Source: Acidobacteriaceae bacterium
GTDB lineage: Bacteria; Acidobacteriota; Terriglobia; Terriglobales; Acidobacteriaceae
DNA: 64,000 bases
Reading direction: 5' to 3'
Assembly (NCBI GenBank): GCA_003170825.1
Contig: PMYL01000008.1
Coordinates: 46,669 to 110,668 of the forward strand
Made by a program: the position numbers and the translations under genes. Positions 1 to 64,000 of the stretch are shown here, one piece after another. The notes beneath the pieces were generated by a model. The model had not been told where the DNA came from. It made no database searches and saw nothing but the letters and a program-made list of their open reading frames with translations. Each line of letters opens with the position of its first letter. The stretch's first letter is position 1.

Positions 1-585
1 CTGGCCCAGCGCCAGGTTGTACTCGTCGGAGCCGCGCTCGTCGCAGTAGCCGCCGATGACGATCTTCACGCCGGTATTGCTGACGAGGTAAGAGGCATCG
101 CGCGAGAGAGTAGCCTGGGCGTCGCCGCGGATATCGTAGGTGTCGTAGTCGAAGAAGATGTCCTGGACATTGGCCTTGAACTCTTCTTCCGCGCTCATGG
201 TGCTGACGGGCACCTGCACGGCGGGCGGCGCGTTGACGGTGACGCGCGCCGTGGCGTCGGCCGAGCCGCCCTCGCCGCGGGCCACCATGTGATAGCTGGT
301 AGACACGGATGGGGTCACGGTCTTGACGCCCGAGCTGGGCACGTCCCCGATGCCATCGATGGAGACACTGGTGGCGTCCGTGGTGCGCCAGGAGAGCTGG
401 ACCTGATCTCCGGCCGAGACCACGGTGGGCGAGGCGGTAATTTGCGCGGTGGGCGCGAGCACGGCGACCGCAGGCGGGGCCGTTGCGGCCGGTGGCAGGG
501 GCTTTTTCTTGTTGTTGCAACCTGCAATTGCGACCAGGGCGACAAGCAGGACAACAGGGATCAGAATGCGAAACCGTCGGTTCAA
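1..585 (-). CDS. pal: Pal-type peptidoglycan-associated lipoprotein (3' end cut by window)
   Basis: The reading frame starts at a TTG (585) with an AGGAG box seven bases upstream and runs off the window after 195 codons. The N-terminus has a short positive stretch, a hydrophobic run and a lipobox ending A-I-A-G-C, so it is a lipoprotein. A proline/alanine-rich linker and an Ig-like stretch follow, then an OmpA-type segment containing FFDYDTYDIR and CDERGSDEYN, the peptidoglycan-binding signature. Pal anchors the outer membrane to peptidoglycan as the terminal member of Tol-Pal. It is the last gene after tolB. The extra Ig-like region between lipobox and OmpA domain makes it longer than proteobacterial Pal. 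Confidence 0.88.
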   Translation of the reverse strand, partial: MNRRFRILIPVVLLVALVAIAGCNNKKKPLPPAATAPPAVAVLAPTAQITASPTVVSAGDQVQLSWRTTDATSVSIDGIGDVPSSGVKTVTPSVSTSYHMVARGEGGSADATARVTVNAPPAVQVPVSTMSAEEEFKANVQDIFFDYDTYDIRGDAQATLSRDASYLVSNTGVKIVIGGYCDERGSDEYNLALGQ

Positions 586-761
586 TGGATTTCTCCTTCA
601 AGCGAATTCAAAAAGCCCTCCGCGCGATGCGACCGGGGGATTTTAGCAACGATAAAATGATAGTGCATAAAAGCCGGGACGGCTGACCGTGCGAGTGCCT
701 GCTCGAACCTTCTTGCTGCTTTTTGACTTTCCCGACGCTCATCCTTTGTCCGTATCTGGAT

Positions 762-2108
762 TCACTTCCAGCTCCAGTTGGGCATGAAGTTGTTGCCCGT
801 ATGGGTGAGCTGATGCTGGCCGGTTCCGTCGGCGAGCATGGCCCAGATTTCAGTGTGGCCGCCGATGGCGCGCTCAAAGACAATGTGGCGTCCGTCAGGA
901 GCCCAGGAGGGAAAGTCGTTGCTTCCGGATTCGTGGGTGACCTGAAGCCAGTGCTTGCTGGCGATGTCCATGACGTAGATATCCTGGCCGCCGGGGTCGC
1001 CGGGCCCGTACTTGCGGTTCCAACTGAATGTGAGGAGCTGGCCGTTGGGAGCCCAGGAGGGAGAGATGGCATAGCCGCCGTCGGTCAGGCGCTGGATGTT
1101 GGCGCCGTCCTGGTCCATGGTGTAGATCTGCGGCAGGCCGGTGCGCCCGCTGACCCAGGCCAGTTGCGCGTTGGTGCGCGGGTTCCAGGTGGGCGAGACG
1201 TCGGGCCCGCGGAAGTTGGTGAGCCGGCGCAGATTGGCGCCGCTTGCGTCGGCGACCCAGATTTCAGGATCGCCGGTGCGCGAGGAGGAGAAGGCGATCC
1301 TGGAGCCGTCGGCGGACCAGGCCGGGGATTGATTGCCGCCGCCTGCCGCGCCGGCGGGGAAGGCAACCGGGCGGTCGAGTTCCAGGGAGTACATGCGGAT
1401 GGACCATCCCTCGCGGCCAAGGGACGCGAAAGCAAGCCGCGTGTTATCCGGCGAGATGCGCGGCGAGAGGGAAATGCTGCCCAGGTGGGTGATGGCGTGC
1501 TGATTCTGCCCGTCGTAGTCCATCGCCCAGATCTCTTTGGTCCCGGTGCGGGAGCTGACGAAGTAGATTTTGGTTTCGGCGATGCCGTTGATGCCGCCGC
1601 CGAGGCGAAGAATGATCTCGTCGGCGAACCTGTGGGCCACGGCGCGCGCGGAATCCTGGCTGGCCGCTTCGTTGTACTGCTTGCCCAGCACCTGCGGGCT
1701 GGCGGTGTTGTGCGTGTCGAAGAGCCAGCCGTAAACGACGAGCCGGCCGTTGGCGGACGAAAGCGCGCCGAAGGCCACCATCGCTGCGTTGGCCGGGGCG
1801 TCGGACCACTGCCCCAGGTTGATCTCATGGGGTGAGCCGGGTGTGGCCTGCGGTGCCATGCTCTTGGAGACCAGGTCGAAGATGCCGGCGTTGGCCAGGT
1901 CGTTATAGAGGGTGGCATCGAAGGCCGCCTTCAAGGCCGGGGTCTGGGGATCGTCGCTCGCGGGTTTGAAATCCGCCGCGGCGATGCGAATGCGGTCGTT
2001 GCCGAGGTTGGTGCCGGTGTGGACCCAGTCCTGCGCGCGCAGTTGGGGCGACCCAAGACAAAACAGGAGAAATGCAAGAAAGGGGAATATCCGGGAATCG
2101 GTCTTCAT
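762..2108 (-). CDS. tolB: Tol-Pal system protein TolB
   Basis: 448 residues with a Sec signal peptide (MKTDSRIFPFLAFLLFCLG, cleavage probably after LRA). Residues about 25-170 form the TolB N-terminal domain; the rest is a beta-propeller with repeated blades of the DPEIWVADASG and GLPQIYTMDQDG type. TolB is the periplasmic partner that links Pal to TolA. The open frame extends upstream to 2327, but the ATG at 2108 is chosen because it places the signal peptide at the N-terminus and leaves 64 bases after the upstream gene. Neighbours (TonB/TolA, ExbD, ExbB upstream; Pal downstream) agree. Confidence 0.93.
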   Translation of the reverse strand: MKTDSRIFPFLAFLLFCLGSPQLRAQDWVHTGTNLGNDRIRIAAADFKPASDDPQTPALKAAFDATLYNDLANAGIFDLVSKSMAPQATPGSPHEINLGQWSDAPANAAMVAFGALSSANGRLVVYGWLFDTHNTASPQVLGKQYNEAASQDSARAVAHRFADEIILRLGGGINGIAETKIYFVSSRTGTKEIWAMDYDGQNQHAITHLGSISLSPRISPDNTRLAFASLGREGWSIRMYSLELDRPVAFPAGAAGGGNQSPAWSADGSRIAFSSSRTGDPEIWVADASGANLRRLTNFRGPDVSPTWNPRTNAQLAWVSGRTGLPQIYTMDQDGANIQRLTDGGYAISPSWAPNGQLLTFSWNRKYGPGDPGGQDIYVMDIASKHWLQVTHESGSNDFPSWAPDGRHIVFERAIGGHTEIWAMLADGTGQHQLTHTGNNFMPNWSWK

Positions 2109-2172
2109 GCGATGAGCGGTCCTTCCTCGTGCGAAATGGGAAAGGCGCGTGGCACTGCCAATGCGCCAGGAC

Positions 2173-2976
2173 TCAATACGTACAATCATAAGTGACGTCG
2201 AGCCATTGATCGTTGGAGTCCCTGGGCAAATCCCCAAATGTGTCGACCCGCTGCGTGGCCCGCAGGCACGATTGGTCCAGGGTTGGGCTGCCGCTGGCCG
2301 TGTTGATCTTGAAATTGGACGGTACACCCTGGCGATTGACGCGGAAGTAGATTTCCGCCGTGGCGCCCTTGGGAGTGCGTGAGTCCACCTCGAAACGATT
2401 CCAGCTCAGACTGACCTTGCGCTTGATGATTTCCACGTACCAGCCGAAGCGAGTCCCGAAGTCGCCGTTGCTGATGCTCACTGGTCCATTGGATGCGGTA
2501 TTCTGCGCCATGGTGGCGCGGGGCATGGAGGAACCAGCCTGTTCGCCGAACTGGGCCAGGTTGTTCTGTTTGGGTTGAGGTTGCTTGGTTTTGGGAGCGG
2601 TCTGCTTTTGGTTTTTTTCCTGCTTGCCGGCAATGGGAATGGCGGCTTCATCCACCGCCTGTTTGGCCTTGGGTGTGGGCTCCGCGGGGGCCTTGCTGGG
2701 CGTCTCCGTCGCCAACACGTTCTCGTTGGGCGGCTGATCGGCGGGCAGGGGAAGGACATTGCTGACCAGGCTCACCTGGATGGCGCCGCCCGTTCCTGGA
2801 TTGCCCCACAAGTTGTGATGGAAGAGGCCGCTGAGAATGCCGTAGAACAGGAGCGAGCCGAACAGGACGCCGTGGAGCGCAAGCGAACCCGCGGCGGGCG
2901 CAAAGATGGGGTCCGGCGTCAATTCCCGCTCCAGTTGCGCGCCGAGATGTTGGGTGCCACCCAGCAGACTGTTCAT
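2173..2976 (-). CDS. TolA/TonB-type energy transducer
   Basis: 267 residues. One membrane segment lies near residues 30-50 (SLALHGVLFGSLLFYGIL), followed by a proline/lysine/glutamine-rich periplasmic spacer (about 85-140), then a C-terminal TonB/TolA domain with the GWYVEIIKRKVSLSW helix and a C-terminal beta strand. By position between tolR and tolB it should act as TolA, transmitting the proton-motive force from TolQR to TolB/Pal. Sequence alone does not separate a TolA from a TonB role; the operon argues for TolA. Confidence 0.85.
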   Translation of the reverse strand: MNSLLGGTQHLGAQLERELTPDPIFAPAAGSLALHGVLFGSLLFYGILSGLFHHNLWGNPGTGGAIQVSLVSNVLPLPADQPPNENVLATETPSKAPAEPTPKAKQAVDEAAIPIAGKQEKNQKQTAPKTKQPQPKQNNLAQFGEQAGSSMPRATMAQNTASNGPVSISNGDFGTRFGWYVEIIKRKVSLSWNRFEVDSRTPKGATAEIYFRVNRQGVPSNFKINTASGSPTLDQSCLRATQRVDTFGDLPRDSNDQWLDVTYDCTY

Positions 2977-3032
2977 GCGCTCGCCTGAGACTCTTTTTTC
3001 AAAAAGGACCGATCGAAAAAAGAATCGGGGTC

Positions 3033-3470
3033 CTAATTTCCACTGGCCGTGGATGCCTTGGCCTCCAGCGGCTGGGTAACGATAGAGACGTTGGTGATGC
3101 CGGCCTGCTTCACTGCGTCCATGACGGCGGCGAAGGCGCCAAACGGAACCTGCTCGTCTGCGCGGAGATAGATCACCTGATGAGCCGGATCGGCGCCCCG
3201 CTGATGGAGCTTTTGTGCCAGTTCGTGGACGTTTACGGGCTGATCGCCGAGAAAGACCTGTTGATTGCGGTCGATGGTCACCACCAGGCGCTGCTCGGTG
3301 ATCTCCCTGACGGTGCGGGTTTTGGGCACGGAGACTTCAATCCCCGACTGCAGGACCGGCGCGGTGATCATGAAGATGACCAGCAGCACAAGCACCACGT
3401 CCACCAGCGGCGTGATGTTGATCTCCGCCAGCGAGGACCGGGTTTGGCCGCTGTTACTGGTGAAGGCCAC
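3033..3470 (-). CDS. tolR: ExbD/TolR family proton-channel subunit
   Basis: 145 residues with the family signature INITPLVDVVLVLLVIFMIT near residues 18-37: one transmembrane helix containing the protonatable aspartate, then a periplasmic domain. Works with TolQ to energise TolA. The start overlaps the end of the tolQ-like gene by 17 bases, indicating translational coupling. Named TolR from the tolB-pal context; ExbD is the alternative name. Confidence 0.92.
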   Translation of the reverse strand: MAFTSNSGQTRSSLAEINITPLVDVVLVLLVIFMITAPVLQSGIEVSVPKTRTVREITEQRLVVTIDRNQQVFLGDQPVNVHELAQKLHQRGADPAHQVIYLRADEQVPFGAFAAVMDAVKQAGITNVSIVTQPLEAKASTASGN

Positions 3471-4269
3471 GTTCAGCCTCCCGGAGGAGTTCGGCTTCGG
3501 TATTGCGCGAGGGCAGGGAAGAACGCGCGGGAATCTCTTCGAGCAAGTTCAGCAGTTCGCGGCAAAAATCGTCGATGGCCGCGGCAAAGGCCCTGATTCG
3601 CCCGGTGAACTGGTTGTAAGCCACCACGGCAGGCACGGCCACAAAGAGGCCGGCCGCGGTGGTGATGAGCGCCTCGGAGATGCCGGGGGCGACGGCCCTC
3701 AGCGTTGCCGCTCCTGCCGTGCCCAGGCCGTGGAAGGCGTCGATGATGCCGATCACCGTGCCGAAGAGGCCGACGAAGGGGCTGGTGGCGGCAATGGTGG
3801 CCAGCCAGGTCATGCGGCGTTCGAGGCTGGTGACGGCTTCGCTGGCGGAGGTCTGTGCCGAGCGCTCCAGCGGTGCCAGGTTGCGCGGCGGTCCCAAACC
3901 GCCGGTCTGCCGTATGTAGGTTTCGTAGACGTCTTCAAAAACCTGGGCCAGAGGGCTGAATTTGTAGCCGGTGGCGAGCGCCGCAATCTCCTGCAGGCGA
4001 GTGGCCTTGCGGAAGGCGCGGATGAAGCGGCGGCTCTCTTTGGTGGCCTTGCCGAAGAGGGACATCTTGCCCAGAATCACGGCCCATGAGTATAGACTGG
4101 CGATAAGCAGCAGCGCCAGCACGGCCATGGCCACGGGACCGATGTTGTTGAGCATCTCCCAGAGCGCGGCGGGGCCGTGAGACAAGGACGGGGCTGCGGA
4201 TGTATCGGCAGGGGCCGCGCCACTGTCAGCCTGCAACAGGAAAAGAAAGGCAGCAGTAAGAATCGGCAT
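3454..4269 (-). CDS. tolQ: ExbB/TolQ family proton-channel subunit
   Basis: 271 residues. The N-terminus has a hydrophobic stretch followed by a low-complexity loop (DSGAAPADTSAAPS), then three membrane helices typical of MotA/TolQ/ExbB: about 45-65, 165-185 (PFVGLFGTVIGIIDAFHG) and 205-225 (ALITTAAGLFVAVPAVVAYN). It is the first gene of the Tol-Pal operon and lies divergent from recN across a 194-base spacer that must hold both promoters. Confidence 0.92.
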   Translation of the reverse strand: MPILTAAFLFLLQADSGAAPADTSAAPSLSHGPAALWEMLNNIGPVAMAVLALLLIASLYSWAVILGKMSLFGKATKESRRFIRAFRKATRLQEIAALATGYKFSPLAQVFEDVYETYIRQTGGLGPPRNLAPLERSAQTSASEAVTSLERRMTWLATIAATSPFVGLFGTVIGIIDAFHGLGTAGAATLRAVAPGISEALITTAAGLFVAVPAVVAYNQFTGRIRAFAAAIDDFCRELLNLLEEIPARSSLPSRNTEAELLREAERGLHQ

Positions 4270-4396
4270 TCACCTCACTCTCAACCGTATCAGACAGAAT
4301 GGCCGCTTCCAAGTTACAGATGTGGTCCCTCCGGGCGCTTGCAGGCTTGATCGGTGGGCAGCGTAGGCGGCGTTCGTGCTATGCTGCGCTCGGATT

Positions 4397-4416
4397 GTCA
4401 GGGCTGTAGCCCTGAC
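4397..4416. repeat. Perfect 9-bp-stem hairpin between tolQ and recN
   Basis: GTCAGGGCT and AGCCCTGAC are perfect inverted copies separated by two bases. The core GGGCT..AGCCC resembles one arm of the GGGGCTaAAGCCCC repeats at 55.3 and 59.6 kb. It sits in the divergent promoter region, with no poly-T tail, so it is more likely a dispersed repeat than a terminator. Confidence 0.5.
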
Positions 4417-4463
4417 CTGCCATTGTCCCGGTTATTGAACAGGTTCCAAGAGGTTCGCTAACA

Positions 4464-6146
4464 ATGCTCGTAGAACTGCGCGCGGAAAACTACGCCGTCA
4501 TCGATCACGCCATCGCCATCTTCGGCCCGGGGCTCAACCTGCTCACTGGCGAGACCGGTGCGGGCAAATCCATCCTGGTGGATGCGCTAGCCCTGCTCAT
4601 GGGCGGCAAAGCGTCTGCCGAAGTCGTCCGCCACGGAGCCGAAAAAGCCGTCGTAGCCTGCGTCTTCGAGTCCACCGTCGGGGCGGAGACGATTCTCGAA
4701 GAGAACGGCCTGGATTCGGAAGGCAACGAGATCATCCTGCGCCGGGAGATTCTGGCCACGGGCAAGGGGCGGGTCTTTGTCAACAACCAGCCGGCCACCG
4801 TGGCCGTGCTCAAGCAGTTGGCCCCGGAGCTGGCCCTGGTTCATGCGCAGAGCGAGGCCCTGTCGAGCTTCGACCAGGCCCAGCAGCGCCTTCTGCTCGA
4901 CCGCTTCGGCGGCCTTTCCACCGACGCCGTCGCCGAGGCCCACGCCCGCTGGAAGGACGCCGCCGGGAAGCTGGACGAACTGGTTCAGGGCGAGCAGGAC
5001 CGGCTGCGCATGGTCGACCTGTGGAGCTATCAGCACAAGGAGATCGAAGCCGCCCATCTCGTCCCCGGCGAAGACGAATCTCTCGAAACCGAAAAGCGAG
5101 TCCTGGCCAACTCTGAAAAGCTCTACGCCGCCGCCATGGGTGCCTTCGAGCAGCTCTACGAAGGCGGCGCCAGCGCCGAAGTCGCTCTCCGCGCCGCCCT
5201 GCGCAACGTCGAAGAGTTGGCCCGCTACGACGGCCGCTTCACTGAGGCCGCGCAGCAACTGGAGTCGGCTCGCGCCACCGTCGGCGACGTGGGATCGAGC
5301 CTGCGCGACTACGCCGAGGGCATCAACGCATCGCCCGAGCGGCTGGCGGAGATTGAGGACCGCCTGGCCCTGCTGGACCGCCTCAAGCGTAAGTACGGCA
5401 AGACCATCGCCGAAGTCATCGCCTTTGGCGAAGAGGTGGGCCGCAAGCTGGCCGAAGTCGAAGACCGCGACGAAATCCTCAAAGCGCTTCGTGCCGCTCT
5501 CGATGAGGCTGCAACGGCTTATCGAGCCGCTGCCGCCGTCCTCAGCGCGGAACGCAAGGCCGCCGCAAGCAAGCTGGCCAAGCTGGCCGAAACCCAGATC
5601 AACTCGCTGGCCATGAAGGTCCGGTTTGAAGTGGCTGTGACGGCCAGCGAGAAGGAGTCGGGCTGGACGGCGAGCGGCTGGGACCAGGTCGAATACCGCA
5701 TCGCCACCAACCCCGGCGAGCCGCTCAAGCCGCTGGACCAGATCGCCTCCGGCGGCGAAATGTCCCGCGTCATGCTGGCCCTCAAAGTCAGCGTGGAAGA
5801 GAGCGCGGCCAAGCCCAAGAAGAAGACCCCCACCCCGCGCACTCTGGTCTTCGACGAGATCGACATCGGCATCGGCGGCCGCGCGGCGGAAGCGGTCGGC
5901 CAGAAGCTCAAATCCCTCGGCCGCGGCCAGCAGGTTTTGTGCGTAACCCACCTGCCCCAGATCGCCGCCTTCGCCGACCAGCACTTCCTCATCGACAAGT
6001 GCGAGGCAGACGGGCGGACCAAGATGCAGGTTCGGCTGCTCGATGATCGAGCGCGGACGCACGAAGTAGCCCGCATGTTGAGCGGCGCCAAAGTCTCCGA
6101 AACCAGCCTCCAGCACGCCGCGCAGATGATCGCGGGGAGCCGGTAA
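4464..6146 (+). CDS. recN: DNA repair protein RecN
   Basis: 560 residues, the usual RecN length. Walker A GETGAGKS at about residue 29; central coiled-coil; C-terminal ABC half with QIASGGEMSRVMLALK (signature) and Walker B LVFDEIDIGIGG, followed by QVLCVTHLPQIAAFAD. RecN is an SMC-like ATPase acting in double-strand break repair. Codon use is strongly GC3-biased. Long antisense open frames over it (minus strand) are shadows of this bias. Confidence 0.97.
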   Translation: MLVELRAENYAVIDHAIAIFGPGLNLLTGETGAGKSILVDALALLMGGKASAEVVRHGAEKAVVACVFESTVGAETILEENGLDSEGNEIILRREILATGKGRVFVNNQPATVAVLKQLAPELALVHAQSEALSSFDQAQQRLLLDRFGGLSTDAVAEAHARWKDAAGKLDELVQGEQDRLRMVDLWSYQHKEIEAAHLVPGEDESLETEKRVLANSEKLYAAAMGAFEQLYEGGASAEVALRAALRNVEELARYDGRFTEAAQQLESARATVGDVGSSLRDYAEGINASPERLAEIEDRLALLDRLKRKYGKTIAEVIAFGEEVGRKLAEVEDRDEILKALRAALDEAATAYRAAAAVLSAERKAAASKLAKLAETQINSLAMKVRFEVAVTASEKESGWTASGWDQVEYRIATNPGEPLKPLDQIASGGEMSRVMLALKVSVEESAAKPKKKTPTPRTLVFDEIDIGIGGRAAEAVGQKLKSLGRGQQVLCVTHLPQIAAFADQHFLIDKCEADGRTKMQVRLLDDRARTHEVARMLSGAKVSETSLQHAAQMIAGSR

Positions 6147-6219
6147 AGAGGTTATTCAGGAAATGCGCCCAGAGCTGTCCTCCCGCCGCGTCCGGATTTC
6201 CGGCCCTCTGCGCCCTCAT

Positions 6220-7875
6220 TCAGCGCATTGGTTGCAGGCACAGCTCCGTCACAGCAGCCGCAAAATATTGAACCGCTTCATCCCGCGGCCCGTGATCGCA
6301 CCATGCGTCATAGGCAGACCTCAACCGGCCGGCGTCGACGATTCCCAGCTCGTGCAGAGCCGGTTCCGCAAAGAGCCGCTCCACCAGAGGCCGGGCTGGA
6401 CCGCGCAAGGTCGCGGCCAAGGCCCAGGAGAAATCGTCCCGTTGGCGCGGGTGGATCACGCGATCGGAACAACCCCGCCGCGTGAGCAACTCCCGTTCTA
6501 TCCTGCGTCTGTATCGCCACTCGGGGGGCAAGTGCGCGCAGAAGTGCACCAGCTCTGGCGTGCAAAGCGGATGGACCGGCCAGATCCCGCGGCGCATATA
6601 TCGGGCGGCGCTGAACGCGGCGCACTCCACGGCTGAATCGCTGCAAGGCGCGCGAGGGGGTAAGTCCAACTCTTCGGACAGGGTCGCCTGGGCGCTGGGC
6701 GTGAGAAAGGACGGCGCACTCACCGAATCCTCATCCGGCGCAGCCGCTCCAGCAGATTCCCCACGGATCGCCCGGATTTCGGAGGGACGCAGGCCGCATA
6801 ACTCGTCGCCGCCGAAGCCGGTCAGCAGGACCTCAGTTCCATGCTCCGATGCGCCGGTAAGCAGTTCCCAGAACACCTCGTAGTATCCCTCTTCCCACGG
6901 CAACACGGGCGCACGTCCATCCAGGCGGCAACTGCCGGGCGCAAGAGGCAAGAAGGACGCGATGGGAACCTCGGTATCTATCAGGCCGAACCGTTGCGCA
7001 AGCTCTGCTCTGCGCTCCGGCTGATCCTCTCGGCTATCACCCATCAAAGCGATGCCATAACTGCGCAGCGGTCTCTTGCACAACGCCGCAGTACTCGACG
7101 CAACGATGGCTGAGTCCAGGCCACCGCTCACCTCGGCGCCAAGATGCTCTTCAGAAACATTTATCCAACGGCGCAAGGACGACGACACGATCGTCTCAAA
7201 CGCTTCGACCGGGTCTGCCCCTTCGCACAATTCCCCTGCACGTGGCCGATACCACGGTTCCGGGTAGGCGATCGACAGCGTCTCGCATCCTGCCTGCCCT
7301 GCCCACTCCGCCCGCGAGCGCTCGGTCAGAAGCTGCAGGCCGCGAAACAGCGTGCTTCGCGCATAGGGGTTGGCATATTCAGCCAGATAACGAGCAGCCC
7401 GTACCGGATTGAGACTCTTCTGCGGCAGCAGGTGCAGAAGACGCGCCGCATCCCAATCGCCCCACAGTTTCCCGTGATCGGAAACCAAAAAAACCGGCGC
7501 CGTGCCCCAATGACCGGCCTCAAGCGTGGCCAGCACACTCTCGTCATTCCACGGCTTGGCCTTCGATGGCGCATTGATAACCAGCATCTGCCATTGCAGC
7601 GGCCAGTCTCGCAATTGCTGCGCCAGCTGATCGAAACGCTCGCTATCTATATGCGTCAGCCGGCCGGTTTGTACGCCCGCAGCCAATTCGGCGCCGCTCC
7701 GGCCGGCAGATCGCTCCCGCACCAGGACGAGAATGCGGCTCCCGTCCGCGATGGCAACATCTTCCAGCGCGGCGTGGCGAAACGGCCGAATGTGGCTCTC
7801 GCCACATTCGAAGCCGTCGCCTGTCGGCCGCCACTCCGCTCCGATGTCAACATCGCACAGACGAAATGTAAGCAC
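6220..7875 (-). CDS. Asparagine-synthetase-like ATP-dependent ligase, probable RiPP tailoring enzyme
   Basis: 551 residues from a GTG start with GAGG six bases upstream. The C-terminal half has the PP-loop SGGLDSAIV and the later motif LLTGFGGDELCG, characteristic of the Asn_synthase AMP-forming domain. The N-terminal domain resembles the glutaminase fold in layout but does not begin Met-Cys, so the class II amidotransferase nucleophile is absent. That combination is typical of lasso-peptide cyclases and other peptide-modifying members rather than true asparagine synthetase. It lies 32 bases downstream of a repeat-containing small protein in the same direction and probably shares its promoter. 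No transglutaminase-like or PqqD-like protein is adjacent, so a conventional lasso pathway is not complete here. The substrate is inferred. Confidence 0.75.
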   Translation of the reverse strand: MLTFRLCDVDIGAEWRPTGDGFECGESHIRPFRHAALEDVAIADGSRILVLVRERSAGRSGAELAAGVQTGRLTHIDSERFDQLAQQLRDWPLQWQMLVINAPSKAKPWNDESVLATLEAGHWGTAPVFLVSDHGKLWGDWDAARLLHLLPQKSLNPVRAARYLAEYANPYARSTLFRGLQLLTERSRAEWAGQAGCETLSIAYPEPWYRPRAGELCEGADPVEAFETIVSSSLRRWINVSEEHLGAEVSGGLDSAIVASSTAALCKRPLRSYGIALMGDSREDQPERRAELAQRFGLIDTEVPIASFLPLAPGSCRLDGRAPVLPWEEGYYEVFWELLTGASEHGTEVLLTGFGGDELCGLRPSEIRAIRGESAGAAAPDEDSVSAPSFLTPSAQATLSEELDLPPRAPCSDSAVECAAFSAARYMRRGIWPVHPLCTPELVHFCAHLPPEWRYRRRIERELLTRRGCSDRVIHPRQRDDFSWALAATLRGPARPLVERLFAEPALHELGIVDAGRLRSAYDAWCDHGPRDEAVQYFAAAVTELCLQPMR

Positions 7876-7907
7876 TATGGACCTCAGCCTTTTACCCGTT
7901 CGTCGCC

Positions 7908-8240
7908 CTAGTTGCGGCGGCCCTGGCTGTCCTGACCCGCAGTACCCTTCCCTAGCGGCTCGTCCACGCCCTTGTTTTTCCGGCTTTGAGCATCCGTGCC
8001 CGCAGTGCCCTTATTCTCCAACTCGTCCAAGCCCTTGTCGCGCCGGTTTTGAGCATCCGTGCCCGCGGTACCCTTCTTCAGCGGAGCATCAACGCTCCCA
8101 CCTTTTTCGTGTGAACTCTGGGCCGCCTGGCCCGGAGCATGGTGCTCAGAGTGCTCAGCTTTGAAGATCCCGGCCATAGTCGGTACATCATCGAAACCGA
8201 ACACATTCATATTCATCCCAACGCTGTTCATGGTTGCCAT
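7908..8240 (-). CDS. Candidate multi-core RiPP precursor with three 21-residue repeats
   Basis: 110 residues, ATG at 8240 preceded by GAGGAGG with good spacing (an upstream in-frame ATG at 8321 lacks one). Residues 1-45 are Met/Asn/His-rich and leader-like. Residues 46-110 hold three repeats with exact 21-residue period: KGTAGTDAQ at 56-64 and 77-85, and KGTAGQDSQ at 98-106, each followed by a basic pair, with linkers KGLDELEN and KGVDEPLG between. Lys 56/77/98, Thr 58/79/100 and Asp 62/83/104 are in register. No signal peptide or membrane segment. The next gene is an ATP-dependent ligase of the asparagine-synthetase fold. I do not recognise the family; the precursor role is inferred from repeat architecture and context. 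Confidence 0.65.
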   Translation of the reverse strand: MATMNSVGMNMNVFGFDDVPTMAGIFKAEHSEHHAPGQAAQSSHEKGGSVDAPLKKGTAGTDAQNRRDKGLDELENKGTAGTDAQSRKNKGVDEPLGKGTAGQDSQGRRN

Positions 8241-8534
8241 TGAATCCTCCTCGTGATGCTTTGATTGCTTCGTTTGTGCGGCGTTTCCACCCTCGACCCG
8301 GCATTCGGGCCGAAGATGCAAAGATGCTCAAATCCGAATGGGGGTTGATCTGAGCAAGGGTTCTTTGTTGCAGGCGGCTATCTGGGGAAGTTCCGCCCGA
8401 TCCGTTAGATGGTGCGTCCAGCAGAGTTCCCCTTCTAAGTTCGAAGTTACCTCCTCGCAAATAAACGGAGAAGAAGTGATCTATTTCAGGGGAGTTTAGG
8501 TAACAGTCTTTGATTCATTCCTACAACTTTCGTA
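8241..8534 (-). other. Long untranslated leader of the repeat-peptide operon
   Basis: About 290 bases lie between the predicted transcription start and the chosen ATG. An open frame begins at 8321 but lacks a ribosome site. No terminator or known riboswitch was recognised. A leader of this length is unusual for a two-gene operon. Confidence 0.4.
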
Positions 8535-8563
8535 ATAGTACAAACATCGCATTTGAGTGTCAA
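8535..8563 (-). promoter_or_regulatory. Sigma70-type promoter for the repeat-peptide operon
   Basis: Read on the minus strand: TTGACA (8563-8558), a 17-base spacer, and TACTAT (8540-8535). This is a perfect -35 and a near-consensus -10 at ideal spacing, facing the small repeat protein. Local A+T content is clearly higher than in the surroundings. Confidence 0.7.
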
Positions 8564-8629
8564 ATGAAAATTTATCCTATTTCTTCGACGGTCAAGCGTG
8601 CATCTGTTCGCCAGGGTCGGCTGGAGGCG

Positions 8630-8665
8630 GGTGCCCCGGGTCCCGCTTTTGGGACCTGGGAGACC
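8630..8665. repeat. Palindromic repeat, GGTCCC/GGGACC type
   Basis: CCGGGTCCC GCTTTT GGGACCTGGG forms a stem-loop preceded by GTGCCCC. Related copies lie near 9580-9650 and at 10796-10830. It sits between the two promoters facing away from each other at 8.55 and 8.79 kb. Confidence 0.6.
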
Positions 8666-8777
8666 ATGAACCTCAATCGGTCAGCGTGTGCCCAGGCAAG
8701 GAATCCCTTGCGAGCCGGTGCTCCAGGCATCGCCTTTGAATCTGGGATTCAGTATTCGGCTCTCGGCCCAATTTTCA

Positions 8778-8806
8778 TTGACACAAGCCGCAACTGTAGA
8801 TACGAT
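8778..8806 (+). promoter_or_regulatory. Sigma70-type promoter of the brnT-brnA operon
   Basis: TTGACA at 8778-8783, 17-base spacer, TACGAT at 8801-8806, 21 bases before the brnT GTG. The sequence over and after the -10 (GATACTGTATATAC) is partly palindromic and could be the operator at which BrnA-type antitoxins repress their own operon. Confidence 0.65.
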
Positions 8807-8826
8807 ACTGTATATACGGATGACCG

Positions 8827-9174
8827 GTGCGCTGGACTTGGGACCCCGAAAAGGCGAAGAAGAACTTTGAAAAGCACAAGGTCAGCTTCGAACTCGCCGA
8901 ACGTGTCCTTGGCGATCCTCTGTGCATATCGGTTCCTGACCCGTACCCCGGCGAGGAACGATGGAGGAAACTCGGTTCGCCCAGCGGGGATAGAATCGTT
9001 GTCCTCTACGTTGTCCATACCTGGCCCGAGGACGAAGCAGGAGCCGGAAGAATCATTAGCGCAAGAAAGGCGGAGACACATGAGAGGCGAGACTATGAAG
9101 AGAGGGTTTCCAGAGCCGCTGACGCCGGAGTTGCAGGCCGAGCTGGATGCTTTGGCCGCCATGCCGGAGAGTGA
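8827..9174 (+). CDS. brnT: BrnT-family ribonuclease toxin
   Basis: 115 residues from GTG. WTWDPEKAKKNFEKHKVSFE at residues 3-22 and the later RIISARKAETHERRDYEE are the BrnT hallmark: an N-terminal W-D-x-x-K-x-x-x-N-x-x-K-H segment and C-terminal R-x-A-x-x-x-E-R. BrnT is a RelE-fold ribonuclease neutralised by BrnA. The homologous part ends near residue 92; about 20 further residues lie in the overlap with brnA. It has its own promoter. Confidence 0.88.
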   Translation: MRWTWDPEKAKKNFEKHKVSFELAERVLGDPLCISVPDPYPGEERWRKLGSPSGDRIVVLYVVHTWPEDEAGAGRIISARKAETHERRDYEERVSRAADAGVAGRAGCFGRHAGE

Positions 9175-9376
9175 GATCGACACCACCGATATGCCGCCCA
9201 TCACCGACTGGAGCCATGCGGTGCGCGGGCCGTTCTACCGTCCCATCAAGCGCCCTCTGTCGTTGCGCGTTGACGCCGACATCCTCGACTGGTTCCAACG
9301 GCAGGGACAGGGCTACCAAACCCGCATGAACTTCGCCCTGCGCGAGTACGTCGAGCGCCATCGCAAACACGCTTGA
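9080..9376 (+). CDS. brnA: BrnA-family antitoxin
   Basis: 98 residues from ATG 9080 (a second ATG at 9095 is also possible). The C-terminal half, LSLRVDADILDWFQRQ then GYQTRMNFALREYV, is the ribbon-helix-helix DNA-binding region of BrnA antitoxins. The gene overlaps the end of brnT by 95 bases in another frame. BrnA binds BrnT and represses the operon. Confidence 0.88.
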   Translation: MRGETMKRGFPEPLTPELQAELDALAAMPESEIDTTDMPPITDWSHAVRGPFYRPIKRPLSLRVDADILDWFQRQGQGYQTRMNFALREYVERHRKHA

Positions 9377-9384
9377 GGGCGAAC

Positions 9385-9450
9385 TTACCCGCCCCTGGCC
9401 TCCCGCTTGTAATCGCGCTTGAAGGCAGATGAGCGCTCAATCGTCCGCAT
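9385..9450 (-). pseudogene. N-terminal remnant of a YafQ/RelE-type toxin
   Basis: Directly overlapping the end of a RelB-like fragment is an ATG (9450) opening a 21-residue frame, MRTIERSSAFKRDYKREARG, which matches the start of YafQ-type mRNA interferases. It stops at 9385, nine bases after brnA. The catalytic remainder is missing, so the toxin is dead. Confidence 0.6.
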
Positions 9451-9548
9451 GAAGGTCAGCCATCAGCGCATCGACACTGTCAAAGCGCTTACCTTTCCCG
9501 GCCTCAAGTTCGGCCATTGCCTTGCGAGTGGTGGCGGCATAGGAGAAT
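9437..9548 (-). pseudogene. C-terminal remnant of a RelB/DinJ-type antitoxin
   Basis: The minus-strand frame ending at 9437 encodes AMAELEAGKGKRFDSVDAL near its end, typical of antitoxins paired with YafQ/RelE toxins. Upstream sequence reads into a palindromic repeat (about 9560-9650) instead of an antitoxin N-terminus. The overlapping toxin is truncated, so the module looks decayed. Confidence 0.55.
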
Positions 9549-9713
9549 CGCCGGTTTACTGCTTGGGTTGTGGGGGTTCGTGGTTCTCCAGGTCTCAGAA
9601 TCCAGAACCGGGGTACCCGGATTTGAGATTTGGGTCGCCCGGCACTTGCTGGATACACCGAATTCCATTATCATGATCGTGTCGGCTTTCGAGCAGCGGG
9701 AAGGGCGGACGTG

Positions 9714-10136
9714 ATGAACTACCGAGACGTCACAGACGATGAAAGTAGGCGGATCCTCGTAGCGGCAAGGACTGATATTGGCAAAGGCTACGAAGAGATA
9801 GGCATGTGTAGCGGTTTTGTTTGTAAGGCGATTCGCACCGTCAACGTACACTGCCCGACGAATGGGTCAGTTAGCACGCTTACTGGCAACAAAAATTTGC
9901 TTCGGCGTCTCTTAGAGGAGGAATCGCCGAGGGCTGGTGACGTGATGGTCTTTAAGGACACTCATGTGGGGTTTTACGACCCCCTCCCCCCGAAGGGTGT
10001 TAGCCAGATTTATAAGTTCCTGAGCGCGAGGGGCTCGCCGGGCCGCAAGAACAATGCAGGCGTGAGTTATGGGGATCCAACGTGGTTTAACCCCCTACCC
10101 CCCTTTTATATGAGAGCGATGGTGATTGCTGGTTAG
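9714..10136 (+). CDS. Putative NlpC/P60-like cysteine peptidase or amidase
   Basis: 140 residues from ATG 9714 with GGGCGGA upstream. The pattern VAARTDIGKGY ... CSGFVCKAI ... GDVMVFKDTHVGFYD matches the layout of NlpC/P60 or CHAP enzymes: an N-terminal helix, the Cys in C-S-G-F-V, and a His in T-H-V-G-F. No signal peptide, so it could be an effector-like or intracellular form. The C-terminus lacks a clear third catalytic residue. Family assignment rests on the two motifs only. Confidence 0.45.
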   Translation: MNYRDVTDDESRRILVAARTDIGKGYEEIGMCSGFVCKAIRTVNVHCPTNGSVSTLTGNKNLLRRLLEEESPRAGDVMVFKDTHVGFYDPLPPKGVSQIYKFLSARGSPGRKNNAGVSYGDPTWFNPLPPFYMRAMVIAG

Positions 10137-10146
10137 CGGATGTCCC

Positions 10147-10818
10147 ATGCAAACAACGAGACTGATTTGCGCGGTATTCCTTTGGATCGGTAGCATCCTG
10201 TTCCTTGGGAAGCTAGGGATATGCCAGGCGCTCGCTTACAAGAGTACAGCCGCTGGTATCGAACTGACGGACTCAGATCTGTTTTCGACTCGAGGTTGGA
10301 GCAGTCAGCAAGTGAGAGTTCTGGGATTTCGCCTCGGAATGACTTGGCCGGAGGTTCAGGAGCACGTTCGTGCTCGACACCTTGACCTGATAGGGGAGGG
10401 GGTTCCAGGCAAGGAGGCTGCGTGTGCCGGACAGGGCTGGTGCCAAGTCTGCGAAGCGCAGTTTCAGTGTGGTGGACTGGCTCTCGATTTCGGGATGAGC
10501 CGCGAGATCATTGAGATGTCAATTAGCAAGGTTCCAGAAGATGCTGCGAAGAAAGCGCGACACAACGCAATTCAGAGACGGTTTAAGGGAATCACCCGCG
10601 ACTTTTTTGTACAATATTCGAAAGACCTGCGGTTGAAGGTACTAGGACCTGAGAGCAGCCATGAATCGTTCGGTGCCCTTGGTATCGAATACAGGTATAG
10701 GGAGTTGGGCTTGGTCATCGAGATTTCGCCGTGTCCAAGCCATCCGGTCGAAAGCCCCTGTTCCGATCTGGAGTTGAAGTTCGTACCACCGAGCCCGGTG
10801 CCCCAGGTCTCGCGTTGA
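10147..10818 (+). CDS. Secreted protein of unknown function
   Basis: 223 residues from ATG 10147 (a TTG at 10126 is in frame). The N-terminus is a Sec-type signal (ICAVFLWIGSILFLGKLGIC). The mature part contains V-L-G-F-R-L-G-M-T-W-P-E-V and a Cys-rich stretch (CAGQGWCQVCEAQFQCGG), followed by charged helices. The last eight codons come from a palindromic repeat (10796-10830), so the native stop may have been replaced. It follows the NlpC-like gene by 10 bases. Confidence 0.6.
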   Translation: MQTTRLICAVFLWIGSILFLGKLGICQALAYKSTAAGIELTDSDLFSTRGWSSQQVRVLGFRLGMTWPEVQEHVRARHLDLIGEGVPGKEAACAGQGWCQVCEAQFQCGGLALDFGMSREIIEMSISKVPEDAAKKARHNAIQRRFKGITRDFFVQYSKDLRLKVLGPESSHESFGALGIEYRYRELGLVIEISPCPSHPVESPCSDLELKFVPPSPVPQVSR

Positions 10819-10830
10819 GACTTGGGATTT
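10796..10830. repeat. Palindromic repeat over a gene end
   Basis: GTGCCCCAGGTCTCGC followed by TTGAGACTTGGG gives an imperfect stem-loop of the same family as 8630-8665. It supplies the last codons and stop of the upstream gene. Confidence 0.55.
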
Positions 10831-10901
10831 GATCTCCCCCGGTCACTGACCACTGAAAATTCCCTTGTTCGCCCTATAATCCATCAAAAGGGGAGGTCAT
10901 C

Positions 10902-11369
10902 TTGAAAACGATTCGACACAAATGCCTCAGCGCCTTCGCTCTTGCTCTCTTGGCGCTGCTTTCCGTTGCCGCAGCCCGCGCGCAGCAACTCTCGCCGAAA
11001 CTTCAGAACGCCATCGGGCACTGGCAGATCGTCAACAGCGACGGCACACCCGGAGGCCAGGCGGAAACCTACCTGGTGGACGGCAAACTCTTTGGCCGCG
11101 TCACGCAGGCGCGCCCCGGCCGCACTCCGCGCGATGTGTGCGACAAGTGTTCCGGCGAGTACAAGAACCAGCTCATTCTGGGCATGGTCTTCCTACGCAA
11201 CTTCCATGCGGACGGAGACGATTGGGTGGACGGAACTGTGGTGGACCCGGAGAATGGGAAGCAATACAAGGGCAAGATCTGGGCCGTCGGGAAGGACAAC
11301 CTCCATATGCACGGCTATATCGGCATCTCATTGCTGGGGCGGACCGAGAGCTGGGTAAGGATTCCCTGA
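10902..11369 (+). CDS. DUF2147-family secreted protein
   Basis: 155 residues; AGGGGAGGT-type ribosome site just upstream; signal peptide ending near ARAQQ. The core (IGHWQIVNSDGTPGG, then GMVFLRNFHADGD, VVDPENGKQYKGKI, LHMHGYIGISLLGRTESWVR) fits DUF2147 well: a small periplasmic beta-barrel-like domain. Function unknown. Monocistronic, ahead of a tandem CTGATCCC repeat at 11389-11416. Confidence 0.85.
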   Translation: MKTIRHKCLSAFALALLALLSVAAARAQQLSPKLQNAIGHWQIVNSDGTPGGQAETYLVDGKLFGRVTQARPGRTPRDVCDKCSGEYKNQLILGMVFLRNFHADGDDWVDGTVVDPENGKQYKGKIWAVGKDNLHMHGYIGISLLGRTESWVRIP

Positions 11370-11415
11370 AATTGAATGATATCGGTTCTCTGATCCCTGA
11401 TCCCTGATCTCTGTC

Positions 11416-12045
11416 TCACTGCACATCCACTTTGTGGAAGCCCAGGCCATAGAGCAGGGCGGTGACGCTGGTGCGGGCGTTCTGGCGCGCTTTGTCGAGA
11501 ATGCCGTCGTCGAGCGCGGCCTGGGCAATCTGCTGCTCGGCCGTCAGGCGCACTTCGGATTCCAGGTTCGGATCGGTGGCGACCAGCAGGCCGGTCGTCC
11601 GGGAATAAACTCGCGTGCGTCCGTTATCGATGCGGGTCGTGAGAATCTGCGGCGCGGGCAGCCGAACCTGAACGGCTTCGCCCCTCACGGTAACGTCGCC
11701 CGACTTGAGCTGGCCCAGATCAACGCCGGCAATCACTTCTCCGTGGGCCACCAGAAGGAGCTTGTCGCCCACCAGAAAGTCGGGCAGGTAAGCGTTCTGG
11801 CGTTCTCCCTCCACGATCTTGTCCAGCGAATAAACCACCGTCTCCAGGCGCGATAGTTGATGTATCTTCTCCACGACCGAAGGGGAGGAAACGTCGATGC
11901 TGGTGGTGCGGCCGGTCAGGTAACCGGCGAAACGGCTCCACAACCCGGCGTGCGCGACAAGAGCAAAACCCGAGAGCAGCAGAAAACAGAGCACGATGCC
12001 AATGGCGAGCGCGCCGATCGAGATGCTAAGACGGCCTAAACGCAT
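11416..12045 (-). CDS. DUF4230-family membrane-anchored protein
   Basis: 209 residues: one N-terminal transmembrane helix (about 8-32) and a soluble domain with SRLETVVYSLDKIVEGER and LLLVAHGEVIAGVDL, the DUF4230 pattern. Helices at the C-terminus contain two Ala/Arg-rich stretches. Function unknown. Divergent from ispH. Confidence 0.8.
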   Translation of the reverse strand: MRLGRLSISIGALAIGIVLCFLLLSGFALVAHAGLWSRFAGYLTGRTTSIDVSSPSVVEKIHQLSRLETVVYSLDKIVEGERQNAYLPDFLVGDKLLLVAHGEVIAGVDLGQLKSGDVTVRGEAVQVRLPAPQILTTRIDNGRTRVYSRTTGLLVATDPNLESEVRLTAEQQIAQAALDDGILDKARQNARTSVTALLYGLGFHKVDVQ

Positions 12046-12161
12046 GGGTCTGAAACCTCGCCGACTACCTTACGAATCGTCTACTTGGATGCAGCGCCGA
12101 AGCTTCGCGTCTTCGTTTTTCTTTCCTGCCGCCTGGATGCGGCGATTGGTATACTGGCAGT

Positions 12162-13190
12162 GTGACCACAACTGTCCTCAATTCCATCTCGAACGGTACC
12201 CGCACCGAGACTTCCCCCAGTCAGAAGAGGGTGTTGTTGCTCAAGCCGCGCGGCTTTTGCGCCGGAGTGGTGCGCGCGATCGATATTGTGAAGATCGCTT
12301 TGGAAACCTTCGGCGCGCCTATCTACGTGCGCCGGGAGATTGTGCATAACCGCTATGTTGTGAATGAGTTGGCGCAAAAGGGCGCGATTTTTGTTCATGA
12401 AATCGACGACGTACCGGACGGGCAGCGGGTGATCTACTCGGCGCACGGAGTTTCGCCGGCGGTGCGCGAACGGAGCAAGGGCCGCGGTCTGAAGGTGATC
12501 GATGCGACCTGCCCGCTGGTAACCAAAGTCCACATCGAGGCGGTCAAGTTTGCCAGGCAGGGCTACTCGCTGGTGCTGATCGGCCACCGCGACCACGATG
12601 AGATCGAGGGTACGCTGGGCGAGGCGCCGGACGTAACTCAAGTGGTTTCAAACGTTGAAGAGGTTGCGGCGCTTCAGGTGCCCGATCCCGACCGGGTGGC
12701 GTATCTGACCCAGACCACCCTCAGCCTGGACGAAGCGCGGGAGATTATCCACGCGCTCAAACTCAAGTTCCCGAACATTGTGGGCCCTCACACGCAGGAC
12801 ATCTGCTACGCCACGGAGAACCGCCAGGTGGCGGTGCGCAACGTGGCTCACGACGCAGAACTGGTGCTGGTGGTGGGTTCGACCAACAGTTCGAATTCCA
12901 ATCGGTTAGTCGAGGTTTCGCGGAACCTGGGGACCATCGGTTATCTCATCGACAACTCCCAGGCGATCGACCCGGCTTGGCTGCAAGGCGTGACGAATGT
13001 TGCGGTTACGGCGGGCGCCTCGGCTCCCGAGGTGCTGGTGGAGGACGTGGTGAATTATTTGCGCCAAAACGGGTTTTCCATCGTCGAAGAGGTTGAAGTG
13101 GTGCCGGAAAATGTCCGGTTTGGCCTGCCGCCTGAGATTATCCAGGCCATTGGCGGCGTAGGCGGAGCAGAGCCTGTGCCGGTGCGATAA
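12162..13190 (+). CDS. ispH: 4-hydroxy-3-methylbut-2-enyl diphosphate reductase
   Basis: 342 residues from GTG 12162. Three conserved cysteines for the iron-sulfur cluster appear in PRGFCAGVVRA, DATCPLVTKVH and QDICYATENRQ; YSAHGVSP and the E-x-T-type TQTTLS segment are also present. Last step of the MEP pathway, making IPP/DMAPP that feed the squalene-hopanoid genes immediately downstream. The upstream ribosome site is weak. Confidence 0.96.
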   Translation: MTTTVLNSISNGTRTETSPSQKRVLLLKPRGFCAGVVRAIDIVKIALETFGAPIYVRREIVHNRYVVNELAQKGAIFVHEIDDVPDGQRVIYSAHGVSPAVRERSKGRGLKVIDATCPLVTKVHIEAVKFARQGYSLVLIGHRDHDEIEGTLGEAPDVTQVVSNVEEVAALQVPDPDRVAYLTQTTLSLDEAREIIHALKLKFPNIVGPHTQDICYATENRQVAVRNVAHDAELVLVVGSTNSSNSNRLVEVSRNLGTIGYLIDNSQAIDPAWLQGVTNVAVTAGASAPEVLVEDVVNYLRQNGFSIVEEVEVVPENVRFGLPPEIIQAIGGVGGAEPVPVR

Positions 13191-13232
13191 AAGCAGGGAA
13201 CAGGGAATAGATCCTGAGGCGTTTCAAACCGT

Positions 13233-15254
13233 ATGAGCATTCAACAAGGGAAGACGCAATCCGTGGCGCCCAGATTTGGGCGGCTGGACGCGGACCTGGC
13301 GGATGTGGAGTCGGCCATCGTCCATTCGCGGGAGTTCCTTTTATCCCGGCAGCATCCTGGAGGGTACTGGTGCGGGGAGCTTGAAGCCGACTCGAAGCTC
13401 GAGGCCGACTACATCTTCCTGCATACGCTGCTGGAAAGCGGCGATCCGGGCCGGCTGAAGCGCGCATTCGCGGAGATGATGCGCTACCAGAATGGGGATG
13501 GCAGTTGGAGCATTTATCCGGGCGGGCCGGGCAATATCTCGCTCTCGGTCAGTTGCTACTTTTCCGCCAAGCTGATGGGCATCGGCGCGGACGACTCGCG
13601 GCTGGTCAAGTGCCGCGAGTGGGTTCTGGCGCACGGCGGCGTGGTGGAGTGCAATACGTTCGCCAAGATGTATCTCTGCGCGCTGGGCCAGTACGACTAC
13701 GATGCGGTGCCGGCCATTCCGCCGGAGATCGTTCTCTTTCCCAAATGGTTTTACTTCAATATCTACGAGATTTCATCTTGGTCACGCTCGATTTTGGTTC
13801 CCTTGGCAATCATGTACGCCAAGAAACCGTTCAAGAAGATTGCGCCGGAGCAGGGGATCGATGAGTTATATGTGGGCGGGCGGGCCAACTCGATTCTCCG
13901 CCTGCGCATGAATCGCAAAGCCCTCATCTCCTGGCGCAATTTCTTTCTTGTTTTGGACAGGATTCTGCATTTTGCCGAGGCGGTTTACATCCGGCCGCTG
14001 CGCAGGCTGGCACTGCGGCAGGCGGAGAAGTGGCTGCTGGAGCGGCTGGAGATGACAGATGGATTGGGCGCCATCTATCCGGCCATGTTGAATGCGATCA
14101 TTGCGCTGCGCTGCCTGGGCTACTCCGAAGACGATCCGCAGGTGATTCGCGCGCGGGACGAGTTTGAGAAGCTGGGCATCGAAGAGCCGGCCAATGAAGT
14201 CATGCCTGAGCCGACCTTTCGCATGCAGCCTGCCGTGTCGCCGGTATGGGACACCGCACAGGCGGTCTATGCTCTGGGCGAAGCCGGCGTGCCGCGCAGC
14301 GACCCGCGCATGATCAAGGCCGCGGACTGGATGCTTTCAAAGGAGGTGCGGCACAAGGGCGACTGGGCCGTGAAGGCGCCCAACACCGAGCCGGGCGGGT
14401 GGTACTTCGAGTTCAACAACGAGTTTTATCCCGACACCGATGACACGGCGCAGGTGCTGCTGGCGCTGAACAAGGTGGATAACCCCCGCGAAGGCTATCA
14501 GCACAAGGTGGCGCAGCGCGCCATCAAGTGGGAGTTTGCCATGCAGTGCAAGAACGGCGGCTGGGGCAGCTTCGACAAAGACAACACCAAGATGATCTTT
14601 CAGTACATTCCGTTTGCCGATTTCAACGCGATGCTGGACCCGCCGACGGTGGACATCACCGGGCGCATGTTGGAGATGCTGGCGAACTATGGCTACACCC
14701 GTGCCGACAAGCGCGTGGAGAAGGCTATCCAGTTCATCTTCAGCCAGCAGGAACCGGATGGAAGCTGGTTTGGCCGCTGGGGAGTGAACTACATCTACGG
14801 GACTTTTCTGGTGCTGCGCGGGCTTGAAGCGATCGGCATCGACAATCACGAGCCGCAGATCCAGCAGGGCGCGGAGTGGATTCGCATGGTGCAGAACCCG
14901 GACGGCGGCTGGGGCGAAACCTGCGGCAGTTACGACGACCCGAACACGCGCGGCGTGGGCACGAGCACGCCATCGCAGACGGCCTGGGCGCTGCTCGGCT
15001 TGCTGGCCGCCGGAGACGACCGCTCCGATTCTCTCGCCAAGGGCGTTCGCTGGCTGCTTACCCGGCAGCAGGCGGACGGCAGTTGGGACGAATCCATGGG
15101 AGAGGGCGAGCTCCGCCAGAGTATCATTACAGGAACAGGCTTCCCCAGAGTCTTTTACCTGGCCTATACGATGTACCGCCAATACTTCCCGCTGATGGCT
15201 CTCACCAGCTATCGGCGGGCCATGGAACGCGCCGCACTTGGCGCTGGAGGTTAA
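13233..15254 (+). CDS. shc: Squalene-hopene cyclase
   Basis: 673 residues, normal length. The catalytic acid motif is D-T-D-D-T-A at about residue 400 and several QW repeats are present (for example QNGDGSWSIYPGG, QEPDGSWFGRWG, QNPDGGWGETCG, QQADGSWDE). Monotopic membrane enzyme that cyclises squalene to hopene/hopanol. First gene of the hopanoid run after ispH. Confidence 0.97.
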   Translation: MSIQQGKTQSVAPRFGRLDADLADVESAIVHSREFLLSRQHPGGYWCGELEADSKLEADYIFLHTLLESGDPGRLKRAFAEMMRYQNGDGSWSIYPGGPGNISLSVSCYFSAKLMGIGADDSRLVKCREWVLAHGGVVECNTFAKMYLCALGQYDYDAVPAIPPEIVLFPKWFYFNIYEISSWSRSILVPLAIMYAKKPFKKIAPEQGIDELYVGGRANSILRLRMNRKALISWRNFFLVLDRILHFAEAVYIRPLRRLALRQAEKWLLERLEMTDGLGAIYPAMLNAIIALRCLGYSEDDPQVIRARDEFEKLGIEEPANEVMPEPTFRMQPAVSPVWDTAQAVYALGEAGVPRSDPRMIKAADWMLSKEVRHKGDWAVKAPNTEPGGWYFEFNNEFYPDTDDTAQVLLALNKVDNPREGYQHKVAQRAIKWEFAMQCKNGGWGSFDKDNTKMIFQYIPFADFNAMLDPPTVDITGRMLEMLANYGYTRADKRVEKAIQFIFSQQEPDGSWFGRWGVNYIYGTFLVLRGLEAIGIDNHEPQIQQGAEWIRMVQNPDGGWGETCGSYDDPNTRGVGTSTPSQTAWALLGLLAAGDDRSDSLAKGVRWLLTRQQADGSWDESMGEGELRQSIITGTGFPRVFYLAYTMYRQYFPLMALTSYRRAMERAALGAGG

Positions 15255-15261
15255 CCCAAAG

Positions 15262-16389
15262 ATGGCTGTTCCGATCTCCCAGATGTGGACGGTCGCCACC
15301 TATGTGCTGAAGAAGAAGCTAGCCGGCAACAAGCGGTATCCGCTGGTGCTGATGCTGGAGCCACTCTTCCGCTGCAACCTGGCCTGCGCCGGTTGCGGCA
15401 AGGTGCAGTATCCGCCGCACATTCTCAAGAAGCAACTCTCGCCGGAGGAGTGTTTTGCAGCGGTGGAGGAGTGTGGCGCGCCGATGGTGTCGCTGCCTGG
15501 CGGCGAACCGCTGTTGCATCCGCAGATTGTCGAAATTGTGAATGGCTTGGTGGCGCGCAAGAAGTACATCTACCTGTGCACGAATGCGCTGGAGTTGAAG
15601 CGGCGGCTGCCGGAGTTCACGCCGTCGAAGTACCTGACCTTCTCAGTCCACCTGGATGGAGAGCGCGAGCATCATGATTTTTCAGTGTGCCGCGAGGGCG
15701 GCTACGACATTGCGGTCGAGGGCATCAAGGAGGCCGTGAAGCGCGGCTTCCGCGTGACCACGAACGCCACATTCTTCGACGGGACCGACCCGAACAGCGT
15801 CCGCGGCTTCTTTGACGAAGTGATGAATATGGGCGTGGAGGGAATCGTGCTTTCGCCCGGCTACAGCTACGAGAAGGCGCCGGATCAGAATCGATTTATG
15901 GGACGGGCGCGCGTGCGGCGGCTGTTCCGTGCCATTCTTTCCAACCGCAAGCCGACGTGGAAGTTCAATATGTCGCCGCTGTTTCTGGAATTCCTGATGG
16001 GCGATCGGAAATATGAGTGCACGCCGTGGGGCTCGCCGGCATTTAACATCTTCGGCTGGCAGCGGCCATGTTATCTTCTGCAGGACGGTTACACGGAGAG
16101 TTACAAGGAACTGATCGAGACCACCAAGTGGGAAGAGTATGGCGTGGCGAGCGGGAACCCGAAGTGCGCCAACTGCATGGTCAGTTGCGGCTATGAGCCG
16201 TCAGCGGTGATCGAAGGGTTCGGTTCTCTTAAGGGGTTTTGGGGCATGGTGCGCGGAACGTTCAGCCTGTATCGCGACCAGCACGCGCTGAAGCTGCTCG
16301 ATCAGGTCGCGCCAGATGGGCCGGGTCGCCACGGCGACCTGGTGCAGATCAAGGAGCCCGAGCGTGAGCTCGAGGAGACCCGCGCATGA
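15262..16389 (+). CDS. hpnH: Adenosyl-hopene transferase HpnH (radical SAM)
   Basis: 375 residues from ATG 15262. Radical SAM motif CNLACAGC (C-x3-C-x2-C) near residue 37, then SLPGGEPLLH, and C-terminal C-A-N-C-M-V-S-C-G-Y. HpnH joins 5'-deoxyadenosyl to hopene, giving adenosylhopane. It starts seven bases after shc. Its TGA overlaps the ATG of a 38-codon frame (ATGA). Confidence 0.95.
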   Translation: MAVPISQMWTVATYVLKKKLAGNKRYPLVLMLEPLFRCNLACAGCGKVQYPPHILKKQLSPEECFAAVEECGAPMVSLPGGEPLLHPQIVEIVNGLVARKKYIYLCTNALELKRRLPEFTPSKYLTFSVHLDGEREHHDFSVCREGGYDIAVEGIKEAVKRGFRVTTNATFFDGTDPNSVRGFFDEVMNMGVEGIVLSPGYSYEKAPDQNRFMGRARVRRLFRAILSNRKPTWKFNMSPLFLEFLMGDRKYECTPWGSPAFNIFGWQRPCYLLQDGYTESYKELIETTKWEEYGVASGNPKCANCMVSCGYEPSAVIEGFGSLKGFWGMVRGTFSLYRDQHALKLLDQVAPDGPGRHGDLVQIKEPERELEETRA

Positions 16390-16502
16390 CCGCCGAAGTC
16401 ACCAAGTACACGCTCCGTGCCCCATCCTTTCGCCTTTTTACTGGCGAAAGGGTGGGATACCACGAACCCCAATCAGATATTTTCGAGGGAAACAACGCAT
16501 GA
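16386..16502 (+). repeat. Partial duplication of a gene start around a palindromic insert
   Basis: An ATG overlapping the hpnH stop opens a 38-codon frame beginning MTAEVTKYTL; it ends at a TGA overlapping the next gene's ATG, whose protein begins MTAEVLKYTL. Between lie inverted arms 16421-16434 (CCCATCCTTTCGCC) and 16443-16456 (GGCGAAAGGGTGGG). So the original ATGA junction and about ten codons are present twice, flanking a stem-loop element. The mini-frame may be translated as a coupling relay. Confidence 0.65.
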
Positions 16503-16927
16503 CCGCCGAGGTGTTGAAATATACGCTGGAGCAGGTTGAGGCGCTGGAACTGGCTCCGGGGACCGAGCACCATAATCTCGAAGGTTGGGTTCCCGCGCTG
16601 GCCAACGAGGACGATCTGCGCGAGGCCCTCGGCAAGGCTCTGGACTATCGCGGCGATGTGACGCTTACGCTCAAGAGCGGGGAGCGCATCGATGCCTATA
16701 TCTTCAACTGCAAAACCGGGCCTACGCTGACTGAATCCTTCTTGCAGTACTTCACCCCCAATGCGCCGGAGAAGCGCAAGGTGAGCTACGCCGAGATCGC
16801 CCGCGTCGAATTCAGCGGCAAAGACCGCGCCGCCGGCAAGCACTGGGAGGACTGGGTGAAGGCCTACAACGAAAAGAAGGCCGCTGGCGAAAAGAACATC
16901 GCCCTTGTCCCCGACAGACTCGACTAG
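16499..16927 (+). CDS. Uncharacterised hopanoid-cluster protein
   Basis: 142 residues, ATG 16499 with GAGGG upstream and a TGA/ATG overlap with the preceding 38-codon frame. It is soluble and acidic. A middle beta-rich section (GDVTLTLKSGERIDAYIFNC) and KVSYAEIARVEFSGKDRA look like an Sm-fold or small barrel domain, and a lysine-rich C-terminal helix follows. No catalytic motif. Placement after hpnH suggests a hopanoid-linked role; I do not recognise the family. Confidence 0.6.
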   Translation: MTAEVLKYTLEQVEALELAPGTEHHNLEGWVPALANEDDLREALGKALDYRGDVTLTLKSGERIDAYIFNCKTGPTLTESFLQYFTPNAPEKRKVSYAEIARVEFSGKDRAAGKHWEDWVKAYNEKKAAGEKNIALVPDRLD

Positions 16928-17121
16928 CTAACCCCAGGCCGAGCGGCTTCAGCCGCGCGGCCTCCTTGACACTCCCGCCCCCGTCTCGCTCTAACGGTTC
17001 CATGCCCGAAAACCACGAGAGCGAGAACGTCTCTATACTTCCCGCGCCCAGTTATTTCCGGTAAGATGGTTCTCAACCTCTTCCATACCATCCGCGCTGC
17101 GCGCAGAAAGACAGTGTCTGC

Positions 17122-17787
17122 ATGAACTCGCCTCAGCCCGTTTCTCGCATCCTCGGCGTCGCCTTCCTCCTCCAGTTCTTCACATCGCTCGCTGGGGGCC
17201 TCATCCTCAACATGGGCCTGCTCGTCCCCGGCGACACCGCCGCCGCCCTTCTTCGCATCGCCGCCCGGCCATGGCTTCTCCGCGTCGACATCCTCGACGA
17301 GATGGTCGCCGTCGCCGGTGTCATCTGGCTCGGCGTGGTCCTTTACGAGGCTCTTCGCGCCTATGGCCGTGTCTCCGCACTTACCGCTTGCGCCCTCTAC
17401 TTCCTTGAGGCTGTGCTCGGCGCCGTCAGCCGCCTCGCCGCCTTCCCGCTTCTCGCCCTCTCCAGCCAATTCGCCGCCACCCCCTCCGCGTCTCTTCTCG
17501 CCGAGGCAGACCGCGCCCTAGCTTCCATGAACTTCGGCTACACGCTCCTCTTGCTTGTCTTCTGTCCCGGCGCTATCCTCTTCTACTGGCTCCTCTTCAA
17601 GTCGCGCCTCGTTCCTCGCGCTCTTTCACTCTGGGGACTCATCACCGTCATCCCCGTTTTTTTCGCCATCGTTCTCTCCGTCCTCGGCATCAACCTCTCG
17701 TTCTACTTCGTCGTTCCCTACATTCCCTTCGAATTCGTCATCGGAGTCTGGATTCTCATCAGGGGCGTGAGAAACGCGCCTGCCTGA
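17122..17787 (+). CDS. DUF4386-family integral membrane protein
   Basis: 221 residues with six or seven predicted membrane helices. The start RILGVAFLLQFFTSLAGG is characteristic of DUF4386. C-rich codon use differs from the G-ending bias of adjacent hopanoid genes, and the gene sits between unlinked spacers, so it may be an insertion into the cluster. Function unknown. Confidence 0.75.
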   Translation: MNSPQPVSRILGVAFLLQFFTSLAGGLILNMGLLVPGDTAAALLRIAARPWLLRVDILDEMVAVAGVIWLGVVLYEALRAYGRVSALTACALYFLEAVLGAVSRLAAFPLLALSSQFAATPSASLLAEADRALASMNFGYTLLLLVFCPGAILFYWLLFKSRLVPRALSLWGLITVIPVFFAIVLSVLGINLSFYFVVPYIPFEFVIGVWILIRGVRNAPA

Positions 17788-17848
17788 CGATTCGCGAAGC
17801 CAACTCCGCTTGCTCCGCTAAAATGGAGACTCGCCCGGAGTTTTCACG

Positions 17849-18838
17849 ATGAAAGTCTTTCTCACAGGCGCGACGGGATTCATTGGCCATCATGTGGCGC
17901 GAGCACTGGCCGCCGAGGGCGCTCAACTGCGGCTCCTTGTCCGCAAGAGCAGCAATCTGGCGAATCTCGAAGGCATCCCTGGCGAGACGCACGTGGGCGA
18001 TCTCTCCGAGCCGGAGTCGATCCGGTCTGCGCTTTCGGGCTGCGACGCGGTGGTCCACGTGGCCGCGGACTACCGGCTGTGGATTCGCGATCCCAAGGCT
18101 ATGTACCGGGCGAATGTGGACGGGACGCGCGAGTTGCTGCGCATGGCGCGCGAGGCCAAGGTGAAGCGCGTGGTCTACACCTCGAGCGTGGCGACGATGC
18201 ACTTCCGCATGGACGGCCTGGTCATCAATGAAGACACGCCGGTTTCGCTCAGCGACATGGTGGGGCACTACAAGCGCTCCAAGTTTCTTGCCGAGCGGGA
18301 GGCCATCGCCGCCGCGCAGGCCAGCCAGCAGGTGATCATTCTCAACCCCACCACTCCCATCGGCCCCAACGACGCCAAACCCACGCCCACCGGCCGCATC
18401 TTCGTGGACTTTCTCAACGGCAAGTTTCCCGCCTACATGGACACCGGGCTCAATCTGGTGGATGTGGCCGAGGTGGCCCGCGCCCATGTGGCTGCGCTTA
18501 CCAAGGGCCAACCCGGCCATCGCTACATTCTGGGCGGGGAGAACCTGACGCTCAAGCAGATTCTGGACAAGATGTCGGCCATCACCGGCATTCCGTCGCC
18601 GACGGTGAGGATTCCGTTCGCGGTCGCGGCGACTTATGCTTTCTTCGAGGAGTGGATCACCGGCCGCATTCGTGGACGCGAACCGAGGGCGACGCTGGCG
18701 GAGGTGCGGATGGGGCGCAAGAAGATGTACGCCTCCAGCGCCCACGCGCAACAGGAGCTGAGGTTCCGCATCGTACCCGTTTACCCCGCGATGCGCGCGG
18801 CGATTGAGTGGTTCCGGGCGCATGGGTACGCGCCGTAG
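17849..18838 (+). CDS. hpnA: Hopanoid-associated sugar epimerase HpnA
   Basis: 329 residues of the extended short-chain dehydrogenase family: Rossmann motif GATGFIGHH at residue 7, TSSVATM active-site segment, then YKRSKFLAE carrying the Y-x-x-x-K pair. Adjacent hpnG and hpn genes support the HpnA name. Biochemical role in hopanoid side-chain formation is not firmly established. Confidence 0.9.
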   Translation: MKVFLTGATGFIGHHVARALAAEGAQLRLLVRKSSNLANLEGIPGETHVGDLSEPESIRSALSGCDAVVHVAADYRLWIRDPKAMYRANVDGTRELLRMAREAKVKRVVYTSSVATMHFRMDGLVINEDTPVSLSDMVGHYKRSKFLAEREAIAAAQASQQVIILNPTTPIGPNDAKPTPTGRIFVDFLNGKFPAYMDTGLNLVDVAEVARAHVAALTKGQPGHRYILGGENLTLKQILDKMSAITGIPSPTVRIPFAVAATYAFFEEWITGRIRGREPRATLAEVRMGRKKMYASSAHAQQELRFRIVPVYPAMRAAIEWFRAHGYAP

Positions 18839-18864
18839 ATAAGAAGGGATTGATTGGGCCCAGC

Positions 18865-19587
18865 ATGACACGAGTTGCAATCATCGCAGCGATGCCCGGT
18901 GAATTGAAGCCCCTGGTCCGCGGCTGGCGGCACGAACGCCGCGAGGGCGTCGATCTCTGGAGCTGGCGCTTCGACGAGGGCGAGTGGGTGGCAGCCTGTG
19001 CCGGGGCCGGCGTCGTTGCCGCGACGCGGGCATTTGTTGAAGTCGAGAAGGACGGCCCCGTCGATCAGGTGATTTCAACCGGCTGGGTGGGCGCCTTGCG
19101 CGAGGAGTTTGCGCCCGGCCAGGCCTGCGACATCTCCTGCGTCATCGACGCCCGCACTGGAGAGCGCTTTGTTGCCGCCGGTCCCCCCAATGATTGCTGG
19201 CTGGTGACCAGCTCCCGAGTCGCCGACGTCCACGAAAAGCTGCGTCTTGCATCCACTTACTCGGCCGCTCTGGTGGACATGGAGGCGGCGGGGATTGCGC
19301 GGCTGGCCCAGATGCGCGCCATTCCTTTTTATTGCATCAAGGGAATCAGCGACGGTTACAGGGATCAACTACCTGATTTCAATCGCTTTATCTCAAAGAA
19401 TGAACAATTTCAACTGGCCCGGTTCATCGTTTTTGCCGCTCTTCGGCCCTGGCACTGGCCCGCGCTCGTGCGGATGGGCGAGAATAGCAGCAAGGCCGCC
19501 CAAGGCATCAGGGAGTCCCTGCTCGATTTTCTGGATGACCGAGGTTCTGTAAGAAAGCGCAATGGCTACCCAAATCGCAAACGCTGA
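18865..19587 (+). CDS. hpnG: Hopanoid-associated nucleoside phosphorylase HpnG
   Basis: 240 residues. VAIIAAMPGELKPLV at the N-terminus, the STGWVGAL loop and ALVDMEAAGIA-x-LAQ place it in the purine/MTA nucleosidase family. HpnG removes adenine from adenosylhopane to give a (phospho)ribosylhopane. ATG 18865 is preferred over an upstream frame overlapping hpnA. It overlaps the next gene by 26 bases. Confidence 0.88.
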   Translation: MTRVAIIAAMPGELKPLVRGWRHERREGVDLWSWRFDEGEWVAACAGAGVVAATRAFVEVEKDGPVDQVISTGWVGALREEFAPGQACDISCVIDARTGERFVAAGPPNDCWLVTSSRVADVHEKLRLASTYSAALVDMEAAGIARLAQMRAIPFYCIKGISDGYRDQLPDFNRFISKNEQFQLARFIVFAALRPWHWPALVRMGENSSKAAQGIRESLLDFLDDRGSVRKRNGYPNRKR

Positions 19588-20692
19588 AAGCCAGATCGAG
19601 ACCGGAATTCCCGCCACCATGCAGGCCGTGGTCTATCGCGGCTTGAACGATATGCGCGTGGAAACCGTACCCGTGCCTGTGATCGGGCCCGGGGAACTGC
19701 TGGTGAAAGTGGCCACGTGCGGCATCTGTGGGACGGATCTCAAAAAAATTCACACCGGCTCGCACTCCGCGCCACGCATCTTCGGCCATGAGATGGCCGG
19801 AACCATCGTCCAAGTGGGCGACGGCGCGACCAGATTTCGCGTCGGCGAGCGGGTGGTGGTCCACCATCACGTTCCTTGCGGAGATTGCTACTATTGCCGC
19901 AAGCAGACGCCGACCCAGTGCACACTCTATAAAAAAGTTGGTGTCACTGCCGGTTTTGAGCCTTCTGGCGGCGGTTTTGCTGAGTACATTCGGGTGATGG
20001 ACTGGATCGCGGCCAGCCGCGGCGTGGTGCGGATTCCCGATGGCGTGCCGTTTGAGCAGGCGGCGTTTGCGGAGCCGGTGAACACAGTTCTGAAAGGCGT
20101 GAAGCTGCTGAATCTGGCCGCGGACGACACGGTGCTGGTGATTGGGCAGGGACCGATCGGCCTGATGCACGCCGTGCTGGCCAGCCGCACCGGAGCCCGC
20201 GTGCTCACCTCGGATTTGTATCCCGAGCGCCACGCCATTGCCGCCAAGTTCGGGCTGCATGACCCTATCCAGGCCGGCACGGAAAATGTGGCCGAACGGG
20301 TGTTTGCGGAAACCGAAGGCCGCGGAGCGGATGCCGTGATTCTGGCTGTAGGCGGCAATGGGCTGATCCAGACCGCCATGGACGCGGTGCGGCCCGGCGG
20401 CAAAGTGATGCTCTTTGCCCAGACGCAGCACGGTGAAGCGACCATCGACCCCGGCGCAGTATGCATGGATGAGAAGACTCTGCTGGGGTCTTACTCATCT
20501 TCTTTTCAGATTCTGGATGAGGTAACCGATCTGATCTTCGGCGGCTACCAAAACGGATTCGATTTGACACAACTGATCTCACACCGCTTTCCCCTGGAGC
20601 AGGCGGTTGAAGCGATTGAGGTTGCTTCGCACCCCAAGGCCGACTCAATGAAGATTATGATTGAGCCTGTGCCGGGGGCCGGCGCAGAGTAG
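19562..20692 (+). CDS. Zinc-dependent medium-chain alcohol dehydrogenase 1
   Basis: 376 residues. Catalytic zinc ligands in CGICGTDLKK and GHEMAGTI; structural zinc cysteines in CGDCYYCRKQTPTQC; NAD(P) site VIGQGPIGLM. A second ATG at 19619 would give a form starting MQAVVYRGLND. It lies between hpnG and a second, related dehydrogenase, so it is a candidate to act on a hopanoid side-chain carbonyl or alcohol. The substrate is inferred. Confidence 0.85.
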   Translation: MATQIANAESQIETGIPATMQAVVYRGLNDMRVETVPVPVIGPGELLVKVATCGICGTDLKKIHTGSHSAPRIFGHEMAGTIVQVGDGATRFRVGERVVVHHHVPCGDCYYCRKQTPTQCTLYKKVGVTAGFEPSGGGFAEYIRVMDWIAASRGVVRIPDGVPFEQAAFAEPVNTVLKGVKLLNLAADDTVLVIGQGPIGLMHAVLASRTGARVLTSDLYPERHAIAAKFGLHDPIQAGTENVAERVFAETEGRGADAVILAVGGNGLIQTAMDAVRPGGKVMLFAQTQHGEATIDPGAVCMDEKTLLGSYSSSFQILDEVTDLIFGGYQNGFDLTQLISHRFPLEQAVEAIEVASHPKADSMKIMIEPVPGAGAE

Positions 20693-20701
20693 GGGGATTC
20701 G

Positions 20702-21976
20702 ATGGCGAGCACGGTGAAAGACGCGATCCTCCGCGGCCGTAAGACGGTCGAAACCGTGGTCGAAGAGGGCCGCAAGAAGGTCGAGAACGTCGTCGAGGGA
20801 GGCCTCAATACTGTCGAGACGGTCGTCGAAGCAGGCCTGAATACAGTCGACGCGGTGGTCGTCAAAGGCCGCCAGACGGTCGAATCCGCTGTCAGCCTGG
20901 GCAGAAAGACCGTCGAAAACGCGCTTCTAAGCGGGCGTAGCACCATGCAGGCCGCCATCCTACACGGCCGCGAAGATATCCGCATCGAGCAGGTTTCCAT
21001 TCCCAAAGCCGAAACCGGCGAACTGGTCGTGCGCGTGGGCGCGGCGCTGACCTGCGGAACGGACCTCAAGGTTTTCCGCCGCGGTTATCACGCGCGCATG
21101 ATTGTGCCCCCGGCGCTGTTTGGGCACGAGCTGGCGGGGACGGTTGTGGAGGCGGGCGAGGGAGTGACCGGCTTTGCCGCCGGCGACCGTGTGGTGGCGC
21201 TCAACTCGGCGCCCTGCGGGCAGTGCTATTTCTGTGAGCGGGGCCAGGAAAACCTTTGCGACGACCTGCTTTTCAACAACGGCGCCTATGCGGAGTTCAT
21301 CCGCATTCCTGCGCGCATCGTGGCCAAGAACACGCTGCACATTCCCGACCACGTGCCGCTGGAGCACGCGGCGCTGACCGAACCTCTGGCCTGCGCGGTG
21401 CATGGATTCGAGGATTCGAACCCCCGATCCGGGGATACGGTAGCCGTGATCGGCGGAGGCCCGCTGGGGCTGATGATTCTGCATGTGGCCGCACTGGCCG
21501 GCTGCGAAGCGATCGCCCTCGTGAAGCACGACGGCCAGGTGGAAGCGGCGCGGCAGTTGGGCGCAGCGCATGTGGTGCAGACGACCAACATTCGCAAGGC
21601 CATCCGTGAAACGCGCGCGCTTACGCCGAAGAACCGGGGCGTGGACATTGCCATCGAAGCGGTTGGCATGCCCGACGCGTGGCAGGAGGCAGTCGAGCTG
21701 GTGCGCAAGGGAGGCACGGTAAACTTCTTTGGCGGTTGCGCCGTAGGAACTCATGTGAATCTGGATACCAATCGCATTCATTACAGCGACATCACTCTGC
21801 GCGCCACGTTCCACCACACCCCGGCGATTTGCCGCAAGGCGCTGGATCTGATTGCCGGCGGACGTTTCCAGGCAGGAGCCTTCATCACCGGCCACGCTCA
21901 CCTCTACGAACTCAACCGCGTCTTTGAGAAGCTGATGAATCGGAGCAGCGAGATCAAGACTGCCATTGTGCCCTGA
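20702..21976 (+). CDS. Zinc alcohol dehydrogenase with an 11-residue-repeat N-terminal extension
   Basis: 424 residues, GGGGG ribosome site six bases before ATG. Residues 82-424 are a normal zinc dehydrogenase (catalytic site CGTDLKVF and GHELAGTV; structural cysteines CGQCYFCERGQENLC; VIGGGPLGLM). Residues 1-91 are an 11-residue repeat with glycine at exactly 12, 23, 34, 45, 56, 67, 78 and 89, consensus G-[RL]-x-T-V-E-x-[VA]-[VL]-x-x. Such 11-mers form amphipathic helices that lie on membranes (as in synuclein-like or LEA-like proteins). The last unit merges with the usual dehydrogenase start MQAAILHGRED, as if the extension grew by duplication of the gene's own 5' end. A membrane-tethered enzyme acting on hopanoids is inferred. 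Confidence 0.85.
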   Translation: MASTVKDAILRGRKTVETVVEEGRKKVENVVEGGLNTVETVVEAGLNTVDAVVVKGRQTVESAVSLGRKTVENALLSGRSTMQAAILHGREDIRIEQVSIPKAETGELVVRVGAALTCGTDLKVFRRGYHARMIVPPALFGHELAGTVVEAGEGVTGFAAGDRVVALNSAPCGQCYFCERGQENLCDDLLFNNGAYAEFIRIPARIVAKNTLHIPDHVPLEHAALTEPLACAVHGFEDSNPRSGDTVAVIGGGPLGLMILHVAALAGCEAIALVKHDGQVEAARQLGAAHVVQTTNIRKAIRETRALTPKNRGVDIAIEAVGMPDAWQEAVELVRKGGTVNFFGGCAVGTHVNLDTNRIHYSDITLRATFHHTPAICRKALDLIAGGRFQAGAFITGHAHLYELNRVFEKLMNRSSEIKTAIVP

Positions 21977-21985
21977 GGAGAAGCG

Positions 21986-22996
21986 ATGCCCCTGGCAACC
22001 GGCCAACCGGACAAAAAAGCGAATGCGGTGGATAAGGAAACGTTGATAGAGCGTGGCTGGGCGTGGCTGCCTGAGAGCTATCGCATCCCCGCAGTTGCAC
22101 CCACGCTCGACGAAGCCCGCACCTATTGCAAACGGCTGGCCGAGTCGCACTACGAGAACTTCCACGTGGCGACGTGGTTCTTGCCCAAGGCGCTGCGCCC
22201 ACACTTTCATGCCATCTACGCCTACTGCCGCATCTCGGACGATCTGGGCGACGAGGTGGGCGACACGGCGCAGGCGCTGGCGCTGCTGGAGCTTTGGGGC
22301 GGCGAGCTGGATGCCTGCTACGGGGGCTCGGCGCGCCATCCAGTATTTGTCGCGCTGGCGGAGACGATTCACGAATGCTCGATTCCCAAGGAGCCGTTTG
22401 CGGACCTGCTGACGGCCTTTCGCCAGGACCAAACGATTACGCGCTACGCAACCATGGAGGATGTGCTGGCTTATTGCCGCTATTCGGCCAATCCGGTGGG
22501 CCGGCTGGTGCTTTACGCCTGCGGCGAGGCGAATGAGGAGAACTTCCGCCTCTCCGATGCAACTTGTTCGGCGCTGCAACTGGCCAACTTCTGGCAGGAT
22601 GTGCGCAAGGACTACGCCAAGGGCCGCATCTATATTCCGAAAAAGGATATGGATTTCTATCGCGTCAGCGAGAACTATATTGCCGAAGGCATCGTTACAC
22701 CGGAGTTTCGCAGACTGATGCATTGCGAGGTCGATTATGCGCGCGGCCTGTTTGAAGAGGGACTCCCGCTGATCGGGATGGTGAACCGCGATCTGGCGCT
22801 GGACCTGGATCTGTTCAGCCGCGGCGGCCTTGAGATTTTGCGGGCTATCGAAGAACGGGACTATGACGTGCTGAGCGCCCGGCCGGCCATATCGAAGAGC
22901 ACCAAGGTCAAGCTCGCGCTGAAGGCTGTGAGCGCCAAGCTGCTGCCGTTTCTAAGCCTCGGCAGGGGCGGGCGGCGCACAGAGAATGAGGCTTGA
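21986..22996 (+). CDS. hpnC: Squalene synthase-like protein HpnC
   Basis: 336 residues with GAGGAG before the ATG. Asp-rich motifs CRISDDLGDEVG and QDVRKDYAKGR-x-YIP identify the phytoene/squalene synthase family. HpnC converts presqualene diphosphate to hydroxysqualene. It overlaps the region of the hpnD start; hpnC-D-E form the three-step squalene route. Confidence 0.93.
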   Translation: MPLATGQPDKKANAVDKETLIERGWAWLPESYRIPAVAPTLDEARTYCKRLAESHYENFHVATWFLPKALRPHFHAIYAYCRISDDLGDEVGDTAQALALLELWGGELDACYGGSARHPVFVALAETIHECSIPKEPFADLLTAFRQDQTITRYATMEDVLAYCRYSANPVGRLVLYACGEANEENFRLSDATCSALQLANFWQDVRKDYAKGRIYIPKKDMDFYRVSENYIAEGIVTPEFRRLMHCEVDYARGLFEEGLPLIGMVNRDLALDLDLFSRGGLEILRAIEERDYDVLSARPAISKSTKVKLALKAVSAKLLPFLSLGRGGRRTENEA

Positions 22997-23010
22997 GGCA
23001 GGAGCACACA

Positions 23011-23919
23011 TTGGACAAACCGCCATTGGAAGCGGCCTACGCGGCTTGCCGTGCGATTGCCAGGCGCGAAGCGAAGAACTTCTACTACGCTTTTATCGCG
23101 CTGCCCGCGCCGCGGCGCAATGCAATCTGCGCCATCTATGCCTTCATGCGCCATGCGGACGACCTGGCCGACGACGAGAGCATTTCCCGCCAAGAGCGCC
23201 GAGTCCGGCTGGACGCGTGGCTGGCGGCATGGCGCGGCGTTTGCGAGGGTGGAGAGACCGGCGACCCGATTTTTCTGGCCGTGCGCGATGCGGCGGAGCG
23301 GTTCCGAATTCCACTCGGCCTGCTGGATGAGCTGGTAGCCGGCGTTACGATGGACCTGAAGCAGGACGCGAGCGATGCTGCGGGCGCCTATGCAACCTTT
23401 GCCGATCTCTACGGCTACTGCTACCTGGTGGCCTCGGTGGTGGGGCTGGTCTGCATCCGCATCTTCGGCTACACGGACAGCCGCGCGGGGAAGCTGGCGG
23501 AGGAGACGGGCATTGCGTTCCAGCTCACCAACATCTTGCGCGATGTTGCCGAGGATGCGGAGCGCAACCGCGTGTATCTGCCGCTTGAGGATTTGGCGGC
23601 TCACGGGGTTAGCCTGGATTCTCTGCTGCACAGGGCTCCGGGCGCGCCGCCAACGGCCAACGAGCGGGCGCTGCTTGAGGAGATCGCACGGCGCGCGGAG
23701 GGCTATTACCAATCGGCGCAGGCGTTGCTGCCACTGATCGATCGGGAAAGCCGGCCTGCGCTGTGGGTGCTGGTTCGGATCTATCATGGGTTGCTCAAGC
23801 GGATCCGGCGCGCGGACTACGATGTGTTTTCGCGGCGGGCGAGTGTGCCGATGGTGGAGAAGCTCGGGATTCTTGCGGTGGGTTTGGCGCGAATGGGGTG
23901 GGCGCGGGTGATTGTTTGA
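23011..23919 (+). CDS. hpnD: Presqualene diphosphate synthase HpnD
   Basis: 302 residues from TTG 23011, with AGGAG six bases upstream (another TTG at 22993 overlaps hpnC but lacks a site). Motifs MRHADDLADDE and NILRDVAEDAERNRVYLP carry the metal-binding aspartates. Condenses two farnesyl diphosphates to presqualene diphosphate. Confidence 0.93.
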   Translation: MDKPPLEAAYAACRAIARREAKNFYYAFIALPAPRRNAICAIYAFMRHADDLADDESISRQERRVRLDAWLAAWRGVCEGGETGDPIFLAVRDAAERFRIPLGLLDELVAGVTMDLKQDASDAAGAYATFADLYGYCYLVASVVGLVCIRIFGYTDSRAGKLAEETGIAFQLTNILRDVAEDAERNRVYLPLEDLAAHGVSLDSLLHRAPGAPPTANERALLEEIARRAEGYYQSAQALLPLIDRESRPALWVLVRIYHGLLKRIRRADYDVFSRRASVPMVEKLGILAVGLARMGWARVIV

Positions 23920-23992
23920 CACGCTGGTCGCGAGTATTCGAGAACTGAGGATAGCGGGCTCCCGGCTACGAAAAAGAAACTCTCCGCGGAGG

Positions 23993-25438
23993 ATGGAGAA
24001 GACGTTGAGCGGTTTGCGGCAGAGTTCGGGGAGGACCATAACCGTGGTGGGCGGCGGCGTGGCCGGGATGAGCGCAGCCTGCGCGCTGGCCGAGGCCGGT
24101 TTGCGCGTGCAACTGATCGAGCGGCGCGGCTATCTGGGCGGGCGGGCCAGTTCTTATCTGCATCCGGGCGTCAACGAGGTCATCGACAACTGCCAACACG
24201 TGCTGTTCGGCTGCTGCACGAATCTTCAAGGGTTCTACCGGCGGATCGGGGTCGCGGACAAGATCCACTGGACCAGCGAGATGATCATGATCGAGCCGGG
24301 AGGACGGCGCTCGCTGCTTGGGCCGTCCAGGCTTGGTCCGTTGGGGCTGCCCGCGCCGTTGCATAGCCTGCCAAAGCTGATGGCGGCCAAGGCGTTCACG
24401 TTTGCTGACAAGCTGGCGCTGGGGCGGGCTTTTTGTGGATTGATGCGGCCGGTGCGGAGCGATTCGACGGAGAACCTGGGCGCGTGGCTCAAGCGCAACG
24501 GACAAACGAAAGGCGCGCTAGACCGCTTCTGGCGGCTGGTGATCGCCAGCGCGCTCAACGCGGACATCGACTCCATCGCGCTGCCTTACGCGGCCAAGGT
24601 GATCCGCGAGCTCTTCATGAATTCGGCATTTGCGGGCAGCATGGGAATGAGTACTGTGCCGCTGAGCGAGCTCTACGCGAGCGCGCAAAGGTACCTTGAG
24701 CAGAACCGTTCCAGCATCCGCTTCAACACCAACGTGGAAGCGGCGGAGTGGGATGAAGAGACTTCGCAATGGACGCTGGCTACGCGGAGCGGCCCTTTGA
24801 TGTCGGAGTTCCTGGTGCTGGCGTTGCCGTTTGAGGCCACAGCCAAACTGCTGCCGCATATGCCGCCGGCCGGCAAGGCCGATGCGCTCGGCAGCCAGCT
24901 TGAACACCATGAGCACTGGCCCATCTGCAGCGTGCATCTGTGGTTCGACCGGGAGATTACCACGCTCGATCATGCCGTGCTGCTGGACCGCGAGATTCAC
25001 TGGCTCTACAACAAGAGCCGGCTGCAGCCGTGGCGCAAGGGCAACGGAAGTTATGTGGAGCTGGTGGTGAGCGCCTCGCGCGGGTTTGCCGAGCTGACCC
25101 GGGAGCAGGCCATCGCGCAGGCGGTGCGGGAGCTGGGCGAGTTCTTTCCGGAAGTTGCTTCGGCAAAGTTGGAAAAGGCTACGCTGGTGAAGGAGATGCG
25201 CGCTACCTTTGGCGTGCCGCCGGGGATCGATGCTGCTCGGCCAACGTCCGTCTCGCCGTGGGCGAACTGCTTCCTGGCCGGGGATTGGACGGCGACCGGA
25301 TGGCCGTCGACGATGGAGAGCGCGGCACGATCAGGGCATTTGGCCGCAGAGGCGATCTGCAAGAGCATTGGGGAACCGCGGACGATTCTCGAGGCGGATT
25401 TGAAGCCGCGGGGGTTGATGCGGTGGATCAGCTTTTAG
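23993..25438 (+). CDS. hpnE: Hydroxysqualene dehydroxylase HpnE
   Basis: 481 residues. FAD-binding start TVVGGGVAGMSAACALAEAG, then RRGYLGGRASSY, and C-terminal NCFLAGDWTATGWPSTMESA typical of amine-oxidase/phytoene-desaturase-like flavoproteins. Completes squalene formation after HpnC and HpnD. The open frame extends to 23912 (TTG overlapping the hpnD stop); ATG 23993 or TTG 24005, which has the better-spaced GGAG, are more likely starts. Confidence 0.92.
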   Translation: MEKTLSGLRQSSGRTITVVGGGVAGMSAACALAEAGLRVQLIERRGYLGGRASSYLHPGVNEVIDNCQHVLFGCCTNLQGFYRRIGVADKIHWTSEMIMIEPGGRRSLLGPSRLGPLGLPAPLHSLPKLMAAKAFTFADKLALGRAFCGLMRPVRSDSTENLGAWLKRNGQTKGALDRFWRLVIASALNADIDSIALPYAAKVIRELFMNSAFAGSMGMSTVPLSELYASAQRYLEQNRSSIRFNTNVEAAEWDEETSQWTLATRSGPLMSEFLVLALPFEATAKLLPHMPPAGKADALGSQLEHHEHWPICSVHLWFDREITTLDHAVLLDREIHWLYNKSRLQPWRKGNGSYVELVVSASRGFAELTREQAIAQAVRELGEFFPEVASAKLEKATLVKEMRATFGVPPGIDAARPTSVSPWANCFLAGDWTATGWPSTMESAARSGHLAAEAICKSIGEPRTILEADLKPRGLMRWISF

Positions 25439-25553
25439 CTTCTAGCCTCTAGCTTTGCTGTGGAGTTTACCTGCGATCGTGCAGGCAGTGTGCTTCTTTG
25501 ATCTATCGAGCGCCGGGACAAAGCTAAGAGCTAGAAGCTAGAGGCTAGAAGCT
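25437..25553. repeat. Perfect 18-bp inverted repeat between convergent genes
   Basis: AGCTTCTAGCCTCTAGCT at 25437-25454 is repeated in exact inverse at 25536-25553, 81 bases apart, spanning the spacer between hpnE and the convergent transporter pair. Each arm also contains shorter TCTAGC repeats. It could act as a bidirectional terminator or be a mobile-repeat relic. Confidence 0.6.
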
Positions 25554-25559
25554 GCCTTT

Positions 25560-25967
25560 TCAATGCGCCAGCAGATAGACGCCGATGCAGACCAGGACGG
25601 CGGCGGTCCAGCGGCGGCGATCGACGTTTTCCTTGAGGAAGATTTTGCCGGCGATGGCGTTGGTGACCAGCGTGAGCGAGGCCGATGCGGGCGCGACCAG
25701 GCTCAGATTCAGATGGTTCAATGCGAAGAGCAGCGAGAAGAAGGCCAGAGCCAGAAAACTTACGCCGGCAAAGAAGAGCGGGCAGGTGAGGACGGCGCGA
25801 ATGGCGCCCTTCATGCCGGAGTGGACGCGAATCTCATCCAGGTCGCCGATGGACTTCATGGTCGCGGCGGTCAGTACTTCGCCGGCGGTGGACAAGAGTA
25901 CGATGGCGGCGATCATGGCCGTGGCGGACCAGAGTCCGGGTTGTGCGGTGGGGGTCGGAATCGTCAT
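25560..25967 (-). CDS. Small EamA/DMT-type membrane protein, partner 2
   Basis: 135 residues, four membrane helices, ending in the EamA-like LKENVDRRRWTAAVLVCIGVY. Half-size DMT proteins act as dimers, as ArnE/ArnF do. The ATG overlaps the stop of the upstream partner (ATGA), so the two are probably a coupled heterodimer. Adjacent to hpnE and hpnJ; a role in lipid or hopanoid-linked transport is possible but unproven. Confidence 0.75.
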   Translation of the reverse strand: MTIPTPTAQPGLWSATAMIAAIVLLSTAGEVLTAATMKSIGDLDEIRVHSGMKGAIRAVLTCPLFFAGVSFLALAFFSLLFALNHLNLSLVAPASASLTLVTNAIAGKIFLKENVDRRRWTAAVLVCIGVYLLAH

Positions 25968-26392
25968 TGCGCCTGCTCCTGTTCTGCCACAGGCGCTGGT
26001 TTTTCCGTAAGAGACGGCCCCTGCGCGACAAAGCCTACGCCGAGTGTGATGAGCACAATCCCCGCCCAGCGCTCCAGCGAGATCGCCTCGTGCAGCCAGA
26101 AGCGCGACAGCAACGCGACGATCACGTTGCCGAAGGCTGTTGCCGGAAGCACAAACGTGAGATCGGCCCATGAAAGCGCCGTGAGATAGCTGGCGAAGAA
26201 GCCGATCAGCAGCGCGATGCCCACGACAATCCAGGGCGTAAAGACCGCGGCGACGAGCGTAACGGGATGGGCCAGCGAGATGGCCGGCAGGCTGGTCATG
26301 CCGCGCGAGAGGCAGGAATCGCCGAGAGGCGCGCACACGGCCACCAGTCCCAGGATCAGGTATTGCCGCGGCAAGAGTTTTGCGTGAGCCAT
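25964..26392 (-). CDS. Small EamA/DMT-type membrane protein, partner 1
   Basis: 142 residues from ATG 26392 (the open frame reaches 26461). Four helices; the final one, WLHEAISLERWAGIVLITLG, has the EamA half-domain signature. Pairs with the following gene. The first helix region contains a small Cys-containing loop (PLGDSCLSRG). Confidence 0.75.
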   Translation of the reverse strand: MAHAKLLPRQYLILGLVAVCAPLGDSCLSRGMTSLPAISLAHPVTLVAAVFTPWIVVGIALLIGFFASYLTALSWADLTFVLPATAFGNVIVALLSRFWLHEAISLERWAGIVLITLGVGFVAQGPSLTEKPAPVAEQEQAQ

Positions 26393-26482
26393 TGGGGTCT
26401 TGAACTTCCTCGGTTGAACGCCTAAAGAAATCGAGGGCGGACGCGATGGCGCCGCCCTCAATGGGATGAGCCGGTGCGGGAG

Positions 26483-27958
26483 CTAAGCGCCGGCGTTTGC
26501 GGGGGTTGGCGGATCGGCCCGATTGCTGCGGGCGACCTTGACCATCTTGTTGCGCTGTGCGCGGAGCTTGAGGAAGGCTTTGGCCTCGACGTAGAGCCGG
26601 GGCAGATCGCGATTCACAAATGCCTTCCAGACCACGCGGAATGCGGCCTTGGGGCGGAAGTAGTACTCGTCGTAGAAGCGGTGCACCATTTCGAGGACGT
26701 AGTCGGTGGGCAGGCCGGGGTATTCGATGTGCGCCATCTGGTGGCCGCCCTCGTCCATCATCGCTGTGGCGTTCTTGATGAAGCCGTTGGCCTTGGCGTA
26801 ATCATAAAACTCGGTGCCGGGAAAGGCGTGGGCGATGCTGACCTGGAGGGTTTCAACGTCCAGGGACTTGGCGAAGTTGATGGTGTTGCGGATCGACTCC
26901 TTGGTCTCGCCGGGCAGGCCGAGAATGAAGTCGCCGTGGATGGTCAGGCCCAGGTCGTGGCAGTCCTTGCAGAAGGCGCGCGCTCGCTCGACGGTGGCGC
27001 CCTTCTTGATGTTCTTGAGAATCTGCGGATCGCCGGACTCAAAGCCGACGATGAGCAGCCGGCAGCCGGCCTCTCTCATAGCCTTGAGGGTCTCGTAGTC
27101 GGTGGTGACGCGGGAGGTGCATGACCAGGTGAGGTTGAGTGGCTTGAGCTTCTGGCACAGCTCGATGGTGCGCGCCTTTTGAATGTTAAAGGTGTCGTCG
27201 TCGAAGAAGTACTCCTTCACATCCGGGAAGTTCTCCTTGGCCCAGGCCAGTTCGGCGGCGACATCATCGGTGGAGCGCTTGCGCCATGCGTGGCCGCTGA
27301 GCGTTTGCGGCCACAGGCAGAAGGTGCATTGCGCCGGGCAGCCGCGCGTGGAGTAGAGCGCGATGTGGGGATGCAGCAGGAAGGGCACGTTGTAGCGCGT
27401 GACGTCCAGGTCGCGCTTGTAAATTTTTGTGGCCCAGGGCATGGCGTCCAGGTCTTCCACCTGCGGGCGGTCGGGGTTGTGGACAATTTTGCCGTTCTGT
27501 TTGTAGCTGATGCCGAGAATCTCGCTGAGCGGCTTGCCCTGGGCAAACTCGACGACTGAGTAGTCGAACTCGCGGCGGCAGATGAAGTCCAGCGCGGCGC
27601 ACTCGTTCAGGGCCTTGTCCGAATCGGTGGTCACCGGCGGCCCGACAAAGGCGATGCGGATCGACGGATTAGCCGCCTTGATGGCCTCTGCCAGCCGCTG
27701 GTCGCCATCCCAGCCTATCGTGGAGGTGAACAGCACCAGGAACTCATAGTCCTTGCAGATGTTGATGGTCTCTTCGGGGGAGATGTGGTGCGGGGGCGCG
27801 TCGAGCAGCCGCGAGCCTTCGAGCAATCCAGCCGGGTAGGTCAGCCAGACGGGGAACCAGTAGGATTCGATCTCGCGCGTTGCCGGCCAGCGCGAGCTCG
27901 CGCCACCGTCAAATTTTTCGAACGAGGGCGGATTCAGCAGGAGTGTCTTTAGGGGCAT
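26483..27958 (-). CDS. hpnJ: Hopanoid-associated B12-binding radical SAM protein HpnJ
   Basis: 491 residues from ATG 27958, where AGGG has six-base spacing; ATGs at 27964 and 27973 are alternatives. N-terminal cobalamin-binding-like domain (LLLNPPSFEKFDGG), radical SAM motif CPAQCTFC, then GFESGDPQILKNIKKG and GDFILGLPGET. HpnJ is required for the cyclitol-ether side chain of composite hopanoids. HpnI and HpnK are not in this window. Confidence 0.9.
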   Translation of the reverse strand: MPLKTLLLNPPSFEKFDGGASSRWPATREIESYWFPVWLTYPAGLLEGSRLLDAPPHHISPEETINICKDYEFLVLFTSTIGWDGDQRLAEAIKAANPSIRIAFVGPPVTTDSDKALNECAALDFICRREFDYSVVEFAQGKPLSEILGISYKQNGKIVHNPDRPQVEDLDAMPWATKIYKRDLDVTRYNVPFLLHPHIALYSTRGCPAQCTFCLWPQTLSGHAWRKRSTDDVAAELAWAKENFPDVKEYFFDDDTFNIQKARTIELCQKLKPLNLTWSCTSRVTTDYETLKAMREAGCRLLIVGFESGDPQILKNIKKGATVERARAFCKDCHDLGLTIHGDFILGLPGETKESIRNTINFAKSLDVETLQVSIAHAFPGTEFYDYAKANGFIKNATAMMDEGGHQMAHIEYPGLPTDYVLEMVHRFYDEYYFRPKAAFRVVWKAFVNRDLPRLYVEAKAFLKLRAQRNKMVKVARSNRADPPTPANAGA

Positions 27959-28018
27959 AGGCATCCCTTTCATTCTAACATTCCAGCAGTTTTTCAGCCG
28001 GTTACAGTGGGTTTCAGT

Positions 28019-29356
28019 CTACTTTGCGTGCAGTTCGCGCAGCCAGTCTTCCATGTGGCCGAGGGCGCGGAGCAGGCTGAGGCGGGCCTTGGCGAGGTCG
28101 AGCGAGGCGTCCAGTGCATCCTCAAATTTTTGGCGCTCGTCGATGCGGGCCAACTGCTCGGCTTTGGGGGTTAGTTGGGGCTGAGCGGTAGGACCGCTTT
28201 CGGCGCCGTTGCCCAGCTCGAGTTGGGCAAGCACGGTCTTGAGCTGTTCATCGGCGATCTGCTGCTTTAGACTCGCAACTTCAGCCAAGGCATCCAACTC
28301 GCGCAGGTTTCCGGTGAGCGAGGCAATCTGAATATCGTTCTGCTGCCGGGCCTGTTCGGCCTCGACGGTGGCGCGGAGGGCTTCGGCCGCCGACTCCTTG
28401 GCTTTGGCGCGATGGCCGAGGTCGAATAGCGGAATCTGAATCGAGAATCCTGAGCTGAAGTTGGTGGTCGGGATGTCGTGCTGGTAATAGAAATCGGCGT
28501 CATTCAGTAGCTTGGTGCTACGGAGGTATTGTGCGCCGAAACTGATCTGGGGTAATAGCATGTACTCTGCGTCTCCCCGTGCTACCCGTTGTTTGGAACG
28601 CGCAAGCATCTGTGCCGATTCGATGCCGGAGGTAATGCGCTGGGGCTCTTCGGCGTGGACTTGCGGTATCTCTGGAATGCTGGTGTGGTCGGGCGTGATG
28701 GAGCCCACGGGCAGGCCGGTGAGCACGGCAATCTGCTTGGCCAGGGTAGCGGCGCGGGTTTCGAGATGCAGGCGTTTGATCCTGAGCTGGGCCGCCGTCA
28801 ACTGGGCCTGCAAGAGATCGCTGTGCGCGTCTACCCCGGCCTCAGTGCGCTCCTGTTCGATCTGGACCAGACGGCTCGTGAAGGACTCCTGCTGATGGGC
28901 GGCTTCGAGTTCGCTGTTGACTGTGTCCAGTTCGATGTAAGCCGTTGAGGCGTCCAACGCGACCTGCTCGCGGGCCTCCTTGAGGCTGAGGGAAGCGGTC
29001 TGCAAGCCGGCCCGTGCCGCTTTGATGTACTGGAACTGTGGCAGGCTGAATACCAGTGACTGTACGGTACCGTCCAATATCGATGGAACACCCCCGGTGA
29101 ACCCGACCGAGGGTACCGCGGGAAGCCCCGAGCCCATCTCCATGCTCGGTATGAAAACATCCTTGGTCTGCGCCAGGACCGCGTTTGCCTTTTGCAGATC
29201 GGCTTCGGCCAGTTTGACCGTGCTCGAATTGCGCTGGGCCAGGTCAACCACCGTGGCCAGCGAGACCTGTGCCGGCGCGAGAGCGGGTGCGGCCGCAAGC
29301 GCCATTCCGATGAGAATTGGCGCCCAGGCGCCGCGCGGATTGTGTGGGATCTTCAT
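28019..29356 (-). CDS. TolC-type outer-membrane efflux protein
   Basis: About 445 residues. Signal peptide (ILIGMALAAAPALAPAQVS) and repeated long alpha-helical hairpins rich in Ala/Gln/Glu, typical of outer-membrane efflux factors. Starts at 29371 (ATG) and 29374 (TTG, overlapping the upstream stop) are also possible; 29356 puts the signal peptide first and has GGGAA upstream. Third gene of a HlyD-TPR-TolC set. Confidence 0.85.
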   Translation of the reverse strand: MKIPHNPRGAWAPILIGMALAAAPALAPAQVSLATVVDLAQRNSSTVKLAEADLQKANAVLAQTKDVFIPSMEMGSGLPAVPSVGFTGGVPSILDGTVQSLVFSLPQFQYIKAARAGLQTASLSLKEAREQVALDASTAYIELDTVNSELEAAHQQESFTSRLVQIEQERTEAGVDAHSDLLQAQLTAAQLRIKRLHLETRAATLAKQIAVLTGLPVGSITPDHTSIPEIPQVHAEEPQRITSGIESAQMLARSKQRVARGDAEYMLLPQISFGAQYLRSTKLLNDADFYYQHDIPTTNFSSGFSIQIPLFDLGHRAKAKESAAEALRATVEAEQARQQNDIQIASLTGNLRELDALAEVASLKQQIADEQLKTVLAQLELGNGAESGPTAQPQLTPKAEQLARIDERQKFEDALDASLDLAKARLSLLRALGHMEDWLRELHAK

Positions 29357-29370
29357 GTGTATTGTTCCCA

Positions 29371-30363
29371 TCAATGTTTAGCATCCTGGCCTGGCCTGAA
29401 CTCATGCGCCAGAGCCAGCGCCGCTGCCTGTTCCTGGTTTGCGGCCGAGGGGTCGCCGAGCTTTTCCTTCAGCCGGGCCAACCGCCTTAGCGCTACAAAC
29501 GCCGGCGCCTCCTCGGTTTTCGCGGAGCCGGCCAGATAATCCTGGAGCATTTTGGCCGCCAGCGCCGGGTCGCGGTTGGCACTGGTCAGCACAGAGGCTC
29601 CGTCATAGAGCGCAACCCCCGCGTGTTTATCCCGTTCGGCAGCGCTTACGCCGCTATGCACTGCAGACTCCATCTCTGCCCAACGCTCGCGCCGGCGATA
29701 GAAACTGGCCAGTGTGACCCATTGGAAGGCGGGATGCGCGCCAGCCGCAATGGCCTCTTTGAATTCCCGCTCAGCCGTTCCGTAGTCCTTGCGCCCTTCG
29801 GCAATTCGGCCGCGCAGCTCATGGGCGCGCGCCGGATCAACTTTGTCCAGTTGCGCGGCGATTCCTTGCGCTTTTTCAATGCCGCCGCCCACCACTCCAG
29901 GGGCCTTAAAGTAAAACTCGCCCAGGTCAGCCAGCGCCTCGGCATTGCGGGGATTGAGCCTCACCGACTCTTCGAACTCCGCCCGCACCCGCTTGGCGAG
30001 GGAAAATGCACTCAGGAAAGAGGCGCGGTCCGCTTTCTCGCCGAGTGCCCGGCCCAGCCACAGATGATAGCCGGAGTTCTGCCCGTCCAAACGCACCGCT
30101 TGCTTGCACTCGCCGGCGGCGGCATCCCACTGCTCCAGCGTGAACCGCACGCGGCATCCCAGGTTGTGAGCCTCGGCCAGGTTCGCGTCCGACGGGGGAA
30201 GGGATTGGAGCAGAGCCAGCGCCTTGTCCGCCTCGCCTGCCTGGAGCGCTGCGTTGGCCTGGGCCAGCGGCTGCCTTGGGGTTTCCGCGGTCGCCGAAAT
30301 CGCCACGGCGGCCGCCAGCAACCCTGCCGGCACTCCCGTTACCGCAAAGCGCAACAGCCTCAC
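29371..30363 (-). CDS. Secreted TPR-repeat protein
   Basis: 330 residues from a GTG at 30363 that overlaps the TGA of the HlyD gene (GTGA). Signal-type N-terminus (AGLLAAAVAISATAE), then tetratricopeptide repeats (for example QANAALQAGEADKALALLQS, LNPRNAEALADLGEFYFKAP). Coupled between adaptor and outer-membrane factor, so it is likely a periplasmic accessory of the same system. Confidence 0.8.
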   Translation of the reverse strand: MRLLRFAVTGVPAGLLAAAVAISATAETPRQPLAQANAALQAGEADKALALLQSLPPSDANLAEAHNLGCRVRFTLEQWDAAAGECKQAVRLDGQNSGYHLWLGRALGEKADRASFLSAFSLAKRVRAEFEESVRLNPRNAEALADLGEFYFKAPGVVGGGIEKAQGIAAQLDKVDPARAHELRGRIAEGRKDYGTAEREFKEAIAAGAHPAFQWVTLASFYRRRERWAEMESAVHSGVSAAERDKHAGVALYDGASVLTSANRDPALAAKMLQDYLAGSAKTEEAPAFVALRRLARLKEKLGDPSAANQEQAAALALAHEFRPGQDAKH

Positions 30364-31598
30364 CGCACAACCTTGATCGGAATGCCCTCCTGCAAGGGCT
30401 GTCCATTGGTTGTCCCTGTTGCCACCCAATCTCCCTCATTGAGTCCGGAGACGATGGCCACCTGGGTAAGGTTGATGATCCCGATGGTCACGGGGGTTCG
30501 CGCCAGTCCGTCGCCGACCACTTTGTAGACGTAGGGCTTGCCGTTTTCAGAGTGCAGAGCCTCGCGAGGCACACTCAGAGCGTTCGGTTCGCTGGAGGTG
30601 GTTACGGTGACGGTCACGTTGGTATCGGGCAGCAGATCGGCGTTTGAATCGTCGATCTGCACGAGCACCTCCCCGACGTTGCGCGTACCGTAGATAATGA
30701 CCGTCGATGGCGTGCGAACAATATGACCGTGCCACTCCTGACCCGGTTTGGCGTCCCACTTGATCTGTATCGGCTGGCCGACGGCCAGCTTGCCGATATC
30801 CGGCTCGTCAAAATAGGCCCGCACGCGCTCATGTTTGAGGTCTGCCAGTTGCAACAGCAGCTTGCCCTCTTCAACAAAATCCGTGCGCCCGGCATCGAGG
30901 CTATAGACCGTCCCGGCAACGGGGGCGTAGTACGACGATTGCGCCACCACCTCCCGTACTGCCTCAAGGCCGGCTTCCGCGTCGGCCAGAGCTGCCTGCG
31001 CCCGCGCTACCTCGGTCGGCGAGTAGCGGCTTTGCGCGCTTTGCTCGGATGCGTGCAGGCCGGCTTCCGCCGTTTCCAGCCGCTGCCTGGCGGCGGCCAC
31101 CTCGCTGGGCGAGGCTGCGCCGGTTGCGTTGAGCCTGGTCACCGCATCCAGAGCGCGGCGCGCCTGATCGCGCTCCAGCCGGTTGCGGGTTATATCGGCG
31201 GCGGCCAACTGGCGCTCCTCCTGGGTTCCGTTGTGGGTAGCCGCTTCTACCGCGGCCAGGGCTGCCTTGACCCCGCTCTCGGCGGTGGCCACCCGGGCCC
31301 GCGCCTGCACGTCGTCCAGTTGCATCAACAGCTTGCCGGCCGGAACCTGGTCTCCGGCCTGCACATAGATAGCTTTGACGGTGGTGGCAACGGGGCTGTG
31401 GTACTCGTAATTCGCCTCCGGCTCCACGCGGCCGTTGGTGGGTACCGTGTTGATCAATTCCTGGTGGCCCACCCGCACTTCACGCACCGGTAGCCGGTCC
31501 CGCATGAGGAACCGCGCAGTGAAGAAGACGATGATGATAAAAACGGCCGCGCCTATCCAAAGCCAAAGCCGGCCTGCTTGCTCTCTCTGTTCTGCCAT
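30360..31598 (-). CDS. HlyD-family periplasmic adaptor
   Basis: 412 residues: N-terminal membrane helix (LWIGAAVFIIIVFF), barrel-sandwich hybrid halves (VKAIYVQAGDQVPAGKLLMQ and YYAPVAGTVYSLDAG), a long coiled-coil hairpin between them, and C-terminal beta-barrel. No ABC, MFS or RND pump gene adjoins it on this strand. The three genes 30360-28019 are translationally linked. Confidence 0.87.
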   Translation of the reverse strand: MAEQREQAGRLWLWIGAAVFIIIVFFTARFLMRDRLPVREVRVGHQELINTVPTNGRVEPEANYEYHSPVATTVKAIYVQAGDQVPAGKLLMQLDDVQARARVATAESGVKAALAAVEAATHNGTQEERQLAAADITRNRLERDQARRALDAVTRLNATGAASPSEVAAARQRLETAEAGLHASEQSAQSRYSPTEVARAQAALADAEAGLEAVREVVAQSSYYAPVAGTVYSLDAGRTDFVEEGKLLLQLADLKHERVRAYFDEPDIGKLAVGQPIQIKWDAKPGQEWHGHIVRTPSTVIIYGTRNVGEVLVQIDDSNADLLPDTNVTVTVTTSSEPNALSVPREALHSENGKPYVYKVVGDGLARTPVTIGIINLTQVAIVSGLNEGDWVATGTTNGQPLQEGIPIKVVR

Positions 31599-31707
31599 TC
31601 ACGTAACCAGAGTCAGTATATAGGACTCAAGAAGAAGCCCTTGGGAGCAAAAATTGTATCCGGGGGCGGGACTGGTCCGACAATCTCCGGGCTCGTACAA
31701 TAGGGGT

Positions 31708-32139
31708 ATGGCTCTGGAACCACGCTATACCGGCGAACATGCCAAGGCCGGCCTCGATTTCGCGTTTCCCGCAATCGAGACCTGGCAGAACCAGTTTCCC
31801 GGTTATGAGATATTGATCGACGACCCGGAGCTGACCTCGGTCTGTCCCAAGACCGGTCTGCCGGACTTTGGCCTGCTGACCATCCGGTACATGCCCCGCG
31901 AACGGTGCCTGGAGCTGAAATCGCTGAAAGAGTACCTGTTCAGTTACCGGAATCTTGGGATATTCCAGGAAAACATTGTGAACCAGGTGCTGGAGGACGT
32001 GGTCAAGGCCTGCGATCCGGTGTGGGCTGTGGTGCGCGGCGAGTTCCGGCCGCGGGGCGGCATCGGGACCACGGTAGAGGCGCGCTGGCCCCGGCCGGCG
32101 GCCACCTGCGGTGGGGCAGACGGCGCTTGCGCGCCCTGA
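31708..32139 (+). CDS. queF: NADPH-dependent preQ1 synthase QueF
   Basis: 143 residues. The short QueF form with catalytic cysteine and aspartate in TSVCPKTGLPDFG and LKSLKEYLFSYRN. Reduces preQ0 to preQ1 for queuosine. TACAAT ends six bases before ATG 31708, so the transcript may be leaderless or have a very short leader. The last residues (after EARWPRP) come from a palindromic repeat. Confidence 0.93.
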   Translation: MALEPRYTGEHAKAGLDFAFPAIETWQNQFPGYEILIDDPELTSVCPKTGLPDFGLLTIRYMPRERCLELKSLKEYLFSYRNLGIFQENIVNQVLEDVVKACDPVWAVVRGEFRPRGGIGTTVEARWPRPAATCGGADGACAP

Positions 32140-32178
32140 GGTTCGCTGGATCCACCTGCGGTGGGGCAGGCTGCGCGG
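32101..32178. repeat. Palindromic repeat family C at the queF 3' end
   Basis: CCACCTGCGGTGGGGCAG occurs twice (32103 and 32152), the first followed by ACGGCGCTTGCGCGCC. It supplies the last queF codons and stop. The same pair of motifs occurs inside the tRNA nucleotidyltransferase gene at 60375-60442. Confidence 0.65.
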
Positions 32179-32234
32179 AGGCTTCCGGGGATTGTGTACA
32201 CTCGGTCCAGCAGATTTCAGGAGACTGAGGGCTC

Positions 32235-33476
32235 TTGCCGACTTCAACCCTGCCAAAGCGCATCCGATGGAGCCCCGCTATGGGGACGCTGCTGCTGCTC
32301 ATCGGGCTGAACCTTTTCAACTACATCGACCGCTACATTCTGCCTGGCGAGGTATCGCTGATTCAGCGGGAGTTTCACTCGACTGACCAGCAGATGGGCG
32401 CGCTGACCACGGCGCTGTTTGTGGTCTACATGCTGGTGGCGCCGCTGACCGGCTGGCTGGGAGACCGCTTTCGGCGCAAGCCGCTCATCATCGCGGGGGC
32501 GGTGCTGTGGAGCGTGGCCACGCTGGGCACGGCCTGGGTTCACGACTACTGGACCCTTTACGCACGCCATGCGCTGGTGGGGGTGGGCGAGGCCACCTTC
32601 GGCATCTTTGCTCCGGCTGTGCTGGCGGACTTCTATCCCGAACGGGATCGCAACCGGATCCTCTCGATTTTCTATCTGGCCATTCCGGTGGGTGCGGCGC
32701 TGGGCTACCTGGCGGGCGGGGAACTGGGCACACTGTGGGGCTGGCGCGCGCCGTTCTTTCTCTGCGCCATTCCCGGCCTGGCGATTGCTGCGCTGTACGG
32801 ATGGATTGGCCGCGAGCCTGAACGGGGCGCGAGCGACCACGTGCGGGCTACGGCAGATCGTTCAACGGTGCTGGGGCTGTTTCGCAATCCGGCTTTTTTG
32901 ACGGCGACCTTCGGGTTGGCGACGCTCACCTTTGCGATGGGGGGCATTTCGGCGTGGGTTCCCACATTTCTGCACCGGTCCGCGGGGCTCTCGGTGGGCA
33001 ACGCCAGCCTGGCCGTGAGCGCGATCACGGTGGTCGACGGCATTGCCGGAACGCTGGTGGGAGGCTGGCTGGCGCAGCGCTGGCTGAGGACGAATTACCG
33101 CGCACTGTATCTGCTGTCTTTCTGGAGCGTTGCCCTCACCCTGCCGTGCGGCGTGCTGGTTTTCTTTGGGCCGCGCGCGTGGGCCATTCCGGCGCTGTTT
33201 GCCGCGGAGTTCTTTCTCTTTCTCAACACCGGACCACTGAACGCGGCCATCGTGAACTCGGTTTCGGCGCCGGTCCGCGCTACGGCCATTTCGATCAATC
33301 TGTTCTGCATCCACTTCTTTGGCGATTCGTTTTCGCCGCAGATTATCGGAGCGATCTCCGACCACACGAAGAGTTTGCGGGTGGGGCTGGGAGCTACGCT
33401 GATCTTTCTGGTCATCTCCGGCGTGATTCTGCGCATGGGGGCGAGGTTTGCGCCGCCGCTCGACGAGACGGTCTGA
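32235..33476 (+). CDS. Major facilitator superfamily transporter
   Basis: 413 residues from TTG 32235. Twelve membrane helices; loop 2-3 motif GWLGDRFRRKP and NYIDRYIL near helix 1 match spinster-like/MFS carriers. Substrate unknown. It follows queF by 95 bases and faces a convergent gene. Confidence 0.88.
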   Translation: MPTSTLPKRIRWSPAMGTLLLLIGLNLFNYIDRYILPGEVSLIQREFHSTDQQMGALTTALFVVYMLVAPLTGWLGDRFRRKPLIIAGAVLWSVATLGTAWVHDYWTLYARHALVGVGEATFGIFAPAVLADFYPERDRNRILSIFYLAIPVGAALGYLAGGELGTLWGWRAPFFLCAIPGLAIAALYGWIGREPERGASDHVRATADRSTVLGLFRNPAFLTATFGLATLTFAMGGISAWVPTFLHRSAGLSVGNASLAVSAITVVDGIAGTLVGGWLAQRWLRTNYRALYLLSFWSVALTLPCGVLVFFGPRAWAIPALFAAEFFLFLNTGPLNAAIVNSVSAPVRATAISINLFCIHFFGDSFSPQIIGAISDHTKSLRVGLGATLIFLVISGVILRMGARFAPPLDETV

Positions 33477-33809
33477 TCACTGCTGCAACCATACAGTGAG
33501 AAAGAACGCAGAAAACACTCGCATTTTCAATACCTTACGCCCGTTTCCCGTTCCTTTGAGCCGCTTCCGCAAAATCACGGTTCAATTTCCGACAACCCCA
33601 TCGCTCGATTCGGCACTATTCCAGCGGCGAAACCGCAATTTTCAGGCACCCTCAAAGGTCAACCCCTCAAAGAAGTACAACCCTATCGGCAAACATTAGC
33701 CCAAAATCGCAACCCTTTAAGCGAACATTCAGCGTTTCCGGCGCACCCTATACAGGCGAAGATTTCGCGCCTTTCTGTTCCCTGATCTCTGACCCCTGAC
33801 CTCTGAACT
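33477..33809. other. Convergent spacer without recognised gene
   Basis: 333 bases, A+T-richer than the flanks, between the MFS gene and a convergent secreted-protein gene. An 83-codon open frame (33448-33699) has no ribosome site or domain. Its right end carries the tandem 'CTGA(T/C)C' string also seen at 11389-11416. No RNA gene recognised. Confidence 0.4.
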
Positions 33810-34358
33810 TCACTTCGCGGGCCGGGTCTCCTGATCCCGTGTATTCATGAAGGCGCGCCGTCCGCCCTGCGAGCGCAGGTTGGGGTCGTTGACGGGAGGG
33901 CGGCTCTGGTCGGCGCTGAAGCCGCGCACGAGTTTGGGGTTGGGCTTGAATTTGGGCGGCCCGCCGTAGAACTGGCGCGCATGGCTCAGCACCATGCCGG
34001 CGCGGCCATGCATGGGCCGCACGATGCCGCGAACCTGCACGTTCATGTCGCGGTATTTGCGCAGCTCGCCGACTTCGTCGCGATCTTCCCACAGGCTCAT
34101 GATGGTGAAGCGGCAGGCTTCGTCGGGGGTTTGGGGCGTGCAGACGTCCAGGAAGCGAGTTCCGTCGGGAAGTTGCACCACGTCATAGATGTGCGCCGTG
34201 ACGCACACGTCCTTGTTCACGAGCTTGGAGGCTTCGTCGGCGGTCAAGCAGGGCTTTTGCGAGGCGGCAAGGGCCACGGCAGGCCAACCCAACACCAACA
34301 GCACAACCCATCCCATCCGGCGCAGCGCCACAAAAGCCTCCAAAGAAGATTGCCGCAA
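33810..34358 (-). CDS. Secreted OB-fold-like protein of unknown function
   Basis: 182 residues with a signal peptide (VVLLVLGWPAVALAAS). The middle (NKDVCVTAHIYDVVQLPDGT then MNVQVRGIVRPMHGRAGM) has the alternating pattern of a small OB-fold nucleotide/ligand-binding domain with two cysteines. The C-terminus is proline/arginine-rich. No family recognised with certainty. Confidence 0.6.
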   Translation of the reverse strand: MRQSSLEAFVALRRMGWVVLLVLGWPAVALAASQKPCLTADEASKLVNKDVCVTAHIYDVVQLPDGTRFLDVCTPQTPDEACRFTIMSLWEDRDEVGELRKYRDMNVQVRGIVRPMHGRAGMVLSHARQFYGGPPKFKPNPKLVRGFSADQSRPPVNDPNLRSQGGRRAFMNTRDQETRPAK

Positions 34359-34423
34359 TCCTAGCGCGAATCAGCCGGGAAGGAAAGGAGATTGCCACAG
34401 ATACAGAAGCTTGATCCCCCAAA

Positions 34424-34841
34424 TCAATGAATCCAATAAGGTGTAGGAGAATTACACTGAAGGCCGACGAAGACCGAGACCGTTGTCTCTACATCTACCG
34501 CTTTGCCGTTCAGAAGATAAGGTTTGTATTTGTAGTATTTTTGAACTGCATCAAGAACCGACGCCCTACATTGTAGGGCCAGAAACAAACGTCGGATGAA
34601 GAACATTTCCATTCTTATCAATTTCAACTGCCACGACGACGGTACCTGTGACGCGCGAGGCCCAGGCGCGTCGGGGGTCATAGCAAATTTCAACCTTTTG
34701 TAGGAGCAGTTTTTTCGCAACCTTCGCCGAAATCCTAATGAGGTGTGTCGGCGGAATTCCGGCAGGGGGTGTTTGCGTCTGCGCAAGCAGACCGGAAATG
34801 AGAGTAGCCGAAAGAAGTACAAAGCAAGCGGCAGTTTTCAT
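34424..34841 (-). pseudogene. TonB-domain secreted protein split by a frameshift
   Basis: ATG 34841 begins a signal peptide (MKTAACFVLLSATLISG). The frame reads a TonB C-terminal domain up to VEIDKNGNVLHPTFVSGP and then stops at a TAG. The domain continues in another frame as ASVLDAVQKYYKYKPYLLNG and runs to 34424. The break falls in the perfect hairpin GCCCTAC-AAT-GTAGGGC. TonB-domain proteins normally read S-G-P followed directly by L-x-x-A-x-x-D-A-V. Mutation, assembly error or recoding are all possible. Confidence 0.7.
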
Positions 34842-34881
34842 GGCAACCGATTTTACGCCACTCAATCGGGTGAGGGAAGAA

Positions 34882-36132
34882 CTACCGCGCCCCCACCAAC
34901 TCCGAACTCTTCGCTCCTTGCCCGTAGTGGGTTTGGACGTAGTGGTCGAGGATATGCTTGAACTCGGCGACGATGGTGTCGCCGCGGAGGGTGGTGGAGA
35001 GCTTGCCGTCGATGTAGACCGGAGCCTTCGGGTCTTCAAAGGTGCCGGGGAGGCTGATGCCGAGGTTCGCATGCTTGGATTCGCCGGGTCCGTTGACGAC
35101 GCAGCCCATGACCGCGACCTTCAGTTCTTCGGCGCCGGGGTACTGCTTGCGCCACTCGGGCATGGAGGCGCGGAGGTAGGTCTGGATCTGTTCGGCCAAC
35201 TCCTGGAAGTAAGTGCTCGTCGTGCGTCCGCAACCGGGGCAACTGGTCACTTGCGGCATGAAGCTGCGGATGGAGAGGGATTGCAGAATCTGCTGCGCGG
35301 CCTGGACCTCTTCGGTGCGGTCGCCGCCGGGCCTGGGAGTGAGGCTGACGCGGATGGTGTCGCCGATGCCGGCAAGGAGCAGAGGAGCAAGGCCGGCGGT
35401 GGAGGCGATGAGGCCTTTTGCGCCCATGCCGGCTTCCGTGAGGCCGAGGTGGAGGGCGTAGTCGCAGCGGGCGGCAAGGTTGGTGTAGACGTCGATGAGG
35501 TCGCGGACGCCGGAGACCTTGGCGGAGAGGATGATCTGGTCGTGGCGCAGGCCGTAGCGCTCGGCGGCTTTGGCTGAGTCGAGAGCGCTGACGACCATGG
35601 CTTCCATCATCACGTCGCGAGCGGGCAGCGGGTCTGCAAGGCGGCTGTTCGCGTCCATCATGCGGGTGAGGAGGGCCTGATCGAGAGAGCCCCAGTTGAC
35701 GCCGATGCGGACGGGCTTCTGGTTTTCGACGGCGCACTCGACCATGACCTGAAAATTGTCGTTATCCTTCTTGCCGATGGACGCGTTGCCGGGGTTGATG
35801 CGGTATTTGGCGAGAGCGCGCGCCGTGGCGGGGAATTTTTTGAGCAGCAGGTGGCCGTTGTAGTGGAAGTCGCCCACGATGGGGACGTTGAGCCCGCGCT
35901 TGTCCAGGCCTTCCACGATGTGCGGAACGGCGGCGGCGGCGTCCTCGTTGTTGACCGTGACGCGGACGATCTCGGAGCCCGCAAGGGCCAGGGCTGCGAC
36001 CTGCTCGATGGTGCCGGGGATGTCGGCCGTGTCGGTGTTGGTCATCGACTGGACGACGACCGGGACCTCCCAGCCGACGCGAACCTGCCCGATTTCGACC
36101 GTAGGTGTTTTCCTGCGCTGAATCTCCGCCAT
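34882..36132 (-). CDS. ispG: 4-hydroxy-3-methylbut-2-en-1-yl diphosphate synthase (GcpE)
   Basis: 416 residues. N-terminal [20 protein letters not shown]-barrel, and C-terminal iron-sulfur cysteines in [10 protein letters not shown] and [16 protein letters not shown]. Penultimate MEP-pathway step; with ispH at 12 kb it supplies isoprenoid units for hopanoids. Monocistronic. Confidence 0.96.
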
Positions 36133-36308
36133 CCTTCTAGTTTACCCGGAGTGCGGCGTACGGGAAACTCCCTCGAATCCCACCCTAGCCGCAAGAAGTC
36201 GCCGCGGCGACACGCGGCGAGGGTGGGGCACCCAGGTTGTGTTGCCCGGCTGAGGATCTTCGCGGATTCTTTAATGAGCTGACGGGAAGAATGCGGTAGT
36301 CTGGGGCG

Positions 36309-37316
36309 ATGAGGGATGGGACACAGAATAGTGTGCTGGCTCCGGGGACAGGAGTTGAAGGGAACGGCCCGTCGTTGCTGCTGCGCGGAGTGCGTAAGGC
36401 CTTTGCGGATGTGCAGGCGATGGATGGCCTGGACCTGGAAGTTGCGCGGGGAGAGTGCTTCGGGTTGCTGGGACCGAATGGCGCGGGCAAAACGACGACT
36501 ATTGAAATTTGTGAGGGGCTGACCGCGCCCGATGACGGGACGGTGGAAGTTCTGGGGCTGAACTGGCGGACGGGAGCCAAGGAGCTGCGGCAGCGCATCG
36601 GGATTCAACTGCAGGAGACGCAGTTTCCTGACAAGCTGACGGTCGAGGAGACGCTGCGGCTGTTCCGGAGCTTCTTCAGGCGCGGAATTCCGGTGGAGGA
36701 GTCGATCAGGACGGCGCAATTGGAGGAGAAGCGAGGCGCGCGCGTGGGAGGACTGTCGGGCGGGCAGAAGCAGAGGCTGGCCATGGCGTGCGCGCTGGTG
36801 GGCGACCCTGAGCTGCTGTTTCTGGATGAGCCGACGACGGGACTCGATCCGCAGGCGCGGCGGCACTTGTGGGATGTGGTGGAAGGGTTGAAGCAGGCGG
36901 GACGGACGATCATTTTGACAACGCATTATATGGAAGAAGCGGAGCGGCTGTGCGACCGGGTGGCGATTATGGATCATGGGCGGGAGATTGCATTGGGGAC
37001 TCCGCAGCAACTGATTGCCACGGTAGGCGGGGAGGACATTGTGGAGTTCGCCGTAAGCAGCGGTGAGGCGGGCGGCCATGCGACCGGTCACGCCGTGGTG
37101 GATGCGGGTCCGCTGAGGGCGATTCCAGGGGTGCAGTCGCACCGCGTGGATGCGGGGCTGCACCAGCTTTCAGTGAGCGAGCTGCACAAGGCGGTGCCGC
37201 GCATCTTTGCCGCGCTGAAAGGCCAGGGGCTGCACCTGAGCGAGTTTCGCACCCACTCGGCGTCGCTTGAGGACGTGTTTGTGAAGCTCACGGGAAGGAA
37301 TCTGCGCGATGAATAA
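36309..37316 (+). CDS. ABC-2 type exporter ATPase
   Basis: 335 residues. Walker A GPNGAGKTTT, signature LSGGQKQRLAMA, Walker B LLFLDEPTTGLDP, and a C-terminal extension typical of drug/lipid exporter ATPases. Overlaps the permease start by eight bases. Substrate unknown. It lies just before the RiPP island but has the high-GC codon use of the chromosome backbone. Confidence 0.92.
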   Translation: MRDGTQNSVLAPGTGVEGNGPSLLLRGVRKAFADVQAMDGLDLEVARGECFGLLGPNGAGKTTTIEICEGLTAPDDGTVEVLGLNWRTGAKELRQRIGIQLQETQFPDKLTVEETLRLFRSFFRRGIPVEESIRTAQLEEKRGARVGGLSGGQKQRLAMACALVGDPELLFLDEPTTGLDPQARRHLWDVVEGLKQAGRTIILTTHYMEEAERLCDRVAIMDHGREIALGTPQQLIATVGGEDIVEFAVSSGEAGGHATGHAVVDAGPLRAIPGVQSHRVDAGLHQLSVSELHKAVPRIFAALKGQGLHLSEFRTHSASLEDVFVKLTGRNLRDE

Positions 37317-38340
37317 GCTGGAGCTGAGCAGCCTGTATCAACTGACGATGGTGCGCTTCAAGCTGATTCTGCGCGAGCCGGAGGCGATTTTCTGGATCTT
37401 CATCTTTCCGATTCTGCTGGCGGTAGGGCTGGGCATCGCCTTTCGCAACCGGCCCGCGGATGTGCTGCAGGTGGGCGCGACCACGGCGCAACTGACGCAG
37501 GCGCTGGCCTCGGACAAGGGGCTGACCGCGGCGACGATGGACGAGGCGGCCGGCACTCATGCATTGGCCACGGGAGGCATTCTGGTGCTTGCGATCCAGA
37601 GGCCGGACGGGGTGGCGTACAAGTACGACGACACCAATCCAGATGCGCGGACGGCGCGCATGGTGGCCGATCGGGCGATTCAGACGGCGGCGGGGCGGCG
37701 TGAGGCAGTGCGCGCTGAGAACGAGCTGGTGCACGAGACGGGGGCGCGGTATATCGACTTTGTGGTCCCGGGCCTGCTGGGAATGAACCTGATGGGGTCG
37801 GCGATGTGGGGGCTGGGCTTTGCGATTGTGGAGGCCCGGCAGAAGAAGCTGCTGAAGCGGCTGGTAGCATCGCCGATGCCGCGCTGGCAGTATCTGGCGT
37901 CGTTTCTGCTGTCGCGGCTGGCCATGCTGGTCATCGAGGTTGCGGCGTTTCTGGGGTTTGCGCGGCTGGTCTTTGGAGTGCCGTTTCGCGGGTCGCTGGT
38001 TGAGCTGGGATTCCTGTGCCTGCTGACTTCGCTGGCCTTTTCAGCGCTGGGGCTGCTGGTGTCATCGCGGGCCAGGACGATGGAAGCTGCCTCGGGGCTG
38101 ATGAATCTGGTAATGCTCCCGATGTGGATATTGTCAGGAGTGTTCTTTTCGGCGACGCGGTTTCCAGCGATGATTCAGCCGGTGGTGCGGGCACTGCCGC
38201 TGACGGCGGCCATCGATGCACTGCGAGGAAATATGCTGCAAGGAATGAACCTGGGGCAGATGATTGCTCCGGTGGGGATTCTGCTGGCGTGGTTCGTGGC
38301 GCCGTTTGCGGTTTCTCTGCGCATCTTCCGGTGGAGATAG
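37309..38340 (+). CDS. ABC-2 type exporter permease
   Basis: 343 residues: one N-terminal helix, a large extracytoplasmic loop (about 50-140), then five C-terminal helices including MWGLGFAIVEARQKKLLKRL, a common ABC-2 membrane signature. Partner of the preceding ATPase. Confidence 0.9.
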   Translation: MNKLELSSLYQLTMVRFKLILREPEAIFWIFIFPILLAVGLGIAFRNRPADVLQVGATTAQLTQALASDKGLTAATMDEAAGTHALATGGILVLAIQRPDGVAYKYDDTNPDARTARMVADRAIQTAAGRREAVRAENELVHETGARYIDFVVPGLLGMNLMGSAMWGLGFAIVEARQKKLLKRLVASPMPRWQYLASFLLSRLAMLVIEVAAFLGFARLVFGVPFRGSLVELGFLCLLTSLAFSALGLLVSSRARTMEAASGLMNLVMLPMWILSGVFFSATRFPAMIQPVVRALPLTAAIDALRGNMLQGMNLGQMIAPVGILLAWFVAPFAVSLRIFRWR

Positions 38341-38405
38341 GGGCTTGTGCGGTGGAATATGCGATGGCCGCGATGCGTGCACGTCGTGCTCGCCTGATGC
38401 TACGC

Positions 38406-38637
38406 TTGACGAAGCGATAAGTGTTCCCACGGTTAGTGATCGAACAGCCGTACACGAGGTTTCAGACTTGGGCAGGGCGAAGAACAAGAGGATAGTATTG
38501 CTGCTCGGCAAGGAAGTTGCGATAGGCAAGCAGACGTGTATCTGTGCGTCGAGAGGCAGGAGCGTTCGCCGGGTGGCGGAAGATCGAACCGCAGGAGTTA
38601 GAGCGTTTCTGTCGTTTTTTCGGCATTGCTGGCGGCG
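38406..38637 (+). repeat. Imperfect direct repeat, copy 1, before the B2-like gene
   Basis: About 232 bases resembling 39998-40230, including near-identical blocks such as GGGCGAAGAAC, GCAGGAGCGTTCGC, GGTGGAAGATCGAAC-like and AGCAGGAGTTAGAGCG. Small indels shift the reading frame between copies, which argues against a conserved protein. It fills most of the 346-base gap before the B2-like gene. Confidence 0.65.
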
Positions 38638-38686
38638 GGGAACCTACGTCGAGCGCACTATAAGGCAATCAGCGAGCTTCGAAGAA

Positions 38687-39052
38687 ATGTTGTTGTGCAT
38701 GTCCCCTTTGGCTGCCGATACCTGTCACCTGGCAGAGAAGATGCCAGACGGCTGGATCGCCAGGACTGGTGAATACTGCGCCTATTTCTTCCCGAGGATG
38801 TGGCGGAGACGATGTCTGTTCCGGAGCCTGCTTGTCTTGGATTGGGCGCGCCGGTCCGGAATAAGTCCTACCCTGAACGTGGGCATGCAGCTCGGCCCGG
38901 ATCGTGACCAGGGGCACTGCTGGCTTTCAATTGGGGATAGACCATTCTGCGAATCGGCAGGCTGGCCGAGGCAGTACGGCATTCTGTTTCACCGCGGCAA
39001 TGATGTGCAGTACTGGACCAGCTTAATCCCCGATGCGCAAGACAGCGTGTAA
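38687..39052 (+). CDS. B2-like transglutaminase-fold leader peptidase
   Basis: 121 residues from ATG 38687 (GAAGAA just before; the frame stays open upstream through the repeat, so the start is uncertain). The sequence RRRCLFRSLLVLDWARRSGI, then QLGPDRDQGHCWLSIGDRPF, matches lasso-peptide B2 proteins with the Cys-His-Asp triad in C-L-x-R-S, G-H-C-W and G-D-R-P. B2 proteins remove leader peptides delivered by a B1/PqqD-like protein. Such a B1-like gene and a precursor lie immediately downstream. Confidence 0.75.
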   Translation: MLLCMSPLAADTCHLAEKMPDGWIARTGEYCAYFFPRMWRRRCLFRSLLVLDWARRSGISPTLNVGMQLGPDRDQGHCWLSIGDRPFCESAGWPRQYGILFHRGNDVQYWTSLIPDAQDSV

Positions 39053-39110
39053 CGTCCCCGCTTTGCCCTCGTCATTTTCGCTTTCCTTTCGCTATCAGAG
39101 CAGCTTGCTA

Positions 39111-39233
39111 GGGTCTGTCGGGAATAGATTTCCTATTCTTTAGAATCAACATCTTGTGAATACGACGCTTTACGTAGGTTATTGATTTTAAACAGCCTAA
39201 CTTGGTAACAAGGCCAATCTCCGACAGACTACC
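39111..39233. mobile_element. Possible MITE or insertion-sequence remnant
   Basis: About 120 bp, A+T-rich, bounded by imperfect inverted ends: GGTCTGTCGGGAATAGATT on the left and AATCTCCGACAGAC on the right. No complete transposase. It lies in the 315-base gap between the B2-like and B1-like genes; the rest of that gap holds nothing recognisable. Confidence 0.4.
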
Positions 39234-39367
39234 AGGGATACGTTTTGCGCGGGCAAGGTCAGTGTGAAAACAAAGCAGCAAACCCGGCATACGTGATGGA
39301 CATCACAGACGCGCCATCCCGCCCGGACACAACCTCATGTCTGTGTCGTGGTTTATTGGGGGTCATT

Positions 39368-39715
39368 ATGGAAACAACGCTGGCCAAAACGGGAATTCCG
39401 GGAGAGGACATTCCCGCCTTTGACAACGCCCACAACCACGCGAAATCACAGGTTAGCGCGAATGTTACTTGGAAGAACCTGGGAAATAGCCTGGTTCTGC
39501 TGAACTTGGTGGATTCAACCTATTACGTCTTGAACGAGACCGCGTCGTCGTTCTTCCGAGGGGTACTTGACGGCAGAACAGACCAGCAGATCGCCGAGAG
39601 ACTCGTTGAGGAATACGAGTGCTCTATTGTTCAAGCCTTTGCCGACGTTGAAGAAACACGTGATTATCTGACAAAAGAAGGTGTGCTCAAGGGCGCAGAA
39701 CAGACGCTGCCTTAG
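39368..39715 (+). CDS. PqqD-like RiPP recognition protein (B1-like)
   Basis: 115 residues from ATG 39368 behind GGGGG; longer in-frame starts at 39245 and 39296 lack a ribosome site. The sequence VTWKNLGNSLVLLNLVDSTY, Y-V-L-N-E-T-A, then FFRGVLDGRTDQQIAERLVE is the PqqD winged-helix fold: a beta-hairpin followed by helices that bind leader peptides. It directly precedes the precursor-like peptide by 60 bases. Confidence 0.85.
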   Translation: METTLAKTGIPGEDIPAFDNAHNHAKSQVSANVTWKNLGNSLVLLNLVDSTYYVLNETASSFFRGVLDGRTDQQIAERLVEEYECSIVQAFADVEETRDYLTKEGVLKGAEQTLP

Positions 39716-39775
39716 GCGGGCATTGTCCGCAAGAGCGTGACTAAGTCGATTAGCCAATTTGGAGGGAAGTGAACA

Positions 39776-39955
39776 ATGGAAAACGAAATCAAGTCAATGG
39801 AAAATGAAAACAACGATGTTGTGCTGAAGAGGAAAGCTTACGTGAAGCCCACAGTGGTCAAGCACGCGGCCGCTACACAGGTAGTGGGCTCGGCCGGCGG
39901 TTGTAACTCCTATTCTGCAACGGGCTGCTTGGTCGCTAACCAGTACTACTACTAA
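39776..39955 (+). CDS. Candidate RiPP precursor peptide (59 residues)
   Basis: ATG 39776 preceded by GGAGGGAAG. The leader (residues 1-about 40) is acidic at the start (MENEIKSMENEN) and contains Y-V-K-P (residues 21-24), the Y-x-x-P element by which B1/PqqD-like domains recognise lasso-type leaders. The C-terminal core, GGCNSYSATGCLVANQYYY, has two cysteines six residues apart and ends in three tyrosines. Too short for routine gene calls. Flanked by B1-like and B2-like genes, a kinase and radical SAM enzymes. Product structure unknown. Confidence 0.8.
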   Translation: MENEIKSMENENNDVVLKRKAYVKPTVVKHAAATQVVGSAGGCNSYSATGCLVANQYYY

Positions 39956-39997
39956 GACAGCAGTCGGGCGGAGCCGGGCTGCGGCGTGCACGAACGA

Positions 39998-40230
39998 TTG
40001 ACGAGGTGGCAAGCGTTCCCCTAGTAAGTGTCTTACAGCTTGTACACGGGCGCTACAGCCTTGGGCCGGGCGAAGAACCAGAAGATGTGCTTGCCGCTCA
40101 GCAAGAAAGGTGCGATCGGCAAGCGGAGGTGTGTCTATACATTGAGAAGCAGGAGCGTTCGCAAGCTGGTGGAAGATCGAACAGCAGGAGTTAGAGCGGT
40201 TCTGTCGTTCTTTCGGCGTTGCTGGCGACG
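39998..40230 (+). repeat. Imperfect direct repeat, copy 2, before the kinase gene
   Basis: Second copy of the element at 38406-38637. It starts 43 bases after the precursor stop and ends 168 bases before the kinase ATG. Each copy is therefore in the untranslated region upstream of a tailoring gene. The rest of the 443-base gap shows no gene with a ribosome site. Confidence 0.65.
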
Positions 40231-40398
40231 CGCGGCCTCTCCGGGCTGCGGCGCGTCGTCGCTTCTCAGAGCGTACAGAACTCCAATCCTGCGAGTTTCA
40301 AGTGAAGGCGCCGCCATGTATAAGGTCAAAGGAGTTTTCGCGTGATTCGTTGAATGGTGGGGTATTCGGATCGATCCTCGTTCGGAAAGAGAGAAACA

Positions 40399-41601
40399 AT
40401 GTTACCAATTCCTGAAAGTGCCTGCGATCCGGTTGGCCTATGGCTCAAGGCCAGGCCGGACGGTGGGCAGGAGGGATATTGGCATTCAATGCGCTTCACA
40501 TTCGCCGGGGCGCCGGTCTTGGTGAGCTCCAAATCCGCGGATGTGATTTCCTTTCTTCGGCGTCAAATCAGAGCGTATTACCCGGATAACGCTTCAGTGG
40601 CCGATCAGCGAAAACAATGCCGAGTTGAGATAAACGTGATCGACCGCAGGCAGGATCAGCAGATCATTATGGCGATTGGAGAGGGGGCGTCGATGAAGCA
40701 GGGGCTGAGTTTGCCTCCTCCATGCGAGACGATTTTCTCCGATCAGTTCGTGCACATGCGGTGGGACGGAGTCGAAACCTTTTGGCGACCCTTTGACCTG
40801 TTGGCGTCAGTGAGGTTTTCAACCACAACCGATGTGCGCCTGCTGGTTGCCACGCAGGCCGCCCGTCGTAGCAAGCTAGCTGCGCGCAAGGGCCGGTTGC
40901 GCGCCAAAGTGATCAAGGCGACTCTACCTTCGGGCCCGGTGCAGTTCAAACTCAACACGCTTGACGGGCGGTATTTTCCCTTGGAGGAGATTGCCGATTT
41001 GGTGAGGGTGATGACCGTGCGGGCTCAGGGGCACTTTTGCCTGCACGCGGCTACATTAGCCTTACGCGACCGGGGCGTACTCCTCATGGGCCCTAGCGGT
41101 TGCGGCAAAACAACAACTGCTTTGTCGTTGTTGCGCGGTGGCTACGAACTGCTCGGCGATGAGCATTCTGTGCTGAATGCAAGTGAGGAGGGCATTCAAG
41201 TGACCGGGTTTAAAAGTGCGCCACGGGTCGTGGGGAAAGCGCCAAAAACCCTCGTAGAGTTGGAGCTGACTTTGCAATCCACCAGCAAAAGCAAGAATAG
41301 AATTGCGCTTCCGAAGTCGACACCCTTGAGGCAGAACCCATGGTTGCGGCCGGCTCTGATGCTTTTCCTGCAGATTGGGCCAGGTGTTAGCGAACATGTG
41401 GTAAGCCCGCTGTCAATGGAGGAAGCGTTCGTCCGAGTCACAGGCCAGGTGCTGGATCCTACGAATGTTTTCCGAAAGGCGGAGCAGACCCAGGCAATCA
41501 TCAGGTTAATCGAGCAGTGCCGGGCCTATCAACTGGTTCTGGGCAAGAACCTGGCGTCCCTGCCGGAGCTTGTTAGTAGCCTCATGGAGTCTGCCCTATG
41601 A
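40399..41601 (+). CDS. HPr-kinase-like protein of a RiPP cluster
   Basis: 400 residues from ATG 40399 (AAAGAGAG upstream; an in-frame ATG at 40354 has no site). P-loop GPSGCGKTTTALSLL near residue 230, with GHFCLHAATLALRDRGVLL before it and ELLGDEHSVLN after it: the HprK C-terminal kinase fold. Related kinases phosphorylate lasso peptides of the paeninodin type. The N-terminal 200 residues are unlike HprK. Overlaps the next gene by four bases (ATGA). Confidence 0.8.
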   Translation: MLPIPESACDPVGLWLKARPDGGQEGYWHSMRFTFAGAPVLVSSKSADVISFLRRQIRAYYPDNASVADQRKQCRVEINVIDRRQDQQIIMAIGEGASMKQGLSLPPPCETIFSDQFVHMRWDGVETFWRPFDLLASVRFSTTTDVRLLVATQAARRSKLAARKGRLRAKVIKATLPSGPVQFKLNTLDGRYFPLEEIADLVRVMTVRAQGHFCLHAATLALRDRGVLLMGPSGCGKTTTALSLLRGGYELLGDEHSVLNASEEGIQVTGFKSAPRVVGKAPKTLVELELTLQSTSKSKNRIALPKSTPLRQNPWLRPALMLFLQIGPGVSEHVVSPLSMEEAFVRVTGQVLDPTNVFRKAEQTQAIIRLIEQCRAYQLVLGKNLASLPELVSSLMESAL

Positions 41602-43052
41602 GATTGGAATTGGCCAAAGCGTGCCTGGAGGATGCGCTCGAGGCAACGCGCAAAGCGGGCGTGGTGTTGCTGACGGAAGAGGAGTCGCCGGAAGCAGATT
41701 TCCTGCTGATCATGAGCATGGCCGATGTTAGCGAGGCGGTATGGCAGACTGCGCGCAATGTGCTGATCCATCGTTATCCATGGTTAGCCCTTGAACCTTC
41801 TTTTGTACGGCCTGTACCAGATTCCGCTCTGGTCAGTTGGCAGGGCAACGCTTGGGCGTGCCTGCGCCGCGGGATAAAACTTGTGATTCGCGAGGCCGAG
41901 TCGAATCCGCATCTTCTGAAGCGATTTTTGACGATACCAGGAGTGATCCCGGACGTAATCGAGGAGTTGCAAGATTGTGGCCAAGGTGCTCTAGCCTTGG
42001 AAATGGCGAATCTGGCCGGTCACAGTTCTGCGAGTCCTCTCACGGGGAGGGAGATCCTCATGGCCCCCACGTATCGGTGCAATCTGACCTGCAGCTACTG
42101 TTATGCAAAGGGTTTTTCCAAGGGTTTTCCGGCAGACATGTCACTGGAGGATTTGACGATTGCCCTCTCCTGGGCAGCGGCACAGGGCGTTGACTGCATT
42201 TCGCTTTGTGGTGGTGAGCCCACCACCTACTCGCATTTCCCGCAGCTTTTGCAAATGGCGAAAAGCCGTGGGATGTCCGTGCGCCTAACTAGCAACTGCC
42301 TGTATCCCGTTAGCCTACAAGAATATATCGTGACACCGGCGATCCGCGAACTGGTGGCGCATTACGACCAGGAACGAATGGAAGCGTCTCAATCTGCCGC
42401 TGAGGTTTTTGAGAAGAATCTGCAGGCCGCCCAAGCGGGGGGGGTGCAGATGATGATTCGATACACTTTGACGGAACAAAGCGGTCCCGCAGAGTGGGGC
42501 GCGATAATTGACTTGGCCCATCGGCTTTCGATCCAGCAGATTAATTATGGCCTGGCCTTCAGGGGAGCAGAAGGCGCGAATGCTTACTTCAAGAGTCGGG
42601 ACGCAGTCGGGGCCGTCGGCGGGCGACTGGAAGACCTACTAACCGGGTTCTACAGCGATGCTGCGAACAGCGGGCTCCGTTTGCATCTGAGCAAGCCATT
42701 CCCGCTGTGCGCCCTGAGGCCTGAATCCCTGCGGCGGATCTTTTCCAATGGAACTATCCGCTCGGCATGCGCGGTATTTCGCGATGGCTTCTCGCGCAAT
42801 TTGACGATTAATCCGGATCTAAGTACCTTCCCGTGCAACGGAATTGCTGTACGCGGTCCTAAGATAACGGAATTCTCAAGCTTCGCAGACGCTGGCCGGC
42901 ATAACACCCAGCTCATCCGCGACCTCATGTTGCGGCCATATGCCGAGGAATGCACGCGTTGTGCGTTATGGTATCGCGGCTTCTGTCAAGGAGCTTGTCT
43001 GGCGGAACACTTCTGGATGTCGCGTGAGGAGAAGAAGGGCCAGGAAGCGTAG
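41598..43052 (+). CDS. Radical SAM/SPASM peptide-modifying enzyme 1
   Basis: 484 residues. An unusual N-terminal domain of about 150 residues precedes the cluster motif CNLTCSYC (Cys 161, 165, 168), then ISLCGGEPTTYSHFPQL. The C-terminal region carries extra cysteines (FPCNG, CTRCALWYRGFCQGACL) of a SPASM/twitch type that bind auxiliary Fe-S clusters. Start overlaps the kinase stop. Reaction on the precursor unknown. Confidence 0.85.
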   Translation: MRLELAKACLEDALEATRKAGVVLLTEEESPEADFLLIMSMADVSEAVWQTARNVLIHRYPWLALEPSFVRPVPDSALVSWQGNAWACLRRGIKLVIREAESNPHLLKRFLTIPGVIPDVIEELQDCGQGALALEMANLAGHSSASPLTGREILMAPTYRCNLTCSYCYAKGFSKGFPADMSLEDLTIALSWAAAQGVDCISLCGGEPTTYSHFPQLLQMAKSRGMSVRLTSNCLYPVSLQEYIVTPAIRELVAHYDQERMEASQSAAEVFEKNLQAAQAGGVQMMIRYTLTEQSGPAEWGAIIDLAHRLSIQQINYGLAFRGAEGANAYFKSRDAVGAVGGRLEDLLTGFYSDAANSGLRLHLSKPFPLCALRPESLRRIFSNGTIRSACAVFRDGFSRNLTINPDLSTFPCNGIAVRGPKITEFSSFADAGRHNTQLIRDLMLRPYAEECTRCALWYRGFCQGACLAEHFWMSREEKKGQEA

Positions 43053-43059
43053 AGGTAAC

Positions 43060-43260
43060 ATGGGCGAAAAGCGGCGTTTGACAATTATGTTGTCCAGAGG
43101 TTTGGGGATATCCAGCGATGCGGTGCATTCGCACGGGCCGGTGCCCGTTCTGTGCAAATACTTCGCGGCTGCGCCAGTGCAAACTGCGTTTGTGCATGGA
43201 GAAGATGCCGCCGCAAACGGTGGTCGAAACGGTAATGGCATCCTTGGAAGTGTCAGTTAG
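43060..43260 (+). CDS. Small open frame between radical SAM genes
   Basis: 66 codons, ATG 43060 with GAGG five bases upstream, filling the gap between two radical SAM genes. The C-terminus is Gly/Asn-rich (NGGRNGNGILGSVS), precursor-like in composition. A competing Cys-rich frame from 43118 overlaps it. No homology recognised; it may be a second precursor or decayed sequence. Confidence 0.35.
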   Translation: MGEKRRLTIMLSRGLGISSDAVHSHGPVPVLCKYFAAAPVQTAFVHGEDAAANGGRNGNGILGSVS

Positions 43261-43278
43261 TCTTCAGGAGGAGGCAAA

Positions 43279-44514
43279 ATGTCTAACCCTCAATCTGCGG
43301 CTGTGGTCAGCAGCCCCGACGGACGAAATGAAGAGGCCGCTCTGTCGCCGAAGCTCTATCAGCCCACTACTTGGAACCTGGCTTTTGTTCAGGATTGCAA
43401 CTTGCGTTGCAGATACTGCGTTACCGGATATGGCCGTGTAGGCCATAGCTCCAAGTTCATGCAGCCGGAGGTTTGGAGGCCGCTTTGTGACCTGATCCTT
43501 AGCATGAGTGCCGGCCTTAAAACAGTCAGCATGGATTTCGGAACTGGCGAGACGTTTCTCCATTTCGACGAAACCATGCAGTTCATGGACTATCTGCGCG
43601 ACCGATCGGACGGCACGGGAGTGAAAATTGAAGCGCAAATCACCACGAATGGGACGCTGGCGACGGTTGAACAATTAAAAACATGCCTGGAAAAGAAGAT
43701 ATCCCTGTCTTTTAGTATTGACGGACCAGCCGCCACACACAACTCCTTCAGAAGATTCTCCGATGGAAAACCGACGCATCGTATCGCCTTGAAGAATTTC
43801 CGGCGCTACAGGGCCATGGTCAGCAGCGTGGAGGATGCCCCGGAGTGCACAGTGTCTAGCGTAGTTGCGGGTGACGCCCGCTTGCGGGATGTTGCCCGGT
43901 ACTGGCGGAAGCGGGGGGTGAAGCAATATAAGGCAATCCCCACTGAAAAAAGCAGGCACCTGGGTTGTTTCCAACAGCAGGAGTTGCAAGTTCTGCGCAG
44001 CCGGTATCTCGAGGATCTTGAGGAGATTGCGACCGCGGAAGTGTCGCGTTTGCAGGGAGGCGAACTCTTGAAGAACTTCGAGGGGCCGGTAGGAATCCTC
44101 AGCGCGTGGATACACTTGAAGAGAGCGGCGCCCTGCCGATCTTGCGGTGCGGGGTACTCTGTGATTTGTGTTGACGCGGAGGGAAAGCTCTTTCCATGCC
44201 AAGGGTTTGTCGGCTTCGCTGAACGAAGCATCGGAGATGTCCGCGCCGGCGTGCTTCCCGCCAAACTCGCGGAATTCCGTGCCGCTAAATCGCAGGTTGA
44301 GACCCAGTGCAATGGTTGTTGGGAGCGTTTTCTCTGCGATGGCGGATGTTGTGCCAGTGATCCGAAGAATGGTATTGTCTTCGACACAAAATATGGGTGC
44401 GAATTCGCCAAGTCGCACGCGGAGATCGCCCTGAATAGCTACCAAATCTGGCGCGGGCATGTGAAGGATGAAGGGGAGGACAAAGAAGCAAAAGCAATCG
44501 GATCTAGGGACTGA
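43279..44514 (+). CDS. Radical SAM/SPASM peptide-modifying enzyme 2
   Basis: 411 residues behind a strong GGAGGAGG site. Cluster motif CNLRCRYC (Cys 40, 44, 47); the fourth-strand G-G-E is replaced by MDFGTGETFLHF. TTNGTLATVEQ and SFSIDGPAATHN resemble anaerobic sulfatase-maturase/thioether-type enzymes. The SPASM region is complete: CRSCGAGYSVICVDAEG, FPCQGF, CNGCWERFLCDGGCC, and a late KYGCEF. Confidence 0.88.
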   Translation: MSNPQSAAVVSSPDGRNEEAALSPKLYQPTTWNLAFVQDCNLRCRYCVTGYGRVGHSSKFMQPEVWRPLCDLILSMSAGLKTVSMDFGTGETFLHFDETMQFMDYLRDRSDGTGVKIEAQITTNGTLATVEQLKTCLEKKISLSFSIDGPAATHNSFRRFSDGKPTHRIALKNFRRYRAMVSSVEDAPECTVSSVVAGDARLRDVARYWRKRGVKQYKAIPTEKSRHLGCFQQQELQVLRSRYLEDLEEIATAEVSRLQGGELLKNFEGPVGILSAWIHLKRAAPCRSCGAGYSVICVDAEGKLFPCQGFVGFAERSIGDVRAGVLPAKLAEFRAAKSQVETQCNGCWERFLCDGGCCASDPKNGIVFDTKYGCEFAKSHAEIALNSYQIWRGHVKDEGEDKEAKAIGSRD

Positions 44515-44575
44515 AAGAAGTGGTCGCGATAGAAAACCACGTGACTCAATCAGTCTTGGCTGAGGTCCGGCGCAG

Positions 44576-44731
44576 ATGTTTGAGCGTTTGACCGAGTGTT
44601 ACCTTATTTTTTTGCAGGCGCTTCTGGTGGAGTATCTGTCGACCGTCATCGTCTTTCTGGCTCAAGAGTCGCATTGGCGTGAACTACCAAACGCCGTATC
44701 TCCCGCGCCTTTCGAGAAGGAATCGTTCTGA
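44576..44731 (+). CDS. Small open frame with a hydrophobic helix
   Basis: 51 codons from ATG 44576; GAGG lies eleven bases upstream. A single hydrophobic stretch (CYLIFLQALLVEYLSTVIVF) could span a membrane. Lies in the 380-base gap between radical SAM genes 2 and 3. No homology recognised; may be a relic. Confidence 0.25.
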   Translation: MFERLTECYLIFLQALLVEYLSTVIVFLAQESHWRELPNAVSPAPFEKESF

Positions 44732-44755
44732 AGAACGTTGGATATCAAAAGGAAG

Positions 44756-44851
44756 ATGGCGGACCTTGTTGTCGAACTGAACGAGGGCAAAGTCGTTGAC
44801 CGTCAGAGTATTGTGAAGAGGGATCTGTCAATATGTGTTAGCAGTACGTAG
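44756..44851 (+). CDS. Very small open frame, possible second precursor
   Basis: 31 codons from ATG 44756, directly after AAGGAAG. Charged N-terminal part (MADLVVELNEGKVVDRQ) and a short DLSICVSST end. Precursor-like in size only; no repeat of the Y-x-x-P element. Listed because it sits 43 bases before radical SAM gene 3. Confidence 0.25.
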   Translation: MADLVVELNEGKVVDRQSIVKRDLSICVSST

Positions 44852-44894
44852 GCCGCCAGTTTTTTTGACGTTTTTGTCGCAGTAGGAGAAAACA

Positions 44895-45914
44895 ATGAAC
44901 TTGATCATTACCAACACGTGCAATCGAGCCTGTCCGTACTGCTTCGCCAGATCAAGAGTTAATCTTTCTGACACGCAGACTGGCCCGACGACTCAACATA
45001 TCTCGCTGGACAATTATGAAAAGTATTTGCGTTTTCTTGAAAGTAGTAAGATTTCATTGCTGAAACTTTTAGGCGGCGAGCCTACTCTTCATCCTGAGTT
45101 CCTTGAAATCGTCAGCCGGGCTCACCAGCGCGGCTTCGAAACGCTGGTGTTCACAAACGGACTGTGGCCACGTGGAATTCAGGATGCGATTCGATCAGTT
45201 CCAACAGCGGAATGGAAACTCAAATTCTTATTCAACGTCAACGAACCGAATCTTCAGACGACGGCGCAATTGGCACATGCGAAGGAAAGCATGAGGATTG
45301 CCGGGCTACAGGGCAGCTGTGGCTTCAATATTTATCGTGAGGAGTTTGACCTTCAGTTTATTCCTGATCTCATCGACGAAACCGGACTTGATAGAGGATT
45401 GCGCCTGGGGCTGGCGTCCCCGATCGTTGGAACCGTAAACTCGTTCCTTGACGGCAAATCCTTTAAGGCCATCGGCATGCGGCTGGTCGAGCAGTTGAGT
45501 AAGCTAGAAAAGCGAAATGTGCTCGGCTCGTTTGACTGCGGCTTTCCGTTGTGTATGTTCGCGGAAGAGAGCCTTGGTAAGCTAGTCCTTAACTCCCGCG
45601 GATTCCAATCGGTTTGTAGCTATCCAATTGATGTAGGGACGGATTTGACGGCGTGGCCCTGCTTCCCGCTGAGCGACTGCGAGAATGTTCGCATCCTGAA
45701 TTTTCAGAACGAAGCGGAGCTTCGGGCCCACTATACGAGCAGACTGTCCGGAATCCGCAGGATGGGCATCTACGAAGAGTGCCTGACATGCAAGTTCATT
45801 GAACGTGGCCAGTGCTGTGGTGGATGTGTGGCACGGACCATAAAAGACTGGGCTGCGAAGGGCGATGCGGATATCATCGGAAAGCTCGGTTGGACTGCGT
45901 CGCGCGATGCGTAA
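44895..45914 (+). CDS. Radical SAM peptide-modifying enzyme 3
   Basis: 339 residues with AGGAG six to seven bases before ATG. Cluster motif CNRACPYC right at the N-terminus (Cys 9, 13, 16), then LLKLLGGEPTLHPEFLEIV. C-terminal cysteines (CGFPLCMF, WPCFPLSDC, CLTCKFIERGQCCGGC) suggest a SPASM-like auxiliary cluster domain. Last gene of the plus-strand island operon, convergent with the exporter operon. Confidence 0.87.
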   Translation: MNLIITNTCNRACPYCFARSRVNLSDTQTGPTTQHISLDNYEKYLRFLESSKISLLKLLGGEPTLHPEFLEIVSRAHQRGFETLVFTNGLWPRGIQDAIRSVPTAEWKLKFLFNVNEPNLQTTAQLAHAKESMRIAGLQGSCGFNIYREEFDLQFIPDLIDETGLDRGLRLGLASPIVGTVNSFLDGKSFKAIGMRLVEQLSKLEKRNVLGSFDCGFPLCMFAEESLGKLVLNSRGFQSVCSYPIDVGTDLTAWPCFPLSDCENVRILNFQNEAELRAHYTSRLSGIRRMGIYEECLTCKFIERGQCCGGCVARTIKDWAAKGDADIIGKLGWTASRDA

Positions 45915-46067
45915 ATCATGCCTTTGCCGGGCATGCCCTATAAGGCATATTGGACTTTGAAGTCTGGCTGCAAGGCGGAAGAGTCGAAGCTACGAACGGC
46001 GGAGCGGTCGGACCTGTTTATGAAATACGCTCTGTCCAATTGGACCTAAATAGGTTACGTCGTGTTC

Positions 46068-47321
46068 TCATGTGTCATTCCTGAGGGACGCGAGGACATC
46101 CAACCGTCGGACTTTTGCTGCGGGAATGACGCCAGCGATCAGTCCTGCCAAGCCGCAAACAAGAATCGGGTAGAGAAATCCCTTTAGACCATAATAAGGA
46201 AGCAATTGATTGACCTCATTGATTTTGGATTGCAATAGCCGGCCAACATATGGAGCAAGTAACACAGACAACGCAACTCCGATTAACGCTCCCGAAATGC
46301 CGAGTAGAAAGCTTTCCGATAAGACTGCTGCCAGAATTTCAGAGTGCCTGGCGCCCATAGATATGCGAATTGCGAACTCTCTGCTTCTTCGAGCAGTATT
46401 CGTCAACATGACATTCATTACGCCTATGAAGGCGATCCCGATGCAGAATAGCGCTTCCACTTGGCCATATGCCATGAAGTTTGCGACAATGCTCCTGCTC
46501 TTTTGAATCTTAAACTCAGATGAAGAGAGAAAAAAGGTATCCGGGCCGCGGCAGACTTCCAAGGAGGAGCGCAAGCCGCTAACGACTTCGTCCATCTTTT
46601 CGAGATTAGTCCATGCAACCAAAATATCTCCTATCGTGCCGGACGGAAGCCATAGAACATTTGCACTTTCATATGGAACAGTGATGCGAGCCTTAAAGAA
46701 ATCATCCGCTCCCGGAGGATCTTGAGTCACACCCTTTACTTGAAAGGGTCGACCGTCGATGAAAATGGTCGGCTCGTCCTCTATTGTCACTGCTAATGCC
46801 TCAGCCGCAGACTTGGTGAGCAAGCATTCCCACACAAGCCCTTGGTGTCCGGCGTCTGAGAATCCGCGACCTCTTATCGGAAGGAATAGCGGTTCTCTGC
46901 TGAGTTCAACGGTTACCCCGTCAACCGCCATCACTCGGTTAATGCTGCGAAAAGTGACCGGTTCGGTTGCCTGGAACATGGGCGCTACCAGTCTTACATC
47001 TTTCAAATGATCTTTGACAAACGTGAAGTCCTCAGGCGTAAAGTCCGGGCGGAGACGCGTCTCCAGAAGGTGGCTATCCTGTCTTACACCAGGAGAAGCG
47101 ATGACCCAATCCCCCATGAGATGTTCCATATCCTGCCAAAGACGTATGCGCGCACCTTCGCCAAGGAAGAACGTCAGCGACAACGCAAAAGACCCGACAG
47201 CCATCGTCATCAACGTGAGAGAAAGCTGGAATCTGTTGCTCCACATTCCTTGGCCGGTCAACGACAATAGACAGACCAGACGCGCTGCGATTCTGTCCCC
47301 TGTTGCTTTCGGAGATGCCAT
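46068..47321 (-). CDS. MacB/FtsX-type ABC exporter permease
   Basis: About 417 residues from ATG 47321 (AGGA ten bases upstream); ATG 47363, overlapping the ATPase stop, is also possible. One N-terminal helix (FQLSLTLMTMAVGSFALSLT), a large periplasmic domain, and three C-terminal helices in FtsX order, including NVMLTNTARRSREFAIRISM. MacB-type transporters drive export from the periplasm with an adaptor and TolC partner, both encoded in this operon. Confidence 0.88.
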   Translation of the reverse strand: MASPKATGDRIAARLVCLLSLTGQGMWSNRFQLSLTLMTMAVGSFALSLTFFLGEGARIRLWQDMEHLMGDWVIASPGVRQDSHLLETRLRPDFTPEDFTFVKDHLKDVRLVAPMFQATEPVTFRSINRVMAVDGVTVELSREPLFLPIRGRGFSDAGHQGLVWECLLTKSAAEALAVTIEDEPTIFIDGRPFQVKGVTQDPPGADDFFKARITVPYESANVLWLPSGTIGDILVAWTNLEKMDEVVSGLRSSLEVCRGPDTFFLSSSEFKIQKSRSIVANFMAYGQVEALFCIGIAFIGVMNVMLTNTARRSREFAIRISMGARHSEILAAVLSESFLLGISGALIGVALSVLLAPYVGRLLQSKINEVNQLLPYYGLKGFLYPILVCGLAGLIAGVIPAAKVRRLDVLASLRNDT

Positions 47322-47352
47322 TAACCGGCGTCCTGCTCTCGGCGAGTAATCT

Positions 47353-48045
47353 CTATACTTCATCAAGGATACCGTCGCGAATGCTGACCACCCTATCAGC
47401 GCGTTCAGCCAATAGGGGATTGTGTGAGACGACAACCAGTGTCCGTTGTTCCTTAACAACCCCAAATAACAGATCACTAATTGTCGACCCGGTTTCGGAA
47501 TCCAGAGTTCCGGTCGGTTCGTCTGCAAGGATCAGGACAGGTTCAGTCACCAGCGCCCGCGCGATAGCACATCGTATCAACTCTCCTCCGCTTAACTGAT
47601 TAGGATAGCTATCGAGGCGATCTAAAAGACCTACCTGAGCCAGAGCACGCTTCGCCAGTTTTTTCTGTTGCCGCGGCCATATGCCCCTGTGAGATACAGG
47701 AACGCATACATTCTGAAGCGCAGTAAGATTCTGGATGAGTTTGCCATCCTGAAACACAATTCCGATACTCTGTCTAATTCCGACATCCCACCACCTGTTG
47801 ACGGCGTAAACACTGGATCCGTTAAACAAATACTCGCCGCTGTCAATCGGCGTAAGAAGCGCTAGAACATGCACCAAGGTTGATTTGCCTGACCCGGAGG
47901 GTCCAACGATCACAGTGGACGTTCCCGCGCGAATATCCAGATCGATGTGACGCAACACATCGATACGTGTGCCGCCCGCTCGCCAGCTCTTGTGGACTCC
48001 GCGCAGACTGATAAACGGCTGGGTATCGTTCGAGCCTCCGCTCAC
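47353..48045 (-). CDS. MacB/LolD-type ABC exporter ATPase
   Basis: 230 residues from GTG 48045, overlapping the adaptor stop (GTGA) with AGGGGGGAC upstream; a longer frame from 48099 lacks support. Walker A GPSGSGKSTL, signature LSGGELIRCAIARAL, Walker B VLILADEPTGTLDSETG. Partner of the FtsX-type permease. Confidence 0.93.
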   Translation of the reverse strand: MSGGSNDTQPFISLRGVHKSWRAGGTRIDVLRHIDLDIRAGTSTVIVGPSGSGKSTLVHVLALLTPIDSGEYLFNGSSVYAVNRWWDVGIRQSIGIVFQDGKLIQNLTALQNVCVPVSHRGIWPRQQKKLAKRALAQVGLLDRLDSYPNQLSGGELIRCAIARALVTEPVLILADEPTGTLDSETGSTISDLLFGVVKEQRTLVVVSHNPLLAERADRVVSIRDGILDEV

Positions 48046-49022
48046 TTTGTCCCCCCTGGTTGAACTCGGACAGTAACTTGCATCCCCGGCCGAAGCCAAG
48101 GGACTGTCTTCTCCAACTTGACGATGGCCTTGAATTTCGGAGGGCCGGAAACCGGCGGCACCAGGCTTCCCGCCTCTATTGATTCGACAAACCCGCGGAC
48201 AGTCTGACTACGCCCGAAATCTAAAGCGACAATCACTGATTGCCCCGTACGCACATATGTGAGTTGGTGCTGCAGTATCTCTAGTTCGACGATGAAAGCA
48301 CTGTCGTCCCACACCTCGCAGATTACGTCTTCGGGTGATAGCAATGCTGGATCGACTGCCCGTTCCACGACAATCCCGCCGAACGGCGCTCTTTGCATAT
48401 TTTGCCCCAAGCGGAGCTTGGTCGCCTCCAGTTCTCGCTCCAGCAAATCTGCCGCTTCCCGTTGGGCACGCAACCGAGCCTGCAAATGCGCAAGTCGCAT
48501 AGTAGTGGTCTTGATCTTATCCTCAAGCTCGCTTAACTTTTCATTCAGGGGCACCATCAAGTTGTCGATCGAGTAATTAGATATAGTGTCCGTTGCCTTG
48601 CGCATGGTGTTGATTTTTGCATTCTGCTTATCGAGGTCGGACTGTTGAAGTGTCAACTCCAAGGCGCACTCATCAACTTCATCGCGAAGAACTTCGTAAT
48701 CGTTCCTCTTGCCGATCAGGTCCATATACGTTGTCAACAATGCAGGGTTATCTATTCGGGCGAGAAGCTGGCCGACTTTAACTCGCTCTCCTTTTGATAC
48801 CAGAATCTCGGTCACATGCTCGCCGGAGTGCAGTTTTAAGACCATCTTCTTTTTGGGAAAGACAAACCCGCGAGCCTCGATTAATTCGGTATTGGCGGCA
48901 GCATTGGGCAGGGATCCCGCAGGATTCTGCGCCACGAGTTGGGGTGATAAAACTAAGATGCCGATTAAAGCGAAATAGCCAGCCAGCCAAGCGGAGAGCG
49001 TTCGCATTCTCTTCAGGGTCAA
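48042..49022 (-). CDS. HlyD/MacA-type adaptor of the RiPP exporter
   Basis: 326 residues from TTG 49022, which overlaps the upstream TGA and has GGAGGGG at good spacing; the ATG at 49007 has none. Signal/anchor helix (LSAWLAGYFALIGILVL), lipoyl-like halves (HSGEHVTEILVSKGERVKVG and MQRAPFGGIVVERAVDP) around a coiled coil, and a C-terminal barrel. Confidence 0.88.
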   Translation of the reverse strand: MTLKRMRTLSAWLAGYFALIGILVLSPQLVAQNPAGSLPNAAANTELIEARGFVFPKKKMVLKLHSGEHVTEILVSKGERVKVGQLLARIDNPALLTTYMDLIGKRNDYEVLRDEVDECALELTLQQSDLDKQNAKINTMRKATDTISNYSIDNLMVPLNEKLSELEDKIKTTTMRLAHLQARLRAQREAADLLERELEATKLRLGQNMQRAPFGGIVVERAVDPALLSPEDVICEVWDDSAFIVELEILQHQLTYVRTGQSVIVALDFGRSQTVRGFVESIEAGSLVPPVSGPPKFKAIVKLEKTVPWLRPGMQVTVRVQPGGTK

Positions 49023-50242
49023 GATTCCCCTCCAGTCATTCTCGCAATTTGAGCTGAGAGCCTTGCCAGCGGGCGAAACAGAAGACTCACAACCATACCT
49101 ACCGCCAACCGCATCACAGGCCCGGTCGACCGCCCCCCAATAACGATTGTAGCAATCATCCATCGCTCTGGCGGACAATCAGGAAGATATCGCGGCGGAG
49201 GGTCGGCAAGGAGAAAGAACCGGATCGCCCGAAGCCAAAGAATGTACAGGAGTCCCCTGCGCGTTCGCTGATGAAGGGAGAACTTCTCGCTGGAGATTGT
49301 GCGGGGATCTGTCACCAGACAGAGAAACCGATAGTTCCACGCAGCCGAATTGGGCGGAAACTCTGGAAATGAAGGGTCGATATTCTTTCGGCAAAAGCAG
49401 CTAGCTAAAGCGATAAGATTGGTCGCATGCAGACGCTTGGACTCCTGCAATACCCACTCGAAATCCATCTGATTCCGAAAGCGCGAAACCAAGGCCGCCA
49501 AATCCAAGAACCAAACGAAGCGCGAGTAGTAGTGGTACCAAGACAAATGCAAAACCAGCAGAACCAAATGCCATGCAGGGTCTGGAGAAGCAAAACAATC
49601 GTCTTCAGCCGGGTTGGAACCATAGTCGTAGCGATACAGCAGATCGAGCATCGGATCTGTCGCTTCCCTGGTCGGATACCGAATTTCGATTTCCCACCCG
49701 TCAAATGTGGCGAGAACACTGCCGGGAGCGCGCATTCGACGAACAATACCTTCATGATCGCTGTCCTCGTCAACCTTGGCGCCCAGCGCATCCAGGAGAT
49801 TGAAGACGTCTGCCCGAGAGCGGGCGCACAAATCCAGGTCCGCGAAAGCTCTAATACCTGGATCGGCGTATGCTTGTTGCGCGAGGACAGGGCCCTTAAA
49901 GTTAACAATCGGAATGTCGTGCTTTCGGGCTGTGGCGAGGATTTTTCGGCACGTGTTTCTGGCTTGTTCGCAGTAGAGCATATTGCTGAAATATCGCGCC
50001 TTGGCCAGTTCGCTTAACTCACATGCGGGCATAAGGTTCGCTACCGCGAGCGCGCCGAGCGCACCGCCTAGGCCCTGGCGGTCGATATATTCCCAAAGTA
50101 AGTCAGCATCAGCACCTTCAGGAATATCCCACGCCCGCTGATGCAGCCAAGATGGCATTATAGCGACAAGCGCATCAAGTTCGATACGACTAAGCGGACG
50201 CAGGCTTAAGGTCTCCGATGTATGGCCTACGTTTCCGTCCAT
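49019..50242 (-). CDS. Nucleotidyltransferase-family protein of RiPP clusters
   Basis: 407 residues from ATG 50242 with GGGAGGC six bases upstream (open frame to 50326). IPIVNFKGPVLAQQAYADPG, then AFADLDLCARSRAD, is the pattern of the NTP_transf_5 family, in which the D-x-D motif coordinates metal. These proteins recur beside HprK-like kinases in lasso-type clusters, so it may add a nucleotide or phosphate group to the peptide. Role inferred. Confidence 0.78.
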   Translation of the reverse strand: MDGNVGHTSETLSLRPLSRIELDALVAIMPSWLHQRAWDIPEGADADLLWEYIDRQGLGGALGALAVANLMPACELSELAKARYFSNMLYCEQARNTCRKILATARKHDIPIVNFKGPVLAQQAYADPGIRAFADLDLCARSRADVFNLLDALGAKVDEDSDHEGIVRRMRAPGSVLATFDGWEIEIRYPTREATDPMLDLLYRYDYGSNPAEDDCFASPDPAWHLVLLVLHLSWYHYYSRFVWFLDLAALVSRFRNQMDFEWVLQESKRLHATNLIALASCFCRKNIDPSFPEFPPNSAAWNYRFLCLVTDPRTISSEKFSLHQRTRRGLLYILWLRAIRFFLLADPPPRYLPDCPPERWMIATIVIGGRSTGPVMRLAVGMVVSLLFRPLARLSAQIARMTGGES

Positions 50243-50337
50243 AAATTGCCTCCCGGCAGCCAAGCAAGACTGACATCCACAGATAAAGAACCCATTAGGC
50301 GATGCTCCCGACCCTGTAAGCACCATCCTCCCTTGCC

Positions 50338-51852
50338 CTACTTAGCTTTGCTACTGCTGGCGAATGGATTATGGCCTAACCGCGCCAGCACCATGTTGTC
50401 CAGCCCAGAAACAACATCCAGCTGGGAGGTCCAAGCGTATTCAGCCGCTGCATTAGTGACGTTCATTTGTGCTCGCGTCAACTCGATCTCTGCTTCACCG
50501 GCGCGTTCTTTAGAAGCAAGCATGTCGATGGTATCTGCTAACCCAGCTGTCACGAGATATTGATTAGCTTCATGTTGTCGGGCGACCTGATTGCAATAAT
50601 CATCCGCCGCTTTCCTGGCTTCGATGGACTCGGAAAGAGATGCGGAGGCATCATTCACGTTACGGTAAATCTGAACAAATAGCAGGGTGATATCCCGCTT
50701 AACTAAGTCGCGATCGATAGTGGCCTTGCTGATGTCGCGTTTTATATCACCAAAATCAATAAGGGGCATAGACACGCCCAGTTGAACTACTAAGGGCGCT
50801 TGAGTATAGCTCGAACTCAGGCTATTGCTTCCCGCGCCGAGCGCACCGGAGATTTTTGGAATACGTTTGCGGCGCTGGTCGATAATTGCCATCTCCTTCA
50901 TGAAGAGCTGGGCTTCCAGCAGCTTTGTGTCGTGACGTTTTGCCCATAACGCGTCGAAAAAGGCCTCATTAAGGTCCGTTGCAGGAGCAACTTCGTCTAT
51001 TGACGCCAGCAATTCCGGGAAGTCGCTAACTACGATGTCCTGTGCTCCGTCGATAAATAGCCGATCACCGAGGGTGCGGTTCATATCGGCAAGCCGATGA
51101 ACGGCTTCCTGGTAAAGGCGGGTGTTCATCTCGTACTGGTATTCATATTCGTAGATGCGTTCGGGTTTGATCTGGCCTGCTCGCGCCGAGACATTTGCTG
51201 TCTGCAGCGCATCCAAAGACTGGGATTTAATCACGCCGCGCAATGCGACTTCGGTTTTCAAGGCCTCTCGGTTCGCTAACAACAGAAACAGATCGTGAGT
51301 GAGTTGTTGTAGCGTCTGCTCGATTGTTTCGCGCTTAGCTTCGATTCCTGCGCGCGCCACGGCAGTTGCATCCCCAGAAAATAGCGCCTTATCCAAGTCG
51401 TAGTTGAAAAAGACGCCCCCGTTGAACTTTTGTATGTCCGAGTAATTTCCACCGAACGGCAGCTGAAAATACATCCTCGTATCCACGCGAGGCCAAATCG
51501 CGCTATGCGCTTGTTGAAGGTCAATTTGCAATTGAGCCGCATCAGCCAGTTCACTTGAGAGTTCTTTGTCGAATTGCGCGGCGCGTGCGCACGCTTCGGT
51601 GAAGGTAAAGACTGAGGTTTTGGCTGTCTCGGTTGATGGTCTGGACAGAGGAATGGCGGGCGAAAGGCTTTGTTGGAGGGTCAGGGAGGCAACATAACTC
51701 TCCACGCTCCGATGAGTTTTCTTTGAGCAACCCCCACATAAGAAGGTTGTTGCCAGAGCCAGAGCAAATACTGGACGCCAGGCTCTCGATGCTAGAGTAG
51801 TTTGCGGACGACCGTCAGCCAATCCTCGAGACGACACTAAGAAGTTCTGCAA
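50338..51852 (-). CDS. TolC-type outer-membrane lipoprotein of the RiPP exporter
   Basis: 504 residues. Signal peptide with lipobox (ALATTFLCGGC), then the two long coiled-coil repeats of outer-membrane efflux factors (for example EYEYQYEMNTRLYQEAVHRL, IEARKAADDYCNQVARQHEA). First gene of the minus-strand exporter operon, followed by nucleotidyltransferase, adaptor, ATPase and permease. Confidence 0.88.
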   Translation of the reverse strand: MQNFLVSSRGLADGRPQTTLASRAWRPVFALALATTFLCGGCSKKTHRSVESYVASLTLQQSLSPAIPLSRPSTETAKTSVFTFTEACARAAQFDKELSSELADAAQLQIDLQQAHSAIWPRVDTRMYFQLPFGGNYSDIQKFNGGVFFNYDLDKALFSGDATAVARAGIEAKRETIEQTLQQLTHDLFLLLANREALKTEVALRGVIKSQSLDALQTANVSARAGQIKPERIYEYEYQYEMNTRLYQEAVHRLADMNRTLGDRLFIDGAQDIVVSDFPELLASIDEVAPATDLNEAFFDALWAKRHDTKLLEAQLFMKEMAIIDQRRKRIPKISGALGAGSNSLSSSYTQAPLVVQLGVSMPLIDFGDIKRDISKATIDRDLVKRDITLLFVQIYRNVNDASASLSESIEARKAADDYCNQVARQHEANQYLVTAGLADTIDMLASKERAGEAEIELTRAQMNVTNAAAEYAWTSQLDVVSGLDNMVLARLGHNPFASSSKAK

Positions 51853-51927
51853 AAGTCACACCGCCTTGGGAGCCCCTCAGAGTTGGCCGAGCAAGAGATC
51901 CAATCAGAGATATCGACTTTTTATATA

Positions 51928-51940
51928 CTCAACAGTTGAG
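51928..51940. promoter_or_regulatory. Perfect 13-bp palindrome upstream of the exporter operon
   Basis: CTCAACAGTTGAG lies 76 bases upstream of the TolC start, next to a TATATA run that could serve as a -10 on the minus strand. A regulator-binding site is plausible; no regulator gene is present in the island. Confidence 0.35.
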
Positions 51941-52057
51941 GGGAGACTGTGACGCATATCACGCTATCAAGTTCGCTAAATGAAACCAATCAATACGACC
52001 TTGCCCGCGAAAACGTATCCCTTGGCAAGCTGCATTGATAGCGAAAGAGAAGCGAAA

Positions 52058-52443
52058 ATGACGAAGGCAAAGCGGGGACGGTACACGTTTGAGTTCAAGC
52101 ATGGCGGCGGCGGCACGCAGCCTGGGAGTGGTTGAGCAGACCTTATCCAACTGAGTGCAGGCGCATCGTGCGAGAACGCCAGGCGCCGGCATCTCAGCGA
52201 CTAAGCGCTGCTGGTGCACATCAGCGCTGCATATGCTGAGAATCGTGGGGCCTACGGCTGGCCGCGCATCTGGCGGCAGTTGCAAGCTCAAGTCATTCAC
52301 GTGGCCAAGCAGCGTGTGCAACGGTTGATGCAGAAGCACGGCATTCGCGCCCGCGGCAGCCAGCACGCCAGTTATGAGTTCAACAAGCCGCTCAAGGAGC
52401 TCGAACAAAACTGGACTGGCGCCATGACGGAGATTGCCGCCTG
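52058..52443 (+). pseudogene. IS3-family transposase remnants (orfA and orfB pieces)
   Basis: MTKAKRGRYTFEFK from ATG 52058 and AARSLGVVEQTLSN, with a TGA where the next Trp is expected, are orfA pieces in two frames. RGAYGWPRIWRQLQAQ and KQRVQRLMQKHGIRAR (from about 52214) are the HTH segment of orfB. The DDE catalytic domain is missing. The element is dead. Confidence 0.75.
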
Positions 52444-52562
52444 AGTGCAGGGGGCGACTGCAAGAGACCGTGGAAATGCCGGTTTGCTGGAAAGCCTGGG
52501 AAAAGCGATAACTCGCCGCGCTCAATCTCGAAGTGCAACATTTCGATTTGGGATGATGTTGC

Positions 52563-52728
52563 ATGGGCAAGCGCTATGAGCAGTTGAGTTTATCTGAGCG
52601 GGTTTACATTTAGGCTCAGTTGGAGTTGGGTTTCAGGACGGCGGCAATTGCCGCCGCCCTGAATCGGGCGCCGTCGACGGTCAGCCGAGAGCTGCGGCGC
52701 AATGGGTGGAAGCGGCGCAGAGTGTAAC
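52563..52728 (+). pseudogene. IS30-family transposase N-terminal fragment
   Basis: MGKRYEQLSLSERVYI, an in-frame TAG, then LGFRTAAIAAALNRAPSTVS and RELRRNGWK: the helix-turn-helix of IS30 transposases. It ends at a TAA with no catalytic domain. Confidence 0.75.
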
Positions 52729-52990
52729 TCGGTTGGATGAAGGATTTCGCAAGCAGTATGCGGCCCGCTGCCATCACAAGCCGAAAGGCGTGGCCAAGGT
52801 TGCGGCGGCCAGGAAGTTGGCAGTGCGACCCTACTCCACCCCACGAACGAAGACCTGTCCGCGAGGACCCCGGCTGGATGTTGCGGCATAACGTTGGCTA
52901 TCCAGAGATCGCCCTTATCGAGAGCAGCTCGCGGGTGGCCCTGATCGGCTTGAGCCAGGTCGTGACCTTGAATGAGCACTCTCGCATCCG
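52719..52990 (+). pseudogene. Probable IS110-family transposase C-terminal fragment
   Basis: RLDEGFRKQYAARCHHKPKG followed by VAKVAAARKLAVRPY resembles the C-terminal helices of IS110-type transposases (R-x-x-Y...G-x-A...RKLAVR). A frameshift of about 45 bases separates it from WMLRHNVGYPEIAL. Sequence from about 52990 to 53267 contains nothing I recognise. Confidence 0.45.
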
Positions 52991-53267
52991 GCAGTAGGCT
53001 GGATGTCCACATGGAAGCATCATGGCCTGTGGTTGAAGGCCGAATCGATGGTTGGTGGGGCGCCAAAATGCCCGCCGAATGGTGATGCAGCGTGAATCTC
53101 CCAGGGTTTTGGTCCTCAACCCCTCTGGAAAGACAAGCGGTGCTCACGCACCGCCCGGATTGGTGCGCCTTGACAAAGCTTTCGTCCGTATCGAGGGGCG
53201 CCCGGCTTTTGTGGTTGGGATAGGAAAGCAAAAGAAGGGCAGGGCGATCAGGTAGAGTGGAATTATT

Positions 53268-54653
53268 GTGATTATCAATGTTGCCAGGCGCGCGCACGAT
53301 CATAACTGGGAGTTGGATCCGATCACACGTTCACTGTTGGATACCGATTTCTACAAGCTGCTGATGCTGCAGTTCATCTGGAAGCATTTCCCAGCGACCC
53401 ATGCGACGTTTACGCTGCTCAATCGCACGACTGCGGCGCGGCTGGGCGAGATGGTGGGCCTGGCGCAGTTGCGGGAGCAACTGGAGGCGACGCGCAAGCT
53501 GCGCTTCCACAAGTCCGAGCTGATCTGGCTGGCGGGCAATACGTTCTACGGGCGGCGAGGGATCTTCGAGCCGGCGTTTCTGGAGTGGCTGGAACGGGAC
53601 TTCCGGCTCTCCGATTACGACTTATCCGAGCGGGATGGGCAATTGTCGCTGAGCTTTCACGGTCTTTGGACCGAGACGACGATGTGGGAGATCTATGCGC
53701 TTTCGGCGATCGACGAGCTGAAGACGCGCGCCAGTTTGAAGCGTCTGAGCGAGTTCGAGTTGGACATCCTGTATGCGCGGGCGAAGACAAAGCTTTGGGA
53801 AAAGATGGAGCGGCTACGCGGGGTTCCGCAGTTGAACGTTAGCGACTTTGGGACGAGACGGAGGCACAGCTTCCTGTGGCATGAGTATGTGGTAAAGGCC
53901 ATGAGCGATGTGCTGGGCGCGAGCTTTGCGGGGAGTTCAAATACTTATTTGGCTTACAAGCACGATCTGGAGGCGATCGGCACCAATGCGCACGAGCTGC
54001 CCATGGCGCTGGCGGCGATGGCGGATAGCGACGAGGAGTTGCGGGCGGCGCAGTACCGCTTGCTTGAGCTATGGCAGCAGACCTACCAGGGGGAGTTGCT
54101 GATTCTGCTTCCGGACACGTTTGGGACAACGCAGTTTCTGGAGTGTGCGCCGGAGTGGGTGGCGGACTGGACGGGCCAGCGCATGGACAGCAAGGACCCG
54201 TACGTGGCAGGCGACGAATATATTGCGTGGCTGGAGCGGCACGGGCGCGATCCGCGGCAGAAGCGGCTGATTGCCTCGGACGCGCTGGATGTGGGACAGA
54301 TTCTGGGGCTTCATGCGTATTTTGGAGGGAGGCTGCGCAATGGGGCGGCGCCGGGGGATTTTCAACGGGCCAGCGACTTCGCGGATGAGAGGAAATGGGT
54401 TGCCGAGCGGCGTATTCGGTTCAGCGCGGGATGGGGCACGTTTCTGACCAACGATTTTCGGAATTGCAATCCGCAGGGGGATGATGCGTTCAATCCGGTA
54501 AGCCTGGTGTGCAAACTGACCGATGTGGAGGGCAGGCCGGCGGTGAAGCTGTCGGACAACTACCAAAAGGCGCTGGGACCGGCAGGCGAGGTGGAGCGGT
54601 ACCGGCGGGTGTTTGGAACGGCGGGGGTTGCAGACGCGCCGGTGACGGTTTGA
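53268..54653 (+). CDS. pncB: Nicotinate phosphoribosyltransferase
   Basis: 461 residues from GTG 53268. LLDTDFYKLLMLQFIWKHFP at the N-terminus, FGTRRRHSF, then GSSNTYLA and LPDTFGTTQFLE, are NAPRT signatures; the C-terminal VSLVCKLTDVEGRPAVKLSD is also typical. Makes nicotinate mononucleotide for NAD salvage. First intact backbone gene after the insertion-sequence graveyard. Confidence 0.93.
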   Translation: MIINVARRAHDHNWELDPITRSLLDTDFYKLLMLQFIWKHFPATHATFTLLNRTTAARLGEMVGLAQLREQLEATRKLRFHKSELIWLAGNTFYGRRGIFEPAFLEWLERDFRLSDYDLSERDGQLSLSFHGLWTETTMWEIYALSAIDELKTRASLKRLSEFELDILYARAKTKLWEKMERLRGVPQLNVSDFGTRRRHSFLWHEYVVKAMSDVLGASFAGSSNTYLAYKHDLEAIGTNAHELPMALAAMADSDEELRAAQYRLLELWQQTYQGELLILLPDTFGTTQFLECAPEWVADWTGQRMDSKDPYVAGDEYIAWLERHGRDPRQKRLIASDALDVGQILGLHAYFGGRLRNGAAPGDFQRASDFADERKWVAERRIRFSAGWGTFLTNDFRNCNPQGDDAFNPVSLVCKLTDVEGRPAVKLSDNYQKALGPAGEVERYRRVFGTAGVADAPVTV

Positions 54654-55732
54654 TGGCGACGGCGAAGGCAAGCTGGTATGCGAGCGAGCTGCGGCGGGAG
54701 CTGGGGCTGCGGAACCGGCGATGGGCGCGGGGACGGGCGCATGTGGAGAGCTATGGCAACTCGCCGGTGATTGTGTATGCGCCGGAGGGTGGGCGGCACG
54801 GGAACTTCTTCGATGCGGCGTATGCGGCGATTGCGGCGCGGCCGGAGTGGATGCGGCGGTTCGGCAAGATTCATGCGCAGGGAAGGGCGCTGCCGAAGGC
54901 GGAGCGAAGGTGGCGGGAGCTGGACTCGTCGATGAGTTCGGATGCGCTGCTGATGAATGTGTTTTGCACGCCGGGGGTGTCGGAGGCACCTGCGGTGCGG
55001 CGGACTCTCGGAGTGGATGGGGAGGACACACTCGTGTTTGGGTGGAGGGCGCGGGCGCCGCTGACGGGTGGACGAAGCGACCGCACGGAGGTGGATATGC
55101 GGTGGGGATCGCTGCTGGTGGAGGCGAAGCTGACGGAGGGGGATTTTCAGACGTGCAAGGCAGGGGTGGTGGAGGGGTATCGGGACTTCGACGTGGTGTT
55201 TGAGCGGGAGTTGTTGCCGCGGGTGGAGTTGGCTGTGAAGAGGCGGAGAGAGGCGACGGAGTTTCCGGAGGATTATTCGCAGGAATTTGAGGGGGCGGGT
55301 GAGGTTGACGGAATGATTCTCTCAGGGGCTGAAGCCCGTCCTTCTTTGGTTGATCTAACGTACGGGCTGAAGCCCGTACCCTTCTCTGAACCGGGCTCCT
55401 CCGTGCCCTTCACCGGAGCCAGTCATTCCGTGGGCGGGGAGGCTGGGTATGCGGGGTATCAGTTGATTCGGAATGTGCTGGCGGCTTATGCGGAAGGGTG
55501 CAGCTTTTGCGTGGTGCACGATGAGCGCAGGCCGGACTTGCGGGAGGCGTGGTTTCAGGTGATGTTGGCGGTGAAGTCGGCGGAGATGCGGGTGCGGTTG
55601 AAGGTGATGACCTGGCAGGAGCTGGCAGGATCGCTGCCGGAGGGGTTGCGGGGGTTTCTGGATTGGAAGTATGGGATTGTTCGGGCCGGGAGGGTGGCTT
55701 CGCCGGTGAAAGAGCTTTCGGAGTTCGATTAG
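54653..55732 (+). CDS. Putative PD-(D/E)xK nuclease-like protein
   Basis: 359 residues from ATG 54653, overlapping the pncB stop (TGATG). RTEVDMRWGSLLVEAKLTEG contains an acidic residue followed by E-x-K, the core of PD-(D/E)xK nucleases; a later E-x-x-x-Y segment and CSFCVVHDERRPDLRE complete the fold-like region. An in-frame palindromic repeat (55321-55384) inserts about 21 residues in the middle. No partner methyltransferase nearby. Family uncertain. Confidence 0.5.
   Translation: MATAKASWYASELRRELGLRNRRWARGRAHVESYGNSPVIVYAPEGGRHGNFFDAAYAAIAARPEWMRRFGKIHAQGRALPKAERRWRELDSSMSSDALLMNVFCTPGVSEAPAVRRTLGVDGEDTLVFGWRARAPLTGGRSDRTEVDMRWGSLLVEAKLTEGDFQTCKAGVVEGYRDFDVVFERELLPRVELAVKRRREATEFPEDYSQEFEGAGEVDGMILSGAEARPSLVDLTYGLKPVPFSEPGSSVPFTGASHSVGGEAGYAGYQLIRNVLAAYAEGCSFCVVHDERRPDLREAWFQVMLAVKSAEMRVRLKVMTWQELAGSLPEGLRGFLDWKYGIVRAGRVASPVKELSEFD
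55321..55384. repeat. Palindromic repeat family B inside the nuclease-like gene
   Basis: CTCAGGGGCTGAAGCCCGTC, a 20-base spacer, then GTACGGGCTGAAGCCCGTAC and CCTTC. Two stem-loops in tandem. A near-identical unit lies inside tsaD at 59581-59644. Confidence 0.75.
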
Positions 55733-56015
55733 AGGCGAGTTTGGGGCTGTGGTGCCCCACCCTTTCGCCAGAAGGAAGGCGAAAAAGAGAGACGGCGAGG
55801 ATCACTGTAAAGCTATAAAGGACTGTATTGTAGATGGATCTATCCGACCTTAGCCGATAAAGCTGCCGCGAAAGCCTGCCTCTGAGCGCAGCCGAAGGGG
55901 TGGGTACCCGGGGCGGCGTGCGGGTTGCGGGGCGGGCTGGAGCTTCCGATAATCAATGGGGGGCTGTTCGCTCAAAAGGGTAAGTGCGGGCCGAAGCGGC
56001 GCGGGGAGGATGGAG

Positions 56016-56936
56016 ATGGAGGACTACAGGGCTGATCCAGTCGAGACCCATCCGGACCAGACCCATCCGGCCGGGGATCAGGGAGTCCGGGCCGGGCGAC
56101 TTGAGGCCTGTCGAAAGTCTTATGCCGATCGGATCGCGGCTCAGGCGGGCATTGCTTCCGGGAGCGAGATTGCGGCGGCGCTCAAGGCGATTCCGCGGGA
56201 GAGATTTGTGGGGCCGGCTCCGTGGAAGATTGCGTCCTCCTGGGGCCTTGCGCAGACCGTTTCGGACGATCCGGCGGCGCTGTACCAAGATGCGGTCGTC
56301 TCCCTGGGCGCAGGCCGGGGGCTGGACAGGCTGGATAAGCTCAATAATGGGCAGCCGAGCCTGCACGCCATGTGCCTGGACGCGCTGGCGCCGAGGAAGG
56401 GCGAACACGCGGTCCAGGTGGGCGCGGGCACGGGCTACTACACGGCGATGCTGGCCATGCTGGTGGGCGAGGCGGGCCGGGTGGACGCCTATGAGATTGA
56501 GCCGGAGCTGGCGGCGCGGGCGTGGGCGAATCTGGCGGAGTTTCCCCAGGCGGCGGTGCACTGCCGGAGTGGCGCCGAGGGGCCGCTGCCGGATTGCGAC
56601 GTGCTGTATGTGAACGCCGCCGCAAGCGAGCCGCTGGCGGTGTGGCTGGATGCGCTGCGGCCGGAGGGGCGGCTGCTGTTTCCGCTGGAGCCGGAAGATG
56701 AGGGCGGCGCGATGCTACTGGTGACCAGGAAGGCAGAAGGAGTGTATGCGGCGAGGTTCCTGTGCGGGGTGCAGTTTGTTGCCTGCGCCGGGGCCCAGGA
56801 CGAGCAGGCGGGGCGGGCGCTGGCGGCGGCGTTTCGGAGGGGGAATTGGCGCAATGTCCGGTGGTTGCACCGGAACGACCAGCCGGATGAGAGCTGCTGG
56901 TGCGCGGGGCGTGGGTGGTGGCTGGGGACGAGTTGA
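56016..56936 (+). CDS. Protein-L-isoaspartate O-methyltransferase-like protein
   Basis: 306 residues from ATG 56016 with GAGG six bases upstream. Central IPRERFVGPAPWK, QPSLHAMCLDAL, then the SAM-binding VQVGAGTGYYTAML and D-A-Y-E-I-E-P. Resembles PCMT but is longer at the C-terminus and reads Q-P-S where PCMT usually has Q-P-x-T/S-I. Repairs isoaspartyl residues or acts on a related substrate. The 283-base gap before it holds a half copy of the CCCCACCCTTTCGCC repeat (55755) and no gene. Confidence 0.72.
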   Translation: MEDYRADPVETHPDQTHPAGDQGVRAGRLEACRKSYADRIAAQAGIASGSEIAAALKAIPRERFVGPAPWKIASSWGLAQTVSDDPAALYQDAVVSLGAGRGLDRLDKLNNGQPSLHAMCLDALAPRKGEHAVQVGAGTGYYTAMLAMLVGEAGRVDAYEIEPELAARAWANLAEFPQAAVHCRSGAEGPLPDCDVLYVNAAASEPLAVWLDALRPEGRLLFPLEPEDEGGAMLLVTRKAEGVYAARFLCGVQFVACAGAQDEQAGRALAAAFRRGNWRNVRWLHRNDQPDESCWCAGRGWWLGTS

Positions 56937-56964
56937 ACGTGCGGCGGGTTAGCGGCCGGCAGGG

Positions 56965-58646
56965 TCAGGGCTGCTGATAGGCGCCGCGATCGTAGCCTTT
57001 GGAACCGGGGCGAGGACTTCCGGCGAAGTCTGTGGAGGGGGCGAGGTAAGAAGTTCCTGAGCCCGCCGCGGGGCTGGAGGGGGATACGCTGAGCAGGACG
57101 CTGAAGCGGTTGGAGTCAGCGGGATCGAGGTAGAGCGGGTCGGCGGTGAGGTCGTTGGGGCCGTTGGCGACATCGCCGGCGTTGGTTCCGTTGTAGTAGA
57201 GGTTGTAGTTCAGAACGATCGACGATGTGGTGCGGGGAACTACGGCGACGGGATTCTGGCCGGTGGCGCTATAGAAGATATTGTTGATGACGTTGACGTC
57301 GGAGGCCTGGTTGAGATTCATCTCTCCACAGCCGGTCAGAGGCGGATTGATCACGTCCTGGTAACTGGAATTGTTGACCACATCGACGTGGTCGCTCTCG
57401 AATACCTCGATGGCAGCGCTGCCGTTGGCGTAGATGACATTGTTGGCAATCAGCGTTCTGCCGGTATACGGACTCAAGCCGATGCTGGGCTGGTAGGCCG
57501 AGTTACGGGTGGAGTCGACGATGATGGCTTCGCCATCGGTGATTTCCCCGTTAGAGTACACGGGAATGAGTTCCTGATTTCCGAAGATACGGTTGCCGGT
57601 GATGACCATCCTGTAGCCGGTGGAGCTGTCGGAGTTCCAGTTTTGCCAGGTTGAGATGGCGCTGGCTCCGTAGATCGAGTACCAGGCGGAGTCGTAGATG
57701 GTATTGCCGGAGATGGTGACGTAGTCCGACCAGGCGGTGCCTACGCCGGCGCCGCCACAGGCGCCGATAACATTGTTGAGGATACGGAGGTGGTTGGGCC
57801 TGACGGCGGCGGTGCCCTGGCGGCCGTCGGCGGAGATGCAGTTGCCGTCGAAGGCGGGATCGGGGTTGGTGGTGGACTGATTCAGCGCTTGCTGGAGAGT
57901 TACGTTGTAATTGTTGCCCAGGATGGAGAAGCCGTTTACCTCAATGTAGGCGGCCGTGGGCTCAAAGAAGATGGCCTCCCAGCCGTTGAAGGAAATCTGC
58001 GGAGTCTGGCCGGGATAGGCCTGGTAAGTGATCCAGTTATTGGGCGTGCCGGGGTTATAGATATCGAGGACGTCGCAGGTGGGGCAGGAGTTGGTGTAAG
58101 TGCCGTTCATGACGTAGACGGTGTCGCCGGGCTGGGTGAGGTTTGCGGCGTGCTGGAGGGTGAGGAAGGCGGTGGCGGTGGAGAGGCCGTTGGCCGAGTC
58201 ACTGCCGGAGCCGCTGACATAGTAAGTGACCGCGGGGGCGGTGTAGCTGGCATGACGGTGGTGCCGGCGTTCAGGATGACGGTGCAGTTGACGGTGCTGG
58301 CGGTGGTGCACCCGCTCCAGGAGGAAAAGGGATTGCCGCCGGCCGTGGCGGGGGCGGTGAGCGTGACGGAGGTTCCGGCGTTATAGGTGCGGGTGAAGCT
58401 GGTGGCGCCGTTGCCGGAGTTGTTGTTGTCGCTGGGTGTGACGGCGATGGAGACGCTGCTGGCGGGGCTGGCCGAGTTTACGGTGAGGACATAGGTGGTG
58501 GGAGGGGGTGGGGGTGTGACTTTGCCGCCGCCGCCGCAGGCGATGAGGAGCAGGGTCAGGCAGGTTGCGATCCAGAGTGCTGGGCTCATGAGGGGAGTGA
58601 TGGGCTTGAGGGTCATTGACTTGAGGATTATGGAGCTGGTGGTCAT
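56965..58646 (-). pseudogene. Right-handed beta-helix lipoprotein split by a frameshift
   Basis: ATG 58646 (or 58616) opens a lipoprotein signal ending CLTLLLIAC, a proline-rich linker and a bacterial Ig-like repeat (NPFSSWSGCTTASTVNCTV). After NAGTTV near 58245 the frame changes; the other frame continues as SYTAPAVTYYVSGSGSDSAN into a long parallel beta-helix (repeated N-N-V-I/G-N-x-I turns) to 56965. Both halves are otherwise intact, so the break is recent or an assembly error. Such proteins are extracellular polysaccharide-binding or lyase-like. Confidence 0.7.
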
Positions 58647-58773
58647 GGGTCCGGCACTCCCTGGCGCTGGAAGGACCGCTGCACGCGAGGGCCACTGTTG
58701 GGGCGGCTGGTAGGGTGCGGTCGTTCGGGTGTTGAGCCAATCGTACAACTGTGGGATGGGGTGGGGCAAAGCT

Positions 58774-60045
58774 TCATCGGCCCAGGGCGAGGGAGGGGTC
58801 GGCGGAGAGATCGCTTGGGGCGAAGGATCCGGCCTGGAGGCGGGGCCAGGCGGCGGCGGCGATCATGGCGGCGTTGTCAGTGGAGAGAGCTAGCGTGGGG
58901 AAGGCGACGCGGAGGTTGCGACGGGCAGCTTCGGCGGTGAAGCGGGCGCGGAGTTCGCGGTTGGCGGCGACTCCGCCGGTGATGAGGATGCGGCGGGCGG
59001 CGAGGGATTCGGCGGCGGCGAAGGTCTTCTTCATGAGGTCGCCGACGACGGCGTGCTGGAAGCTGGCGATGAGATCGAGGGTCTGGGGGTCGCATTGGGC
59101 GAGTGCATCTTCGACGGTGGGGCGAGCGGGGGCGTCGGGTCCAGTGAAGAGCGCTTCGCGGCGGGATTCAGCTTGGGGGCGGAGGTTGTGGAGTTCGACG
59201 TAGCGGAGGACGGCGGTCTTGATTCCTGAGAAGGAAAAGAGGAAACGGGGGTCGAGGTTGGCGATGGGGGCGGTGCGGGCAGCTTTGGTGCGCGGGGGCT
59301 TGCCGGCGAGATGGAGCTTGGGCTTGATCTGAGAGAAGGCGAAGGGGATGGCTTTGGGGTTGCCGTGGGGGGCGAGGGCGTCGATCCAGGGACCTCCGGG
59401 GTAGCCGAGGCCGAGGAGCTTGGCGACCTTGTCGAAGGCTTCGCCGGCGGCATCGTCGAGGGTGCGACCGACCAGCGAGTAGCTCCAGGCGTTGTGGGCG
59501 GGGCGGCAGAGATAGAGGTGGGTGTGGCCGCCGGAGACGACGAGGGCGTGGGCAGGCTCGTTGGCAGAAGGGAGATTTCCCTCAGGGGCTAAAGCCCCTT
59601 CCTCATTTGGCGGCTGAATGTACGGGCTGAAGCCCGTACCCTTCAAAGCCTCTTGCTCTTCTCTTTCATGGAGCAGGACGGCGTGGATGTGGCCTTCCAG
59701 GTGGTTGACGGCGATGAGGGGCAGGCCGTTGGCGAAGGCGAGGGCCTTGGCGTAGGTGATGCCGACGAGAAGGGCTCCGGCGAGGCCGGGACCGCTGGTG
59801 ACGGCGATGGCGTCGAGATCGGCCAGGGTGACGTTGGCCTGGGCGAGGGCGGCACGGACGACAGGAACAATGGCGCGGAGATGCTCGCGGCTGGCCAGCT
59901 CGGGGACGACACCGCCGTAGCGGGCGTGGGTGGCGATTTGGGAGGCTACGACGGAGGATAGAGTGCGGGCGCCGCGCTGGACGACGGCAGCGGCGGTCTC
60001 GTCGCAGGAGGATTCGATGGCGAGGATGAGACCGGAGCCGGGCAT
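58774..60045 (-). CDS. tsaD: tRNA N6-threonylcarbamoyladenosine synthase subunit TsaD
   Basis: 423 residues, longer than the usual 340. LAIESSCDETAAAVV, VTSGPGLAGALLVGI, the metal motif HLEGHIHAVLL and VVSGGHTHLYL are intact. Part of the extra length is an in-frame palindromic repeat (59581-59644) that inserts about 21 residues between the metal helix and the nucleotide-binding strand. Universal t6A37 modification enzyme. Confidence 0.95.
   Translation of the reverse strand: MPGSGLILAIESSCDETAAAVVQRGARTLSSVVASQIATHARYGGVVPELASREHLRAIVPVVRAALAQANVTLADLDAIAVTSGPGLAGALLVGITYAKALAFANGLPLIAVNHLEGHIHAVLLHEREEQEALKGTGFSPYIQPPNEEGALAPEGNLPSANEPAHALVVSGGHTHLYLCRPAHNAWSYSLVGRTLDDAAGEAFDKVAKLLGLGYPGGPWIDALAPHGNPKAIPFAFSQIKPKLHLAGKPPRTKAARTAPIANLDPRFLFSFSGIKTAVLRYVELHNLRPQAESRREALFTGPDAPARPTVEDALAQCDPQTLDLIASFQHAVVGDLMKKTFAAAESLAARRILITGGVAANRELRARFTAEAARRNLRVAFPTLALSTDNAAMIAAAAWPRLQAGSFAPSDLSADPSLALGR
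59581..59644. repeat. Palindromic repeat family B inside tsaD
   Basis: CTCAGGGGCTAAAGCCCCTT, spacer, then GTACGGGCTGAAGCCCGTAC and CCTTC: the same two-hairpin unit as 55321-55384, here read antisense to it by tsaD. It keeps the frame open in both genes although they read it on opposite strands. Confidence 0.75.
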
Positions 60046-60152
60046 GGTTCCAGTTTAGCGGTTGGAGCGAGTTAGCAAGTTAGCGGGGCCGGGGCGGGTT
60101 GGGTGCGTTGGTTTCCCAGTTGGCGGTGGCGCGGGGGAGAATAGAAGCAGAT

Positions 60153-61583
60153 ATGGCGCGTGGGATGGGACAGTTCGAGGCGGCGCTGGGGGTGGTGGGA
60201 GAGCTGCGGGCGGCGGGGTATGAGGCGTATCTGGCCGGCGGCTGTGTGCGGGACCTGCTGCTGGGGCGCGAGCCGAAGGACTATGACGTGGCGACGAGTG
60301 CGACGCCGGAGGCGGTGCTGGGGCTGTTCCCGCGGACGTTTGCAGTGGGGGCGCACTTTGGGGTGGTGCTGGTGGCCACCTGCGACCCCTGCGGTGGGGC
60401 GGACGCGGGCACCTGCGGTACGGCAGACGGCGCTTGCGCGCCAGGGGCTGAGTTGGCGGAGGCGGCGTATGTGGTGACGGAGGTGGCGACTTTCCGGTCG
60501 GATGGGGCGTACTCGGATGGGCGGCATCCGGATGCGGTGCGGTATACGACCAGCGCCGAGGAGGATGTGCGGCGGCGGGATTTCACCATCAATGGGCTGT
60601 TGCTGGACCCCCTGCAGGGCGCGGACGATCTTCGCGCTGCGGTGATCGACCATGTTGGCGGGTTGGCGGACCTGGATGCGGGGGTGGTGCGGGCGATCGG
60701 GAGGGCGGAGGAGCGGTTCGAGGAAGATCACCTGAGGATGTTGAGGGGGGTGCGGTTTGCGGCGCGGTTCGGGTTTGAGATCGAGGAGGGGACGGCTGTG
60801 GCGATGTGCCGGCTGGCTGGGCGGATTGGGGCGGTGAGCCGCGAGCGGGTGCGGGATGAGCTGACCAAGATGCTGACCGAGGGGCGGGCGCGGCGGGCGT
60901 TCGAGCTGCTGGAGGAGACTGGGCTGCTGGCCGAGGTGCTGCCCGAAGTTGCGCGGATGAAGGGCGTGGAACAGCCGCCGCAGTTCCATCCGGAGGGGGA
61001 TGTCTGGACACACACTCTGCTGCTGCTCGATCAACTGGAGGCGGGGTGCGCGCTGACCTTGGCGTGGGGGGCGCTGCTGCACGATGTGGGCAAGCCGCCG
61101 ACGTTCCGGCGGGGGCCGGATCGGATCCGGTTTGACGGACACGTGGAGGTGGGCGTGGCGATGGGGGCGGAGATTTGCAGGCGGTTCCGGTTTTCGAATG
61201 AGGAGACGCGGCAGATTGTGGCGCTGATTGAGAATCATATGCGGTTCATGGACGCGGGGCGGATGAAGGCTTCTACGCTGAAGCGGTTTTTCAGGCTTCC
61301 GAGGTTTGAGGAGCATCTGGCGCTGCACCGCATGGATTGCCTGGCGGGGAGCGGGAATCTGGAGAACTGGGAGTTTGTGCGGGAGCGGTACGAGTCGATG
61401 CCGGAGGAGACGGTGAGGCCGCGGCCGCTGATTACGGGGCGGGAGTTGATTGCGGCGGGGTATGTGCCGGGGGCGGGGTTCAAGGAGATGCTGCGGACGG
61501 TGGAAGATGCGCAGTTGGAGGGGGCGATTGGGACGGCGGAAGAGGCGTTGCGGCTGGTGAGGGAACGGTTTCCCTTGATGTGA
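60153..61583 (+). CDS. cca: CCA-adding/poly(A) polymerase-type tRNA nucleotidyltransferase with HD domain
   Basis: 476 residues from ATG 60153 (open to 60099). Head domain AGGCVRDLLLGREPKDYDVA with the G-G...D-x-D catalytic pattern, RRRDFTINGLLLDP, RNA-binding neck, and HD region HTLLLLDQL with LLHDVGKPPTF. Adds or repairs tRNA 3' CCA. A palindromic repeat (60375-60442) inserts about 23 Gly/Ala/Cys-rich residues inside the head domain. Confidence 0.9.
   Translation: MARGMGQFEAALGVVGELRAAGYEAYLAGGCVRDLLLGREPKDYDVATSATPEAVLGLFPRTFAVGAHFGVVLVATCDPCGGADAGTCGTADGACAPGAELAEAAYVVTEVATFRSDGAYSDGRHPDAVRYTTSAEEDVRRRDFTINGLLLDPLQGADDLRAAVIDHVGGLADLDAGVVRAIGRAEERFEEDHLRMLRGVRFAARFGFEIEEGTAVAMCRLAGRIGAVSRERVRDELTKMLTEGRARRAFELLEETGLLAEVLPEVARMKGVEQPPQFHPEGDVWTHTLLLLDQLEAGCALTLAWGALLHDVGKPPTFRRGPDRIRFDGHVEVGVAMGAEICRRFRFSNEETRQIVALIENHMRFMDAGRMKASTLKRFFRLPRFEEHLALHRMDCLAGSGNLENWEFVRERYESMPEETVRPRPLITGRELIAAGYVPGAGFKEMLRTVEDAQLEGAIGTAEEALRLVRERFPLM
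60375..60442. repeat. Palindromic repeat family C inside the tRNA nucleotidyltransferase gene
   Basis: CCACCTGCG...CCTGCGGTGGGGCGG, ACCTGCGGTA, then GGCAGACGGCGCTTGCGCGCC. Same motifs as 32101-32178. The element adds residues such as CGGADAGTCG, between strands that in relatives run directly into EVATFRSDGAYSDGRHP. Confidence 0.7.
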
Positions 61584-61650
61584 CGAGATTCGCGATGGGG
61601 CGCACCAGGAAGACTACCGGCGGCTCGGCGGCTATTCTTATCGGGACCCT

Positions 61651-62841
61651 ATGCCGCCTGAACTGCGCCAATTCGATGTGATTGTCTTGGGGGCGGGGGC
61701 GGCTGGGCTAATGTGCGCGGCGGTGGCTGGGCAGCGCGGGCGGCGGGTTGTGTTGCTGGAGCACAATGGGCAGCCCGGGCGAAAGATTCTGATCTCCGGC
61801 GGCGGCCGGTGCAATTTTACGAATCTGCACAGCGGGCCGGGCAATTTTCTTTCGGAAAACCCACATTTTGCAAAGTCGGCGCTGGCGCTTTACGAGCCGA
61901 GGCACTTCATCGAGCTGGTGGAGCGGTACGGGATCGCCTGGCATGAGAAGACGCTAGGACAACTCTTCTGCGACGGCTCGGCGCGGGCGATTGTGGAGAT
62001 GCTGCTGGCGGAATGCGAGCGGGGCGGCGTGGAAGTGGTGCTGAATACGCGCGGGATTGAGGCCACCTCCGGTGGGTTTGGCGACCCTTCGGGTGGGTTT
62101 TCCGTGGAGTGTACACAGGGACGGTTTTGCGCGGAGGCGCTGGTGGTGGCAACCGGAGGCCTGTCAATTCCCAGGCTGGGGGCCACGGGGCTGGGGTATG
62201 AGCTGGCGCGGCAGTTTGGGCTGGGGGTGGTGACGCCGAGGCCGGCGCTGGTTCCGCTGATACTGGGCGGAGATGAGGCAGGATGGATGGAGTTGGCGGG
62301 GGTTGCGGCGGAGGTGGTGGCCGAGGCTGGCGGGGCGCGGTTCAGGGAGAAGATGCTGGTGACGCATCGAGGGTTGAGCGGGCCGGCGGTGTTGCAGGCA
62401 TCGTCGTATTGGCGGCCGGGGGACGAACTGGTGGTGGATTTTGGGCCTGAGCTGGATTTGTTGGGGCCTTTGATGCGGGCTGGGGCGCGGCGGGATGCGG
62501 CGGCGTTGAAGCAGGCGCTCAGGGAGGTGTTGCCGCAGAGGCTGGCGGGTTTTTTGGCGGAGGCGGGCGTGCCGGAGGGTTGGTCGAATGCGGCGCTGGA
62601 GGCTTGCGAGCGGAGGCTGCACCGGTGGGTGCTGCATCCGGCGGGGACGGAAGGCTTCGAGAAGGCCGAGGTGACGGCGGGAGGCGTGGATACGGATGGG
62701 TTGCAGGCGCGGACGATGGAGGCTCGGGCCGTGCCGGGGCTGTTTTTTATTGGGGAAGCGGTGGATGTGACGGGGCAACTGGGCGGGTTCAACTTCCAGT
62801 GGGCGTGGGCTTCGGCGGTGGCGGCGGGGAGGGCTCTGTAG
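61651..62841 (+). CDS. HI0933/BaiN-family flavoprotein
   Basis: 396 residues. FDVIVLGAGAAGLMCAAVAG (FAD Rossmann), GRKILISGGGRCNFTN, ATGGLSIPRLGATG and the end GEAVDVTGQLGGFNFQWAWA are diagnostic of the family. Physiological reaction mostly unknown; some members reduce bile-acid double bonds. Confidence 0.9.
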   Translation: MPPELRQFDVIVLGAGAAGLMCAAVAGQRGRRVVLLEHNGQPGRKILISGGGRCNFTNLHSGPGNFLSENPHFAKSALALYEPRHFIELVERYGIAWHEKTLGQLFCDGSARAIVEMLLAECERGGVEVVLNTRGIEATSGGFGDPSGGFSVECTQGRFCAEALVVATGGLSIPRLGATGLGYELARQFGLGVVTPRPALVPLILGGDEAGWMELAGVAAEVVAEAGGARFREKMLVTHRGLSGPAVLQASSYWRPGDELVVDFGPELDLLGPLMRAGARRDAAALKQALREVLPQRLAGFLAEAGVPEGWSNAALEACERRLHRWVLHPAGTEGFEKAEVTAGGVDTDGLQARTMEARAVPGLFFIGEAVDVTGQLGGFNFQWAWASAVAAGRAL

Positions 62842-62870
62842 GGAATAGGGAATAGGGGACAGAAAACGCT

Positions 62871-63614
62871 CTATTGGGTTGGGGGTGCGGCCTGGGCCGG
62901 TGGGACGCCGGGTTTGGCGGGTGGGGTGAGGACGAAGCCTTTGCGGATGAGGGCGAAGCCTTGCTGGGGGAGTTCGGCCTGCAGAAGCTGGTTTTCGGGG
63001 CCGGAGAAGAGGTCAGTCCGGGCGCCGGCGATGGTGGCGACGAGGTGGTGGACGGTGACGGGCTTGCCGTTGAGGGTCCCGTGCTCGTCGGCGTAGGTTG
63101 CGAGCAGGATGGGGGCGACGGAGCCGGCTTGTTTGGGGATGATGGCCCAGAGGTCGCGGTTGTTGCGGGAGACGGCCAGGGCGAGGAGGGTGTCGTAGGC
63201 GCCGGGGTCGAAGTCGGGGAGGAAGACGGCGGCGGGGTGCGGGGCCAGGCGGGTGGTGGAGCTGTGGCCGCCGGCGGAGATGTTGAGGAGGATCTGAGCG
63301 GCGTCGGGCGCGGCGGTGACGTTGACCGAGGAGTTGTTGACTGTGGCGCTCAACTGGACGTGTTTGAGGAGGTTGGCCGAGGTGAGCTGCTCGGTTTTGG
63401 AGAGGTCATAGTTGAGGCCCTGCATGGCGATGCGGACGACCGAGGTGGAGTCGTACCCGTTGGGGGCGGCGGTGAAGGTGACGGTGGCTGTGCCGACGGG
63501 CTGGCCGTGCTGGGCGATGACGAAGCTGCCGGCCTGGGCCGAAGCAACCGCTGTAATCAGGGCAAGAAGTCCCGCCAGGGGGAGGAAAGCCAATGTACGC
63601 AAGGGTTTCTGCAT
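62871..63614 (-). CDS. Secreted beta-rich protein of unknown function
   Basis: 247 residues from ATG 63614, signal peptide (AFLPLAGLLALITAVASAQA). The mature part alternates short beta strands (SFVIAQHGQPVGTATVTF, VRIAMQGLNYDLSKTEQL) like lipid-binding beta-sheet proteins; the tail is proline/alanine-rich. No catalytic motif. Confidence 0.65.
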   Translation of the reverse strand: MQKPLRTLAFLPLAGLLALITAVASAQAGSFVIAQHGQPVGTATVTFTAAPNGYDSTSVVRIAMQGLNYDLSKTEQLTSANLLKHVQLSATVNNSSVNVTAAPDAAQILLNISAGGHSSTTRLAPHPAAVFLPDFDPGAYDTLLALAVSRNNRDLWAIIPKQAGSVAPILLATYADEHGTLNGKPVTVHHLVATIAGARTDLFSGPENQLLQAELPQQGFALIRKGFVLTPPAKPGVPPAQAAPPTQ

Positions 63615-63698
63615 CCTTCCTGCCTGATTAGACACGGGAATTGGGAAAGAGTTGCGGAAAGACAGTTTTCAGTGGTCAGCGACCGCGGGTAAGTTTGT

Positions 63699-63751
63699 GG
63701 TTTCCCACCCATGCGCCAGGGAAAAGGGAAGAGTCGCATGGGTAGGAAACC
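63699..63751. terminator. 17-bp-arm stem-loop downstream of the superoxide dismutase gene
   Basis: GGTTTCCCACCCATGCG (63699-63715) and CGCATGGGTAGGAAACC (63735-63751) pair with one mismatch. It lies 74 bases beyond the minus-strand dismutase stop and could end its transcript, but there is no T-tract; a dispersed repeat is the alternative. Confidence 0.5.
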
Positions 63752-63824
63752 CTCATTTGTGGACAAGCCGGAGCCCCTGCAGGGCGCGTCGTTTTACTGA
63801 CAACTGACCACTGACAACTGTTCC

Positions 63825-64000
63825 TCATCCTTTGGCGGTGGTGAAGCGCTTGTTGACTTCGTGCCAGTTGACGACATTCCACCAGGCGGCGAGGTAGTCG
63901 GGACGGCGGTTCTGGTATTTGAGGTAGTAGGCGTGCTCCCAGACGTCGTTGCCGAGGATGGGGTAGAGGCCCTGGGTGAGGGGCGAGTCCTGGTTGGGGG
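63825..64000 (-). CDS. Fe/Mn superoxide dismutase (C-terminal part only)
   Basis: 58 codons to the TGA at 63825; the gene starts beyond the window. [20 protein letters not shown] contains the last two metal ligands (Asp and His of D-V-W-E-H), followed by [11 protein letters not shown]. Metal choice cannot be read from this part. Confidence 0.93.

Follow-up and report, generated by a model that had tools for sequence, protein, structure and literature searches.

We find that an island at positions 38406..51852 of the 64,000-nucleotide stretch of DNA analyzed here (the window) is probably a complete RiPP cluster of an undescribed class rather than a lasso cluster, one in which B1 and B2 proteins would handle the leader of a peptide that is radically modified, tailored and exported. 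Its predicted genes were recognized by profiles and folds. Four other genomes carry related clusters: one belongs to the window's own phylum, and three belong to that of a Nitrospinota MAG; the relatives are mostly MAGs. Because the same set recurs in these four genomes, the grouping of the genes is more than chance. The PqqD protein, the B2 peptidase, the precursor, the kinase, the NTP_transf_5 protein and two of three radical SAM enzymes (rSAM1 and rSAM3) are present in four of four related clusters (five of five with the window), while rSAM2 and a MacB-type exporter are present in three of four (four of five with the window). A preliminary description of this DNA had proposed a new RiPP class that uses B1 and B2, and the recurrence of the gene set, minus a cyclase, supports it. 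It had asked whether all three radical SAM genes recur: rSAM1 and rSAM3 do so throughout, but rSAM2 is missing from one of the four, a cluster that also lacks the MacB-type exporter.

The proteins named at the outset (a B2-type peptidase, a PqqD/B1 protein, an HprK-like kinase, an NTP_transf_5 protein and a YxxP precursor) are borne out by profiles, folds and motif. The predicted B2-type leader peptidase, of transglutaminase fold, lies at 38687..39052 (+ strand; ATG at 38687, start uncertain, frame open from 38264). It scores 40.6 bits against Transglut_core3 (PF13471; cut-off 26), covering only profile positions 39 to 110 of 117, and 33.1 bits against lasso_biosyn_B2 (NF033537; cut-off 33). 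In three relatives the B2 protein scores 28.3 to 35.3 bits, and one of them attains the cut-off. The Cys and His of the window's B2 align with two relatives; the catalytic acid does not. The predicted precursor-binding protein, PqqD/B1-like (39368..39715, + strand), matches PF05402 at 40.4 bits (cut-off 23.4) and the NCBIfam lasso PqqD model at 40.7 bits, below its cut-off of 70, and its closest solved chain is the B1 protein TfuB1 (E 8e-4). For the alignments of B2 and PqqD with relatives, the N-terminal part of the window frames was removed beforehand.

A precursor peptide of 59 amino acids follows at 39776..39955 (+ strand), with GGAGG upstream, and a short precursor stands beside leader-binding and modifying genes in five of five clusters. 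Aligned with 16 further homologues, it has invariant residues at Y22, K24, P25, C43 and Y57. Its leader motif YVKP (residues 22 to 25; 39839..39850, + strand) conforms to YxxP, as in 20 of 20 distinct precursors. If the leader were cut after Thr34-Gln35, as the Thr(-2) rule of lasso leaders would suggest, the core would be VVGSAGGCNSYSATGCLVANQYYY (39881..39952, + strand); the Nitrospinota precursors do not have the assumed Thr(-2). Core sequences are highly variable. A Cys is nevertheless found in the core of 19 of 20 distinct precursors, and all 20 finish in Tyr-(Tyr/Phe/Trp)-X, with Tyr at the third-last place and Tyr, Phe or Trp at the second-last. Two distant precursors end in NY(10) and QWYYYYYYYWY; poly-Tyr tails, with TAT and TAC codons mixed, are carried by the L142 and L099 precursors. 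The C-terminal tyrosines, and poly-Tyr in distant relatives, were not among the claims of the preliminary description.

No asparagine-synthetase cyclase lies within the island, as first described. A genome-wide search with PF00733 matched three open reading frames, the nearest at 6220-7875 (- strand) of the window, 28-31 kb from the island; the other two we take to be QueC and MnmA. B1, B2 and YxxP are lasso hallmarks, and with an asparagine-synthetase-like gene in the same window they could point to a lasso cluster served in trans by a cyclase encoded at another genomic site, the radical SAM enzymes being extra tailoring. We consider this very improbable. The gene at 6220-7875 was rejected as the island's cyclase on three grounds: it falls far short of the lasso cyclase model, at 24.5 bits for a cut-off of 525, it adjoins its own repeat peptide, and a 90% identical copy occurs in G506, a genome of the same genus without an rSAM1 match. 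G506 matches the window only at 1-11370, and the island lies outside the matched part. An adjacent cyclase in homologous loci would have spoken for a lasso cluster, but no PF00733 match was found on the cluster contigs of the four related clusters, and assembly-wide in G121 there were only three matches, of 21-24 bits. Lastly, an Asp or Glu, the ring acceptor of lasso peptides, stands at core places 7-9 in just 2 of 18 precursors, cleavage after an AATQ-like place being assumed. The island has the PqqD/B1, B2 and YxxP of a lasso cluster but not the cyclase within the cluster nor, with cleavage at the assumed place, a conserved ring acceptor.

Three radical SAM enzymes, two or three of them SPASM-type, had been described here. 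All three match PF04055 (cut-off 29.5), whereas the SPASM model TIGR04085 (cut-off 27) was matched only by rSAM2 among the best 25 families per protein; rSAM1 and rSAM3 are SPASM-type by cysteines and folds. The first, rSAM1 (41598..43052, + strand; PF04055, 49.8 bits), begins with a helical domain, some 142 residues long and scarcely covered by the fold comparison, which is followed by a radical SAM domain with a SPASM-type C-terminus. We aligned the window protein with 38 of 46 homologues, its own copy and seven shorter proteins being omitted; the 46 came from the 7991 candidates sharing most words. In this alignment CxxxCxxC and seven further cysteines are invariant. The fold of rSAM1 resembles those of SuiB, anSME and SkfB, and viperin and BlsE, which act on non-peptide substrates, ranked only slightly lower than the peptide maturases. 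Likewise, rSAM3 (44895..45914, + strand; 51.7 bits) folds like anSME and SuiB; its model had seven rows, three from loci outside the relatives' count, and the row ends of L027 and L040 were guessed. Both share a fold with the SPASM peptide maturases SuiB, SkfB, anSME and ChlB, at a low identity of 11-18% over the aligned parts. Between them, rSAM2 (43279..44514, + strand; PF04055, 40.1 bits; TIGR04085, 44.5 bits) is a radical SAM/SPASM protein like the thioether maturases, and its closest solved chain is the thioether-forming enzyme CteB (5wgg; E 2e-36). Ranthipeptide/SCIFF and nif11 maturases (CteB, PapB) are its nearest known counterparts, and a core Cys is nearly universal here, but rSAM2 remains far below the curated cut-offs for TIGR03974 (133.5 bits against 425), PapB (139.7 against 340) and nif11 (145.2 against 518.7), and the island differs from those systems in its lasso-type B1 leader handling, its B2 and its two extra radical SAM enzymes. 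An rSAM2 match is lacking in a single cluster, L099, and it is this cluster that has the one precursor devoid of Cys. We note that rSAM1 and rSAM3 persist where Cys and rSAM2 are both absent.

A predicted HprK-like kinase is encoded at 40354..41601 (+ strand), and an NTP_transf_5 nucleotidyltransferase-like protein at 49019..50326 (- strand; PF14907, 95.1 bits), the DxD of which aligns with two relatives. The kinase falls below the cut-offs of both Hpr_kinase_C (27.5 bits against 33.3) and HprK_rel_A (52.1 against 200). Of the His-Lys-Asp-Asp motif of paeninodin-type kinases, the conserved His and P-loop Lys and the first Asp are present; as the second acid the window protein has Glu, and three relatives have Asp. 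Discrete B1 and B2 proteins, a YxxP leader, an HprK-like kinase and a nucleotidyltransferase-like protein are shared with paeninodin/pseudomycoidin-type lasso clusters (PadeK, ThcoK, PsmK and PsmN; PMC9266682). The island departs from that type in having no adjacent cyclase, three radical SAM enzymes, an aromatic C-terminus instead of Ser and no conserved acidic ring residue. According to the parts of that source we consulted, the paeninodin kinase modifies a C-terminal Ser, and the pseudomycoidin peptide is processed successively by the kinase and nucleotidyltransferase homologues (PMC9266682). "Paeninodin accessory set," the term used earlier, is loose as a label, because the kinase is far under every curated cut-off and none of 20 precursors ends in Ser. 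The missing Ser, together with the divergence of the kinase from every curated HprK family, would also fit a role for the two proteins in self-protection or control, with the radical SAM enzymes as sole modifiers of the RiPP. We think this rather unlikely, as both are present in five of five clusters and, for pseudomycoidin, the homologues of both are described as peptide-modifying.

Four exporter genes lie on the - strand: a MacB/FtsX-type ABC permease (46068..47528, start uncertain; PF02687, 59.5 bits; PF12704, 58.3 bits), an ABC ATPase (47353..48099; PF00005, 101.1 bits), a HlyD-type membrane fusion protein (48042..49178; PF13437, 53 bits) and a TolC-like outer membrane efflux protein (50338..51852; OEP PF02321, 64.4 bits). 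The MacB-HlyD-TolC exporter of the preliminary description is confirmed by ABC, MacB permease, HlyD and OEP profiles and was found again in three of four relatives. The permease and ATPase are 40% and 50% identical to their L006 copies; HlyD was found again in L006, L141 and L142, and the TolC-like protein in L006, L098 and L142. We assign the exporter to the cluster because the exporter and radical SAM genes of L006 share direction and run. PQQ and mycofactocin derive from Tyr-containing precursors, and the PqqD-type partner, SPASM-type radical SAM enzymes and invariant C-terminal Tyr of the island would suit a scaffold peptide from whose Tyr end a small redox cofactor is released, instead of a peptide product. 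That the island works in this way is unlikely: the core is widely variable, two precursors apparently share one contig in two cases, an exporter accompanies four of five clusters, and rSAM1 reaches 32 bits on the mycofactocin model and 27.3 bits on that for PqqE, where the cut-offs are 265 and 381.

There was no rSAM1 match in 99 other genomes of the same family or in 23 more of the same genus, and the rSAM1 proteins of L099 and L101 are 25-27% identical to that of the window. Among 80 loci listed, L006 alone matched B2, PqqD, kinase, NTP, TolC, HlyD or precursor. Loci L007, L027, L040, L058 and L019 had radical SAM matches, with a MacB match in L058, and were left uncounted as relatives. One further genome, G181, has PqqD with rSAM3-like and rSAM1-like genes (L103); precursor, kinase and B2 were not found nearby, and its B2 is on a different contig, next to an NTP_transf_5-like gene (L143). 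This genome was excluded from the cluster counts. At least 31 viral loci were matched (best E 3e-8), the similarity, by the matches listed, being at the radical SAM level only. A plasmid search gave no match.

GC is 0.51-0.57 across 38 to 52 kb, and 0.64 and 0.585 in the flanking 2-kb windows. Elsewhere in the window, a second dip (0.56-0.59) occurs at 8-14 kb. An inverted repeat has its left arm just inside the island's left end (39046..39113, + strand; 68 nt, 88% complementary to 52020-52087) and its right arm just outside the TolC gene (52020..52087, + strand). No third copy was found genome-wide. The reading frames of these repeats may resemble an IS3-type transposase start, and a 175-nt duplicate, 83% identical, lies beside the B2 start. 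Low GC, repeats near both ends, the duplicate and the absence of rSAM1 matches in the same-family and same-genus genomes above raise the possibility that this copy was recently acquired, has partly decayed and makes nothing. We regard this as quite unlikely: no frame of the island is interrupted, the intact precursor gene is preceded by a clear ribosome-binding site, and the protein cluster to which the precursor belongs has been reported from 74 contigs.

Known gene sets resemble the island only in part. SynChlorMet and GeoRSP cassettes (NCBIfam) combine PqqD-like and radical SAM/SPASM proteins, with an HprK-like protein in SynChlorMet. The island proteins score far below these models (ScmC, 13 bits against 125; ScmF, 24.2 against 400; GeoRSP radical SAM, 25.7 against 400), and the kinase, PqqD and radical SAM enzymes are all under curated family cut-offs. 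RRE-Finder reports about 300 lasso-type discrete RREs that co-occur with radical SAM enzymes; in the parts of it consulted, no class is named that combines a B2, a kinase, a nucleotidyltransferase and precursors ending in Tyr (PMC7470986). At the level of titles and the openings of abstracts, with supplements and most subscription papers beyond reach, we found no description of the island's gene set (PMC12710340, PMC10885120 and PMC10368454 included).

For a cluster of this undescribed class, we infer from the genes that the chemistry may comprise crosslinking or epimerisation, phosphorylation and nucleotidylation. PqqD would bind YxxP and present the precursor to the radical SAM enzymes. A thioether could be formed from the core Cys by rSAM2, while rSAM1 and rSAM3 would modify the invariant aromatic C-terminus, in the simplest form by crosslinking Tyr and Trp side chains; this division of labor is based on one contrasting cluster. 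The kinase and the NTP_transf_5 protein may tailor a hydroxyl, perhaps that of Tyr. B2 would cut off the leader, perhaps after AA(T/S)(Q/L), and the exporter would move the product out. More tentatively, these clusters could represent a tyrosine-tailed RiPP class, present in at least two phyla, in which rSAM1 and rSAM3 crosslink neighboring Tyr and Trp along an aromatic C-terminus of 3-10 residues into a ladder, rSAM2 adds a Cys thioether, the kinase and nucleotidyltransferase decorate phenols, and B1 and B2 are reused purely for leader recognition and cleavage. In the titles and abstract openings covered, nothing matched a ribosomal peptide with up to ten C-terminal tyrosines in a row encoded next to radical enzymes and a kinase. 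If this reading is true, the lasso leader-processing pair B1/B2 would be an independent module, able to work with radical chemistry where lasso clusters pair it with ring closure. Furthermore, three radical SAM enzymes would gain a natural, clearly patterned family of substrates, whose conserved positions hint at the residues that are modified. The product might serve as an antibiotic, bind metal or act as a redox material.

The island lies where GC content drops to 0.51–0.57, at ~38–52 kb of the window, in a source genome of 3.49 Mb. Two facing gene sets, assigned with Pfam and NCBIfam profiles, occupy this stretch. The forward set starts with genes for a B2-type peptidase and a PqqD protein, followed by those for the 59-residue precursor, for an HprK-like kinase and for three radical SAM enzymes (rSAM1, 41598–43052; rSAM2, 43279–44514; rSAM3, 44895–45914; all +); the reverse set encodes TolC, an NTP_transf_5 protein, HlyD, an ABC ATPase and a MacB permease. 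The B2 peptidase barely reached the NCBIfam lasso model (33.1 bits, cut-off 33). The kinase and the PqqD protein scored under the NCBIfam HprK and lasso cut-offs, and are thus relatives of these families, not members. Note that a 175-nt direct repeat (83%) is present at 38463–38637, by the B2 start, and at 40056–40230, between precursor and kinase; because the first copy is within a frame running into B2, the second could be a fragment of a gene start that was duplicated. A 68-nt inverted repeat (88%; 39046–39113 and 52020–52087) lies near both island ends, with no third copy found across the whole source genome, and is perhaps a trace of the island's movement. Elsewhere in the window (8824–9376, +), two consecutive frames suggest a BrnT–BrnA pair within a low-GC stretch: the first resembles a BrnT toxin, and the second, which ends at 9376, has matches to a phage antitoxin family (phrog_4692, phrog_30665).

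The preliminary description had stated that no asparagine-synthetase cyclase lies in the island. We searched the whole source genome with the Asn_synthase profile (PF00733), which matched three open reading frames, two of which we take to be QueC and MnmA. The third (6220–7875, −) encodes a divergent asparagine-synthetase-like protein of 551 aa, well under the cut-offs of known models and ~31 kb off the island. We rejected it as the island's cyclase: against the lasso cyclase model, whose cut-off is 525, it reaches 24.5 bits, and it occurs in 2 of 41 genomes, its own and one of 40 relatives (G506, same genus, 90% identity), where rSAM1 was not matched. This gene is not co-travelling with the island. 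Next to it is a gene for a KGTAGxDAQ-repeat peptide of 110 aa (the two within 6220–8240, −); G506 matches both regions, and the two are possibly a separate peptide-modifying pair.

When a very large protein collection was searched at E 1e-10 with rSAM1, the most distinctive island gene, at least 46 protein clusters matched, the window's own included. Among the matches listed for named GTDB contigs (80 loci), one was closely related: L006, from a Nitrospinota MAG (42% identity). In searches of whole genomes, an rSAM1 alignment found matches in 1 of 100 same-family genomes (its own), none of 23 further same-genus genomes, 3 of 396 genomes of the same phylum (its own, G429 and G181) and 3 of 24 in the phylum of L006 (G100, G120 and G121). 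In G100 (L006 and its extension L092), whose cluster proteins share 26–50% identity with the window's, all cluster genes are on one strand: precursor, rSAM3, a protein without Pfam match, kinase, rSAM1, GT9 glycosyltransferase, rSAM2, TolC, NTP_transf_5, HlyD, ABC, MacB, McjD-like ABC exporter, B2 and PqqD. G121 has the same order, split over two contigs (L098, L141). In G429, from a different family of the window's phylum, the set spans two contigs (L101, L142) whose ends have at least 60 identical bases in common. G120 (L099) carries rSAM3, kinase, B2, PqqD, precursor, rSAM1, McjD-like exporter, NTP_transf_5 and a B12-binding radical SAM protein; rSAM2, MacB, HlyD and TolC were unmatched in the 36 kb examined of its 66.9-kb contig.

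All five clusters, the window's included, contain PqqD, B2, precursor, rSAM1, rSAM3, kinase and NTP_transf_5, and four contain rSAM2 with MacB–HlyD–TolC. The McjD-like exporter is also found in four, the window being the cluster without one, and the GT9 gene in G100 and G121 alone. No PF00733 match fell on the cluster contigs of the four relatives; all were on other contigs, and G121 had just three, at 21–24 bits. The B12-binding protein of G120 (L099 15208–17397), encoded next after the NTP_transf_5 gene, may be a further modifying enzyme. Three relatives encode a protein between rSAM3 and kinase (L006 3817–4641, no Pfam match; L098 copy, 52%; L142 6000–6701, 28%); none was seen in the window. 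In G181, outside these counts, a B2-like gene (PF13471, 85 bits) adjoins an NTP_transf_5-like gene (L143 8696–10367) on a contig without PF00733 match in a four-genome search, a possible further cyclase-free use of B2. An Acidobacteria MAG has four consecutive rSAM-like genes, one of 922 aa (L040 3602–12153).

A precursor profile search returned 17 proteins, in whose alignment K20, Y22, K24, P25, K29, V37, S39, C43 and Y57 are invariant. With three more from L098, L099 and L142, all 20 precursors have YxxP and a third-last Tyr followed by Y/F/W, and 19 have a core Cys. The L142 and L099 precursors end in NYYYYYYYYYY and QWYYYYYYYWY; since each tail is encoded by a mixture of TAT and TAC, plain DNA slippage does not account for them. 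Judged solely by equal lengths, the homologues P0057/P0058 and P0060/P0061 each seemingly share a contig; two precursor contigs match rSAM1 contigs in length (10517, 65161). None of six precursors scanned, the window's among them, matched an NCBIfam family. Lasso leaders have Thr at the second place before cleavage (PMC10885120; PMC10368454). At the matching place, 13 of 18 precursors compared have TQ and three SL, both before (I/V)VGS, and both Nitrospinota-phylum precursors have AV. Our guess is that cleavage occurs here; cores would then mostly be 21–34 residues, with Asp/Glu at places 7–9 in just 2 of 18, as expected where no lactam ring forms.

What the sequences show directly is which parts are present, that they are conserved together and how the precursors are patterned. 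In the pathway we propose, PqqD would deliver the leader to the radical SAM enzymes, with rSAM2 acting on the core Cys and rSAM1 and rSAM3 on the aromatic C-terminal end; we suggest this split because of one contrast, the sole cluster without rSAM2 (G120) being the sole one with a Cys-less precursor. The kinase and NTP_transf_5 protein would decorate the peptide, B2 would cleave it, and MacB–HlyD–TolC would export it. For pseudomycoidin, a kinase and then a nucleotidyltransferase-like protein are reported to modify one Ser (PMC9266682); the GT9 gene of G100 and G121 would fit a phosphate-then-sugar scheme.

The RRE-Finder study (PMC7470986) reports that peptidase and cyclase co-occur with only about half of discrete lasso-type RREs and that ~300 of these lie beside rSAM enzymes, so the RRE–rSAM pairing is already known in general. 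Titles and abstract openings retrieved in literature searches described no cyclase-free class that unites Tyr-ended precursors with B2, a kinase, NTP_transf_5 and two or three rSAMs. We place the island as a new RiPP class built from known enzyme families.
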